A DNA stretch of 40,186 bases. Source: a virus. The notes beneath the pieces are model-generated. The model was given only the letters and a program-made list of their open reading frames with translations. It ran no database searches and had not been told where the DNA came from. The stretch lies in the IMG/VR virus record IMGVR_UViG_3300030104_003559, positions 1 to 40,186 of that record; one strand, written 5' to 3'. Positions 1-40,186 of this stretch are shown here, piece after piece. The number at the start of each line of letters is the position of its first letter. The stretch's first letter is position 1. The position numbers and the translations under genes were made by a program.

Positions 1-69
1 AATATCGTCAATGTAGGTGACCTTAGTACTTGCCCCTACCCCCAGTAACAGCTGCTGCATTGGTGACAT
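1..69 (-). CDS. Tail fibre protein, N-terminal 23 codons (runs off left edge)
   Basis: An ATG at 69-67 opens a frame with no stop to the window edge. The first residues read MSPMQQLLLGVG and continue to TYIDD, a beginning I associate with tail-fibre proteins of marine phages. A strong ribosome binding site, GGAGG on the minus strand at 83-79, lies nine bases before the start, so the start is well supported. The gene follows the collagen-like fibre gene in the same direction after a 38-base gap. It probably continues into the fibre frame that enters the right edge at 40186, since both partial pieces are in a compatible phase, though some bases may be missing between the edges. Confidence 0.65.
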   Translation of the reverse strand, partial: MSPMQQLLLGVGASTKVTYIDDI

Positions 70-78
70 AATTAATAA

Positions 79-83
79 CCTCC
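79..83 (-). promoter_or_regulatory. Shine-Dalgarno site of the edge fibre gene
   Basis: On the minus strand GGAGG stands nine bases upstream of the ATG at 69. It is one of the few strong ribosome binding sites in this genome and fixes the start of the partial gene. Confidence 0.6.
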
Positions 84-107
84 GTGTGTGTTAGTTAGTA
101 GGTACAT

Positions 108-3100
108 TTATGACAACCCTGCACCTGAGATATAGGCAGTAGTGTTATGAGTAAAATAGATAGTCGCCATACCTCTTGTAGCTAAGGTTCTATTCGCACT
201 TGTTCCATCTGCCGTGTAATACAATACTGACCCTTTATTTATTGTTATATCTGCATTGGTGTTATTGATGATTGTCACAGCATCTCCCCCAGAAAAAATG
301 CTGTCAGCAATAGTCACATTACCACTAGCTAAAATAGTTTTGCCAGCATCAGCCGCTACTAAATCATAATTACCAGATCCACTTTGAGTATTTAAAGGTA
401 TAGAACGCAGATCTCCCTTTGAATCTGATACCGTTCCAGTGCCTGTAACATTGCCGCAACCTATAGTCCCAACAGTAATATTTGGGGAGCCTGTAAGACC
501 TGCTGCTGTCCCAGTTGTATCTTGATTAAGTGTTGGAACCCTAGCCGCTGGAATTGTTCCAGAAGTTAAATTACTTGCATTAGACGAAAATGCTTTAACA
601 GATTGTTGACTAGGTACTTTTGTGGCAGAGTCAGTTGCCATGTTGTCTTCATCTAATAAATCAGATGAAATTGAATAAGGTGCTGTCCAAGTAGTTACAC
701 CACTACCGTTTGTTTTTAATAAATAATTATTTGTACCGCCGTTTGGAGGAAGTTGAAAAGTTGGGTTGCCACTGAATTGATTATGTGGAGGTGCTTTGAC
801 CGCTATATAGTGAGCATTGCTTACTTCGCAATAAAGTCTTAATTCTGATTGTGAACCTGTGTTTTTTATTCCTAAAACACCACTAGAAATAGATTTAGAA
901 TTCATATCTAAATCGCCTCCTAGTTGTGGAGTCGTATCACCAACAACGTCAGTAATTCCTACATTTGCATTAGCAGCAATACCAGAAAGCTTACTTTTTT
1001 CTGCGTCTGTAAAAGCATTTGTATTTGAATTATTTTCATAAGCCGTTTTTATCTCTGCATCTGTTTGATCCGCAGTAGCACTGGCTTCAATAGCATTTAA
1101 TTTACTGTGATCCGCATCTGTAAATACATTGCTATCACTAGCAGCTTCAACGGCAGCCCTGATTTCTGCATTTGTCTGATCTCCAGTAGCACTAGCTTCT
1201 ATAGCAGCTAATTTAGATTTTTCAGCGTCTGTAAAAGCGTTAGTATTTGACTCGTTTTCATAGGCAGTCTTTATTTCAGCACCTGTTTGATCCGCAGTAG
1301 CACTTGCCTCTATTGCATTTAGTTTTGAATGATCTGCGTCAGTAAAAGTATTGGAATCAGAAGCCGCCTCAACCGCCGCTGCTATTTGTGCTGCTGATAT
1401 TGCCCCAGTATTTCCATTAACAGAAAGAACAGCATCAGTTGGAGTTCTTAGCAGTGTGAAATCTGCCATACTGCCAGCACTGCCACTGTTTCTTACATAC
1501 GATTTATTCTCATCAGTACGAACAACAATATCTCCCTCTTGTGTCGTTAGTGCTAATTGTGCTGATTGGTTGGCAGCTTCTTGAACAGTTGTTAAAGCTA
1601 AAGACGTTACAGAAAACTGTGTACCATTTAATTGAAGACCTGTTCCAGCGGTGTAAGTTGTATCAGAACTATTTGCATCAACATATGCTTTGACACTCTG
1701 TTGACTAGGAACTTTCGTAGCTGAGTTGGTAGCCATATTATCTTCATCAAGCAAATCAGAAGATATAGAGTAGTTATTGGCAGAAGTAGCTATACCTGAT
1801 AATTTTGTTTTTTCTGCATCGGTAAAGGCATTAGTATTTGATTCACCCTCATAAGCTGATTTAATTTCAGCACCCGTTTGGTCAGCCGTGGCACTAGCTT
1901 CTATTCCATCAAGTTTTGTTTTTAATGCGTCAGTAAAATTGTTTTTAGTTAGACCGTTATCACCTACTGAATAAGTTGTATTCGTAGAGGCAAAATTTAA
2001 CTTTCCGCTTGCATCGTCATAAGTAACAGCAATATTTGTTTCTGTGTTACCAGAAACCATTGCTCCGATAATGTCTTGAACTTCTTCAGTTGTTAATTGT
2101 GTATCTGTATTGGTAACAGTGTTTGTAAATGTTATTTTATCTCCTGATCTTGCAACGCTTAAACCTGTACCTGCTTCAAGTACAACGTCATCTGTTCCAG
2201 AACCACTGTCAGTTAATCTGATTTTCTCTTCATCTGCATTGTCTCCATCAACACAGGAAATTGTGTAAGTAACATTTACTTCTGCTCCTGTAGCAATACC
2301 ATCTAGTTTTGTCTTATCCGCACTAGATTGTAATCCTGCATTTGTTGTGGTTGCTTCAGGCAAAGTAGCGTTTGTACCTGTGCTACTTGCTATCTCTCTT
2401 GTACCTGCTGTATAACTTAAATTAGTCGCTCCAGTATGAGCATCTACATAAGCTTTAATTGACTGTTGACTAGCTACTTTTGTAGCAGAATCACTAGCCA
2501 TATTATCTTCATCTAATAAATCAGATGAAATTGAATAATTATTAGCAGAGGCAGCAACACCATCAAGCTTGTTTTTTAAAGCATCGGTAAAGTTGTTTTG
2601 TGATAATTCACCATCTTGTATTGAGTAGGTAGTGTTGGTGTCTGGAGGAACAGCCCACTCCATACCATTGGCTGTATAACCTAAAAACTTATTTGTACCG
2701 CTAGGAGCTGCGTGAATATCTAACTTTGCTTCTGCAATAGTATCGTCAGCTATTTTTGAATTTGTTACGGCACTACTATCAATGGTCCATGTATTGTTCC
2801 CTGCTCCTGAAACAACAATATCTCCTTTGTCTCCACTGGTTAACCCTTCACCATCTTGACCAGCAGGACCAGTAGCTCCAGTAGCTCCAGTTGCACCAGT
2901 TGCACCAGTATTACCTTGTGGACCTTGAGGACCAGTCGCTCCCGTTGCTCCTTGTAAATATGATGTTCCACTACCCCATGCACCACTAGCTTTAGGGCCA
3001 TATATTTGATCATTAGTTGTATCAATATAAAAATCCCCATCAACTCCAAGTCCTGAACTAGGAGCACCAGAGCCATTTAAAATTGTTTTTCCGTCAGCCC

Positions 3101-4070
3101 CTGCTGGACCAGTAACACCTTGTACACCTTGAATACCTTGAGATCCTGTCGCACCAGTATCTCCTTTAGGAATAGTAAAATTAAAAGTTGCCGCACTAGA
3201 AGAACCACTGTTTGTAACAGAAGCGTTAGAACCTGCACTGCCTGTGCTTGTGCTTCCTACCGCTATGGTTGCGGCTGTTCCTGTTGCTCCTGTATCTCCT
3301 TTATCTCCAGTCCTTGCAAACGTGATAATTACATCTTCACTAGCACTAAAAGAAGTAGAACCAGAAACATAAGCACAAGTTACTTTGTGATAACCAGTAG
3401 CTTCAGTTGCTGCTGAAATTGTAAATAGTGCAAAATCATCTGCATTTGTTTTATTAGATATTTTAAAATGTCCTTTTATTGTTGATGTTGAATCATCTAT
3501 TGTTCTTAAAAACGATTGAATATCTGTTCCGTCGTCATCTACATCATCTATAAATAAAGAACTAGCAGAAGATATATTTGCATTATTAAACTTTAGTTTG
3601 CCTGCCCCAGGATCACTGTCAGCAGTAGAGGTATCAAATGTGTAGTCAAAAGTTGCACCACCAAAAGCTCCTGTAGCTCCTGTATTTCCCGTAACACCTT
3701 GAATCCCTTGAATCCCTTGTGGTCCAGTTGCACCAGTGTTACCTGTGTCTCCTTTTTCTCCTTGAACCCCCTGTGGTCCTGTATTACCTGTAGCCCCCTG
3801 TGGTCCTTGAGGTCCAGCTGCCCCCGTTGGACCTTGTGGACCTTGTGGACCTGTTGAACCTGTATCACCTTTAGGAACAGTAAAATTTAAAACTGCTGCT
3901 GTTCCTGTACCTGTATTGGTTACAGAAGCGTTACTTCCTGCATTGCCTGTTGTGGTTGTTCCAATACTTACAGTTGCTGAACCATTTTGACCTGCTGCTC
4001 CTGCTGGCCCTTGGTCCCCTTGTGGTCCTTGTGGTCCTTCAGTTGTAATTGTGACTACAGAGTTTGACAT
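108..4070 (-). CDS. Collagen-like tail fibre, 1320 residues
   Basis: A very long, low-complexity structural protein, most likely a trimeric side or tip fibre that contacts the host. Gly-X-Y collagen-like triplets (GPQGPQG, GATGATG) occur near residues 12-30, 68-135, 258-268, 305-330 and 375-410. They are separated by repeated beta-rich segments containing GNAGSNASVTN or GSAGSNASVTN. The C-terminal two thirds carries two further repeat families: three copies around DLLDEDNMA, and tandem copies around FTDAEKSKL/IEASATADQT. The last 80 residues (from GKTILASGNV) look like a compact beta tip. The collagen triplets would wind into a trimer, so a trimeric fibre is expected. It lies between the 113-residue tail gene and the next fibre gene in the late operon. 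No clear Shine-Dalgarno precedes ATG 4070. The host receptor cannot be told from the sequence. Confidence 0.85.
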   Translation of the reverse strand: MSNSVVTITTEGPQGPQGDQGPAGAAGQNGSATVSIGTTTTGNAGSNASVTNTGTGTAAVLNFTVPKGDTGSTGPQGPQGPTGAAGPQGPQGATGNTGPQGVQGEKGDTGNTGATGPQGIQGIQGVTGNTGATGAFGGATFDYTFDTSTADSDPGAGKLKFNNANISSASSLFIDDVDDDGTDIQSFLRTIDDSTSTIKGHFKISNKTNADDFALFTISAATEATGYHKVTCAYVSGSTSFSASEDVIITFARTGDKGDTGATGTAATIAVGSTSTGSAGSNASVTNSGSSSAATFNFTIPKGDTGATGSQGIQGVQGVTGPAGADGKTILNGSGAPSSGLGVDGDFYIDTTNDQIYGPKASGAWGSGTSYLQGATGATGPQGPQGNTGATGATGATGATGPAGQDGEGLTSGDKGDIVVSGAGNNTWTIDSSAVTNSKIADDTIAEAKLDIHAAPSGTNKFLGYTANGMEWAVPPDTNTTYSIQDGELSQNNFTDALKNKLDGVAASANNYSISSDLLDEDNMASDSATKVASQQSIKAYVDAHTGATNLSYTAGTREIASSTGTNATLPEATTTNAGLQSSADKTKLDGIATGAEVNVTYTISCVDGDNADEEKIRLTDSGSGTDDVVLEAGTGLSVARSGDKITFTNTVTNTDTQLTTEEVQDIIGAMVSGNTETNIAVTYDDASGKLNFASTNTTYSVGDNGLTKNNFTDALKTKLDGIEASATADQTGAEIKSAYEGESNTNAFTDAEKTKLSGIATSANNYSISSDLLDEDNMATNSATKVPSQQSVKAYVDANSSDTTYTAGTGLQLNGTQFSVTSLALTTVQEAANQSAQLALTTQEGDIVVRTDENKSYVRNSGSAGSMADFTLLRTPTDAVLSVNGNTGAISAAQIAAAVEAASDSNTFTDADHSKLNAIEASATADQTGAEIKTAYENESNTNAFTDAEKSKLAAIEASATGDQTNAEIRAAVEAASDSNVFTDADHSKLNAIEASATADQTDAEIKTAYENNSNTNAFTDAEKSKLSGIAANANVGITDVVGDTTPQLGGDLDMNSKSISSGVLGIKNTGSQSELRLYCEVSNAHYIAVKAPPHNQFSGNPTFQLPPNGGTNNYLLKTNGSGVTTWTAPYSISSDLLDEDNMATDSATKVPSQQSVKAFSSNASNLTSGTIPAARVPTLNQDTTGTAAGLTGSPNITVGTIGCGNVTGTGTVSDSKGDLRSIPLNTQSGSGNYDLVAADAGKTILASGNVTIADSIFSGGDAVTIINNTNADITINKGSVLYYTADGTSANRTLATRGMATIYFTHNTTAYISGAGLS
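588..679 (-). repeat. Fibre repeat DLLDEDNMA, copy 3
   Basis: This copy encodes YSISSDLLDEDNMATDSATK and the PSQQSVKA that follows. Closely related copies are at about 1674-1775 and 2436-2538, about 30 residues each, with nearly the same DNA. They are dispersed rather than tandem, which suggests duplication of a larger fibre module. Confidence 0.65.
966..1345 (-). repeat. Tandem coding repeats in the fibre (FTDAEKSKL / IEASATADQT units)
   Basis: Four similar units of about 114-117 bases follow each other, visible as the recurring stretch around TCTGTAAAAGC near 993, 1100, 1216 and 1331. Each encodes 38-39 residues with FTDA(E/D)(K/H)SKL and EASAT(A/G)DQT(G/N)AEI. Two types alternate (AYENESNTN versus AVEAASDSN). 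A related copy lies near 1800-1920. Such repeats can expand or contract by recombination and so change fibre length. Confidence 0.7.
1674..1775 (-). repeat. Fibre repeat DLLDEDNMA, copy 2
   Basis: Second copy of the 30-residue repeat with SISSDLLDEDNMA followed by PSQQSVKAYVDA. It matches the copies at 588-679 and 2436-2538 closely in DNA as well as in protein. Confidence 0.65.
2436..2538 (-). repeat. Fibre repeat DLLDEDNMA, copy 1
   Basis: First copy (nearest the N terminus), SISSDLLDEDNMA followed by ASQQSIKAYVDA. It is part of the three-copy dispersed repeat family of the collagen-like fibre. Confidence 0.65.
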
Positions 4071-4105
4071 AAGAGACTTTTAATTGACGGAATAACTAGC
4101 AAAAA

Positions 4106-4447
4106 TTAGGCTGTATAACCTTCATCCATAAAGATGATACCCTCTAACCAATATTCTTTCAGCCCTGAAGGATTAGTAAGCAGTACATCATATCTGTATT
4201 CATTATCTGTAAGTTGGGTTGTTTGAGTATCGGTCACGCTCCAGTCAAAAGTGCCTCCTGATGCACTTGTAATAGAAATACTTACATCTGCAGCTTTTGT
4301 TGTTCGGCTTTCGTTCCAAATTTGTGAAGTAACTGTATAACCAGTCAAATTGATAGCAGTATTATTGCCATCTTTGACACTTATTCCAAACTTATGATCT
4401 GAACGCCGTTGGATCATAAAATCATAGGTCTTAGGTGCTATAGCCAT
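4106..4447 (-). CDS. Small tail or baseplate-type protein
   Basis: A 113-residue protein with a beta-rich pattern: an N-terminal strand set (YDFMIQRRSDHKFGISVKDG), then INLTGYTVTSQIW, then DWSVTDTQTTQL and a final YWLEGIIFMDEG. The 'K.G...AINLTGYT' pattern is like the N-terminal beta domain of upper baseplate (BppU-type) and other tail proteins. I do not recognise the exact family. It lies between two fibre genes in the late operon, about 35 bases from the collagen fibre and 26 from the glycine-rich fibre, so a role in attaching or positioning fibres is likely. No good ribosome binding site is visible. Confidence 0.6.
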   Translation of the reverse strand: MAIAPKTYDFMIQRRSDHKFGISVKDGNNTAINLTGYTVTSQIWNESRTTKAADVSISITSASGGTFDWSVTDTQTTQLTDNEYRYDVLLTNPSGLKEYWLEGIIFMDEGYTA

Positions 4448-4473
4448 TAATCAATTTTTTTCTACAGTTTAGA

Positions 4474-5514
4474 TCACCAACTAAGAACAACAATAATTCC
4501 TTTAGTTCCAGCAGATCCCGTAGCACTTGTCGTACTCCATACCCCATCAGCTCCCTTCCCTGGACCTTTGCCCCAAAAAGTACCGCCACCTGATGACCTC
4601 ATGTCAACAAGGTTAAAACCTGTTGCTGTAGTCCCTGTGTAATTATTTATAGTTTGGAATTCTGCTTTTTCTCCATGACAATTTAATTGACCATTTTGAG
4701 CCAACCCAGCCCACCCTGGTCTGCTCATGTCAGTTGCAGCAGTTGTTACATATCCAACAGATGAACCTACCCCTCCTTCTCCCGTTATAACCAAACCAGT
4801 CCCCCCTGGAGTAAATCTGCTTATGCTCCCAGTTTGACCATTACCTGTTGCTGCAGGGCTTCCAGCTCCACCTGCTCCTACAACACAAGTTGCAGATGTA
4901 CCCATTTCTGTTTTGTTGTAAAAACGTATAGCAGTACCGCCGCCGCCGCCGCCTGAACTACCCCAATACCCGCCGCCGTGGGCTGTAACGCCTCCTGCTC
5001 CTCCTCCTGCTCCTGTGCAAATAACAAGAAAAGTATCACGTCCTGCTTCAGGAGTGAAGGTAGCACTTGATGAAGTGTTTTCAAAGACTTCAAATTTTGC
5101 TCCAGTAGTTAAGGCCAACCAAGCACCACCAGAATAAAACTCAAGAAAATTATTATTACCACCACCTTGAGTATTCAAACGAAAATCACCCTGACTTAAA
5201 TCTCCTCCTGTAGGTCTGTTCGCATCATTACCAGCAGGCAATGTTATTGATTTACCAGAAAAATTTGGATCTGCTGTAGGTGCTAATCCTAAATTTGTAG
5301 ATAAAGAACCTAAAGTGATCCACCCATTATTTGATCCATTTCTTAGCTTTAATTTGTTGTTTGCAGTATCAACCCAAGTTTTATACGCAACTGTAGTTGT
5401 AGGAGCACTAGAACCTGAATTATTTGTTTGAATATCTCCTAAGATATTGTTTAATTCAGACCTAAATTGAGAACCGCTAAGGTTTTCAACAATGTAATCT
5501 CTTTGATTAGTCAT
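4474..5514 (-). CDS. Glycine-rich tail fibre / adhesin
   Basis: A 346-residue fibre protein directly after the J-like gene; the gap is nil. The N-terminal 140 residues look like a tail-attachment and shaft region (KTWVDTANNKLKLRNGSN, a motif common in phage tail fibres). The C-terminal half is extremely glycine-rich: GAGGGAGG, GGGYWGSSGGGGGG, GAGGAGSPAATG. It ends in a hydrophobic GIIVVLSW. Glycine-rich tips of this kind are known in phage adhesins, where they form a polyglycine sandwich that carries the receptor loops. The DNA of this part has local runs of GCC/GCG repeats and is more GC-rich than its neighbours. The receptor is unknown. Confidence 0.75.
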   Translation of the reverse strand: MTNQRDYIVENLSGSQFRSELNNILGDIQTNNSGSSAPTTTVAYKTWVDTANNKLKLRNGSNNGWITLGSLSTNLGLAPTADPNFSGKSITLPAGNDANRPTGGDLSQGDFRLNTQGGGNNNFLEFYSGGAWLALTTGAKFEVFENTSSSATFTPEAGRDTFLVICTGAGGGAGGVTAHGGGYWGSSGGGGGGTAIRFYNKTEMGTSATCVVGAGGAGSPAATGNGQTGSISRFTPGGTGLVITGEGGVGSSVGYVTTAATDMSRPGWAGLAQNGQLNCHGEKAEFQTINNYTGTTATGFNLVDMRSSGGGTFWGKGPGKGADGVWSTTSATGSAGTKGIIVVLSW

Positions 5515-8500
5515 TTAATAACCTGATTGATTGACAGTAGACACTTGATTACCAAACCCAGAAGCACCCCATACAAAAGAACGGGCTTGACTACTATCGT
5601 TGGTTGTATTTTTAAATACTACTTGAAATCCTGTTCTTGTAATATTGCTAACTTCAAAGAAATCACCATCTTCTCTATTAATATTTGATTGAGTTATAAA
5701 TACACTTGGAGGTCTGTAAAAACCCGCCGAAAAATCTACCTGTAAAGGACCAGAGCCAGTAGTAATTGGTTCCGTAATACTTTCTGTTCTAGGTTGCAGC
5801 TCAACAACTACTCCTAATCTTCGTACGGCAATGTTTTGATCTGTGTTTGAGCTTGTTAATTGTAATTTAAATTCTATTGCTCTTGCTCTAACTAAAGAAC
5901 CTACAAGAGGCTGCCAATTGCTCCATGTTGGTGATGAATTAGGATTGTTATTTGTTGTTCTATAATAAAGAATTGCATTACAATCGCTAGATGTTAAAGC
6001 CAATTCATCATCAATAAGTCCCCACGTATCAATCAAATCGTTTTTACTGTCCCAAAGGCTTTCATCATCAAACATAAAACTGTTCAATTGTTTTTTTAAA
6101 TTCACGTCATAGATTTGTGTTAAATCAACAGAATTAGAGAAATAATATTCACCAGTTGCTGCTGTTACGTTATTAGAGACTGACAGTTTTAAAGAATCTA
6201 AAGTTGAATCATATGTTGTATTAGTTTTTGAACCTGTAAAATTAGCTGTATGTTCATCAACAAAATCCACTAAAAAACGATTGCTTACAGAAGGCATTAC
6301 GACAGTTGCTTTTGTTGCATCCCAATCTGCTAATAAATTTGAAGACGGCCCTGTTGATTTTCGGCCGCCATCATCTTCAAATTTCACAAGGTAAGCATTG
6401 ACCCCAGGTAACAATGGAACTTCTGCACTAGTTGAATTTCCTGGCAAAGTTTGATTTAAAGACTGTTGTGCATCTGCCCACCTTGCAGATGGATTATCTG
6501 ATTGAGCTATTAACACTTTTCCACCAAGCAATACATCTTTTTCAGTGCTTTTGTTCCACTGAAGTAAGCCTCTATCCTGATCAATTGGAGTTAAAGTTAC
6601 TCCAGTAACATCTGTTGGAGGTGCTGTTTTTCCAATTGATGTATGTGTTTTAGTAATAGGAGTTACTGACCTTAATCCTGACGCACTAATGCTATAAACT
6701 TCAATTTCATATGTTCCAGCAACTACATCTAAAATTTCTGTTTGTTTTGTTTTTTCTGATATTCTTGATTCCCAATTATTATTATTATATCTAAAACGAA
6801 CATAAGCATTAGCAGTGTTATTTGTCCAAGAAATTATTATTTTTACTCTTGCATTTCCTAAATTTTCATAAATTAATTCAGTCGTATCTATTCCTGTAGG
6901 AGTTGCAGGAGCTACATTTAGATTTGTAATAGTTCTTGTCGTTAATGATATACCACTTTCAACAGCATTATATTTAGAAGAATTATAGGAAACAGCAGTA
7001 ATCCCATAGTTTATTCCATCTTGTTCTTCTACTGAGACAACACGCCATGTTGATGTTTGTATATTTGAATTTTGATAAACCCATAACGAATTGGCATTAG
7101 GAGCAGCAGAGAAACTAGAAGATAAATTGACAACACCTGATGAAATACTGCTTATAGATTTAGTTTCAACCGTGCCATTAGGGAGAATGACAGAAAGAGT
7201 GGGACTACTAGAAACCACTAAGCCTGTTGCATCATCAACAGTAATAGCAGTCGTTGTTGCACTTTTTATACGTCCTGACTTTCTAGATCCTGCTTTCATT
7301 TCATCGGCTATTTCTATTACTTGTCCTGGCCTACAAAGTACCCCTGCTTCTATAGAAGTAACGAAAGTGCAAGTCTCACGTTCATTATTTTCTGTATATA
7401 AAAGCCACTCTCCTAGTCTTCTAGCCTGCCCTCTACTAGTACAAGCAAAAGCATCAATATTTTTGACAATAGAACCATATTTTGAAATGTTTGCATTGCT
7501 TTTCACCTCTTCATATCCAAAATCCCTTAATTCATTATCAAAGTATCTAACAACAGCAACAGTAGCTCTGTTCTTTTGACTACTCGTTTGATATGTGAAA
7601 CCTGGCTCTAATACATTTGCGATACTAAATAAATAACTAGTATCTTGAGGAGAATCTTGTGTTAAAGAAACAGAACCTGCTTCCCAATAAGCTTGTGCCC
7701 TAAATACAGAACATAATTGATTAATTACAGTATAGGCTTCTTGTGCTGTTTGTATATTTACGTTGCAAGCAAAACGAGGCTCAGTGCCTCCAGCTCCATC
7801 ACTAATTTGAGCACTAGAATAAACACTAGCGGCATAAAAGGAAAACTTATCTAAATCAGCATCAGCTAAATAAATACCTAATCCATACCTAGAAGAAGTT
7901 AACAAATCAAATAAAATCCAAGCTGGGTCATTTGTGACTACCGCCGCCCCTAAAGTTCCATTAAATGTTCCTGAATAAGAAAGACTTCCATCAGCTCTAA
8001 CTGTTGCATTGTGAGGTACTCGAACTGTTTTGCCCTTAATTAAATATGTTCTCTTAGGAATACTTGAAAATTGTTCAGCATCTATTCTCAAACCAACTAA
8101 TGCTGAATTTAGATAAGCTCTTGAATCATAAATAATTTCTGTGTATGTATTCCACTGAAACGCATTTACTAATTTTGGATTGGTTGAATCATCTGTAATT
8201 CTTGTGACTTTTATATTGACAGGAAAAGAACCGTCTAATTTCAATACATAATCTCTTTGATATAAATCACCTGTTCTACCTTTTATTTTTCCATCATTAC
8301 CAGATACTTTAGTTTGATAACTCCCTCCAGAATACTGAACAGCAATTTCCAAGTCAATCTCACTACCTTCAATATCACCTTCATCAGTAATTAATTGCAA
8401 TTGAGGTACATCAATAGTTACTTTTACAGCCTCAATATTTGAATTAGTTATTGACTTAACTCCAGGTGAATTTTTTGCTATTGTGCCTAAACCTGTATTT

Positions 8501-8793
8501 TTTACCTGTGCTGTGTTTTCAGTTAAAGGTATAACTGTTTGAGAAGATGTTCCTGTTCTCTCTGCATATGAAACATCTTTAAAGTTAAAACTATTATCTG
8601 CATTTTGCAAAGGTGTATCATTTAAAAATATTGATTTTGCACCGTCTACTAAACCACCTATCTCACCCTCTGAAAGGAGATCAAGGACACGACCAAATTG
8701 CTTTGATTCAAGATTATCTTTTGCTGTAGAAGTTGAACCGCCGCCGCCTCCCCCTTTACCGTTGCCGCCTGAGCCAATAACTAGATTTGTCAT
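5515..8793 (-). CDS. J: Tail tip attachment protein, lambda J-like
   Basis: A 1092-residue central tail-tip protein of the lambda J family, which closes the tail end and contacts the receptor. After a poly-glycine N terminus come segments typical of J: GRVLDLLSEGEIGGLVDG at about residue 33, SRYGLGIYL at about 300, a central domain with RQ.RRLGEWLLYTEN, CRPGQVIEIAD, and fibronectin III-like segments around 640-800. The C-terminal 300 residues diverge, as expected for the receptor-facing part. Length is close to lambda J (1132 residues). The start overlaps the stop of the I-like gene (ATGA), implying translational coupling. Two fibre genes follow, so receptor recognition is probably shared. 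Confidence 0.92.
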   Translation of the reverse strand: MTNLVIGSGGNGKGGGGGGSTSTAKDNLESKQFGRVLDLLSEGEIGGLVDGAKSIFLNDTPLQNADNSFNFKDVSYAERTGTSSQTVIPLTENTAQVKNTGLGTIAKNSPGVKSITNSNIEAVKVTIDVPQLQLITDEGDIEGSEIDLEIAVQYSGGSYQTKVSGNDGKIKGRTGDLYQRDYVLKLDGSFPVNIKVTRITDDSTNPKLVNAFQWNTYTEIIYDSRAYLNSALVGLRIDAEQFSSIPKRTYLIKGKTVRVPHNATVRADGSLSYSGTFNGTLGAAVVTNDPAWILFDLLTSSRYGLGIYLADADLDKFSFYAASVYSSAQISDGAGGTEPRFACNVNIQTAQEAYTVINQLCSVFRAQAYWEAGSVSLTQDSPQDTSYLFSIANVLEPGFTYQTSSQKNRATVAVVRYFDNELRDFGYEEVKSNANISKYGSIVKNIDAFACTSRGQARRLGEWLLYTENNERETCTFVTSIEAGVLCRPGQVIEIADEMKAGSRKSGRIKSATTTAITVDDATGLVVSSSPTLSVILPNGTVETKSISSISSGVVNLSSSFSAAPNANSLWVYQNSNIQTSTWRVVSVEEQDGINYGITAVSYNSSKYNAVESGISLTTRTITNLNVAPATPTGIDTTELIYENLGNARVKIIISWTNNTANAYVRFRYNNNNWESRISEKTKQTEILDVVAGTYEIEVYSISASGLRSVTPITKTHTSIGKTAPPTDVTGVTLTPIDQDRGLLQWNKSTEKDVLLGGKVLIAQSDNPSARWADAQQSLNQTLPGNSTSAEVPLLPGVNAYLVKFEDDGGRKSTGPSSNLLADWDATKATVVMPSVSNRFLVDFVDEHTANFTGSKTNTTYDSTLDSLKLSVSNNVTAATGEYYFSNSVDLTQIYDVNLKKQLNSFMFDDESLWDSKNDLIDTWGLIDDELALTSSDCNAILYYRTTNNNPNSSPTWSNWQPLVGSLVRARAIEFKLQLTSSNTDQNIAVRRLGVVVELQPRTESITEPITTGSGPLQVDFSAGFYRPPSVFITQSNINREDGDFFEVSNITRTGFQVVFKNTTNDSSQARSFVWGASGFGNQVSTVNQSGY

Positions 8794-9410
8794 GCTTCTA
8801 CCTCAATTTGTTGTGTATCAATTGCCGCTGAAATAACGACAGAACCTACTAAGACTTCTGAACCATAAACGATAGGAACAGCAACGCCAGCACGACTTGT
8901 GTTTTGTATTCCACTAAAACTAAAACTTCGCCTTGGGTCTTGCTCTGAAGAAGGGACAGGAGGAACAGGTGTAAGTAAGCCAGAAATACCACTAAGAACT
9001 AAACCAATTCCTAAATTACCTGCTAAAGCTGCTGCTGAAAAACCCCCTGCACTTGCCGCAAAACCTACTCCTCCTGCACCTGCCGCAAAACCCACCCCTG
9101 GAGCTGCTATTGCTACACCAATCAAAGCAGCACCTAATATAATTTTTCCTACGTTTCCTCCTGCTCCTCCCACAACAGGGATAATAGATATATCACTTTG
9201 ACCAGTTGGGTAATGCAATTCGTCTTCTGATAAATCCCAACTTCCAGCCGACACTTTGTATTGACGATCAAACATGTGTTTTTCTATTCCTTTAAAATTA
9301 ACGCATAAAAATTTCATGGCTTGAACAACATTATTAACTTCCGCTTCTAAAACACGTTCTCCTACAAATTTAGCTAGTTCGCCATATAGTTTTATCTTAC
9401 GCAAAGTCAT
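8790..9410 (-). CDS. I: Tail assembly protein, lambda I-like
   Basis: A 206-residue protein with the lambda I layout. The N-terminal ubiquitin/ThiS-like part has RKIKLYGELAKFVG and the pattern NVVQAMKFLCVNFKG. It is followed by IIPVVGGAGGN, then a long glycine/alanine-rich hydrophobic segment (about residues 85-155), and a C-terminal part with VPIVYGSEVLVGS. The last motif is typical of this family. It acts in assembly of the tail tip together with K and J. It overlaps the K-like gene by 14 bases at its start and J by 4 bases at its end, a tight K-I-J operon as in lambda. Confidence 0.88.
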   Translation of the reverse strand: MTLRKIKLYGELAKFVGERVLEAEVNNVVQAMKFLCVNFKGIEKHMFDRQYKVSAGSWDLSEDELHYPTGQSDISIIPVVGGAGGNVGKIILGAALIGVAIAAPGVGFAAGAGGVGFAASAGGFSAAALAGNLGIGLVLSGISGLLTPVPPVPSSEQDPRRSFSFSGIQNTSRAGVAVPIVYGSEVLVGSVVISAAIDTQQIEVEA

Positions 9411-10107
9411 ACCGAATCCTCTTTCCTATACATTTTAATAGCCACTCGTCTAATAAATCACGACTCGACAAACGACTTTGTAAATGGTGCAAAAGCAACT
9501 GATCGCCAAGATATAAACCGATATGATTTAGTCCAGGTGATCGCATACTCATTAACAATAAATCATTCTTTTGTAATTCTTCTTCAGGTCTTAACTCTCG
9601 AAATCCTGTTGCAATAAAAGAACGCTCAAACATTGGATTTAAAATAAAAGCTTCTGAACTTGTGGGCCTATCCCAATCTCTTAAATTTATTCCAAGTTCT
9701 TCCTTGTAATAATCACGGCACAATGACCAACAATCATTTATACCCCATACCCATTTACGGCCTATTAAAGGTGCTTTATATCCGCAAGGTTCATATTCAA
9801 CCCATTGTTCTAAATTTGGCTGAATTACATACCATTTAAGTTTAGTTTTTTCGCAAGCAACCTTATCAGCCATTGATAATTCTGGTGCTGTTACTGGATG
9901 ACTGTGAACAATAGCTATTATCTCTCCTGTATCCTCTGCCTTTGCCCAATCTTCTGGGGCAATAATAAACATATCTTTTTTGTCTTCTGCAATATTCTTA
10001 CAAGCAAAATAAGTTTCTTTCCCTTTAACAACAACTAATAAACCACAAGACTCAAAAGGATCTTCACCCTTTGCATGATTTAAAGCTTTATTTTTCCAAG
10101 TCATCAA
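9397..10107 (-). CDS. K: Tail assembly protein, lambda K-like (JAMM + NlpC/P60)
   Basis: A 236-residue two-domain peptidase. The N-terminal JAMM/Mov34 zinc-peptidase domain has E19, then HSHP at 68-71 (H68, H70), S78 and D81. These fit the JAMM pattern HxHx(7)Sx(2)D. The C-terminal NlpC/P60 domain has the catalytic cysteine in NDCWSL (C126) and a histidine in NHIGLYL (H195). In lambda-type phages this protein is involved in tail-tip assembly and may cleave cell-wall peptide at entry. Both active sites look intact. It is also the only clear cell-wall-type hydrolase fold seen in the window. It overlaps L by 4 bases and I by 14. Confidence 0.92.
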   Translation of the reverse strand: MMTWKNKALNHAKGEDPFESCGLLVVVKGKETYFACKNIAEDKKDMFIIAPEDWAKAEDTGEIIAIVHSHPVTAPELSMADKVACEKTKLKWYVIQPNLEQWVEYEPCGYKAPLIGRKWVWGINDCWSLCRDYYKEELGINLRDWDRPTSSEAFILNPMFERSFIATGFRELRPEEELQKNDLLLMSMRSPGLNHIGLYLGDQLLLHHLQSRLSSRDLLDEWLLKCIGKRIRYDFA

Positions 10108-10658
10108 GAAAAAAATGATCCAATGCCAGGAAAATCAGCAGGTAAAACTTGTCTTTTAGGCAACCGAACACCCATAACGTCAATTTTTGCAGCTAATTCA
10201 AACTCAACAATTTCTCTTGTTTCTAATGATTTACGATCAATTATATAAATTTCATCTGGAAATAGAGCAGATGTATCAGGGGTATAAGGACTGCTGCCAC
10301 CAGGGAAATTAGTAGCGTCCAAATATCTTAAAAGCGTTCTTCTTCTTGTAACTTTTGCACCTTCTAACCCCATTGATAGTGTTAAAAGAATTGTCGTAAT
10401 TGTTCCTAAAACATTACTTATTCTTAGTGTTGGTCTAGGCAATTGTTTTCCATTAAATTCAAAACCTTCTGCCTCTATTGGTAAGGCCGTGTATGACTGA
10501 CCCGCGAAAACAATGTTTGAATTTGCATTTTGGCTCCTACCACTATGAAACCTATAAACAGTACTGGACCCGTGAATTGTTGAATTTAATTCAAGAATAA
10601 AAAGCTCAATAATTGAACTAGGATTTTGTTTTTGTAATTCACTAACAGGTACGGCCAT
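10104..10658 (-). CDS. L: Minor tail protein, lambda L-like, lacking the cysteine domain
   Basis: A 184-residue protein between M and K with the L-family pattern: SSIIELFILEL, then SIVFAG-type QSYTALPIEAEGFEFNGK, LPRPTLRISN and RTLLRYLD, and a final beta segment ending in RLPKRQVLP. Lambda L is longer (232 residues) and ends in a domain whose cysteines hold an iron-sulphur cluster. Here the protein stops just where that domain would begin, and no cysteine is present anywhere. L belongs to the tail-tip complex between the tube and J. Its start overlaps the stop of M by one base. Confidence 0.88.
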   Translation of the reverse strand: MAVPVSELQKQNPSSIIELFILELNSTIHGSSTVYRFHSGRSQNANSNIVFAGQSYTALPIEAEGFEFNGKQLPRPTLRISNVLGTITTILLTLSMGLEGAKVTRRRTLLRYLDATNFPGGSSPYTPDTSALFPDEIYIIDRKSLETREIVEFELAAKIDVMGVRLPKRQVLPADFPGIGSFFS

Positions 10659-10999
10659 TAAGCTTCGAAAACCTCTTGAAAAGTTGCTTTTATTATGGCT
10701 CTATTTACATAAGGAATTGTTTTAGTCCAAGAGGGACAAATGTATTTACCTGATGAACTTTCCCCTGGAGCTGTCCAAGTAAAGCAATCAGAATCACTTG
10801 CTCTTGCATCTAAAAAAGTTTCAATAGTATCTGAATCAGTTTCAGAAACATTAAAAGTAAGTCTATAAACTTTCGGATTTTGATTCATCCCAAAAGTTAC
10901 TCTTGCTTGATATCCGTCTCCAAATTGCGTACTTCTTGTACGAGGTTTAGATGTTTTTGACATCCCATAAGTGGGAGATATAGAGGGAAAAGTTGCCAT
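10658..10999 (-). CDS. M: Minor tail protein, lambda M-like
   Basis: A 113-residue tail-tip protein. Features of the family are FGDGYQAR near residue 26, VYRLTFNVSETD at about 44, a short helix with ETFLDAR, a CFTWTAPG segment and a C-terminal KATFQEVFEA. M connects the end of the tail tube and tape measure to L in the lambda tail. It lies directly after the tape measure gene and overlaps L by one base, exactly in the lambda order H-M-L-K-I-J. Confidence 0.9.
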   Translation of the reverse strand: MATFPSISPTYGMSKTSKPRTRSTQFGDGYQARVTFGMNQNPKVYRLTFNVSETDSDTIETFLDARASDSDCFTWTAPGESSSGKYICPSWTKTIPYVNRAIIKATFQEVFEA

Positions 11000-11001
11000 A
11001 A

Positions 11002-12861
11002 TTAAGCAGGTGAGAGAAGTCCTCCAGGTCTTTTTTGTCTTGCAATTTCTTCTGTTACGGCTGTTGAAATTGCTCTACCTAGAATAGCGGCTTGTCCTTC
11101 ATCACCTTGGACCTCTGAACCAGAGGCATCAACATTAACAACAACATTTGTAGTAGAAGACCCTAATTGATCATTTGGAATAATAGTGCCTGCCTGTCTT
11201 GGTACAAATAATTCTGGACCCCTTTCACCTACAACTGAAGCTTTTCCTACGGGAGGTCTACCGCCATTTGCAAATCCTAAATTAGAGAATAATGGATTTC
11301 CTGTAGCTTTTAATCCTTGGGTAATGGCTAATCTCAAAAAAGCATCTGCAAGATCATCAATAATATTTTTTGCAATATCTCCTAATGATTTTGTTCCTTT
11401 TATTGCTTCCACCAAACTGTCTCTGATATTTGTTGCAATAGAATCACCAATTTTCTTATAAGCGTCCTTTAACTCTTTTGCTATTTCTTTTTGATCTTCT
11501 AAAAGTTTGTTTTGCTTATCTATTTCTGTTGTAACTTTTAATCTTTCCATGAGTTCGCCTTGTGTAAGCAAGTTCTTACTCATTTGTTTTTTTATACTAT
11601 CTTCACTAATCAGTAAGCCTAACTTACCAGCTTTTGCTAATTCTAATTGTTTATCTAGCTCTTTCTTTTTAAGCTTTAATTTGTCTAAACTTGCCTTTAC
11701 TTCTTCTGTTGTTCCTTCTTCTATTAAATCTTTTAATTTTTTTCGTTCTGTAATTTGTTTAATTATTGCCGTTGTAATTCCACCAATGGCCAAAGCAATC
11801 CCAACAAAAGGAATTGAAGCAAAAGCTAATTTTAATGCCCCAACCCCAACAGTTAATGCTGTAAAAGATTTTGAAGCTAATAATGCAACAACAGAAGCTT
11901 TTCCTAAACCTAAAGTTGCCGCAACTGATGAGATTCCTACCATACTTAATTTTGTTGCCAAAGTGCCTGCTGCTGCTGCTAACAAACCACCGACAACAAC
12001 TACACCTTTTGCAGCTACGGCCAATGCAGCCATTATTACAACTGTGTTACCTAATGGAGTTTCTATAAACGCTGTAGTTGCTTCTACTAATGCTGTTAAA
12101 GCCTTTGTTCCTTCTAACACAGCAGGTGCAAAAAGATCCCCAAAAGCTTTTGAAAGTTCTTGAGTTTCATTTCTTAATAACTGAAAGACCATTGTGGGGT
12201 CTTTAGCCATTAACTCTTTTAAAGATTTCCCTCCATCTTTTTCTATTTTCTTTAATGCTCTGATAACAACAGGAGCTGTGATTTTACCTTGTGCTGCAAA
12301 AGCTCTTAACTGACCAACATTAATACCTAATTCATCAGCAATTGGTTTTTGAATAACACTCATTTGTTCAGCAATACTGTTGAACTCATCACCTCTTAAA
12401 ACACCTGAACCTAAAGCTTGAGTTAATTGCCTCATGGCTCCAGCTTGTTCTTGCGTAGAGGCTCCAGACAAAATTGCAGCAGTATTAAAACCGTTAAAAG
12501 TTGCTGAGATATCCTCCATTGTTGCTCCAAGAGGGGCCAACCTTGCTTGTAAGCCTGTAACGCCTTCTAAAGCCTCGTTTTGACTTAGACCGAATTTATC
12601 TTGTGCCTGTTCTACTAACTGCAGTGATTTTTTATATGTACCAGTTGCTTTTGTTAAAACTTTTAACCGTAAATCTAATTTACTAAAACTTGTTGCTTGT
12701 TTTACTGCCTGACTTATAACTGCAGTGGCTCCAATGCCTAGAAAAGCATTTCGCAAGACATTGACTGAACTTGTTAAAGACTGTGTTCTTTTTTGTACTT
12801 GTCCTAATGCTCTTGTTGCTTGTGAGCCGTCAACCGTAAGTTTTACATTTGACTGAGCCAC
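11002..12861 (-). CDS. Tape measure protein
   Basis: A 619-residue tape measure, which sets tail length and is ejected with the DNA. The N-terminal region has the tape-measure domain (ATSFSKLDLRLKVLTKATG, then LSGASTQEQAGAMRQLTQALGSG and GVLRGDEFNSI). A hydrophobic block at about 270-370 could span a membrane. A charged coiled coil (about 370-470) follows, then a C-terminal segment with FANGGRPPVGKASVVGERGPE, a pattern common in this family. With the usual 1.5 angstrom per residue, the tail would be about 90 nm. The start is GTG at 12861, three bases from ACTT-rich DNA with a weak AAGGT. It follows the chaperone pair. Confidence 0.92.
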   Translation of the reverse strand: MAQSNVKLTVDGSQATRALGQVQKRTQSLTSSVNVLRNAFLGIGATAVISQAVKQATSFSKLDLRLKVLTKATGTYKKSLQLVEQAQDKFGLSQNEALEGVTGLQARLAPLGATMEDISATFNGFNTAAILSGASTQEQAGAMRQLTQALGSGVLRGDEFNSIAEQMSVIQKPIADELGINVGQLRAFAAQGKITAPVVIRALKKIEKDGGKSLKELMAKDPTMVFQLLRNETQELSKAFGDLFAPAVLEGTKALTALVEATTAFIETPLGNTVVIMAALAVAAKGVVVVGGLLAAAAGTLATKLSMVGISSVAATLGLGKASVVALLASKSFTALTVGVGALKLAFASIPFVGIALAIGGITTAIIKQITERKKLKDLIEEGTTEEVKASLDKLKLKKKELDKQLELAKAGKLGLLISEDSIKKQMSKNLLTQGELMERLKVTTEIDKQNKLLEDQKEIAKELKDAYKKIGDSIATNIRDSLVEAIKGTKSLGDIAKNIIDDLADAFLRLAITQGLKATGNPLFSNLGFANGGRPPVGKASVVGERGPELFVPRQAGTIIPNDQLGSSTTNVVVNVDASGSEVQGDEGQAAILGRAISTAVTEEIARQKRPGGLLSPA

Positions 12862-12892
12862 TACTTATACAACCTTTTTTAATAGTTTAACC

Positions 12893-13419
12893 TTATAAGC
12901 TCCTTTTGCTTCTATTTGCCATTCTTTTTTCTTCCTCCGCTTTTATTTCATAAAAAGCAGCAAAATATATTAATTCTTCTTCAGTCATAGACGACCTTAG
13001 AACACTAACTGTTTGACCTAATTCTGTTGCTAGGAAAAATTCAAAATAAAGCCAATTATTCCCCTTTAACTTTTTTTTGCTGTATCCAAATCAATTTGAA
13101 CATCAAACAAAAACAACTCTATTTCGTTCAATACATTCTCAGGTAATTCTCTTTGTAAATTTGGAGCATCGGCAATGGCAAAAGCTTTTTTACCATCTTC
13201 AAGTTCTGCCATTTGACACAACAACTGAGTAGAAACTGTTAGAGCCTCATCTGTCCCCGCAGATGCTTGTGCTCTTTGTCTGTCGTGCCTTGTTAAAGGA
13301 GGAAAATACAAATCAATTATTTTTTCACCATTTCTATTTTTTAGCTCATATTTACGACGACTTGACATTTCATCACTAAAGGCATTAGTGATCAAATCAA
13401 CTGTTCTTTTTGTTGTCAT
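12893..13419 (-). CDS. Tail assembly chaperone GT fusion made by -1 frameshift
   Basis: The long form of the tail assembly chaperone, as in lambda G/GT. The first frame (13419-13066) ends GCA AAA AAA AGT TAA. If the ribosome slips back one base on the run of eight A (13078-13071), it avoids the stop and reads about 60 further codons to TAA at 12893. The new part contains LAT(E)LGQTVSVLRSSMTEEE, then YFAAFYEIKAEEEKR, which is just the kind of sequence found in T extensions (TVGxLRxxMSxxEF..W..). The slippery run matches A AAA AAA in the required phase. In lambda the fusion and the short form together hold the tape measure for tube polymerisation. Confidence 0.85.
13066..13419 (-). CDS. Tail assembly chaperone, short form (G-like)
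   Basis: A 117-residue chaperone located between the tail tube gene and the tape measure gene, the place of lambda G. It has ELKNRNGEKIIDLYFPPLTRHDRQRAQ near residue 26-52 and a helical C-terminal half ending DTAKKS. This frame ends at the slippery run, so most ribosomes would make this short product and a few the fused GT form. The start at 13419 has no Shine-Dalgarno. Instead the sequence AACCAACCCCC lies six bases before it. Confidence 0.85.
   Translation of the reverse strand: MTTKRTVDLITNAFSDEMSSRRKYELKNRNGEKIIDLYFPPLTRHDRQRAQASAGTDEALTVSTQLLCQMAELEDGKKAFAIADAPNLQRELPENVLNEIELFLFDVQIDLDTAKKS
13071..13078 (-). promoter_or_regulatory. Slippery sequence for -1 frameshift
   Basis: Eight consecutive A on the minus strand, read GCA AAA AAA AGT in the zero frame, directly before the stop of the short chaperone. 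A -1 slip changes the reading to AAG TTA AAG GGG and opens the T-like extension. Confidence 0.8.
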
Positions 13420-13446
13420 AGCAAAGGGGGTTGGTTGTTTTTTTTA

Positions 13447-13869
13447 TTAAATTGCAGAGGTTATTGCTCCAGTTGTTATAAATGAAACATTTATAACTTG
13501 AGTTTCACCAAGAGACGCACCATATTCTGCTCCCGTAATAATTCCAGCAAAACTTATTTTTTTTGATGCTGTTGCACTGTCTGGGAACAACTCAAACAAC
13601 GCATCACCTGTATCTCCTGTGGTTATAACATCATCAATGAAACTTGTATAACCTGCACCAGACTCTGCTGGATCATACAAAAGTTCAACACTTCCTTCTC
13701 CAGAAATTAAACCACCAACAAAAGTTTTGGATGTGTCTCCTTGTTTTGTGGTTTCTAAAGTGTCCTTGCTTATAGATAAAGACCATGAACGAGTAGAGGC
13801 CACATCCGCTTCAGTGCCGCCTGAATTCTCAAACATGACTTTTCCTACATCACCTCTAATTGCGGCCAT
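13447..13869 (-). CDS. Major tail tube protein
   Basis: A 140-residue tail tube protein that stacks into hexameric rings around the tape measure. The pattern is that of siphovirus tube proteins: an N-terminal GDVGKVMFENSGGTEADVAST, then the strand SWSLSISKDTLETTKQGDTS, EGSVELLYDP, and a closing TQVINVSFITTGAITSAI. It sits upstream of the chaperone pair and after the tail terminator, the standard position. Start ATG 13869 is followed by MAAIRGD. Together with the M/L/K/I/J set this defines the tail as long and flexible. Confidence 0.85.
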   Translation of the reverse strand: MAAIRGDVGKVMFENSGGTEADVASTRSWSLSISKDTLETTKQGDTSKTFVGGLISGEGSVELLYDPAESGAGYTSFIDDVITTGDTGDALFELFPDSATASKKISFAGIITGAEYGASLGETQVINVSFITTGAITSAI

Positions 13870-13897
13870 GAGAATATAAAAAAGTATTATGGCTATA

Positions 13898-14041
13898 CTA
13901 ACCTTTTTCAGTATCTTTTACATTTTCAACAATTTTTTTATTTCTTTCCATATATCTTTTACAACGGCCATCCCAATAAGCAACATCCCTGCGACCTTTT
14001 ACAGCTTCTATAGCATCAAGCATTTCTTCTGTGAATTCCAT
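13898..14041 (-). CDS. Small unknown protein in tail operon (47 residues)
   Basis: A 47-residue frame that fills the gap between the tail terminator and tail tube genes. Its ATG at 14041 overlaps or abuts the stop of the tail terminator gene, and it ends at TAG 13898. The sequence is charged and helical (MEFTEEMLDAIEAVKGRRDV, then AYWDGRCKRYMERNKK). It is too short for many ORF finders, but its position, spacing and codon use fit the operon. I do not recognise the family. It might be an assembly factor. Confidence 0.6.
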   Translation of the reverse strand: MEFTEEMLDAIEAVKGRRDVAYWDGRCKRYMERNKKIVENVKDTEKG

Positions 14042-14043
14042 AA

Positions 14044-14460
14044 TTAAAGTTGTTCAAAGACTTCAAAAGTTATTCTAATCTGTGTTTGATAAAAACCATC
14101 AGGTGCTCCCGTTAAAGCTTCTGGTCCTGTAGGGGGATCAAAAATAACATTTGAAATTGTTTGTCGGTTATATAAATCTCTAAGTCTTTTTGCAATAATT
14201 AAATTTGCACCAGAGCCTGTAGCTTCAGGAGTGTAAGTATTTAAGAGAATTAAACCTGTTAAAGAATTATTGGAGTTAGTTGATTGACTTAAATAGACAT
14301 TTGCACCAAAGCTGATTTGACATTGAACAAATGATTTTAAATTAACTGAATCGAAAGCTGTGTTATTAAAAACAACGGGAATAGGTGGCACTAATTTTAA
14401 TTCAGTTTTTAACCTGCCTTCAATAGTTGCTCTAACTGCATTTAAATCAATAGCTGTCAT
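14044..14460 (-). CDS. Tail terminator protein (U-like)
   Basis: A 138-residue protein at the U position: after the gp10-type head-tail protein and before the tube. The layout (ATIEGRLKTEL near the start, PIPVVFNNTAF, a strand FVQCQISFGANV, LRDLYNRQTI and a C-terminal YQTQIRITFEVFEQL) fits the tail terminator family that caps the tube and joins it to the head. Its start overlaps the stop of the preceding gene by one base, and AAGGAGT on the minus strand at 14474-14468 is a good ribosome binding site. Confidence 0.8.
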   Translation of the reverse strand: MTAIDLNAVRATIEGRLKTELKLVPPIPVVFNNTAFDSVNLKSFVQCQISFGANVYLSQSTNSNNSLTGLILLNTYTPEATGSGANLIIAKRLRDLYNRQTISNVIFDPPTGPEALTGAPDGFYQTQIRITFEVFEQL

Positions 14461-14813
14461 CAGATACTCCTTTTGATTTTTTCATATTCTCTCTTAGCCC
14501 AATCTTCTAGTTCTTTTCCAATTAATTCTGGATATCCTTTAACAGTCTGTTGTTTTGTTCGATATTTTTTACCCCATGAAGGCGGCAAGTTTTTACCATA
14601 AGCAACTGGCTCTGCATATGGCAAGTTATTTAAAATTGTTCCTTTGTACGGCTTAGAAACGTCTGTTTGCCATGAAAGTCTTAAACGTCCTGTGTCTACT
14701 GGAGTTGCTTTTTTCACTCTCTTTGACCACTCTAAGGTGGTCACTCTGACCAAATCCTTTACAGCTTCAGCCATTACATCATCAATTTGATCTAGTCGTA
14801 TTTGTCTAACCAT
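14460..14813 (-). CDS. Head-tail connection protein, HK97 gp10-like
   Basis: A 117-residue protein with the clear HK97 gp10 signature: WSKRVKKATPVDTGRLRLSW at residues 29-48, then NLPYAEPVAYG and a basic helical end. Members act at the tail completion or neck step between head and tail. It overlaps its neighbours by one base each side, so translation is coupled through the connector block. The order connector, gp10-like, terminator, tube is normal for siphoviruses. Confidence 0.88.
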   Translation of the reverse strand: MVRQIRLDQIDDVMAEAVKDLVRVTTLEWSKRVKKATPVDTGRLRLSWQTDVSKPYKGTILNNLPYAEPVAYGKNLPPSWGKKYRTKQQTVKGYPELIGKELEDWAKREYEKIKRSI

Positions 14814-15169
14814 TACGACCTTAAAAACAATGTAAAAGCCACAGGAATATTATCTTGCTCTTCTGTCCTAACTTGCACGATTTTATAAACAATTGAATTA
14901 ATCAGAACACGGTCTTTAGGTGTAGGAACAAAATCAAGATCACCTGCTGATATTAAGCAAGTTTTATCCTGAGCTTGAATTAAATCATTTACCTCGGAAT
15001 TGCTTACGTTTTGAATAACACCTTTTATAGTTGTATCTAGAAAGCTTTCTACTATTTTTCCAGTTTCTTCGTTATAGCTTCCAGCAGTAACTTTTCTAAA
15101 AACAACAGAACCACCTACAGCTTTTAATGCTTTCGACGTTACTTTTTTTAAAGAAGAAGCAATGCCCAT
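14813..15169 (-). CDS. Head closure / head-tail adaptor protein
   Basis: A 118-residue protein with a beta-barrel-like pattern: GGSVVFRKVTAGSYNEETGK, then IKGVIQNVSNSEVNDLIQAQ, DKTCLISAGDLDFVPTPKDR and a final strand IVYKIVQVRTEE. This fits head-completion or stopper proteins of the SPP1 gp16/lambda FII type. It is encoded between a small unknown protein and the gp10-like protein and overlaps each by one base. The exact family name is not certain. Confidence 0.7.
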   Translation of the reverse strand: MGIASSLKKVTSKALKAVGGSVVFRKVTAGSYNEETGKIVESFLDTTIKGVIQNVSNSEVNDLIQAQDKTCLISAGDLDFVPTPKDRVLINSIVYKIVQVRTEEQDNIPVAFTLFLRS

Positions 15170-15399
15170 TACAAGCTATAAGCAATGACAGTTCCACTAT
15201 CTAATTTTACGCTTGTAATAACACCACATATCTCTGCAGTTGCATTCAAATTAATAGCCGTCAAATCACCATTTATATTTTCAGCAACAACCGTATTTAA
15301 AACAGCGTTGTTTAATGCTACTACTTTTCCAAACCTTCCTGTATGTGCATTGGTGTCATTAATGATTTTTGCTGCTGGATAGTCATAACCGTATCCCAT
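15169..15399 (-). CDS. Small beta-rich structural protein
   Basis: A 76-residue protein, MGYGYDYPAAKIINDTNAHT then GRFGKVVALNNAVL, ending in KLDSGTVIAYSL. Small proteins with the pattern 'THTGxFxxIxxLxdxV...GxxtxikLxsGtviAY' are common next to connector genes in tailed phages, but their job is not known to me. It may be a minor head or neck component. The stop overlaps the next start by one base, which supports a real, translated gene. Confidence 0.65.
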   Translation of the reverse strand: MGYGYDYPAAKIINDTNAHTGRFGKVVALNNAVLNTVVAENINGDLTAINLNATAEICGVITSVKLDSGTVIAYSL

Positions 15400-15401
15400 G
15401 A

Positions 15402-15962
15402 TTAAGCCCTCTTAATTGAAATGTTTCCTGGTGTGCTGATTCTAATCCCATTAAGGTATTCTTGAAACATTGGAGGAACTTGATCAGCACCAACAGCTCC
15501 AAAAAAACGAGGGGTTACATTTATTGATCCTATATTTACAGAGTTAAAATTTTCTAATCCTGATAAACCTAAAGCATCTTTGTTGTTATTTAAAAAAACA
15601 GCCAACACAACTTGTGCTTTTTTTACCCTGTCTGGAATTTCTGTATCTAAATAGTAATCAGCAACTAATCTATTCGGAAAACTTAAACCATATAAATTTG
15701 TATAAGTGTCTGGTTTTCTTACTCCTGATCTAGGCCATTGAAGGGCTTGAGAATCAGCCACTCTTGCACCTAAAAATCTTTCTCTGTCAATCCTCTGAGC
15801 TGCTGTGAAAAGTGCTCTATTTTGATTATCAACAGTAGAAGTAGACCATGCAGCTACATCATCATCTAAAACAAAACCTTCAACAATAGCGTTTGCACCA
15901 GAAAGATCTATATAAGTATTTGCAGAAGCACCCCCAACAGTTGCATCTAAACTAATTGCCAT
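15402..15962 (-). CDS. Head-tail connector, DnaT-like family
   Basis: A 186-residue helical protein of the adaptor type that binds under the portal. Features are TVGGASANTYIDLSGANAIV at the start, then AQRIDRERFLGARVADSQAL, QWPRSGV, a helix with VKKAQVVLAVFLNN and a C-terminal PPMFQEYLNG. Phage proteins of this kind are often called 'DnaT-like' in databases although they are connectors, not DNA-replication proteins. The start at 15962 follows AGAGGTAA on the minus strand, a good ribosome binding site. It overlaps the small basic frame upstream by 11 bases. Confidence 0.75.
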   Translation of the reverse strand: MAISLDATVGGASANTYIDLSGANAIVEGFVLDDDVAAWSTSTVDNQNRALFTAAQRIDRERFLGARVADSQALQWPRSGVRKPDTYTNLYGLSFPNRLVADYYLDTEIPDRVKKAQVVLAVFLNNNKDALGLSGLENFNSVNIGSINVTPRFFGAVGADQVPPMFQEYLNGIRISTPGNISIKRA

Positions 15963-16086
15963 GTTTTACCTCTTGTTTTTTTTCTCTGGGCTTTCTTTTA
16001 GGCTTTGATTTCTTTAAAAGAGTTGAGGCCGTTTTTTTTGCGGCCTCATTTTGCTCTCTCATACGCCTAAATGCGTAGATGCTCAT
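15952..16086 (-). CDS. Small very basic protein (44 residues)
   Basis: A 44-residue frame between the decoration protein and the connector. Its ATG at 16086 overlaps the TAA of the upstream gene (TAATG), and its TAG lies inside the next gene. The product is helical and very basic (MSIYAFRRMREQNEAAKK, then LLKKSKPKRKPREKK), which suggests nucleic-acid or capsid-interior binding. Small basic proteins at this place occur in other tailed phages, but I cannot name a family. Its coding DNA contains a perfect 8-bp hairpin at 16024-16048. Confidence 0.6.
   Translation of the reverse strand: MSIYAFRRMREQNEAAKKTASTLLKKSKPKRKPREKKQEVKHGN
16024..16048 (-). repeat. Perfect inverted repeat inside small basic gene
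   Basis: TGAGGCCG and CGGCCTCA form an 8-bp stem with a nine-base loop of mostly A on the transcript side. It is inside the 44-codon gene downstream of the decoration protein. The loop, not the downstream side, carries the homopolymer, so it is not a normal terminator. Confidence 0.55.
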
Positions 16087-16451
16087 TAACTTGCCGAACC
16101 TTTAAGTACAACAAAGTTAATTACGACTGCTTCACTTAATGAACTACCAGACACATTTGTGACTGTAATTTTAAAAGAACCAGCAGCTACGGCACTAACG
16201 CCAACAAGGTAAGAACCTGCAGTTCCTCCTGATGCAATAGCAAGCTGTGGAACATCAGCAGCAGCAACCTTGTCATTGTTTACTTGAAAAGTTGCCTCTG
16301 CTCCTGCACCTAAAGCTGCACCGTCCATTGTAACCACTCCTGTTTCTGTGTTTAAAGTAACAGCAGTAGTTTTATCGCTGGTCTGCGTAACAGACCCACC
16401 AGCAACAGGGCCGATCAGTTTCCCTGCTGTGACATCAAATAAAGATGGCAT
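16086..16451 (-). CDS. Head decoration-type protein
   Basis: A 121-residue beta-rich protein encoded directly after the major capsid gene, the usual place for capsid decoration proteins. It carries GGSVTQTSDKTTAVTLN, TGVVTMDGAALGAGAEATFQ, then AIASGGTAGSYLVGVSAV and TVSGSSLSEAVVINF-type ending (VTNVSGSSLSEAVVINFVVL). That last pattern is frequent in phage decoration or stabilisation proteins. The role is inferred from place and composition, not from a catalytic motif. Confidence 0.7.
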   Translation of the reverse strand: MPSLFDVTAGKLIGPVAGGSVTQTSDKTTAVTLNTETGVVTMDGAALGAGAEATFQVNNDKVAAADVPQLAIASGGTAGSYLVGVSAVAAGSFKITVTNVSGSSLSEAVVINFVVLKGSAS

Positions 16452-16482
16452 GACTTAAAACCTACAAAAGAAAGAATTTGAT

Positions 16483-17520
16483 TTAGTCAACATTGCTAAC
16501 AACAGTTGCTCTACAAATTCCAATGTTTTTTGTCTCATACACTTTCGACCATGAACCAACAGTTTCCAAAACAGAACGAGATGGATTTACTGTTGATACA
16601 GCGTATTTAAGACCAACTGGGTGATAGATGTAATGGAGATCTACAGCCATTGCTTCTTCTAAAGCAAGGATGTCTCTATCTGTTTGCACTCTTTGAGGTG
16701 CTTGCTCTCCAGTTACAACAGAGCCATTTGCAAAGAAGAAAACAGCATATTCTGTACTTGAACCGCTTCCTGTCGTAGGAATGTCATCAGAAACAATGAC
16801 ATTTAAACCCATGAAGGTAGGAATGCTTGTAGTCCCTGGGAAGGCTCCTGCAGTTGTTCCTGATGTGGCATTAGCATCTGGAGCACCTGTGCTGTCATAA
16901 ACTCTATCAATTGCTCTTCTTTCTACTAAATCGTAAAAAGTTTTTGAGTGCATAGCAACAGAAGTCAATTTAGACCCTTGATCGCCAAGAATACTTTGAG
17001 CTTGTGCTATGTGACGTGGACTTAAAACAGTTGGAGTATCGCTTGATTCTGAATCAATGCAATGAGTGAACAAAGCACTGTTTGAATCATTAGCATTAAG
17101 AGAACCAAAAGCTCCTTGAAGACAAGAATAAAGGTCTTTTTGCTTTTGGTTATTAACGTATGAAGCTAATTTGTTACCTATTGCACGCATAGGATCAGGG
17201 CCGCCACCAACAGCTAATGCTGCCAAATCTCTTGAACTAAAAGCCCGTCCTCTATGGAGAACAACACCAATTTGATTATCAGCAGTGATTTTCCCAGGGG
17301 TTAAAGAAGTACTGTCTGTTAATACTTCAAAATCACCAGTTAAATTAGCTGCATAAAATGGGATTTTCACAAAATCCCCTCCTCTTTCAGAGGATAGATT
17401 TAATTCTGCCAGAGGTTGAACTATTCCACTTTGCAAGAAAGTGTCTGTTCTTGTTGTCTCCTCTATTAAATAGGGAGTAAACAATTCTGGAATAACTAAA
17501 TCTGATCTTTGAGTACTCAT
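16483..17520 (-). CDS. Major capsid protein
   Basis: A 345-residue major capsid protein of the HK97 fold. The N terminus has LVIPELFTPYLIEETTRTD, with an extended part and no large delta domain. Then come SERGGDFVKIPFYAANLTGD (E-loop region), FSSRDLAALAVGGGPDP, HIAQAQSILGDQGSKLTSVAMHSKTFYDL, and LKYAVSTVNPSRSVLETVGS towards the end. A separate scaffold gene lies just upstream and a decoration gene just downstream, the standard head order. No strong ribosome binding site precedes ATG 17520. A GGGGTTGTCCCC hairpin on the minus strand at 17569-17558 lies in the leader. Confidence 0.9.
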   Translation of the reverse strand: MSTQRSDLVIPELFTPYLIEETTRTDTFLQSGIVQPLAELNLSSERGGDFVKIPFYAANLTGDFEVLTDSTSLTPGKITADNQIGVVLHRGRAFSSRDLAALAVGGGPDPMRAIGNKLASYVNNQKQKDLYSCLQGAFGSLNANDSNSALFTHCIDSESSDTPTVLSPRHIAQAQSILGDQGSKLTSVAMHSKTFYDLVERRAIDRVYDSTGAPDANATSGTTAGAFPGTTSIPTFMGLNVIVSDDIPTTGSGSSTEYAVFFFANGSVVTGEQAPQRVQTDRDILALEEAMAVDLHYIYHPVGLKYAVSTVNPSRSVLETVGSWSKVYETKNIGICRATVVSNVD

Positions 17521-17597
17521 TAGTGAATACGAAAAAAAACTGATTTATTTACAAGACGGGGACAACCCCTCTCTCAGACAACCGAGATAATTACATA

Positions 17598-18272
17598 TTA
17601 ACCTTTTGCTGCGTTTTTCAACATTTCATATTTATTTCTATCTGTCTTATACAAAGTATGTTGTTCAGTTAAATTAAAATCTTTTTTTGTAAATGGGTTC
17701 TTTTCTCCTACATCTAAAAATTCAGTTGTAGAGTTTTTTGATGTTGAAGCACCTCCACCTTGAGGTCTTGAATGTTTTTGAACCCACCCTGGCATCTCAC
17801 GCATAGCCCAATCCTTTACAGGTGTTCGCGTATATCCATCAACAACAACAACTGTCCCATCTGGCTCTCTGGACAACTGATCTTTATTTAAACGATTTAA
17901 AACATATTGAGGATCATGCACAACATCAGATAAAGCCGTAACAGCAGGAGCTTCAATTTCAAGCCTTCTCTTTTCGTTTCTAAGACTTTCAATTTCCTTG
18001 TTTTTTTCTTCTTCTGCTTGTCTGTATTGACTAGCAAGTTTTTCTCTTGCCTCTTCGTACTTTCCTTGAGCCTCTAATTCTTCTTGCTCTTTTTTTTGCT
18101 TATATGCGATTAATTCATCAACATTTACACCTTCTGGAACCTGTTTGGCTTTTTGTGTTACCTTGATTTTTTCATCTAAAAGTTTTGCATTATTAGCTTT
18201 TAAAGCTTCTATTTCTGCTCTTAAAGCATCTTCATTGTTTGGTGGGTTTGGTCTTTGTAAATCTTCAGACAT
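17598..18272 (-). CDS. Scaffolding protein
   Basis: A 224-residue protein before the capsid gene with a long coiled coil (about residues 18-105, rich in E, K and Q, including ELEAQGKYEEAREKLASQYR) and a C-terminal basic, partly disordered tail with KNAAKG. This is the normal layout of a siphovirus head scaffold that guides capsid assembly and leaves afterwards. A middle part VHDPQYVLNRLN and VVVDGYTRTPVKDWA is typical of scaffolds of this group. AACCCC stands 12 bases before the start in place of a Shine-Dalgarno. Confidence 0.85.
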   Translation of the reverse strand: MSEDLQRPNPPNNEDALRAEIEALKANNAKLLDEKIKVTQKAKQVPEGVNVDELIAYKQKKEQEELEAQGKYEEAREKLASQYRQAEEEKNKEIESLRNEKRRLEIEAPAVTALSDVVHDPQYVLNRLNKDQLSREPDGTVVVVDGYTRTPVKDWAMREMPGWVQKHSRPQGGGASTSKNSTTEFLDVGEKNPFTKKDFNLTEQHTLYKTDRNKYEMLKNAAKG

Positions 18273-18310
18273 AAATAATTTTTTGGGGTTATGACAATAA
18301 TACTAATTTT

Positions 18311-18589
18311 TCACCATTTGGTCTTGTTCGCCCAATAAGCAGCACTCATTTTTCCTTTTGCAATATTCTTTGCATGTCTAGCTTTAAATGATTTTTGTCT
18401 AGCCTTATCAGCCTTGCTTGTTGGATTATCACCAGCACCCCTAATCCCTTGTTGACCGAATCTGATCAACTTAACTTTGTCTCCTTCCTTTGCTAAAACA
18501 ACATGGCTTTTTGTTGGATGATTTGGTGTCCTTTTGGGTTTATTAAATCCATCTAAGTTATTTTTTTTTAGTCTTGAATCTTTACTCAT
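18311..18589 (-). CDS. Conserved small basic phage protein (92 residues)
   Basis: A strongly basic 92-residue protein containing HPTKSHVVLAKEGDKVKLIR, FGQQGIRGAGDNP and the C-terminal ARHAKNIAKGKMSAAYWANK. I remember closely similar proteins from many marine phages, as a conserved domain of unknown function. No catalytic residues are evident. It is encoded in a run of small basic proteins between the head-morphogenesis gene and the scaffold, with ATG/TGA overlaps to its neighbour upstream. DNA binding or packaging inside the capsid is possible. Confidence 0.7.
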   Translation of the reverse strand: MSKDSRLKKNNLDGFNKPKRTPNHPTKSHVVLAKEGDKVKLIRFGQQGIRGAGDNPTSKADKARQKSFKARHAKNIAKGKMSAAYWANKTKW

Positions 18590-18750
18590 TTACCTTTTTT
18601 TTTCATTGCTAGTCTATGTGCTTCTGTGAAAGTTTTACCAGCCAGCATAGATTTAGTCATTTCATCCATGTGGGCTTTTGTATGACCATGTTCTTTTTTA
18701 TGCCTTTTTAAAGCATTTTTCTGTCTAATTGTTAGCTCTTTTTTCTTCAT
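18586..18750 (-). CDS. Small basic protein (54 residues)
   Basis: A 54-residue frame overlapping both neighbours by four bases (ATGA at 18750 with the upstream stop, ATGA at its own end with the next start). The product is basic and histidine-rich: MKKKELTIRQKNALKRHKKE, then HGHTKAHMDEMTKSML and EAHRLAMKKKGK. The double ATGA coupling makes it a convincing gene although short. I know the type 'KALKRHxxHHxxxHMxxM' from small phage proteins without assigned function. Confidence 0.7.
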   Translation of the reverse strand: MKKKELTIRQKNALKRHKKEHGHTKAHMDEMTKSMLAGKTFTEAHRLAMKKKGK

Positions 18751-19028
18751 TTTTTCTTGGTGTTTTTTTTGCGTTTATGTTGATAGTTTATTTTTTTACT
18801 GCTTTTTTTCTCTCTTTTAAATTTTGCTTTTTCTGCTGGTGTCATCTCTCCAACAGTTTTTGGTGTTTTGCTACTCACTCTTTTTTTAGGTCTACACGCT
18901 GGATATCCATCTCTTTTTTCTCCTTTTTGACGACCGCAAGGTTTCCCAGTTTTTACATCAACCCACTCTTCTGAGAACCAACGACCTAAGCCACCTCTAC
19001 CCTTGGTTTTACTTTTTCTTTGTGGCAC
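18747..19028 (-). CDS. DUF5872-like conserved small protein
   Basis: A 93-residue, very basic protein with GRGGLGRWFSEEWVDVKTGK, PCGRQKGEKRDGYPACRP and RVSSKTPKTVGEMTPAEKAK. This matches my memory of the DUF5872 family found in marine phages and algal viruses. Two cysteines (C41-type PCG and ACRP) could bind metal, but no standard zinc motif is complete. The start is GTG 19028, overlapping the end of the gene upstream by 20 bases. Function unknown; it belongs to the small-basic-protein cluster. Confidence 0.75.
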   Translation of the reverse strand: MPQRKSKTKGRGGLGRWFSEEWVDVKTGKPCGRQKGEKRDGYPACRPKKRVSSKTPKTVGEMTPAEKAKFKREKKSSKKINYQHKRKKNTKKK

Positions 19029-19185
19029 GTTTTTTCTCCTTTCCTACACGATAAGTACCGCCACGGCTTTTATACTCCCTAACTAACCACGCATTTGCAT
19101 ACGCAGAAGGATAAACAGCAAATTTTCTTTTCGCAGCAGCTTTTACTCTTGCATAAAGAGTTTTATCAACAGGTATGTTTGCCAC
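19009..19185 (-). CDS. Conserved small basic protein (58 residues), GTG start
   Basis: A 58-residue frame missed by a 60-residue cut-off. It begins GTG at 19185, preceded by AGGGGGG at a proper distance (5 bases), and ends TAA at 19009 inside the next gene. The product contains TLYARVKAAAKRKFAVYPSA and NAWLVREYKSRGGTYR. Proteins with 'YxxVKxxAKxKFxVxPSAYANAWLVxxYKxRGG' are widespread in marine phages, so this is a real gene. Function unknown; the pattern is compatible with nucleic-acid binding. Confidence 0.75.
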   Translation of the reverse strand: MANIPVDKTLYARVKAAAKRKFAVYPSAYANAWLVREYKSRGGTYRVGKEKKRATKKK

Positions 19186-19240
19186 GCTTACCCCCCTTTT
19201 TTTTCTTTTTTCCTTTGGGTTTCATCGCTCCGTAAGCCAT
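19166..19240 (-). CDS. Possible tiny lysine-rich protein (24 residues)
   Basis: An ATG at 19240 opens a 24-codon frame (MAYGAMKPKGKKKKKGGKRG, then four more) that overlaps the start of the following gene. Tiny proteins beginning MAYG.. and rich in lysine occur next to these small basic genes in other phages. However, the DNA is a low-complexity A/G run, so chance is possible. Confidence 0.35.
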   Translation of the reverse strand: MAYGAMKPKGKKKKKGGKRGKHTC

Positions 19241-19313
19241 AAAAAGAAAAAAACAACTAATAGAATTTTACCAAGATTATTTTTTTTTGTCTTTTTTTTT
19301 CTTTTTTACTATC

Positions 19314-19511
19314 TTAATCTCCAAAATATTTATCAATTAAATCTAAATCCTGTTTATTTTCTGCTGAAGCATATAAAACTTCAACCAACTCACCTATTAA
19401 GCTTTTGTTTTCTCCTTTAGCTTTATTAATTAAAGACAACAACTTCTCTGGTGCTTCCCTTGACTTTGGAAAGCTACCAGCAACTTTTAAAGCTTGTTCT
19501 TTTAAGTCCAT
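19314..19511 (-). CDS. Small acidic-helical unknown protein (65 residues)
   Basis: A 65-residue helical protein (MDLKEQALKVAGSFPKSREA ... LDLIDKYFGD) whose start overlaps the last 10 bases of the head-morphogenesis gene, showing translational coupling. I do not recognise a family. It could be a small head-assembly partner of the upstream protein. About 75 bases of A/T-rich low-complexity DNA follow before the next small frame. Confidence 0.55.
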   Translation of the reverse strand: MDLKEQALKVAGSFPKSREAPEKLLSLINKAKGENKSLIGELVEVLYASAENKQDLDLIDKYFGD

Positions 19512-21772
19512 TTATCTACTTTTTTTAAAGAAGCGTCAAGAGTGTCTTCTATCCATTTATAGGCAGAAGGAGAAGCTTTCTTCAATTCTACAGGTGAGAA
19601 GATGAACTGCACAAATGTTTCTGCAAATCTTTCTTTGTAATTCAAACTTCCATAGGCACTTGGAATCCAATCATAAGAACTTAATTTATTCACTTCATTG
19701 GTGTAATGAATTTGATGACCCATCTCGTGAACATAAGTTTTCAACCAGCTAGTCCCTTCGTCAAACCTACCTTTCCCATGAGCTGACCAATAATTATTCC
19801 GATCCCAATTAGGGTTGTTTTGATTGTTTTTTGCATATTTAACAGCATCTTTTATATCGTCTTGCATTTTTTTCAAGTTTTTAATAGCTTTTTGTTTGCT
19901 TGTTGCCTTAAGAACAATATGATTTGCTCCTTTTATAGTCATTCCATTCATATATTTTCGACCTTTGCCACCTGCTGTAAAATATCTTTTTGCTTCATAA
20001 GATACAAATCGAAAATCATTAGTTTTTAGAGCAGCATCCATGTCTCTATAAACATCTGAAAATCCATAAGTTGTTTCGTTTTTCAAAGAAGTTTGTATTG
20101 TTTTTTTAAATTGTGGGTTATCAAGAAAATATTCATATTTTTGTTTGCTTGAACGAAGATTTCCTTCTTTTGCATTTGACCAATTACAGAATACTTGTTT
20201 TTTCTCTGCAAATTTTCTAAGTTTTCTCGCATTTTCTCCTGCTAATCCTTCCATTTGATCCATTAAATCAAAAGCTTTATTCACTTCATTAGCTTTTACT
20301 TTTCCAGTCGGAGAAATACCCTGCAATTGTGCAATGGTGGGCAAAGATGGATCTCTTTCCTCTAACGCCTTTAATTGTGCTTTAGCTTCTTGTAATTGTT
20401 TTTTCGTTTCCGCTATTTCTTTATCAATTTTCTTTATTGCTGGTGAAGGCTTTACAGGAGGTGTAGTTACTTTTGGAGCTGCTGCTGTTACTTTTGCTTT
20501 TATATCACTTGGTTTACCATACTTTCTCTTTAAATCTTCTAGCGTCATTTCACTTCCATCACTTCTAATGACCTGCCTTAAAGCATCTTTGCCATTACTC
20601 TTTGCTGCTAACCGATTAAAATATTTTGCCTTTTCAAATCCTAAAGTTTGTATTTGAATTTCACCTGGCTCATATTTTTTTAACTTGTTATTTGCTCCCC
20701 TTGCTCTTTGTTCATACAACCAATCTCCATAAGAAACTTTTTGAGGCACTCGACCAGTTTCACTTGGTCTAGTTGTTAGTTTTGTTTCTTTAGGTGGTGT
20801 TAGTCCTAGCTTTTTATAATCAACAACAGGGACAGTGGTAGACCTGCAATTAAAATGTTGAGGTGGTGTTGGCCCCTTGTCGTATCCGAATTTTTGACCG
20901 TCTAATCTCTGACAAATTGAGCTGGTCTTACTGTCTAAAGTTGCTACATATTCATATTCAGGAGCAACATCTTTGTTTGCAGCGTAGACACTTTGACTTG
21001 CAGCATTGCTTACTTGATTGATTGATGTTCTAACAATTGTTTTTATCTGATTGTTTGCAAGTTTTAATGGTTGATTTCCTGCTAAAGCAAACGCCCTTGT
21101 ACCTTCTTTTGCATATTCATTAAAATTCAACCTTCCCATTAATCGCCTTGCAATTTGTACGTTTGTTTCACCAGATAAAACCCCTTGCCTTATATGTCTA
21201 GCCAATGACTCTTGTTGTCTTGCCGCTATACCTCGAAAAGCTTTTTCAACAGTCTCTCCATTAGGAAGTGTTAATAATTCACCTCTTTTTGTTGTAAGAG
21301 CAAAATCACCAGCTTTAAATTTTTTAAATTCTTCTTCTGGTCGTCCAAACAAGTTCAATTTTGTAGGGTCTGTACTTACGACAGCATCACCAAAATCTTT
21401 ACTTACAGCAACGCTGTTAATAGGAATATCACCAGAAGCTACAACTTTTTTTAATTCTTCTTCTATAAATTCAGTTTGTAATACTGCAAGACCTTGTAAC
21501 TCTTTTTTAAATGCTTTTGCAGATGTTCCAGACCAAGAATTGAGACTATCTTTTGATTGTTTTATAATTGCTCTTAGCCTTTTTCTTGTCTCTGGAGCAA
21601 CCAATGTTGTTGTTTTTTGTTGTCTAAAATCAATATCAATTAATCTTTTTGAAGCCGCAATAATTATGTCGTTATAAGCTCTTGCATATTTACCAGCAAC
21701 TGAGTTGCTATAACGATTTAAATCAATTACTTCACGATAAAACGCCTCGGAAACAGCAGTTTTTGTTGTCAT
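19502..21772 (-). CDS. Head morphogenesis protein fused to a zincin-type peptidase domain
   Basis: A 756-residue fusion. Residues about 170-315 form the SPP1 gp7/Mu F-type minor head domain (GVLSGETNVQIARRL at 197-211, RTSINQVSNAAS at 248-259, the signature TSSICQRLDGQKF with C287, and PPQHFNCRST with H306 and C309). A basic linker with coiled coil follows (about 425-475). The C-terminal 200 residues end in a metallopeptidase-like site: HEMGH at 682-686, and E718 in ERFAETF as likely third zinc ligand. Minor head proteins of this type sit at the portal vertex. The extra domain may cleave a head protein or be injected. Start ATG 21772 overlaps the portal stop by four bases. Confidence 0.85.
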   Translation of the reverse strand: MTTKTAVSEAFYREVIDLNRYSNSVAGKYARAYNDIIIAASKRLIDIDFRQQKTTTLVAPETRKRLRAIIKQSKDSLNSWSGTSAKAFKKELQGLAVLQTEFIEEELKKVVASGDIPINSVAVSKDFGDAVVSTDPTKLNLFGRPEEEFKKFKAGDFALTTKRGELLTLPNGETVEKAFRGIAARQQESLARHIRQGVLSGETNVQIARRLMGRLNFNEYAKEGTRAFALAGNQPLKLANNQIKTIVRTSINQVSNAASQSVYAANKDVAPEYEYVATLDSKTSSICQRLDGQKFGYDKGPTPPQHFNCRSTTVPVVDYKKLGLTPPKETKLTTRPSETGRVPQKVSYGDWLYEQRARGANNKLKKYEPGEIQIQTLGFEKAKYFNRLAAKSNGKDALRQVIRSDGSEMTLEDLKRKYGKPSDIKAKVTAAAPKVTTPPVKPSPAIKKIDKEIAETKKQLQEAKAQLKALEERDPSLPTIAQLQGISPTGKVKANEVNKAFDLMDQMEGLAGENARKLRKFAEKKQVFCNWSNAKEGNLRSSKQKYEYFLDNPQFKKTIQTSLKNETTYGFSDVYRDMDAALKTNDFRFVSYEAKRYFTAGGKGRKYMNGMTIKGANHIVLKATSKQKAIKNLKKMQDDIKDAVKYAKNNQNNPNWDRNNYWSAHGKGRFDEGTSWLKTYVHEMGHQIHYTNEVNKLSSYDWIPSAYGSLNYKERFAETFVQFIFSPVELKKASPSAYKWIEDTLDASLKKVDKWT

Positions 21773-23160
21773 TCATCCGCTTCTGTGGGTGCTACATCCA
21801 TCAAACCACCTGTCTGCGTGCTTTCAAGCTCCTCTTCTATATCAAAATCATCGGCTAAAATTTCACCAGAGGAAAGTTGATCTAATAAAGTTTTTTGTGA
21901 AATTGTTCCAGCCGTGTACAACTGCAGCAAACTTTGTATTTCTTGAGGTTGAAGCCTTGTACTAACAAAATCTCTGTTAACAAAACTGCTTCCAGCCGTC
22001 GGTTCATTTAAATACATTGAATGAAACCTTAAACAGTTATCAACTAAATCTTGAAGTTGTTGAGCCATAACCATGAGCGTTGCATCTGATTGGCTGCGAT
22101 CAATGTGCTTCGCCTCTGCACTTTCACCCACCAGCTTGGAACCCATTACTGCTGCTAACGAGAGCGTATTAATTTGTTTTTCGATATCGTTTAATCTTCT
22201 AAATTGACTCTCAAAACTATCTCCTGAAGGACTTACATATTCAGCTCTAGATTCTTGTGGCAAACTTAAAGCTTCCCCTGGTCCTGCAGAAATTTCATCA
22301 GCACTAGCTGGAAAACCATAAAAAGTTAACAATGGCACTGCACTTACCGCAAGAATATTATCCAAATCAGATTGGATTTGATAATGCTTTAAATTTAGTT
22401 CAGCCACATCATATAAGGGGCTTCTTGATTCATATGGGCCTAATCTATTTGCGTAAGCAATTGAAAAAGGAATTTCTGACAAACTCATTGAACCAGAATC
22501 AAAAATAAAAAAATCTCCTTTATCTTTTTTTCTATGAATCTCATATTGACCAGGCTCTAATACCCTGATTTGTTCAACTACTTTTTCACCATATTTGCCG
22601 TCTGATTCAATAACTGTTTCTCTTAGTCTTAATTGAGATAGTTTTCTTTGACCATCAACAATATTAGTTCTCCAGCCTAAAATGTCAGACGGTAAATAAG
22701 TAACCCAATAAGGTCTGGCTTTGTCACCATCTTTCGGAGCATCAACAAGGACACCAACATGACCAAAAGAAATTGCTTGTCTTGCAGTTTGAAAAAGCCA
22801 TTGATTGAGATCTTCTCCTTCTAACGAAACATCAAATAATTGCTCTCTTACTAAATCAGATACATCATCAAGTCTTATTGGCTTTCTAACCAACATACCT
22901 GCCAACATCTTTTCAATTCTTTGTACAAAAGGGACTACAACCGACTTGCTTAATCTGACATCATAACTATCATCTTGCTCTCTCACCATTTGGGGTAAAT
23001 ATTTTCTATGTTGTGCTCTTATTTGTTGTGTACCTTCTCTTAAATCTTTTATAAGCCCCCAAAATGGAGACATTCTTTGATAGGCAGCATTAGGACTTGC
23101 AACCGTTTTTGCTTTAACGGTTGTTATGGGGTTGTAAATGTTATCAAGAGTTCCGTACAC
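21769..23160 (-). CDS. Portal protein (DUF4055-type)
   Basis: A 463-residue portal, the twelve-fold ring through which DNA enters and leaves. Typical parts are an N-terminal RMSPFWGLIKDLREGTQQIR, then YLPQMVREQDDSYDVRLSKS, RIEKMLAGMLVRKPI, a clip region around GHVGVLVDAPKDGD, and helical C-terminal parts with EAKHIDRSQSDATLMVMAQQ. It fits the DUF4055 portal family. The start is GTG 23160 with GAGGG nine bases before. It lies between the large terminase and the head-morphogenesis gene as usual. Confidence 0.9.
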   Translation of the reverse strand: MYGTLDNIYNPITTVKAKTVASPNAAYQRMSPFWGLIKDLREGTQQIRAQHRKYLPQMVREQDDSYDVRLSKSVVVPFVQRIEKMLAGMLVRKPIRLDDVSDLVREQLFDVSLEGEDLNQWLFQTARQAISFGHVGVLVDAPKDGDKARPYWVTYLPSDILGWRTNIVDGQRKLSQLRLRETVIESDGKYGEKVVEQIRVLEPGQYEIHRKKDKGDFFIFDSGSMSLSEIPFSIAYANRLGPYESRSPLYDVAELNLKHYQIQSDLDNILAVSAVPLLTFYGFPASADEISAGPGEALSLPQESRAEYVSPSGDSFESQFRRLNDIEKQINTLSLAAVMGSKLVGESAEAKHIDRSQSDATLMVMAQQLQDLVDNCLRFHSMYLNEPTAGSSFVNRDFVSTRLQPQEIQSLLQLYTAGTISQKTLLDQLSSGEILADDFDIEEELESTQTGGLMDVAPTEADE

Positions 23161-23185
23161 TTTTTACCCTCATAGTATCAAGCTT

Positions 23186-24547
23186 TTAGTAAATTCTAAA
23201 GCCTGTTTTGCCACCTGCTCGACTGTAAATCATATTGAACTCACGATATACCAAATAGCCTAAACAGTCATTGAGATGATCAAAATTATTTTGCTTATCT
23301 GGTAAGCCTGTCTTTTCGTCATAACTTTGTAATTCCAAACTTTCAATTAATGATTTGCAACGGGCATGAACCGCCATTCGCACCCGTCCCTTTGAGTTTT
23401 CCAAGAGTGCTTGTAAGGTTTGAACTCTGTCTTTGATCGGTGGATTGCTTTTGAGAGCCATTGAAACAAATCCGTAACTTTCGAGGATTGATATGTCTGT
23501 CCTTGACGCATTAGTTGTATTTCGTGCGGCCCCACTTGCATCTGGATAAACATAAATTTTGTTTGTAGGGTAACGGCGTTTTATCTCCCTTGCTAGTGAA
23601 TCAGTGTCTAATTCTTTACATATTTCATCAAAGACATAAAGCTTTTCCCCCTCTTTCACACCAATAACAGCGTTCATGTTTGCCACATTAAAATCAACGC
23701 CACAAAGCAATGGTTCACCTTGAATGACAAAAGGTAATTTATCAATAACATGTTTTGCTCTACTAAATCTTGTATATACAGAGCCAGTATTTAAGTTGAC
23801 AAAATTCCCGTTGAGATAGGCTTCAATTAAATTTTTATCGTAATTCAAATATAGATTTTCAATAAAGTCAGGTGGTAAATATGGATTATCAGTTGATTTT
23901 GCTTGGATCAATCTTGTGTCTTCTTTTGCTTCTTTCTTAAATGTTTTATGAGCAAAGCCAAAACCTTCAGGAGTTGTAGTTACAAAAAACTGTTGAACAT
24001 TGCCTGAACGCAAACGAGCAAGTGCCATATTCATCGCACATTCGGCATCGTAAGAACCCACAGTGTCAGCCTCGTCAAAGCCGATTGAACATAAGTTTTG
24101 CCCCCTCAAGCGTTGGTAATTCAAAATGGTTCTAAACAAAATTGTATGGCTGCCTTCCTTAAAATTGATTGTTAACTCTGGCATTGGTGAGGCTCTGTAA
24201 GTAAAAGGAACTTTCCATTCGTCCAACATCTCAAGCATTGACCTATGCAACACATCCCTCAACATTGTGTTTGTCGGTTCAAAGAGTGCTGAAACATAAC
24301 CAATATTCTTTGCTGCAAGAATCACACTTTTAGCTATTAGTGCAACAGTTTTTCCTGCCCCAAAGCCACACACTAAAGCTAACTTACGGTGTTCTTGGTC
24401 TGAACAAAAAGAAGCTTGATGAGGCAACAAAGTTTTATAAACAGTATTGGTTACTTCTTCTGCTGTTGGTGGAGAATAAAAAACATCTCTTTCAGCAAAA
24501 GCCATTAAAGGCTCATTTTCACAAATACCTGTAAGAAGATTGCTCAA
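23186..24547 (-). CDS. terL: Terminase large subunit
   Basis: A 453-residue packaging motor. The ATPase half has Walker A GFGAGKT at residues 61-67 and a Walker B-type IGFDEADTVG about 100 residues later, followed by the coupling motif FVTTTPEGFG. The nuclease half has GVDFNVANMNAVIGV (first metal ligand) and YVYPDASGAA. Start is TTG 24547, overlapping the TGA of the small subunit (TTGA); the protein begins MSNLLTG. The overlap and the lack of any better start support it. Whether packaging is headful or site-specific cannot be told, but the apparent circularity of the contig fits permuted ends. Confidence 0.93.
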   Translation of the reverse strand: MSNLLTGICENEPLMAFAERDVFYSPPTAEEVTNTVYKTLLPHQASFCSDQEHRKLALVCGFGAGKTVALIAKSVILAAKNIGYVSALFEPTNTMLRDVLHRSMLEMLDEWKVPFTYRASPMPELTINFKEGSHTILFRTILNYQRLRGQNLCSIGFDEADTVGSYDAECAMNMALARLRSGNVQQFFVTTTPEGFGFAHKTFKKEAKEDTRLIQAKSTDNPYLPPDFIENLYLNYDKNLIEAYLNGNFVNLNTGSVYTRFSRAKHVIDKLPFVIQGEPLLCGVDFNVANMNAVIGVKEGEKLYVFDEICKELDTDSLAREIKRRYPTNKIYVYPDASGAARNTTNASRTDISILESYGFVSMALKSNPPIKDRVQTLQALLENSKGRVRMAVHARCKSLIESLELQSYDEKTGLPDKQNNFDHLNDCLGYLVYREFNMIYSRAGGKTGFRIY

Positions 24548-24867
24548 CTTAATTCAAAACGTAAAAGACGTGCTTGAAGTTCAATTGCTCTGTTAGCCGC
24601 CTGAAATTGTCCACTCTTTGCTGCCTTACTTTCATAATTTTGTAAACGAGATATAGCAGCCAAAAGCCAAGTTGGCCTTTCTACCTGAGCATCCATCTGC
24701 TGCAATTCACGAGCTTTTGACAAATATTCGTCTACTGTCCTCATTTTTACACCCCATTTCTCTGCTGCATATAGAGCTATTTGCGTTCTTGAATTTCCAT
24801 CTAAGAGTAATTGATAAATATCATTGACTCTGTTATTGACTTCAATTTTGGTTGATTTATTCGCCAT
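24544..24867 (-). CDS. terS: Terminase small subunit
   Basis: A 107-residue protein directly before the large terminase. The N-terminal half has a helix-turn-helix pattern (VNDIYQLLLDGNSRTQIALY, then KWGVKMRTVDEYLSKARE), and the rest is a helical oligomerisation region ending RAIELQARLLRFELS. This is the DNA-recognising partner of the motor. The four-base overlap with terL is typical. The AAGGT upstream on the minus strand is a weak ribosome site. Confidence 0.85.
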   Translation of the reverse strand: MANKSTKIEVNNRVNDIYQLLLDGNSRTQIALYAAEKWGVKMRTVDEYLSKARELQQMDAQVERPTWLLAAISRLQNYESKAAKSGQFQAANRAIELQARLLRFELS

Positions 24868-24881
24868 AAATAAAATATACC

Positions 24882-25100
24882 TTATTCGTTGGATAATGGT
24901 TTTAAATCAGCTTGTTCTGCTGCACAAAGTATATCTGCAACTCGGACTAAATATTGAGTCAAGCCAGCAACAATTTTAGGGTCTAATCTTTCTTGATCAT
25001 CAAGAGCATTATCCAAAATTGCGTCTGCAACATATTCAGATTGAGCAAGCAAGAGAATAAGTCGATCGACGACGGGTTGATTTTTCTTTGAGACGTGCAT
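24882..25100 (-). CDS. Small helical protein at the start of the late operon
   Basis: A 72-residue helical protein (MHVSKKNQPVVDRLILLLAQ, then AILDNALDDQERLDPKIVAG). It is the first gene of the minus-strand late block, 14 bases before the small terminase and next to the candidate replication origin. I do not recognise a family. Its position suggests a terminase partner or a late regulator. Confidence 0.6.
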   Translation of the reverse strand: MHVSKKNQPVVDRLILLLAQSEYVADAILDNALDDQERLDPKIVAGLTQYLVRVADILCAAEQADLKPLSNE

Positions 25101-25123
25101 GAGACAAAAATGAGATTAAAAGT

Positions 25124-25313
25124 GTTCCCACGTTCCTAGCTGTACCCACCTTTCTTACAAACTTACCTGAGCTATATATATACCCCTTATATACCTATTA
25201 TTATATTTATATATAAAAACATAGGAACATAAGGAACATATAGTAAATAAGTAGTAACAGAAGGGTTTTTGAGCGTTCCCAGAGGTGGGAACAAGGTGGG
25301 AACAAGTGGGAAC
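25124..25313. repeat. Iteron-like repeats around an AT-rich core; candidate replication origin
   Basis: TGGGAAC occurs at 25286-25292, 25297-25303 and 25307-25313, spaced 11 and 10 bases, that is one helical turn. Inverted copies are GTTCCCA at 25124-25130 and CGTTCCCA at 25274-25281, with near copies CGTTCCT (25131-25137) and GTACCCACC (25142-25150). AGGAACATA is repeated at 25223 and 25232. Between them, 25170-25220 is almost pure A/T. The region lies between the primase/helicase gene and the late operon. Repeats plus an easily melted core next to a replication gene are the usual signs of an origin. Confidence 0.6.
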
Positions 25314-25314
25314 T

Positions 25315-27351
25315 TTAAGAGTTTGGAGGGTTCCAAACCCATTTAGGTGTTCCCTGTACTCTTTTTTTCTTTCTCTCATATTTTAAGTTTTTGAGAATAG
25401 ATGAGACAGTCATAGTGTCTGATTTTGTTTGTCGTTCAATTGGTTTTTCTATGGCCTCAGTTAGAAGAGTTTCAATAGTAACGTCTTTTATTTTATTGAT
25501 AGGATTGTTTAACCATTGGCTGATAACAGTTAACCAAGGCGAATCAACCATATAAGTTAAATTTTCTTTTTCAATTTTATTTTCTTGTTCAAAAGTTAGG
25601 AAATGTGATTCTTTATTTTTCCACGCTGCAACAGCACCAGACCAAATTGCATCACGTTCTAATTGGAGTGAATCAAGATCAATAGATTCAACGGTGCATG
25701 GAATGACATGAAAGCGGCGGTTGCCAGAATCATCAAATAATAGTCCTGATTCTTTGTTACTTGATCCAACAATAATTGAAGTTCTAGGCCATTCTTCAAC
25801 TGCTTTACCATAAGGAACTCGCAGATAATCAGTTGAGCGAGATAAAAACGCTTTTATATGACCAGCATGTTTCTTTGAAGTCACGCTATCAATTTCAGCC
25901 CATTCCATTATCCAAGATCTAAAAAGTACAAGTAAATCATCCTTTGAGGAAACATCACCAAGAGCATCCGAGAAAAAGGGGCCAGCCAAGACGGCCCAAA
26001 AAGATGACTTTTTAATTCCTTGCTTACCTTGAAGAACAGTAGCGGTATCGTGTTTACAACCAGGAAGATACACTCTTCTAACGGCGTTTATCAGAGTTAA
26101 CTTAAGCATTACATCGTAGATAGTTGGTTCATCAATGGATGCGTCTTGTGGTCTTAAGTATGTTGTTGCTAATCGGTCAATGTATGTTGGTTCAACTTCT
26201 GAACTTACATGATCTAAGTAAAGCTTAACTGGATCATATTTGTTCTCGTGTGCAACTTTTAAAAGACAATCTATTGCCATTTGCTTCTCAACTTTGTAAC
26301 CAAGTTCAGCGAGCGTTAAATAAAAAAGTTCAATGTTTTTTATTACGTCGCCATCCATTTCAATGGAGTGTGAAAAGGTGTTAAAGCGAATTTCTTGCTT
26401 TGATTTGCGAAGAAATGAAATTAATTCTTGAGATGTAAGCTGTTCAAGTTTTGAAGGAATCGGAGTTGTTAATTCTTTTTCGGTAGGAATTACAGAATCT
26501 GGAAACACTCTTGGTGGAGGTGTCCAGCCGTCTTCTTTGGCAAATTTTTGAAGTGTACCGAGTGAGATGCCAGAGCGTTTAAAAGAATCCCATTTTTTTG
26601 CACATTCACCTGGTTTATATTTACTGTTCTTACTAGAAAGCTCTTCCCAATCTGCAAGGAGTGAATCTCCAGCAGAGTGAGCCGCCATACCAATTTTTAC
26701 CCATTGGTCATAGTCATCTATTCGGTTTGGATTTATTGATTGAAGAAGTGAACGAGCTTTGTCGATATCTGAGTTAAAGACTTCAACGGGTGCAGGTTTA
26801 GTTTTTTTAGGTTCCATCATCTTTTGGATAATGGCTAAAGGAGCTTCTGCTATTTCAAGATCATCAGGTGAGCGTCCATCCATCCACCTATACCCATCAG
26901 TTGTTGGATGCTTACCAGAGACAATTGATTGTGCTCCATCCCATCTGAGTTCAATCTGTTCAACAGAGCCGTCAATATCTTTAACACCTGTTTGGAATTT
27001 ACGTGTTTTTATTTTTGACCAATATTTTTCTGGGACTTTGTAAATAAGTTGAAAGCGACCAACACGGCCAGATGTAACCATCCAAGAGGGAGGTAAAGAG
27101 CCGACAGAAAAACCCCACTCGGTGAGGACTTCTGAAGCGGATTGACCATCGTGATCTAAGAAGAGAAGACCTCCGCTAGGAGTACCACTGCAAACACCTA
27201 TTCCAGTAGACCGACCTTCAGTAATTTCTTTAAATAACTGCAAACGTGTTAAAGGATTTTTCTGCCAATCATTTTGATAAGGGCGTTTATTTTGAACGGC
27301 AACAAAACCCCAGTCCTCTGGCAATCGGAGGATTTCATTTTCAATTGTCAT
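25315..27351 (-). CDS. Primase-polymerase / VirE-type helicase fusion
   Basis: A 678-residue replication protein with three parts. Residues 1-180 are a primase-polymerase-like domain (LFLDHDG with D66 and D68; later ELRWDGAQSIVSGKHP). Residues about 195-275 are a PriCT-type domain (ARSLLQSINPNRIDDYDQWV, AKKWDSFKRSG). Residues about 400-610 are a VirE/SF3-like ATPase with QGKQGIKKSS at 441-450 and IMEWAEID at 481-488, then RTSIIVGSSNKES. The Walker A has K447 where a glycine is usual. It would make primers and unwind DNA, probably at the repeats directly downstream. It follows the small RHH gene with 4 bases between them. Confidence 0.88.
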   Translation of the reverse strand: MTIENEILRLPEDWGFVAVQNKRPYQNDWQKNPLTRLQLFKEITEGRSTGIGVCSGTPSGGLLFLDHDGQSASEVLTEWGFSVGSLPPSWMVTSGRVGRFQLIYKVPEKYWSKIKTRKFQTGVKDIDGSVEQIELRWDGAQSIVSGKHPTTDGYRWMDGRSPDDLEIAEAPLAIIQKMMEPKKTKPAPVEVFNSDIDKARSLLQSINPNRIDDYDQWVKIGMAAHSAGDSLLADWEELSSKNSKYKPGECAKKWDSFKRSGISLGTLQKFAKEDGWTPPPRVFPDSVIPTEKELTTPIPSKLEQLTSQELISFLRKSKQEIRFNTFSHSIEMDGDVIKNIELFYLTLAELGYKVEKQMAIDCLLKVAHENKYDPVKLYLDHVSSEVEPTYIDRLATTYLRPQDASIDEPTIYDVMLKLTLINAVRRVYLPGCKHDTATVLQGKQGIKKSSFWAVLAGPFFSDALGDVSSKDDLLVLFRSWIMEWAEIDSVTSKKHAGHIKAFLSRSTDYLRVPYGKAVEEWPRTSIIVGSSNKESGLLFDDSGNRRFHVIPCTVESIDLDSLQLERDAIWSGAVAAWKNKESHFLTFEQENKIEKENLTYMVDSPWLTVISQWLNNPINKIKDVTIETLLTEAIEKPIERQTKSDTMTVSSILKNLKYERKKKRVQGTPKWVWNPPNS

Positions 27352-27355
27352 TGGA

Positions 27356-27532
27356 TTATCTAGTTAGCTGAGATTCGTAAGCGTCAAGCTGTTTTTTAGT
27401 CATTGCATGACGGATTATAGTTCTAATAAAACCAGCTCTAGAAAGTTCAGGAGGTTTATTTTCGTCTAACCATTTAATTTGTTCTTTAGTTAGCTGAGTG
27501 TTGATTGTCTTCAGTTCGATGTCTAAGTCCAC
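27356..27532 (-). CDS. Ribbon-helix-helix-type regulator (58 residues), GTG start
   Basis: A 58-residue frame from GTG 27532 to TAA 27356, too short for a 60-residue cut-off. An in-frame stop four codons upstream makes this GTG the only sensible start. It reads VDLDIELKTINTQLTKEQIK, then WLDENKPPELSRAGFIRTII. This fits a ribbon-helix-helix fold: one beta strand, helix A (TKEQIKWLDE), a turn and helix B (SRAGFIRTIIRHAM). It diverges from the helicase gene across 55 bases and precedes the primase gene by 4 bases, so it is placed to control both. ACAACCCCA stands directly before its GTG. Confidence 0.7.
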   Translation of the reverse strand: MDLDIELKTINTQLTKEQIKWLDENKPPELSRAGFIRTIIRHAMTKKQLDAYESQLTR

Positions 27533-27537
27533 TGGGG

Positions 27538-27565
27538 TTGTTTATGTAGCAGATAGGGGTAAGAT
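27538..27565 (+). promoter_or_regulatory. Probable promoter of the helicase gene in the divergent control region
   Basis: TTGTTT at 27538-27543 and TAAGAT at 27560-27565, 16 bases apart, with the expected transcript start near 27572. The transcript would start just before ATCCAACCCC. On the other strand a weaker pair (TTGGAT/TATCTG) could serve the RHH gene, so the two promoters would overlap. Confidence 0.4.
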
Positions 27566-27587
27566 ACCGCCAAATCCAACCCCGTCA

Positions 27588-28868
27588 ATGATCAAATTAA
27601 GAGACTATCAAAAAGAGGCAGCCGATAAGTTGTATTGGTTACTCGCACGAAAACAGTTTGCTTATCTTTCTGGTGAGGTAAGGACAGGAAAAACTTTAAC
27701 TGCTTTAAGCTTGATTGAACGATTAGGCATTCAACGGTGTTTACTGGTTACAAAGAAAAAAGCAATTGCAAGCATTGAGAAAGATGCAAAAGCTTTAGGT
27801 ATTCAAGATCGAATAATAATAATTAATTATGAACGGCTACCAAAATTCGCATGGACATTTTGGCAGTTATTAATTGTTGATGAGGCCCATTGTATAGGAG
27901 CATACCCAAAGCCTTCGGGAAGATGGAAGAACTTGAGAAAGATGAGTTATGAAAAGGTTTTAATGATGTCTGGTACACCATCACCAGAGTCATTTTCACA
28001 ATTATTTCATCAGTACACTTTGCACCGTCCTGTCTGGGCACAGTATAAAAATTTTTACGAGTGGGCTAAAAAATATGTATCGATAAATAAACAATATGTA
28101 GGCACTGGTCAAACCGTTAACGACTACTCGAATGCAAATGAAAAGTTAATAATGCAAGATATTAAGCCGTTTGTAGTTCAAATGACTCAAGAAGATGCAG
28201 GGTTTGAGACAAAGATTGATGAAGCTGTCCGATATGTAGAAATGAACGAAACAACTTACCAATTAGCTCAAGATATTATTGACGATGGAATATCTACTAT
28301 TGAAGGTCAAACAATCCTAGCTGATACGGGAGCAAAAAAACTAAGCAAATTAAAGCAGCTTTATTGTGGAACAGTCATTGGAGAAAGAAGCGGTAAAGGA
28401 ATTATTTTTGATCGATCAAAAGCTGAATACATCAAACAACGATATGGCAAACATAAAATTGCAATTATGTATTGCTATGAAGCAGAACGAAAAATGCTTT
28501 ATGAAGCATTTCCTAATGCAACGGACAGTCCAGAAGAATTTAATGCAAACAAGGATGCAGTTTTTATTGGGCAGGTAAGAGCCAGCCGTGAAGGAGTGAA
28601 TTTAAGTACTGCAACGTATCTTGTTTTTTTGGGAGTAGATTTTGCAGCACTCTCTTACCTCCAGGCTAAAGAAAGACTTTCCTTCCTCGGACGTGACACG
28701 CCGCCTAGAATTAGGTATGTATTTGCGGCCAATGGAATTGAAACTCGAATTTACTCCACAGTCCGAAAAAAAGAAAATTTTACAATCAGTCATTACAACA
28801 AAGTCCGAGGCGAATTATCAAGCCAAGCTGGTCAAAAACTTCGAGAGAGAAGGATGGGAAGTAATTAA
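27588..28868 (+). CDS. DEAH-box (SNF2-like) DNA helicase
   Basis: A 426-residue superfamily 2 helicase. The start at ATG 27588 gives MIKLRDYQKEAADKL, the usual first motif (Q-type RDYQ). An upstream frame from 27498 would run through the promoter. Motifs: Walker A GEVRTGKT at 29-36, DEAH at 98-101, SGTPSPESF (motif III), and a C-terminal domain with GQVRASREGVNLS and LSYLQAKERLSFLGR (motifs V and VI). It resembles SNF2-type helicases of phages, used in replication or recombination. It is the first gene of the plus-strand early region and overlaps the VRR-NUC gene. CCAACCCC lies four bases before its start. Confidence 0.88.
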   Translation: MIKLRDYQKEAADKLYWLLARKQFAYLSGEVRTGKTLTALSLIERLGIQRCLLVTKKKAIASIEKDAKALGIQDRIIIINYERLPKFAWTFWQLLIVDEAHCIGAYPKPSGRWKNLRKMSYEKVLMMSGTPSPESFSQLFHQYTLHRPVWAQYKNFYEWAKKYVSINKQYVGTGQTVNDYSNANEKLIMQDIKPFVVQMTQEDAGFETKIDEAVRYVEMNETTYQLAQDIIDDGISTIEGQTILADTGAKKLSKLKQLYCGTVIGERSGKGIIFDRSKAEYIKQRYGKHKIAIMYCYEAERKMLYEAFPNATDSPEEFNANKDAVFIGQVRASREGVNLSTATYLVFLGVDFAALSYLQAKERLSFLGRDTPPRIRYVFAANGIETRIYSTVRKKENFTISHYNKVRGELSSQAGQKLRERRMGSN

Positions 28869-29043
28869 ACTTTTAAAGACAAATAAAAATGGTTATCCTG
28901 ATCTGCTATTGCTTAAACCGAATGAAGTGCGATTTGTTGAAGTAAAGGCACTAAAAGGTCGATTAAGTAAGATTCAGGAATATCGAATAAAAGATCTACG
29001 CTCTAAAGGCTTTCCCGTCGAAGTTGCCAGATCGCCTGATTAA
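28732..29043 (+). CDS. VRR-NUC-type nuclease
   Basis: A small nuclease of the VRR-NUC family. The domain is SEANYQAKLVKNFEREGWEV, then GYPDLLLL with the metal-binding aspartate and FVEVKALKGRLSKIQEYRI, giving the D...ExK pattern. The start is uncertain. ATG 28732 leaves 29 extra residues that are read from helicase coding DNA in another frame. A start near 28792 (ATT, giving TTKSEANYQ) would fit the family better but is a rare codon. Such nucleases often accompany phage SNF2-like helicases, and here the two genes overlap. Confidence 0.8.
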   Translation: MELKLEFTPQSEKKKILQSVITTKSEANYQAKLVKNFEREGWEVIKLLKTNKNGYPDLLLLKPNEVRFVEVKALKGRLSKIQEYRIKDLRSKGFPVEVARSPD

Positions 29044-29056
29044 GTTAATATTTTGA

Positions 29057-29096
29057 TACATGGGTAAGGCAAAAGTCCCCATCACCCTCCCATGTA
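29057..29096. repeat. Inverted repeat TACATGGG...CCCATGTA
   Basis: A perfect 8-bp inverted repeat (29057-29064 and 29089-29096) separated by 24 bases. It lies between the VRR-NUC gene and the terminator at 29108. A short 16-codon frame (ATG 29060 to TAA 29110) runs through it, which could be chance. It could be an RNA stem or an operator. Confidence 0.4.
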
Positions 29097-29107
29097 CTAG
29101 AGAAAAG

Positions 29108-29132
29108 TAAGGGCGGTTAGTAGCTGCCCTTA
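29108..29132. terminator. Terminator hairpin between converging genes
   Basis: TAAGGGC (29108-29114) and GCCCTTA (29126-29132) form a 7-bp stem with an 11-base loop. ATTTAAT follows on the plus strand and CTTTTCTC on the minus strand. It lies where the plus helicase/nuclease operon meets the minus frame at 29130-29309, so it may work both ways. Confidence 0.6.
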
Positions 29133-29309
29133 TTTAATGCTCGAAATTATTCTATCTACTAGAAGGGTTTTCTTCATGTGGGTTTGAGTATCTGCTAACG
29201 GTTGTAACTGTCTATTTGAGAGTTGCATGAGTCCAGCCCTAAAACCTTGAAGACCTACGGGACTGCGGTAAACGAATGGAGCACCAAAGAAATTAAGCAA
29301 ATGTTTCAT
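29130..29309 (-). CDS. Possible small protein (59 residues)
   Basis: A minus frame from ATG 29309 to TAA 29130, coding MKHLLNFFGAPFVYRSPVGL, then QGFRAGLMQLSNRQLQPLAD and a basic-hydrophobic end. Its stop lies in the terminator hairpin and its start faces a promoter region shared with the gene at 29370, which is a sensible layout. I know no family, and there is no clear ribosome binding site. A longer start at 29363 would run through the opposite promoter and is less likely. Confidence 0.45.
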   Translation of the reverse strand: MKHLLNFFGAPFVYRSPVGLQGFRAGLMQLSNRQLQPLADTQTHMKKTLLVDRIISSIK

Positions 29310-29321
29310 TTTAACAATAGA

Positions 29322-29343
29322 GGTGTACAGACGTGTATATAAT
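29322..29343 (+). promoter_or_regulatory. Promoter with tandem GGTGT-N5-CGTGT element
   Basis: GGTGT (29322-29326), five bases, CGTGT (29332-29336), then TATATAAT (29336-29343). The same arrangement precedes the gene at 30251. The transcript would begin near 29350, and CACCAACCCC (29352-29361) would be at its very 5' end. Confidence 0.55.
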
Positions 29344-29369
29344 AAAGAGGTCACCAACCCCATTTTGAT

Positions 29370-29528
29370 ATGACATCATCAGCCGTCAAGAAACGCAAAA
29401 GACCTTTATATAAAGATCTTGATGCGACAAACCAAGGATTAAGCCGCAGGGTAAAAAACTTGGAGGATGCAGTTACGTTTTTATTTGTAGTTGCTGGAGT
29501 TTCAACCGCAACAGCTTTTATTTTTTAA
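29370..29528 (+). CDS. Small membrane protein (52 residues)
   Basis: A 52-residue frame from ATG 29370 to TAA 29528. It has a basic N terminus (MTSSAVKKRKRPLYKD), a short helix (LSRRVKNLEDAV) and a hydrophobic C terminus (TFLFVVAGVSTATAFIF) that would be a tail anchor in the inner membrane. It has its own promoter (29322-29343) and its own strong terminator (29534-29559), so it forms a single-gene transcript. I do not recognise it. A holin-like or host-takeover role is possible but unproven. Confidence 0.6.
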   Translation: MTSSAVKKRKRPLYKDLDATNQGLSRRVKNLEDAVTFLFVVAGVSTATAFIF

Positions 29529-29533
29529 CCACC

Positions 29534-29559
29534 GCCCCGCTAGTCGGGGCTTTTTTTTT
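29534..29559 (+). terminator. Strong intrinsic terminator touching the next start codon
   Basis: GCCCCG (29534-29539), loop CTAGT, CGGGGC (29545-29550), then nine T (29551-29559). The ATG of the methyltransferase-like gene begins at 29560, directly after the T run. Confidence 0.85.
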
Positions 29560-30186
29560 ATGAAAATTCTTATTGCCTGTGAATATTCGGGTCAGATCCG
29601 AAACAGTTTTGCGTCATTACCTTTCGGGCATGATGTTATTAGCTGTGATCTTTTACCAACTGAACAAGAAGGTAAACACTACCAAGGAGATGTTAGAGAT
29701 ATTTTATACAGTCAGAAATGGGATTTAATGGTGGCCCATCCGAGCTGTCAGCATATAGCTGTATCAGGTGCTGCCCATTTTTGGCGAAAGGAAAAAGAAC
29801 AAAAAGAAGCTCTTGATTTTGTACGTTTACTTATGAACGCTCCCATTGCTCGGTGGGCTATTGAAAATCCAATTAGCGTTATCAGTTCAAGGATTAGACC
29901 GCCCGATCAAATTATCCAACCATACGAATATGGTGATAGTTTTCAGAAATCAACTTGTTTGTGGTTAAAAAATTTACCAAAACTGAGGCCAACAAAAATT
30001 GTTGATAGGGGTGAATTTTACGTTTCGCCTAAAGGTAAGAAGATGCCAGCTTGGACAGCAAAACTAGGAAAAGGAAAAGGAAAGGAAAGAAGTAAAACAT
30101 TTCCTGGAATTGCAAAGGCTATTGGAGAACAATGGGGAGATGAGTCAAGATTGCCTGAGATAGTTGAGCAACTAGGACTCTTCTGA
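29560..30186 (+). CDS. DNA cytosine-methyltransferase-like protein
   Basis: A 208-residue protein with the start of a Rossmann methyltransferase (MKILIACEYSGQIRNSF), a loop SCDLLPTEQEGKHYQGDVRD, then MVAHPSCQHIAVSG and RWAIENPISVISS. The PSCQ and ENP patterns match motif IV (PC) and motif VI (ENV) of C5-cytosine methyltransferases. The protein is short, as are many phage members of this type. No restriction partner is encoded nearby, so it would act alone, perhaps masking sites from host enzymes. Start ATG 29560 is chosen because it gives the family start. It lies directly on the terminator T run with no ribosome binding site, so expression probably depends on read-through. Confidence 0.75.
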   Translation: MKILIACEYSGQIRNSFASLPFGHDVISCDLLPTEQEGKHYQGDVRDILYSQKWDLMVAHPSCQHIAVSGAAHFWRKEKEQKEALDFVRLLMNAPIARWAIENPISVISSRIRPPDQIIQPYEYGDSFQKSTCLWLKNLPKLRPTKIVDRGEFYVSPKGKKMPAWTAKLGKGKGKERSKTFPGIAKAIGEQWGDESRLPEIVEQLGLF

Positions 30187-30199
30187 GCTGTACAGACTA

Positions 30200-30227
30200 T
30201 TGACACAGGTGTTCCGAGGTGTATAAT
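30200..30227 (+). promoter_or_regulatory. Strong sigma70-type promoter with tandem GGTGT element
   Basis: TTGACA (30200-30205), 16 bases, TATAAT (30222-30227), a near-perfect consensus. GGTGT occurs in the spacer at 30208-30212 and again at 30218-30222, ten bases apart. It drives the gene at 30251. The transcript would begin near 30234, with a leader of about 17 bases that ends in AACCAACCCC directly before the ATG. Confidence 0.8.
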
Positions 30228-30250
30228 TAAATGTATAAGCAACCAACCCC

Positions 30251-30517
30251 ATGACTGCTAAAACAAAAACTAATTTCATTTTTGAAATTGATCACCCTGA
30301 TACAGTTGCTCCAAGAGCTATTCAAACAAGTGTTGTAGGGGAAAAAGGTTTATTAGATATCAAAGCTTTAGATATCAACGAGATCTCACCTTTTAAAACA
30401 AGGTATGTTTTTCAAATCAAGCACCCAAGAGATATAACACCACAAGAAATTGAGCAAAAGATGGAAGGCCGTCAAGGCTGTATTTCTTTGAAAATTCTTG
30501 ACATTATTCCTCAATAA
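30251..30517 (+). CDS. Unknown early protein (88 residues)
   Basis: An 88-residue protein with an internal duplication: IFEIDHPDTVAPRAIQ near residue 10 and VFQIKHPRDITPQEIEQK near residue 53, each followed by about 15 residues ending in a KALDI or KILDI stretch. It thus seems to be two copies of a 43-residue beta-alpha-beta unit. I know no family. It is the first gene behind the strongest promoter in the window, so it is probably an abundant early product. AACCAACCCC touches its ATG, and no Shine-Dalgarno is present. Confidence 0.7.
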   Translation: MTAKTKTNFIFEIDHPDTVAPRAIQTSVVGEKGLLDIKALDINEISPFKTRYVFQIKHPRDITPQEIEQKMEGRQGCISLKILDIIPQ

Positions 30518-30520
30518 ATT

Positions 30521-30652
30521 ATGAAGCTTTTTACTTTCGGTATTATTGCCAGCCTTGTTTATTTCAACGCAACCAGTGGAGCATTGACAAAGATGACCCA
30601 AACAGATTGCAACGCTGGCATCCAAGAAGCGTGTGATCAATTACAAAAATAA
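30521..30652 (+). CDS. Small secreted or membrane peptide (43 residues)
   Basis: A 43-residue frame four bases after the previous stop, with a hydrophobic signal-like start (MKLFTFGIIASLVYFNA) and a short polar part with two cysteines (TDCNAGIQEACDQLQK). A disulphide between them would make sense in the periplasm. It is too short for a 60-residue cut-off, but its spacing suits the operon. Function unknown. Confidence 0.55.
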   Translation: MKLFTFGIIASLVYFNATSGALTKMTQTDCNAGIQEACDQLQK

Positions 30653-30658
30653 GGAGTC

Positions 30659-30687
30659 AGGCGGCAACCAACCCCTGATAGCCGCCT
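30659..30687 (+). promoter_or_regulatory. Hairpin with AACCAACCCC in its loop
   Basis: AGGCGGC (30659-30665) pairs with GCCGCCT (30681-30687) as a 7-bp perfect GC-rich stem; the 15-base loop begins AACCAACCCC. No U run follows, so it is not a simple terminator. The loop carries the same motif that stands before several start codons in this genome. The next gene starts 30 bases after the stem. Confidence 0.55.
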
Positions 30688-30717
30688 AACATCCATAAAC
30701 AATCTATCTATTTTCTG

Positions 30718-30909
30718 ATGAATTCCAAAGAAGTCTTTAATACCTTTACTACTGTTATTGAGAGTCCTGACAGCACTCCTTTCTTTAGGCAGTTAGCGAA
30801 AGCAGCTTTAATAGCAACGCCTGATGACAAGGCTTTGATCATGCGAAATTGGCCAAAGTTTGTACAAAACTACGGTCCAGGTTCTTCTTTATATAAAGAG
30901 GCAGCATGA
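30718..30909 (+). CDS. Unknown small protein (63 residues)
   Basis: A 63-residue helical protein (MNSKEVFNTFTTVIESPDST, then FFRQLAKAALIATPDDKALI and RNWPKFVQNYGPGSS). It overlaps the RecE-like nuclease gene by four bases (ATGA), so the two are translated together. I know no family. A role as partner of the nuclease/annealing pair is possible from its place alone. The start has no Shine-Dalgarno. Confidence 0.6.
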   Translation: MNSKEVFNTFTTVIESPDSTPFFRQLAKAALIATPDDKALIMRNWPKFVQNYGPGSSLYKEAA

Positions 30910-31706
30910 CACAAGGCAGCGTACAAATCTCTAATGCTGAATATCACAAGCACTTTGCAGTATCAGCATCAATGATCAAAGTCATGGATAAACATGGCCC
31001 TAGAGCTTATTGGAATAGTTTTTTAAATCCTGAACGTCCTGAGAAAAAATCAACTCCAGCTCTTGTGCTTGGTTCTTTAACACATGCGGCAATTCTTGAA
31101 CCTGACGACTTAGAAAATCAATTTACGGTTGTTTCTAGCCGTACAACAAAAAAAGGTAAGGAGGAAGCAGCAGAGGCCGAGGCTAAAGGTATTACTCCTG
31201 TTACAGGCGATCAATGGGAATTAGCAATGGCAATGTGTGAGTCTGTTTATAGAGAAAAAAAAGCAACGGATTTATTAGCAACAGGAGTAGCAGAGAAATC
31301 ATGGTGGAGCGTTGACGACTTAACAGGTCTTGACGTAAAAGCCAGAAGCGATTGGTTTACTACTGGAAATACAATTGTTGACCTGAAAACAAGCCGCTCT
31401 GGTGCAGCACCAAAAGAATTTGCAAAAGCAGTTGCTAATTTTGGCTATCACATACAGGCGGCTCATTATTTAGAAGTTACGGGTGCAAAAAGATTTATTT
31501 TTTTAGTTGTTCAATCTGAATGGCCTTTTGACGTTGGTTTGTATGAATTAGATCAACAGAGCATTGATCTTGGATATAGACAACGGCGAAAAGCATTAGA
31601 TCTTATTTCAGAATGTCAGATTTCAGATCACTGGCCGAGCCATAGTGAAGCTGGAGTCCAAAGCCTAACTCTTCCACGTTGGGCCTTTCCATCAACCCCT
31701 AATTAA
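30906..31706 (+). CDS. RecE/YqaJ-like PD-(D/E)xK exonuclease
   Basis: A 266-residue nuclease of the RecE-like type (DUF3799-like). The N-terminal part has VSASMIKVMDKHGPRAYWNS and LGSLTHAAILEPDDLE, typical of this family. The catalytic core contains GLDVKARSDW (D149 at its centre), IVDLKTS (D159, K161) and YHIQAAHY (Q184, Y188). Such enzymes chew back one strand of duplex DNA to make 3' tails for the annealing protein. The Rad52-type gene follows directly (2 bases), the usual pairing. It also overlaps the 63-residue gene before it. Confidence 0.85.
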   Translation: MTQGSVQISNAEYHKHFAVSASMIKVMDKHGPRAYWNSFLNPERPEKKSTPALVLGSLTHAAILEPDDLENQFTVVSSRTTKKGKEEAAEAEAKGITPVTGDQWELAMAMCESVYREKKATDLLATGVAEKSWWSVDDLTGLDVKARSDWFTTGNTIVDLKTSRSGAAPKEFAKAVANFGYHIQAAHYLEVTGAKRFIFLVVQSEWPFDVGLYELDQQSIDLGYRQRRKALDLISECQISDHWPSHSEAGVQSLTLPRWAFPSTPN

Positions 31707-31708
31707 AG

Positions 31709-32353
31709 ATGACTTTTTCAGACAATCAAGTTCAACTTTTAAATGAACCTATCAACAAGAACAATGTTCAAGAGCGTTGGGCCGATAAGGAAAAGACGTT
31801 TAAGCTTTCTTATATTGAAGGTTGGCACGTTATAAAAGAAGCAAACAGAATTTTTGGCTTTGACGGTTGGAATAGTGAAACCGTAGATTTAAAAATCGTT
31901 TATGAAGATCAAAAAGTTGTTTCTTATATAGCTAAAGTAAGAATCACAGTGGGTAACATTGTTAGAGAAGGAACAGGAGCAGGGCATGGCCGCATGGGAG
32001 GTGTTAGTGATAAGCATGAATCAGCCGTGAAGGAAGCTGAAACAGACGCAAGGAAGCGGGCGTTTATGCAATTTGGAGATCAGTTTGGTCTGTCTTTATA
32101 TGACAAGCATCAAGCATGGGCTAAAGAACCATCAACCGCGAAAGTAAAACCTGCTATTAAGACAGAACCACCAAAAAGAGACGACGGTGAAGTTTTAGCA
32201 AAACAATTTATAGCTTTTGTAAAAAAGAACCCAAGCAAAGAAAAATTAAAAGTATTAAAGACAAATTTAAGTAGTCGTTTTGCTGCTGGAGATATTACTG
32301 AAAACCAAAGAAATGAAGTTATTAAAGCAATTTTAGAGGTAGAAGATAAATGA
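31709..32353 (+). CDS. Rad52/Rad22-type single-strand annealing protein
   Basis: A 214-residue annealing protein. The Rad52-like core contains SYIEGWHVIKEANRIFGFDG (residues about 33-52), then VSYIAKVRITVGNIVREGTG, HESAVKEAETDARKRAFMQF and GDQFGLSLY. The C-terminal 70 residues are charged and probably flexible, as in phage Rad52 proteins. It would coat 3' tails made by the RecE-like nuclease and anneal them. CAACCCC, inside the end of the nuclease gene, stands nine bases before its ATG. It overlaps the small HTH gene by four bases. Confidence 0.87.
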   Translation: MTFSDNQVQLLNEPINKNNVQERWADKEKTFKLSYIEGWHVIKEANRIFGFDGWNSETVDLKIVYEDQKVVSYIAKVRITVGNIVREGTGAGHGRMGGVSDKHESAVKEAETDARKRAFMQFGDQFGLSLYDKHQAWAKEPSTAKVKPAIKTEPPKRDDGEVLAKQFIAFVKKNPSKEKLKVLKTNLSSRFAAGDITENQRNEVIKAILEVEDK

Positions 32354-32574
32354 CCGATTATCTAAGACCAAAAGATTTAGCAATTAGATACAACATATCG
32401 TTATTTACATTGCAACAATGGAGAAAAAAAACCAGAAAAGGTGAGGCTACTGGGCCTCCGTTTGAGGACATCGGTTTGACACCTTTGAAACCATACGCCC
32501 CACGCATCAGATATAAACTTACTGATGTCATCGAGTGGGAAACAAAAAACAACATCCAACCCCGTGGTAATTAA
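32350..32574 (+). CDS. Small helix-turn-helix protein (excisionase/MerR-like)
   Basis: A 74-residue protein with a winged-helix pattern: YLRPKDLAIRYNISLFTLQQ, then WRKKTRKGEATGPPF, RIRYKLTDVIEWETKN. The layout 'P.dlA..ynis..tl..WR...G..PpF...G..irY...dvieWe' is that of AlpA/excisionase-like DNA-binding proteins. With no integrase present it is more likely a transcription regulator than a recombination factor. It overlaps the Rad52-type gene (ATGA) at its start. Confidence 0.75.
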   Translation: MTDYLRPKDLAIRYNISLFTLQQWRKKTRKGEATGPPFEDIGLTPLKPYAPRIRYKLTDVIEWETKNNIQPRGN

Positions 32575-32576
32575 TT

Positions 32577-32882
32577 ATGGACTCAGCTTTCACAGCAAAA
32601 TTTAAATTTTTCATAAATAAAAAAAGAAAATCAGGAAAAGATCCTGATAGATATTTAATTATTGATTGGACACCAGAAGAAGCACGAAAAGCATCAAAAT
32701 GGTTAATTGATCAAGCGGATGCAGCAGAGATGCCTGGCGGTTCAACAATTCGTAAATACAGCTCTAAGACTGATTATGAAGAAGTTCCAGGTTTTGCAAT
32801 GTGGGGTACTCAATTTTCAGTCAATTCGGATTCTGAAGAAGAGTGGGAAGATGGCCGAGGAACAATTTCACCTAGAGCCTAA
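32577..32882 (+). CDS. Unknown early protein (101 residues)
   Basis: A 101-residue protein, basic at first (FKFFINKKRKSGKDPDRYLI), with IDWTPEEARKASKWLIDQAD, and acidic at the end (SDSEEEWEDGRG). An acidic C-terminal tail and a lysine-rich start are seen in ssDNA-binding and DNA-repair proteins, but I know no clear family. It is the last gene of the early plus operon, directly before the double terminator. CCAACCCC is 13 bases before the ATG. Confidence 0.6.
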   Translation: MDSAFTAKFKFFINKKRKSGKDPDRYLIIDWTPEEARKASKWLIDQADAAEMPGGSTIRKYSSKTDYEEVPGFAMWGTQFSVNSDSEEEWEDGRGTISPRA

Positions 32883-32893
32883 ACATAAAAAAG

Positions 32894-32921
32894 CCCCTCA
32901 AAAAGAGGGGTTCTTTTTTTT
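32894..32921. terminator. Terminator, bidirectional
   Basis: CCCCTC (32894-32899), loop AAAAA, GAGGGG (32905-32910), then TTCTTTTTTT. On the minus strand the same stem is followed by GCTTTTTT. It separates the plus early operon from the minus genes at 32.9-33.6 kb. Confidence 0.85.
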
Positions 32922-32928
32922 CCAATGC

Positions 32929-32949
32929 GACCTACGGAGGTCTTTTTTT
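32929..32949 (+). terminator. Second plus-strand terminator
   Basis: GACCT (32929-32933), loop ACGG, AGGTC (32938-32942) and seven T (32943-32949). It backs up the terminator at 32894. Confidence 0.65.
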
Positions 32950-33226
32950 ATGGTAAACCAATCATTCTCTTAATCAAGTTTTTTTTTACGGGTGTAGCAC
33001 AAGCAAGCTTGGCTTTTAATACATGTATTTCATTTAAACAACCAGCAATAAACCTAGATTGTTCATGGTTCTGTCTTGTTATTGCTTCTGCATAGCGTTT
33101 TAATTCATCAATATCATCAGAATCTTTAACAATTCTAAGTTCTTTTTCGATGCTTAATTCTTCTTCTAATGTAGGTGGTTTTATGAGATTCAATATGGTT
33201 GAAACATCATCAATTTCTGGGTTCAT
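32948..33226 (-). CDS. Unknown helical protein (92 residues)
   Basis: A 92-residue acidic-helical protein: MNPEIDDVSTILNLIKPPTL, then EELSIEKELRIVKDSDDIDE and AITRQNHEQSRFIAGCLNEI. I remember similar small proteins in cyanophages, but no function. It has a good ribosome site (AAAGGAAA) before ATG 33226. It is the last gene of a small minus operon that begins near 33650 and ends at the bidirectional terminator. Confidence 0.65.
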   Translation of the reverse strand: MNPEIDDVSTILNLIKPPTLEEELSIEKELRIVKDSDDIDELKRYAEAITRQNHEQSRFIAGCLNEIHVLKAKLACATPVKKNLIKRMIGLP

Positions 33227-33323
33227 GTTTTTCCTTTATTTTTAGCAAAAATTGTTGCCAATTTCCATGCCTTGTTTGTTGCCTTCTTAGCTCTTTACAA
33301 TGAGGACAGTTACACAATTCCAT
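33210..33323 (-). CDS. Possible tiny zinc-binding protein (37 residues)
   Basis: A 37-residue frame between two small minus genes, overlapping both: ATG 33323 lies inside the end of the 60-residue gene, and TGA 33210 inside the start of the 92-residue gene. The product starts MELCNCPHCKELRRQQ, with three cysteines and a histidine close together (CxCxHC), and is basic afterwards. The overlaps suggest coupling, but it is short and unconfirmed. Confidence 0.4.
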   Translation of the reverse strand: MELCNCPHCKELRRQQTRHGNWQQFLLKIKEKHEPRN

Positions 33324-33492
33324 CAAAGCCTTCTAATTCGTCAGCCTTTGCAGCAAGTCCCGTATAAATCCCATGAAAAGGATTTGGAGATCCATCGCTC
33401 AATGTTTTTCTGTGCCGTCCATCTAAAATATATAACCTTTCTAATCTAAGCATTCTTTGTTCATCTTCTTTTCGCCATTCAGGTTTATACAT
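33310..33492 (-). CDS. Unknown small protein (60 residues)
   Basis: A 60-residue protein, MYKPEWRKEDEQRMLRLERL, then YILDGRHRKTLSDGSPNPFH and TGLAAKADELEGFDGIV. The first half is a charged helix. Its start lies two bases after the stop of the 51-residue frame at 33495. I know no family, but the tight spacing in this little operon supports it. Confidence 0.55.
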   Translation of the reverse strand: MYKPEWRKEDEQRMLRLERLYILDGRHRKTLSDGSPNPFHGIYTGLAAKADELEGFDGIV

Positions 33493-33494
33493 AA

Positions 33495-33650
33495 CTATTG
33501 AAGTTTTAAAGTTTTATTAGGCCATAGTCTAGCCTCAATAAAGTCAACGTCCGTTGAAGTAAGACTGTTGTTACTTTGCTCTGTAGCTGATTCAAGCACC
33601 CAGAGGGTAAAGCGTTTGCCTCGCTCGCTGCTGAAAAATAATTTTTTCAT
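33495..33650 (-). CDS. Unknown small protein (51 residues)
   Basis: A 51-residue frame from ATG 33650 to TAG 33495, reading MKKLFFSSERGKRFTLWVLE, then SATEQSNNSLTSTDVDFIEA and RLWPNKTLKLQ. It is the first gene of the minus operon 33650-32948. Its start codon overlaps the -35 box of the facing small-RNA promoter. I know no family. Confidence 0.5.
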   Translation of the reverse strand: MKKLFFSSERGKRFTLWVLESATEQSNNSLTSTDVDFIEARLWPNKTLKLQ

Positions 33651-33678
33651 TGGTAATGTTCATGGAAATGGCTAAAAT
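33650..33678 (+). promoter_or_regulatory. Promoter of the candidate small RNA
   Basis: TTGGTA (33650-33655), 17 bases, TAAAAT (33673-33678). A transcript would begin near 33685. No reading frame with a start codon follows before the terminator at 33751. Confidence 0.5.
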
Positions 33679-33684
33679 ATTTTT

Positions 33685-33786
33685 GTACCTTACTACTCAC
33701 ACAAGTAAGTTATTGAACATCCTAAAGGGATTAGATTGTTCGCTATTAAGCCCTTAAAGTTGTAGAGGACTTTAGGGGTTTTTTAG
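33685..33786 (+). ncRNA. Candidate small regulatory RNA, about 100 bases
   Basis: A transcript of about 100 bases is bounded by a promoter (33650-33678) and an intrinsic terminator (33751-33784). It contains no start codon with a reading frame of useful size. It would fold into a 5' hairpin (CTTACT 33689-33694 with AGTAAG 33704-33709, nine-base loop), a single-stranded middle of about 40 bases (33711-33750), and the terminator stem. Known phage small RNAs such as lambda OOP are similar in size and layout. The target is unknown; the middle part is the natural pairing region. Confidence 0.5.
33751..33784 (+). terminator. Terminator after the candidate small RNA
   Basis: CCCTTAAAG (33751-33759) pairs with CTTTAGGGG (33770-33778) over nine pairs with one G-U. 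The loop is TTGTAGAGGA, followed by six T (33779-33784). Confidence 0.8.
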
Positions 33787-33789
33787 TGC

Positions 33790-33975
33790 TTATCTGTTTC
33801 TCCAATTCCTATTTCTTTCTCTAGGTGTCATTGCTGCTATATCTTGTTCAATTTTATTAAGTCTTTTATAGATTTCTATTAGTTGAGATTCTCTTTTATT
33901 GCCAGTATTTTGAGCAGTCATTACGAGAACTGTAGCTGTTGCCCCAATAATCGCTGCAATAATTTCAGGAAACAT
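33790..33975 (-). CDS. Small membrane protein, possible holin (61 residues)
   Basis: A 61-residue protein with an N-terminal membrane helix (MFPEIIAAIIGATATVLVMT, residues 3-20) and a charged helical rest (LIEIYKRLNKIEQDIAAM, then RNRNWRNR). A single helix plus a short basic end would suit a class of small holins, and similar small proteins occur in cyanophages. No endolysin is next to it, so the role is not secure. It overlaps the preceding gene by 11 bases. Confidence 0.6.
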   Translation of the reverse strand: MFPEIIAAIIGATATVLVMTAQNTGNKRESQLIEIYKRLNKIEQDIAAMTPRERNRNWRNR

Positions 33976-34153
33976 TGGGCCATTCTCCTTTTTGGATTTT
34001 AATCCATTCAGTTTGTGCTTTTATCAAATCTGGCTTAGAAATATCAGGATCATTTAAAAGGCTCCAAATCTCAATTCTTTCATCAATTTGCGAAATAGTA
34101 AGCCCATGAGCGTCACAAATGGCTTTTTTTGCCTCTAAAGATAGAAATTTCAA
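33965..34153 (-). CDS. Unknown small protein, TTG start (62 residues)
   Basis: The frame is open from 34273 but the first 40 codons would overlap the opposite-strand gene at 34205. TTG 34153 gives a compact helical protein: LKFLSLEAKKAICDAHGLTI, then SQIDERIEIWSLLNDPDISK and IQKGEWPNVS. The earlier ATG at 34273 would add a membrane-like helix (MILWCIVVIILINN) and cannot be fully excluded. It is encoded immediately before the small membrane protein at 33975. Function unknown. Confidence 0.5.
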   Translation of the reverse strand: MKFLSLEAKKAICDAHGLTISQIDERIEIWSLLNDPDISKPDLIKAQTEWIKIQKGEWPNVS

Positions 34154-34174
34154 GTCTTTTTGTGCATTTATAAT
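34148..34174 (+). promoter_or_regulatory. Likely promoter of the secreted-protein cassette
   Basis: TATAAT at 34169-34174 with a weak TTTCAA 15 bases before it. A transcript would begin near 34181, leaving a leader of about 24 bases before ATG 34205. Confidence 0.35.
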
Positions 34175-34204
34175 TAGATTAGTATTGTTTACGATTTTTT
34201 CTAC

Positions 34205-34609
34205 ATGGTTTCCAAAGATCAAGAAACAAAAATTGTTAATCAAGATGATGACGACGATACACCAGAGTATCAAGATATGATACTATTTTATTTATCAAAT
34301 GCTATAAAAAGTCTAGTCTTGCTCTGGAGTCTTAGTATTCTGAGTTTGGCATACATTTCTTTTCCACCAGTAATAAAAATAGGAAATATAGAATTTGAAA
34401 TGCCTGACCAAAGACCTGATACCAGTTTTGCGAGTGCGATGCTTGGCACGGTCCTGACAAGTTACGGGTTAAATGTTTCAAAAGGTGCAACGGCTAAGAA
34501 GAAAAATGGTGAAGGGGGCGGGGGCAATACACATACAATATTTGTAAAATATCCACCAACAGAAGTTCAAGTCGTAACCAAAAAACCTGATTCATCAAAA
34601 AACGTATGA
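34205..34609 (+). CDS. Membrane protein at head of secreted-protein cassette (134 residues)
   Basis: A 134-residue protein with an acidic N terminus (VNQDDDDDTPEYQD), a membrane segment (IKSLVLLWSLSILSLAYISF at about 33-52), then a polar part with a second weak hydrophobic stretch (SFASAMLGTVLTSYG) and a GGGG hinge near residue 103-107. The C terminus (HTIFVKYPPTEVQVV) could be outside the inner membrane. It overlaps the first secreted-protein gene by four bases (ATGA), so the four genes are one operon. Family unknown to me. Confidence 0.65.
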   Translation: MVSKDQETKIVNQDDDDDTPEYQDMILFYLSNAIKSLVLLWSLSILSLAYISFPPVIKIGNIEFEMPDQRPDTSFASAMLGTVLTSYGLNVSKGATAKKKNGEGGGGNTHTIFVKYPPTEVQVVTKKPDSSKNV

Positions 34610-35115
34610 AAAAACTATTTCTTCCCTTTGCTTTCTTTTTAGCTGCTGCATCCCCTGTTAGTGCTAACGGCTTAAGCATGAAGACAGTTAACAGTGTTCA
34701 GTTAACCGTAGACAATGCGTTGACGAATAGCACCCGTGGAGCAAGTTCTTATAGCCTCACCACAAATGGCGTTACAGCATCATCATTAGGAGGGCTAACG
34801 CTTGGAAACAATGCCACAAGTGCAACTCTGTCAGCTCCAACAATTGCTCAGACAACAGCAGGTCAGCCAACTTCAGTAGCAATTAGCTTTACGCTTGGAG
34901 ATAGTGTTAATGCGGTTAATGCTGGTGTAGACGTTTCTAGTGATGGCTTGCTTGTAGATCTTCCAGCCTTTACCAATGTCATCTCACAATCTGGAGGTGT
35001 CAAATCCACCCTTAGTGGGACAGTAACAGGGACTACTGCAGCCGTCGTGGCTGGTGGGGCAGGTACAAGTGCGATTGCTTCTATTTCTACAGAGCTAACC
35101 GTGGGAGGTTGGTAA
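34606..35115 (+). CDS. Secreted protein A of the cassette (169 residues)
   Basis: A 169-residue protein with a clear Sec signal peptide (MKKLFLPFAFFLAAASPVSA, cleavage after residue 20). The mature part is beta-rich, poor in charge and rich in S, T, G and N (LTTNGVTASSLGGLTLGNNA, ending STELTVGGW). The tail GGW is reminiscent of outer-membrane or surface-exposed beta proteins. I remember related proteins in marine cyanophages but not a function. It is linked to the next gene by a TAATG overlap. Confidence 0.65.
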   Translation: MKKLFLPFAFFLAAASPVSANGLSMKTVNSVQLTVDNALTNSTRGASSYSLTTNGVTASSLGGLTLGNNATSATLSAPTIAQTTAGQPTSVAISFTLGDSVNAVNAGVDVSSDGLLVDLPAFTNVISQSGGVKSTLSGTVTGTTAAVVAGGAGTSAIASISTELTVGGW

Positions 35116-35546
35116 TGAAGAAATTACTGCTTTTACTTTTACTTTCTAGCCCTGTAAAGGCAGTTCCAGTCATATCTAATTTTGTCCAAGGCCAGTCTCA
35201 AGTCACTACTGAGAGCACTCAGACAGTAAGGGAAATTCAAAAGGTTTATTCGTATTCTACGGGAGCAACTTGGAGTGTGTCAGGTTTGAATATTGAGCCT
35301 GTTTCAGCAAATCAAGTAATAAGTCCTACATATAAAGCAATCAGTGAAAATACTATTAACAACGTGACAAGTACATGGACAGGAATCGATCTAGCTAATA
35401 AACCATTATTTAAACAAACAATCCCAGGGGCAAACATGCAATATATGGAAACGATCAGTCAGCCTGGTTTGACTTCTGTTTTGGAATTAGATCGGACTAC
35501 CACTACTACATCAATAAGCACCAGTATTAGCACATTTAGTCAGTGA
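35115..35546 (+). CDS. Secreted protein B of the cassette (143 residues)
   Basis: A 143-residue protein. ATG 35115 is chosen because it overlaps the TAA of protein A (TAATG) and has GGAGG at 35104-35108 at good spacing; a frame from 35109 would be two codons longer. The signal peptide is MKKLLLLLLLSSPVKA (about 16 residues). The mature part is rich in T, S, Q and V, with VQGQSQVTTESTQTVREI, VSGLNIEPVSAN and a C-terminal run TTTTTSISTSISTFSQ. No cysteines. Probably periplasmic or exported. Function unknown. Confidence 0.65.
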   Translation: MKKLLLLLLLSSPVKAVPVISNFVQGQSQVTTESTQTVREIQKVYSYSTGATWSVSGLNIEPVSANQVISPTYKAISENTINNVTSTWTGIDLANKPLFKQTIPGANMQYMETISQPGLTSVLELDRTTTTTSISTSISTFSQ

Positions 35547-36199
35547 ACTATAAATTTACACCTCTACTCTTTGCTTTAATATGCACCCCAGTTTCAGCAG
35601 ATAACTACAGTTCAACATCAGCTCCTACTTCTAATGTAAGTGGTTCAATTTCGAATATCGGGGTGATGAATATGCCCACCCGTCAGTTTCAAAATCAATA
35701 TGGTAATGGGGTTGTTTGTCAGGGTGAAACGCTTGCAGTTCAACCATATATTTCAACTAACATGAGTTTCACAAGACCATTTAATGAAACGAGTCCTCAA
35801 TATTTATTCTCTAACATAGATGCAAACGAGGATGGAGATCCAGACAATCCATCTCAACTAATTGGTGAAAGGTATGCAGCAACAGGACAGAAGGATTCAT
35901 TTGCAATTACACCAGGCATAAGCCTTTCATGGAATATTCCATTAGACAGACGTGCCCAAAAGCTTTGCCGAAAACTTGCAGCCAAGCAAGTACAATTTTG
36001 GGAAAACCGCATTGCAGATCAACGGATAAGTTATGAATTAGGAAGAATAAAACATTGTAAAAGTTTACTTTCAGAAGGTGTAATTATCACTGGAAAGTTT
36101 GCGTCAATATGCTCAGACGTTTCTCTTGGATTGCCACCCAACAGCCTCCCTCAACACCAACATAGTATTAGCCCTTTAGAGAACGACGTAAAGCCATAA
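35543..36199 (+). CDS. Secreted protein C of the cassette (218 residues)
   Basis: A 218-residue protein with start GTG 35543 overlapping the stop of protein B (GTGA). Signal peptide MNYKFTPLLFALICTPVSA, about 19 residues. The mature part is S/T/N-rich at first (SSTSAPTSNVSGSISNIGVM), then GNGVVCQGETLAVQPYIS. A central acidic calcium-like loop DANEDGDPDNPSQ follows, and a charged helical part (RAQKLCRKLAAKQVQFWENR, RIKHCKSLL). Five cysteines are present. The last 32 bases overlap the end of the opposite gene at 36168. Function unknown. Confidence 0.65.
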   Translation: MNYKFTPLLFALICTPVSADNYSSTSAPTSNVSGSISNIGVMNMPTRQFQNQYGNGVVCQGETLAVQPYISTNMSFTRPFNETSPQYLFSNIDANEDGDPDNPSQLIGERYAATGQKDSFAITPGISLSWNIPLDRRAQKLCRKLAAKQVQFWENRIADQRISYELGRIKHCKSLLSEGVIITGKFASICSDVSLGLPPNSLPQHQHSISPLENDVKP

Positions 36200-37055
36200 T
36201 TGCCCTATTCTTATCTCTTTGAGCTAGTTTTCTTTCATTATAACTTTGTACTTTTTCCTTTTTTCCTATCAGCTTAAATATTTTTTTTGCAATTTTTTTT
36301 GTAGCTGGTTTTACTATCTTGAGAAAAATTGAACTTGCAGGCTTGGCAGCTAAAACCACAGTTGCAGAAACAAAAGTTGTAGCAGCTACGGAAAGAACCT
36401 GAGAACCTGGGGGCGTGAAATTTTGGGCTAATTCTCCGAGGCTTATATTTTGCCAAACTGTTTGACATTCGCCTTCTATATCTCTTACATATGCCTTAAC
36501 TCTTTTGGTCTGTTGTGGCCCTAATGCTCCAATTGGAAGTGCATCAATAGGTGGACAATCTAAAGGGATATTTAAAGCCAATTCTAATTCTCTTTTGTTA
36601 ATGGGGTTAAGTTTCATATTTTTTGGAACTGTCGTTTCTTTTTTTTCTTTTTTTTCTGTTTTAGATTTAGTTTCCTTCTCTGTCATTTCTGACAATTCAT
36701 CACTCATAGATTTAATATTTTCTCTTGCTTGTTCTTCAAATTGTTTTTTTAAATCTTCATTTAATTTGTCTTTTTGTTCATCAGATAATTTATTAACAAC
36801 TGAAGGGGTCAAGATAGGAGGGTTAAAAGATCCAAACTTAAAATCACAAAAAGTTGAATAACTTCCTTTATCAAAATTAAAAACTTCTTGAGTTGCAAAA
36901 TCTTCCCTAGCTTCTACACAAGGAAGATCAATAATAGGTTTTGGGAAATTAAAAGTTAATCGTTCAACTGATGGAATATTATTTCTTATTGGCAAAACAG
37001 CTATATCAGGGATACGAGGTTGATTTATTCCTATCTCTTTAATTTCCACTAACAA
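36168..37055 (-). CDS. Membrane-anchored virion-type protein of cyanophages (295 residues)
   Basis: A 295-residue protein with a proline-rich N-terminal part (MLVEIKEIGINQPRIPDIAV, LPIRNNIPSVERLTFNF, PIIDLPCVEAREDFATQEVF). A charged coiled coil follows (about 88-142, with KLNEDLKKQFEEQARENIKS), then LDCPPIDALPIGALGPQQT and ISLGELAQNF. A membrane helix (QVLSVAATTFVSATVVLAAK, about 219-238) and a basic C terminus complete it. I remember the same layout, 'IP.iavlPIR...PiidlPgCVeaR... CPp..aiPiGA', in marine cyanophage proteins that are often called structural. It could be a minor virion component injected into the membrane. Confidence 0.65.
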   Translation of the reverse strand: MLVEIKEIGINQPRIPDIAVLPIRNNIPSVERLTFNFPKPIIDLPCVEAREDFATQEVFNFDKGSYSTFCDFKFGSFNPPILTPSVVNKLSDEQKDKLNEDLKKQFEEQARENIKSMSDELSEMTEKETKSKTEKKEKKETTVPKNMKLNPINKRELELALNIPLDCPPIDALPIGALGPQQTKRVKAYVRDIEGECQTVWQNISLGELAQNFTPPGSQVLSVAATTFVSATVVLAAKPASSIFLKIVKPATKKIAKKIFKLIGKKEKVQSYNERKLAQRDKNRAIMALRRSLKG

Positions 37056-37567
37056 TCAACAAAATCGGAACCTACCTCTTTTCCTAACTGACTAGCTTTT
37101 TTAACAGCAAATGCACTAGCAACCCAACCTATTATCGGGATATTAGATAATGTACTTGCCGCAGGTGTAGCAGTAACTAAAGAAGTACCCACAATTTCCC
37201 CTGTTGATTCTGCTGACCCTTTATTTTTAATACATTGCAAATATTCAGCCGTTAGTCGTGCATTATCTAAAGGTTTATGAGCGATATATTCTTTCCGATG
37301 GTAATCAGTTTTACCATGCCATTTTGTTTTTTCCGATGAAAATAAGACAGTCTTGGGTTTGTGCATGTTATGTGTGACTATCACCTCTAAGTCTCCAGAC
37401 TCAGATCGGTTGTATTGCAATTGACTTGCCGAGTTCTCAGTCGTTTGAAGTCGAGCTAAATCGGGTATGCCGTCTTTATTCGCAGAAGACAGCAAAGTTA
37501 AAGACATTAAATTACTAGAAATCAGCCCTATTCCTAGCAGTCCAGGTAGAAAGTATTCTTTCATCAA
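37049..37567 (-). CDS. Exported/membrane protein (172 residues)
   Basis: A 172-residue protein with an N-terminal hydrophobic segment (MMKEYFLPGLLGIGLISSNL, then MSLTLLSS) that could be a signal anchor. A polar middle part contains LEVIVTHNMHKPKTVLFSSE and KTDYHRKEYIAHKP. A second hydrophobic segment at about 126-152 (SLVTATPAASTLSNIPIIGW) ends in DFVDC. It is coupled to its neighbours by 4-base and 7-base overlaps. I remember similar proteins next to the 295-residue type in cyanophages, without function. Confidence 0.6.
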   Translation of the reverse strand: MMKEYFLPGLLGIGLISSNLMSLTLLSSANKDGIPDLARLQTTENSASQLQYNRSESGDLEVIVTHNMHKPKTVLFSSEKTKWHGKTDYHRKEYIAHKPLDNARLTAEYLQCIKNKGSAESTGEIVGTSLVTATPAASTLSNIPIIGWVASAFAVKKASQLGKEVGSDFVDC

Positions 37568-37764
37568 AAAGGTAATACCCCCCCAGTTGCTGACGGTGTT
37601 TTAGGTATTGATGGCATTGCTCCTTTAACAAGAGAAGGTAACTGTTTTTGCACTTCAGTCATTATGGATTCTGTAATTTTGCCACGATTAAAGAAGGCAA
37701 ACGCACCACCACCTACTGCTATTACAAGAAAAGCAGTATTAATGTAAACAAAAATTTTAAGCAT
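37564..37764 (-). CDS. Small membrane protein (66 residues)
   Basis: A 66-residue protein with one membrane helix (MLKIFVYINTAFLVIAVGGG, residues 4-24), a helix KITESIMTEVQKQLPSLV, and a proline/glycine-rich tail ending GGVLPF. Such a tail is found in small membrane proteins of marine cyanophages. Here it is the first gene of the minus operon 37764-36168, coupled by ATGA to the next. Function unknown. Confidence 0.65.
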   Translation of the reverse strand: MLKIFVYINTAFLVIAVGGGAFAFFNRGKITESIMTEVQKQLPSLVKGAMPSIPKTPSATGGVLPF

Positions 37765-37808
37765 TTAAGCTTGTAACACACTTAAGAATCATAGCCTAAT
37801 TGTCTATG

Positions 37809-37827
37809 GCTGACCTTTTCGGCCAGC
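37809..37827 (-). terminator. Hairpin after the fibre gene
   Basis: GCTGGCC and GGTCAGC (37827-37821 and 37815-37809 on the minus strand) form a stem with one mismatch and loop GAAAA, directly after the stop of the fibre gene. There is no U run, so it may be an RNA-stabilising or rho-dependent site rather than a true terminator. Confidence 0.35.
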
Positions 37828-37834
37828 ACTTAAA

Positions 37835-40186
37835 TTAAGCGTGTGCATAATAAATATAAGTATCGCCCGCTATACTCCATCTTTGATTACCGCCTGTAAG
37901 AGTAAATCCTGTTGAAGTAGGTGCTCCTACATCAGAAGTACATATTTGGCTTTCAGTTATATCCATAAATAATCTACAGTCATTCCCTGAACCCCATCCT
38001 CTAGTTGTATCTAAGACTTGCCAATTTCTAGTATCATTTATATTTTTTATAATTATGAATCTAGGCTGAAAACCTAATGTAATTGTTTGGGAACTATTGC
38101 TACCACTGTACGATCCCGCAGAACTGATGCCGTCAACGCTGGAGAAAAGCATAGCTAAATATTTTGTACCTTGATCTCCTGTTCTGCTTTGACCGTTATA
38201 AACATAGAAAAATTGTGATGTAAAAGCTTGACCCCAATAATATTGTTGATTTGAAATATTATTTATATTTTTAGCTTCATTCAAGTGTAAAGCGTTGTTG
38301 TATGGAGTATTAGATAAGTCTTTATGATATACAGCCCATTGATCATTAGTTCCACCGTCTTCTATATTCTTCACCCAGATCATTTCAGGCACATTATTCG
38401 GGCCTAGATTATGCCTAATAGGTTCAAAACCGCTTCCACTGAATTTAGGAGTATAAGCCACCACATCAAAACCAGCGTGTCTTTTAAACATCCAAGCTTG
38501 ATTACTTGAGGTGTATTGTTGATGAACACCTTTAGAAAAATCGTATCTTTCATAAGAACTTAAAGATGCTCCAGCATCCGTCTCGTTAAGCTTTAACCAT
38601 TTATTAATTAATCTTGCTGTTGCTATCCAATAGCCACTAGAGGCAGGTTCTTTTGAGAATGTAAAATCAACAGCAAAATTACTATCAAAAGCAGGACCGT
38701 TAGCACTACCATTACCCGTATCTATAGCGAATACAGACGTTCCTTCTCCTGCACCGTAAGGTTTGCCAACGTAGCCATCGCTGCGTCTGATGGCTACAAA
38801 TGTCATTGTATTTCCATTACCATTGACTCCAGCCGTGGCATTTCCATTAACTTTAAAACCTGTAGAATTAAATTCTAAATAATCAAAAGTTGTAAATTCG
38901 CTTCCAGTTGAATCAGCTTGCAAGCGATTGTCATTACCACCTGTTGTAACTCCTCTCAGATTGTCAAACACAAACCAATTCTCTGAAACAGAGGCGTTTT
39001 TTATTATTACCCAAGAAGGTTCAAATCCAATATTGACATCTACGGCTGATGATCCTGCACCTACAAAACTACCGCACTTGATTACGCCTTCCTGACTATC
39101 TCCAAAAACAAAACCAGCAGGGTCATCAAAGGGGCTATCTGTTGATGCTGTTACGTTAGAGTTTGTCCACGTGCCTGGGCTAACTGTTGCCCCTGTAGCT
39201 GAAGAATTGTTTAACGTCAGTAAAACTGTATTAGTTACATTAGTCAGTGGTGCTGTAGGAGGTTTAAAAGAAGAAGTATAGAGAGCCGTTCCTTTAATTA
39301 CTCTAAGATTAGATATTGATCCGTTAACCCATTGTGCTCCTGTTCGGTTTCTTCCAATCGTAATATTTGCATTAGAAGCCCAGTTCGTATTATCAGTAAC
39401 GGACTTTAGTAAAATACCATTTTTGAATATTCTCATGGTTGACCCAGATCTACAAGCAGCAATATGAGTCCACTGACCATTAACCATAGTTGTTGATGCT
39501 TGGTTAACGTAATTAGTCCAAGTTCCTACGTGAACTTGAGATTGACTGTACCCAAAATAAAAAGTATCGGTATTATTTGAATTACCTCCTGAATCAAATA
39601 AAGTTTCTAATGTACTGGAAAGAGAGTTTGGTTTTACCCAACACTCAACGGTATAATCACCTGTGCCAAAAGCTAAATCTGAACTTGAAGATTGCTGTAA
39701 GTCGGAACTACTTCCATTGAATGAACAGCTATGAGCAGTAGAGGCTGTGGACTCACCTCCTGCAAAAATATAAGCAACGTAAGTTTCATTATTAATATTT
39801 ATATAACTACCAATTGTCAATTCTGTAGCTGTTGGCAACGCTGGATAAGCAGCACTAGTGTTTCTTGCAGCAGAGTTGCCATCAAGAAAAGCGTAATACT
39901 CGGAGGCACTCCCAGAAACTCTTTCACCAAAGCCTCTATGCCAAGTTGTTTTATTTTCATATTTGGTAGTACATATTATTGCAATCCAACCAGGAACCGA
40001 ACCTAAATCGTGGCTTAAAACCCGACTTGAAGCGTCATTGCCAACGTAACTAATAACATCTATAAGACCGGGAGTTTTTTTGAATGAATAACTAACAAAA
40101 TTATCACCATTATTGTTAAGAACAGACGAGCTGCCTATCGTGTAGCCATTATTATTAAAAGCCGTGTAACTATTAGCATCTGTTAA
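37835..40186 (-). CDS. Tail fibre with lectin-like and repeated C-terminal modules (5' end missing)
   Basis: The frame is open from the window edge (40186) to TAA at 37835, 783 codons visible; a start at 39838 (TTG) is only the first in-frame start-like codon and is not real. Several copies of one beta module (SVPGWIAI, FEPSWVIIKNASVSENWFVF, FEPIRHNLG, GFQPRFIIIKNINDTRNWQV) are spread through the protein. Between the first and second lies a LamG/concanavalin-like domain (LAFGTGDYTVECWVKPNSLS, MVNGQWTHIAAC, IFKNGILL). The frame probably joins the gene that starts at 69. Such fibres bind surface glycans. It ends about 70 bases before the next operon. Confidence 0.8.
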   Translation of the reverse strand, partial: LTDANSYTAFNNNGYTIGSSSVLNNNGDNFVSYSFKKTPGLIDVISYVGNDASSRVLSHDLGSVPGWIAIICTTKYENKTTWHRGFGERVSGSASEYYAFLDGNSAARNTSAAYPALPTATELTIGSYININNETYVAYIFAGGESTASTAHSCSFNGSSSDLQQSSSSDLAFGTGDYTVECWVKPNSLSSTLETLFDSGGNSNNTDTFYFGYSQSQVHVGTWTNYVNQASTTMVNGQWTHIAACRSGSTMRIFKNGILLKSVTDNTNWASNANITIGRNRTGAQWVNGSISNLRVIKGTALYTSSFKPPTAPLTNVTNTVLLTLNNSSATGATVSPGTWTNSNVTASTDSPFDDPAGFVFGDSQEGVIKCGSFVGAGSSAVDVNIGFEPSWVIIKNASVSENWFVFDNLRGVTTGGNDNRLQADSTGSEFTTFDYLEFNSTGFKVNGNATAGVNGNGNTMTFVAIRRSDGYVGKPYGAGEGTSVFAIDTGNGSANGPAFDSNFAVDFTFSKEPASSGYWIATARLINKWLKLNETDAGASLSSYERYDFSKGVHQQYTSSNQAWMFKRHAGFDVVAYTPKFSGSGFEPIRHNLGPNNVPEMIWVKNIEDGGTNDQWAVYHKDLSNTPYNNALHLNEAKNINNISNQQYYWGQAFTSQFFYVYNGQSRTGDQGTKYLAMLFSSVDGISSAGSYSGSNSSQTITLGFQPRFIIIKNINDTRNWQVLDTTRGWGSGNDCRLFMDITESQICTSDVGAPTSTGFTLTGGNQRWSIAGDTYIYYAHA

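Follow-up and report, generated by a model that had tools for sequence, protein, structure and literature searches.

Several start codons in the early region of a viral genome are preceded by the heptamer CAACCCC and lack a good Shine-Dalgarno (SD) sequence, which raises the question whether this motif is a functional leader element and, if so, at which level it acts and what recognizes it. The window, i.e. the whole stretch of 40,186 nt analyzed here, belongs to a Prochlorococcus-type siphovirus. A first-pass annotation had proposed that the motif serves as a leader element for translation, RNA stability or a phage regulator.

CAACCCC at start codons of the window

The window contains 12 exact copies of CAACCCC as compared with 2.86 expected, a number that was reached in none of 100 shuffles. 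Among all 7-mers in the leaders of the 52 plausible genes, the motif ranks first; it was detected within the 24-nt leader of seven of them, every copy being located at most 13 bases from the start, whereas 0.0175 such genes were expected under genome shuffles (maximum of one in 400 shuffles) and 0.26 when each leader was shuffled separately (maximum of two). The comparison with shuffled genomes that the first-pass annotation had suggested thus bears out the enrichment at starts. With automatic gene calls, CAACCCC reached p = 4e-8 and the best 7-mer of any of 78 comparison contigs 6e-7; this comparison is conservative, since the contigs include a relative of Synechococcus phage S-H1 (L493) that itself carries CCACCAC ahead of seven starts.

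The start-associated copies (Table 1) are present in a single orientation a few bases 5' of the start codons, and the early region holds six of the seven as well as a copy in a hairpin loop. The distances previously claimed for the six early starts and for the AACCCC hexamer ahead of the scaffold start proved to be correct, whereas the copy ahead of the tail-region gene is present at a distance of 7 instead of 6 bases. The spacing of the motif to the AUG ranges from 0 to 16 nt, mostly 7-9 nt with a mode of 8 nt, and is thus SD-like. Four further exact copies at 11841 (+), 17563 (+), 23128 (-) and 35708 (-) have no start association and look like background. The copy at 17563 forms an arm of the inverted repeat GGGG-ACAA-CCCC. 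A search for known RNA families in the window yielded none at E <= 1.

Table 1. Coordinates of motif copies and associated features in the window
Feature	Position	Strand	Context
CAACCCC	13427-13433	-	7 bases 5' of tail-region gene 13066-13419
AACCCC	18285-18290	-	12 bases 5' of scaffold start 18272; weak candidate
58-aa RHH-like protein	27356-27532	-	short N-terminal strand-like region and two helices
CAACCCC	27534-27540	-	1 base 5' of GTG start of small RHH-like gene
CAACCCC	27577-27583	+	4 bases 5' of helicase start 27588
CAACCCC	29355-29361	+	8 bases 5' of 52-aa ORF 29370
CAACCCC	30244-30250	+	adjoins ATG of 88-aa ORF 30251 (gap 0)
Hairpin GGCGGC-AACCAACCCCTGATA-GCCGCC	30660-30686	+	CAACCCC (30669-30675) in apical loop
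CAACCCC	31693-31699	+	9 bases 5' of Rad52-like recombinase start 31709; overlaps exonuclease gene end
CAACCCC	32557-32563	+	13 bases 5' of 101-aa ORF 32577; overlaps HTH gene end

When a duplex energy at or below -3.5 was taken to specify an SD, such a sequence was assigned to none of the seven motif genes but to 22 of the 45 others (rank test, p = 0.006), as the first reading of the sequence had stated. The same partition was obtained for phage MED4-117 (0 of 4 motif genes versus 24 of 59 others) and for phage S-H1 (0 of 9 versus 27 of 55).

A -10-like box was noticed about 9-14 nt upstream at the RHH-like gene, the helicase gene, ORF 29370 and ORFs 30251/30521, and a consensus promoter, TTGACA-16-TATAAT, is predicted at 30200-30227 for ORF 30251. 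This arrangement is consistent with a motif that lies where transcription from early promoters begins and that influences promoter escape or the stability of the mRNA. Such a role is nevertheless quite improbable, since the copies ahead of 31709 and 32577 and their homologues are located inside an operon, overlap the upstream coding sequence and show no -10 box by eye, and since the loop copy is internal too. The earlier placement of the motif near transcript 5' ends is a promoter prediction only and does not apply to these two genes.

Conservation and lineage-specific motifs

Exact CAACCCC is kept in 20 relatives, ahead of homologous as well as non-homologous genes, which answers the check in related phages proposed by the first-pass annotation; in L001, L007, L008 and L013, unrelated genes are swapped in behind the motif. 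The copy of the RHH-like gene is invariant across 15 distinct leaders of relatives, with CAACCCT in the sister clade, and in 13 distinct leaders of ORF 29370 the motif columns are conserved to 100% as compared with 79% for the 20 columns upstream. The copy ahead of the Rad52-like recombinase gene is conserved in both clades, and at the site of ORF 32577, the deduced protein of which gave a structure model of low confidence (pLDDT 38), the sister clade carries CAACCCT ahead of an SSB gene. The helicase leader retains CAACCCC in L004, L005 and L009 although the downstream gene start differs; it reads CAATCCC in L015 and has lost the motif in L301/L302. The promoter and motif of ORF 30251 adjoin a 43-aa ORF instead in relatives. 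Among 50 leaders homologous to that of the tail-region gene, 16 contain CAACCCC, and the remaining ones include CTAACCCC, ACCCGCA, CTTCGCA or TCTCGCA at about the same place.

The presence of a copy in a hairpin loop was confirmed. The stem of this hairpin is formed by positions 30660-30665 and 30681-30686 (fold z = -3.1), and the structure sits between the stop of the 43-aa ORF and the 63-aa ORF 30718, with the loop copy 42 nt ahead of the latter. The corresponding hairpin of the sister clade, CCGAGG..AGCG-ACCAACCCCTGAA-CGCT..CCTCGG (z = -5.6), has an unchanged loop on a wholly different stem. Start-associated CAACCC[CT] was moreover predicted to be unpaired slightly more often than other copies (0.56 versus 0.43, p = 0.016), a modest difference that was not observed for TCTCGC with its few sites.

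Judged from the genome sequences, CAACCCC belongs to a group of motifs used by related cyanosiphoviruses, which bear other start-associated motifs, often at homologous genes, a feature that is new here. TCTCGC is start-associated in the isolates MED4-117 and MED4-184, being the top k-mer in MED4-117 (4e-8), and was found again in eight related contigs, with CTCGCA in a ninth. Synechococcus phage S-H1 carries CCACCC at 9 of 64 genes (p = 1.4e-11) and S-CBS1 carries ACCACCC at three genes. CTTCGC in G008 and ACCCGC in G007 can be regarded as lineage motifs provisionally, as each has three sites and scores no higher than the best of the comparison contigs. The resulting genome-by-motif table is largely diagonal. 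No comparable motif was detected in G013, P-SSP7 or KBS-S-2A, and a first contig scan with the portal protein as query yielded no matches.

That promoter-motif cassettes are common to relatives while the gene behind them differs could also reflect a mere gene-shuffling boundary, or leaders of shared ancestry that were copied along with the cassettes. This explanation without any function is highly improbable: homologous recombination requires more than seven bases, the motif columns are fully conserved where the flanks vary, the sister clade retains the loop motif despite a new stem, and a separate enriched motif is present in other lineages.

Level of action and candidate readers of the motif

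On balance, CAACCCC is probably a start-associated element that acts at the level of mRNA, is bound by a factor and sets one translational regulon with lineage-specific motifs. The element would occupy the translation initiation region of phage genes without SD, with one copy displayed in a hairpin loop, and a factor specific for this sequence, most likely a phage product, would bind it and thereby set the translation of mostly early, replication and recombination genes jointly. Co-evolution of element and factor across phage lineages would lead to an own motif in each lineage, namely CAACCC[CT], TCTCGC, CCACCC and, provisionally, CTTCGC and ACCCGC. We infer the action on RNA, the existence of the factor and translation as the controlled step; the idea of a leader element addressed by a phage regulator fits the enrichment, the conservation, the absence of SD sequences and the loop copy, while a position at the 5' end has turned out to be inessential. 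Since the motif has an SD-like position and the SD is missing, we lean slightly toward activation or ribosome recruitment rather than RegA-like repression. A stricter version, a private lineage-specific start code in which the phage encodes an RNA-binding factor that brings ribosomes to genes bearing the matching motif in place of an SD, with motif and factor switching specificity together genome-wide, must be considered rather unlikely.

The main rival of an element acting on RNA is a DNA operator, i.e. short asymmetric sites at which a phage repressor would halt transcription in the manner of stoperators, with immunity-type lineage specificity. The motif indeed occurs in a single orientation relative to transcription and in intergenic position, and it differs from genome to genome while resembling that of relatives, which has also been described for stoperators (PMC6550527); moreover, the highly conserved RHH-like gene bears the motif in its own leader. 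An operator is still doubtful, since the motif takes the place of the SD with SD-like spacing, one copy is displayed in the loop of a hairpin whose stem has changed, and seven bases are short for an operator, with 71 copies being present in a 1.7-Mb host genome. In addition, no immunity repressor was recognized among the scanned proteins, and the motif system also occurs in phages in which no RHH-like gene was found.

The RHH-like protein itself is a candidate regulator only. Its structure model reached a pLDDT of 84, its similarity to ParD-type RHH proteins is weak (E > 0.5), and it is 100% identical in many relatives in which the helicase is only 83-89% identical. It was rejected as a universal partner of the motif, as no homologue was found in MED4-117, G007 and G008.

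Alternatively, a fixed host component such as 16S rRNA, a host sRNA or an RNA-binding protein might read the motif, with the phage mimicking host leaders. The location at the initiation region would suit this assumption, and host 23S rRNA contains GGGGUUG, so that pairing is possible in principle. It is very unlikely all the same, since the motifs of related phages that infect closely related hosts differ in their complements and none of the motifs was enriched at starts in samples of two host genomes, 380 kb of Prochlorococcus MIT 9201 and 400 kb of a Synechococcaceae genome; on the latter result, CAACCCC was also rejected as a general host leader element in these samples. Pairing with host 16S rRNA or its anti-SD was rejected, as the 16S sequence has a normal CACCUCCU end and lacks GGGGUUG, and the duplex energies of most motif leaders with CACCUCCU are near or above 0, at variance with a variant SD. 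The known Prochlorococcus sRNAs Yfr1 and Yfr2 are likewise improbable partners: the publications consulted give no hint of a motif complementary to CAACCCC, and a host sRNA would hardly account for motifs that switch from phage to phage. In general, since phages whose hosts are closely related switch motifs in concert, rRNA or any other fixed host RNA is a poor candidate for a pairing partner, and a phage factor that evolves along with the motif is the more plausible reader.

Comparison with known systems

The first-pass annotation knew of no such element, but the start-associated sequences (SAS) of cluster K mycobacteriophages provide a precedent of the same kind (PMC3203893). The SAS comprises 13 bp, GGGATAGGAGCCC, includes the SD core AGGAG and has a proposed, as yet unproven, role in translation; the extended form (ESAS) has 17-bp imperfect inverted repeats upstream (PMC3203893, PMC12699233). 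Like SAS and ESAS, the motifs described here are short asymmetric repeats in one orientation a few bases from starts (PMC3203893, PMC12699233); they precede mainly non-structural genes of different families, are absent or rare in the host, and recall the SAS in that its abundance varies by subcluster. They differ from it in being 6-8 nt long, C-rich, variable between lineages, associated with genes without SD and represented by a hairpin-loop copy. No sequence is shared with the SAS: the consensus GGGATAGGAGCCC with its SD core is not found, and CAACCCC has no complementarity to CACCUCCU.

The stoperators of cluster A mycobacteriophages are similarly asymmetric, occur in one orientation relative to transcription and form genome-specific related motifs (PMC6550527, PMC9283540), with a per-genome drift similar to that seen here (PMC6550527). 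However, stoperators are recognized as DNA by an immunity repressor, whereas SD replacement and the hairpin copy point to RNA. The operators of T4 RegA, gp32 and gp43 resemble the proposed element in that a phage-encoded factor acts around the AUG of numerous early mRNAs, most of them for replication (PMC3014915), and the gp43 operator includes a hairpin some 40 nt ahead of the start, comparable to the loop copy ahead of ORF 30718. RegA sites are A+U rich and without a clear common sequence, whereas the present motif is exact and C-rich, and none of the families scanned assigned a RegA homologue to the early region.

The operators and sponge RNAs of CsrA/RsmA present a short motif both next to start codons and within hairpin loops, and this dual placement is shared by CAACCCC, although CsrA reads GGA. 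For RsmA, the GGA motif has been mentioned, and it is reported that a search for homologues in cyanobacteria identified none (PMC2662882).

If the proposed reading is true, it would provide an independent parallel to the SAS puzzle of cluster K, open since 2011. In marine picocyanobacteria and their phages, numerous genes have no SD, and the choice of mRNAs for translation is poorly understood. A motif that replaces the SD in a defined set of phage genes and changes in concert between phage lineages would represent a natural experiment for finding its reader, and, since the GenBank isolates MED4-117, MED4-184/P-HS2 and S-H1 carry versions of it, the idea is testable in culture. Taken at the level of sequence, these data suggest that the motifs may constitute a virus-specific switch for protein production.

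CAACCCC before seven starts of the window

The major head protein encoded by the window shares 83% identity with its homologue in the Prochlorococcus siphoviruses MED4-117, MED4-184 and P-HS2 and 63-66% identity with that in the Synechococcus phages KBS-S-2A and S-H1. On the basis of these identities the window was classified as a picocyanobacterial siphovirus, the host group of which is probably Prochlorococcus; the hosts of the metagenomic contigs were also deduced from the head protein. Transcription of the structural genes is directed leftward, and the other features considered are listed in the table.

Features of the window relevant to the CAACCCC motif
Feature	Position	Strand or direction	Content or context
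Major head protein gene	16483-17520
CAACCCC copy in GGGG-ACAA-CCCC inverted repeat	17563	+	between scaffold and major head protein genes
RHH-like protein gene	27356-27532	-	58 aa; motif in its own leader
Early block	27588-32882	rightward	helicase, methyltransferase, exonuclease, Rad52-like recombinase, small HTH protein, several small proteins
Hairpin GGCGGC-AACCAACCCCTGATA-GCCGCC	30660-30686		between 43-aa ORF and 63-aa ORF
101-aa protein gene	32577-32882	+	family phrog_37725, annotated as of unknown function

The motif occurs 12 times in the window, compared with 2.9 expected copies, and is located 0-13 bases upstream of seven starts, as the first-pass annotation had reported; the gaps it listed were correct with the exception of tail gene 13419, where the distance is 7 instead of 6. 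CAACCCC is the commonest 7-mer among the 24-nt leaders of 52 plausible genes, and the comparison with dinucleotide-shuffled whole genomes, which had been suggested as a check, yielded a mean of 0.02 genes with such a leader and a maximum of 1, against seven in the window. The claim that the marked genes lack a good Shine-Dalgarno (SD) sequence present in others also held, since a duplex energy at or below -3.5 was reached by 0/7 CAACCCC genes versus 22/45 other genes (rank test, p = 0.006). The GGGG-ACAA-CCCC inverted repeat, which is conserved in three contigs (L022 969, L023 1152 and L087 9959), explains one background copy of the motif and may serve as a terminator or as a leader hairpin for the head protein gene.

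Conservation among relatives and the hairpin copy

The search for CAACCCC in related phages was positive. The motif was found in twenty IMG/VR contigs with mechanically called genes, whose helicases are 81-89% identical to that of the window, and it is exactly retained before homologous genes as well as before unrelated genes occupying the same slot (L001 12544, L007 4377, L008 9009 and L013 4219). In the leaders of ORF 29370 the motif columns are 100% conserved versus 79% upstream. Most copies stand 4-11 nt from the ATG, most often at 8 nt, and a further group directly adjoins it (0 nt). The motif is also present in a sister clade (L301, L302 and L366-L369; primase about 80% identical), with the variant CAACCCT before the RHH-like gene and an SSB gene, whereas no comparable motif set was seen in more distant relatives (primase at most 55%, exonuclease at most 36%, L021 helicase 42%).

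Besides CAACCCC, contig L015 contains five tandem genes (17260-20055; 145-394 aa) with CTAACCC[CT] 10-11 bases before the ATG, several of which specify similar N-termini (MTTSTKKSLNYMQK..., MNNYWSLRIANEFIEKSL...). A conserved CAACCCC in L002 (12027) and L018 (1860) lies directly behind a possible ATG (ATGGCAGCAACCCC) near a TATAAA box; all other early copies precede their start, whereas this one may belong to the coding sequence. In the sister-clade genome G009 (L366, L382 and L383), AATACCT is the top start-associated 7-mer (5/11) alongside CAACCCC and may be a second motif or a chance result.

The hairpin stem reads GGCGG/CCGCC in L010 and CCGAGG..AGCG/CGCT..CCTCGG, unrelated in sequence to the window stem, in the sister clade; despite these differences CAACCCCTG is kept in the apical loop. 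Folding z-scores were -3.1 (window), -2.8 (L011), -5.6 (L302) and -1.4 (L010), while in L007, L008, L012 and L018 the stem is mismatched and another fold is predicted. A changing stem with a constant loop motif is expected of an RNA element and difficult to reconcile with a DNA site. As the main rival explanation, the motifs might be stoperator-like sites as in cluster A mycobacteriophages, which are likewise asymmetric, oriented and genome-specific (PMC6550527), but RNA is favoured by the missing SD sequences, by a spacing resembling that of an SD and by the copy in the hairpin loop.

Different motifs in other cyanophages

A de novo scan of k-mers 0-16 nt before starts was applied to other cyanophages; as its p-values are uncorrected for the number of k-mers, 78 comparison contigs provide the better yardstick. 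TCTCGC was the top 6-mer in MED4-117 (6/10 sites start-associated, p = 4e-8) and MED4-184 (5/9, p = 1e-6), where it precedes both genes of a divergent early pair, a methylase gene, a small ORF and the tail gene homologous to 13419. Among related metagenomic contigs, TCTCGC ranked first of the non-SD 6-mers in eight and CTCGCA in a ninth. CTCGCAA precedes four starts in contig L449 (1129, 945, 7349 and 9468), two of which are TCTCGC sites in the MED4-117 lineage, and represents an intermediate variant. In S-H1, CCACCC precedes 9/64 annotated genes versus 0.26 expected (p = 1.4e-11), with SD sequences in 0/9 of these genes and 27/55 others; ACCACCC precedes three genes in S-CBS1. The motifs CTTCGCA and AACCCGC, each before three starts in the contigs G008 and G007, respectively, are provisional because comparison contigs attain similar p-values. 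The homologous leaders of tail gene 13419 contain CAACCCC, CTAACCCC, ACCCGCA, CTTCGCA or TCTCGCA at roughly the same position, and a table of genomes by motifs is near-diagonal for Prochlorococcus-type phages.

None of the phage motifs was start-associated in samples of Prochlorococcus MIT 9201 (380 kb) and a Synechococcaceae genome (400 kb), and GGGGUUG is absent from the part of the host 16S rRNA that was read (3' end, CACCUCCU). Phages whose hosts are identical or closely related use motifs with different complementary sequences, which argues against a single host RNA reading all motifs.

The closest known counterparts are the start-associated sequences found in cluster K mycobacteriophages (PMC3203893), whose function had yet to be verified in 2025 (PMC12699233). 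The two agree in placement, in orientation and in the classes of gene marked, but the cyanophage motifs are not members by sequence, are devoid of the SD core, occur in SD-less genes and switch between lineages. The open-licence papers searched did not describe such a motif for cyanophages.

A putative RNA element and its candidate partners

From the association, orientation, spacing, conservation, missing SD sequences, loop copy and switching observed, we infer that the ligand is RNA, that a phage factor reads it and that translation is the target. In the best reading, CAACCCC would function as an RNA element within the region where translation of the marked genes is initiated, recognised by a co-evolving, phage-encoded factor. 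A site replacing the SD sequence in its position would suit an activator, and one competing with the ribosome would suit a RegA-like repressor (PMC3014915).

The RHH-like protein is the most conserved early protein. Its 100% identity in about ten relatives with helicases and primases only 83-94% identical points to unusually strong conservation. It was rejected as general partner because MED4-117, G007 and G008 yielded no homologue. Some sister-clade members (L366-L369) have a canonical SSB in the slot of the 101-aa protein, and the MED4-117 homologue (L102 23220-23540) ends in DDLPF, a tail typical of SSBs; the protein probably represents an unrecognised SSB family. A possible partner is an SSB that represses its own mRNA and those of neighbouring genes, much as T4 gp32 does with its own. 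The factor reading the proposed RNA element would coordinate the translation of the marked genes.
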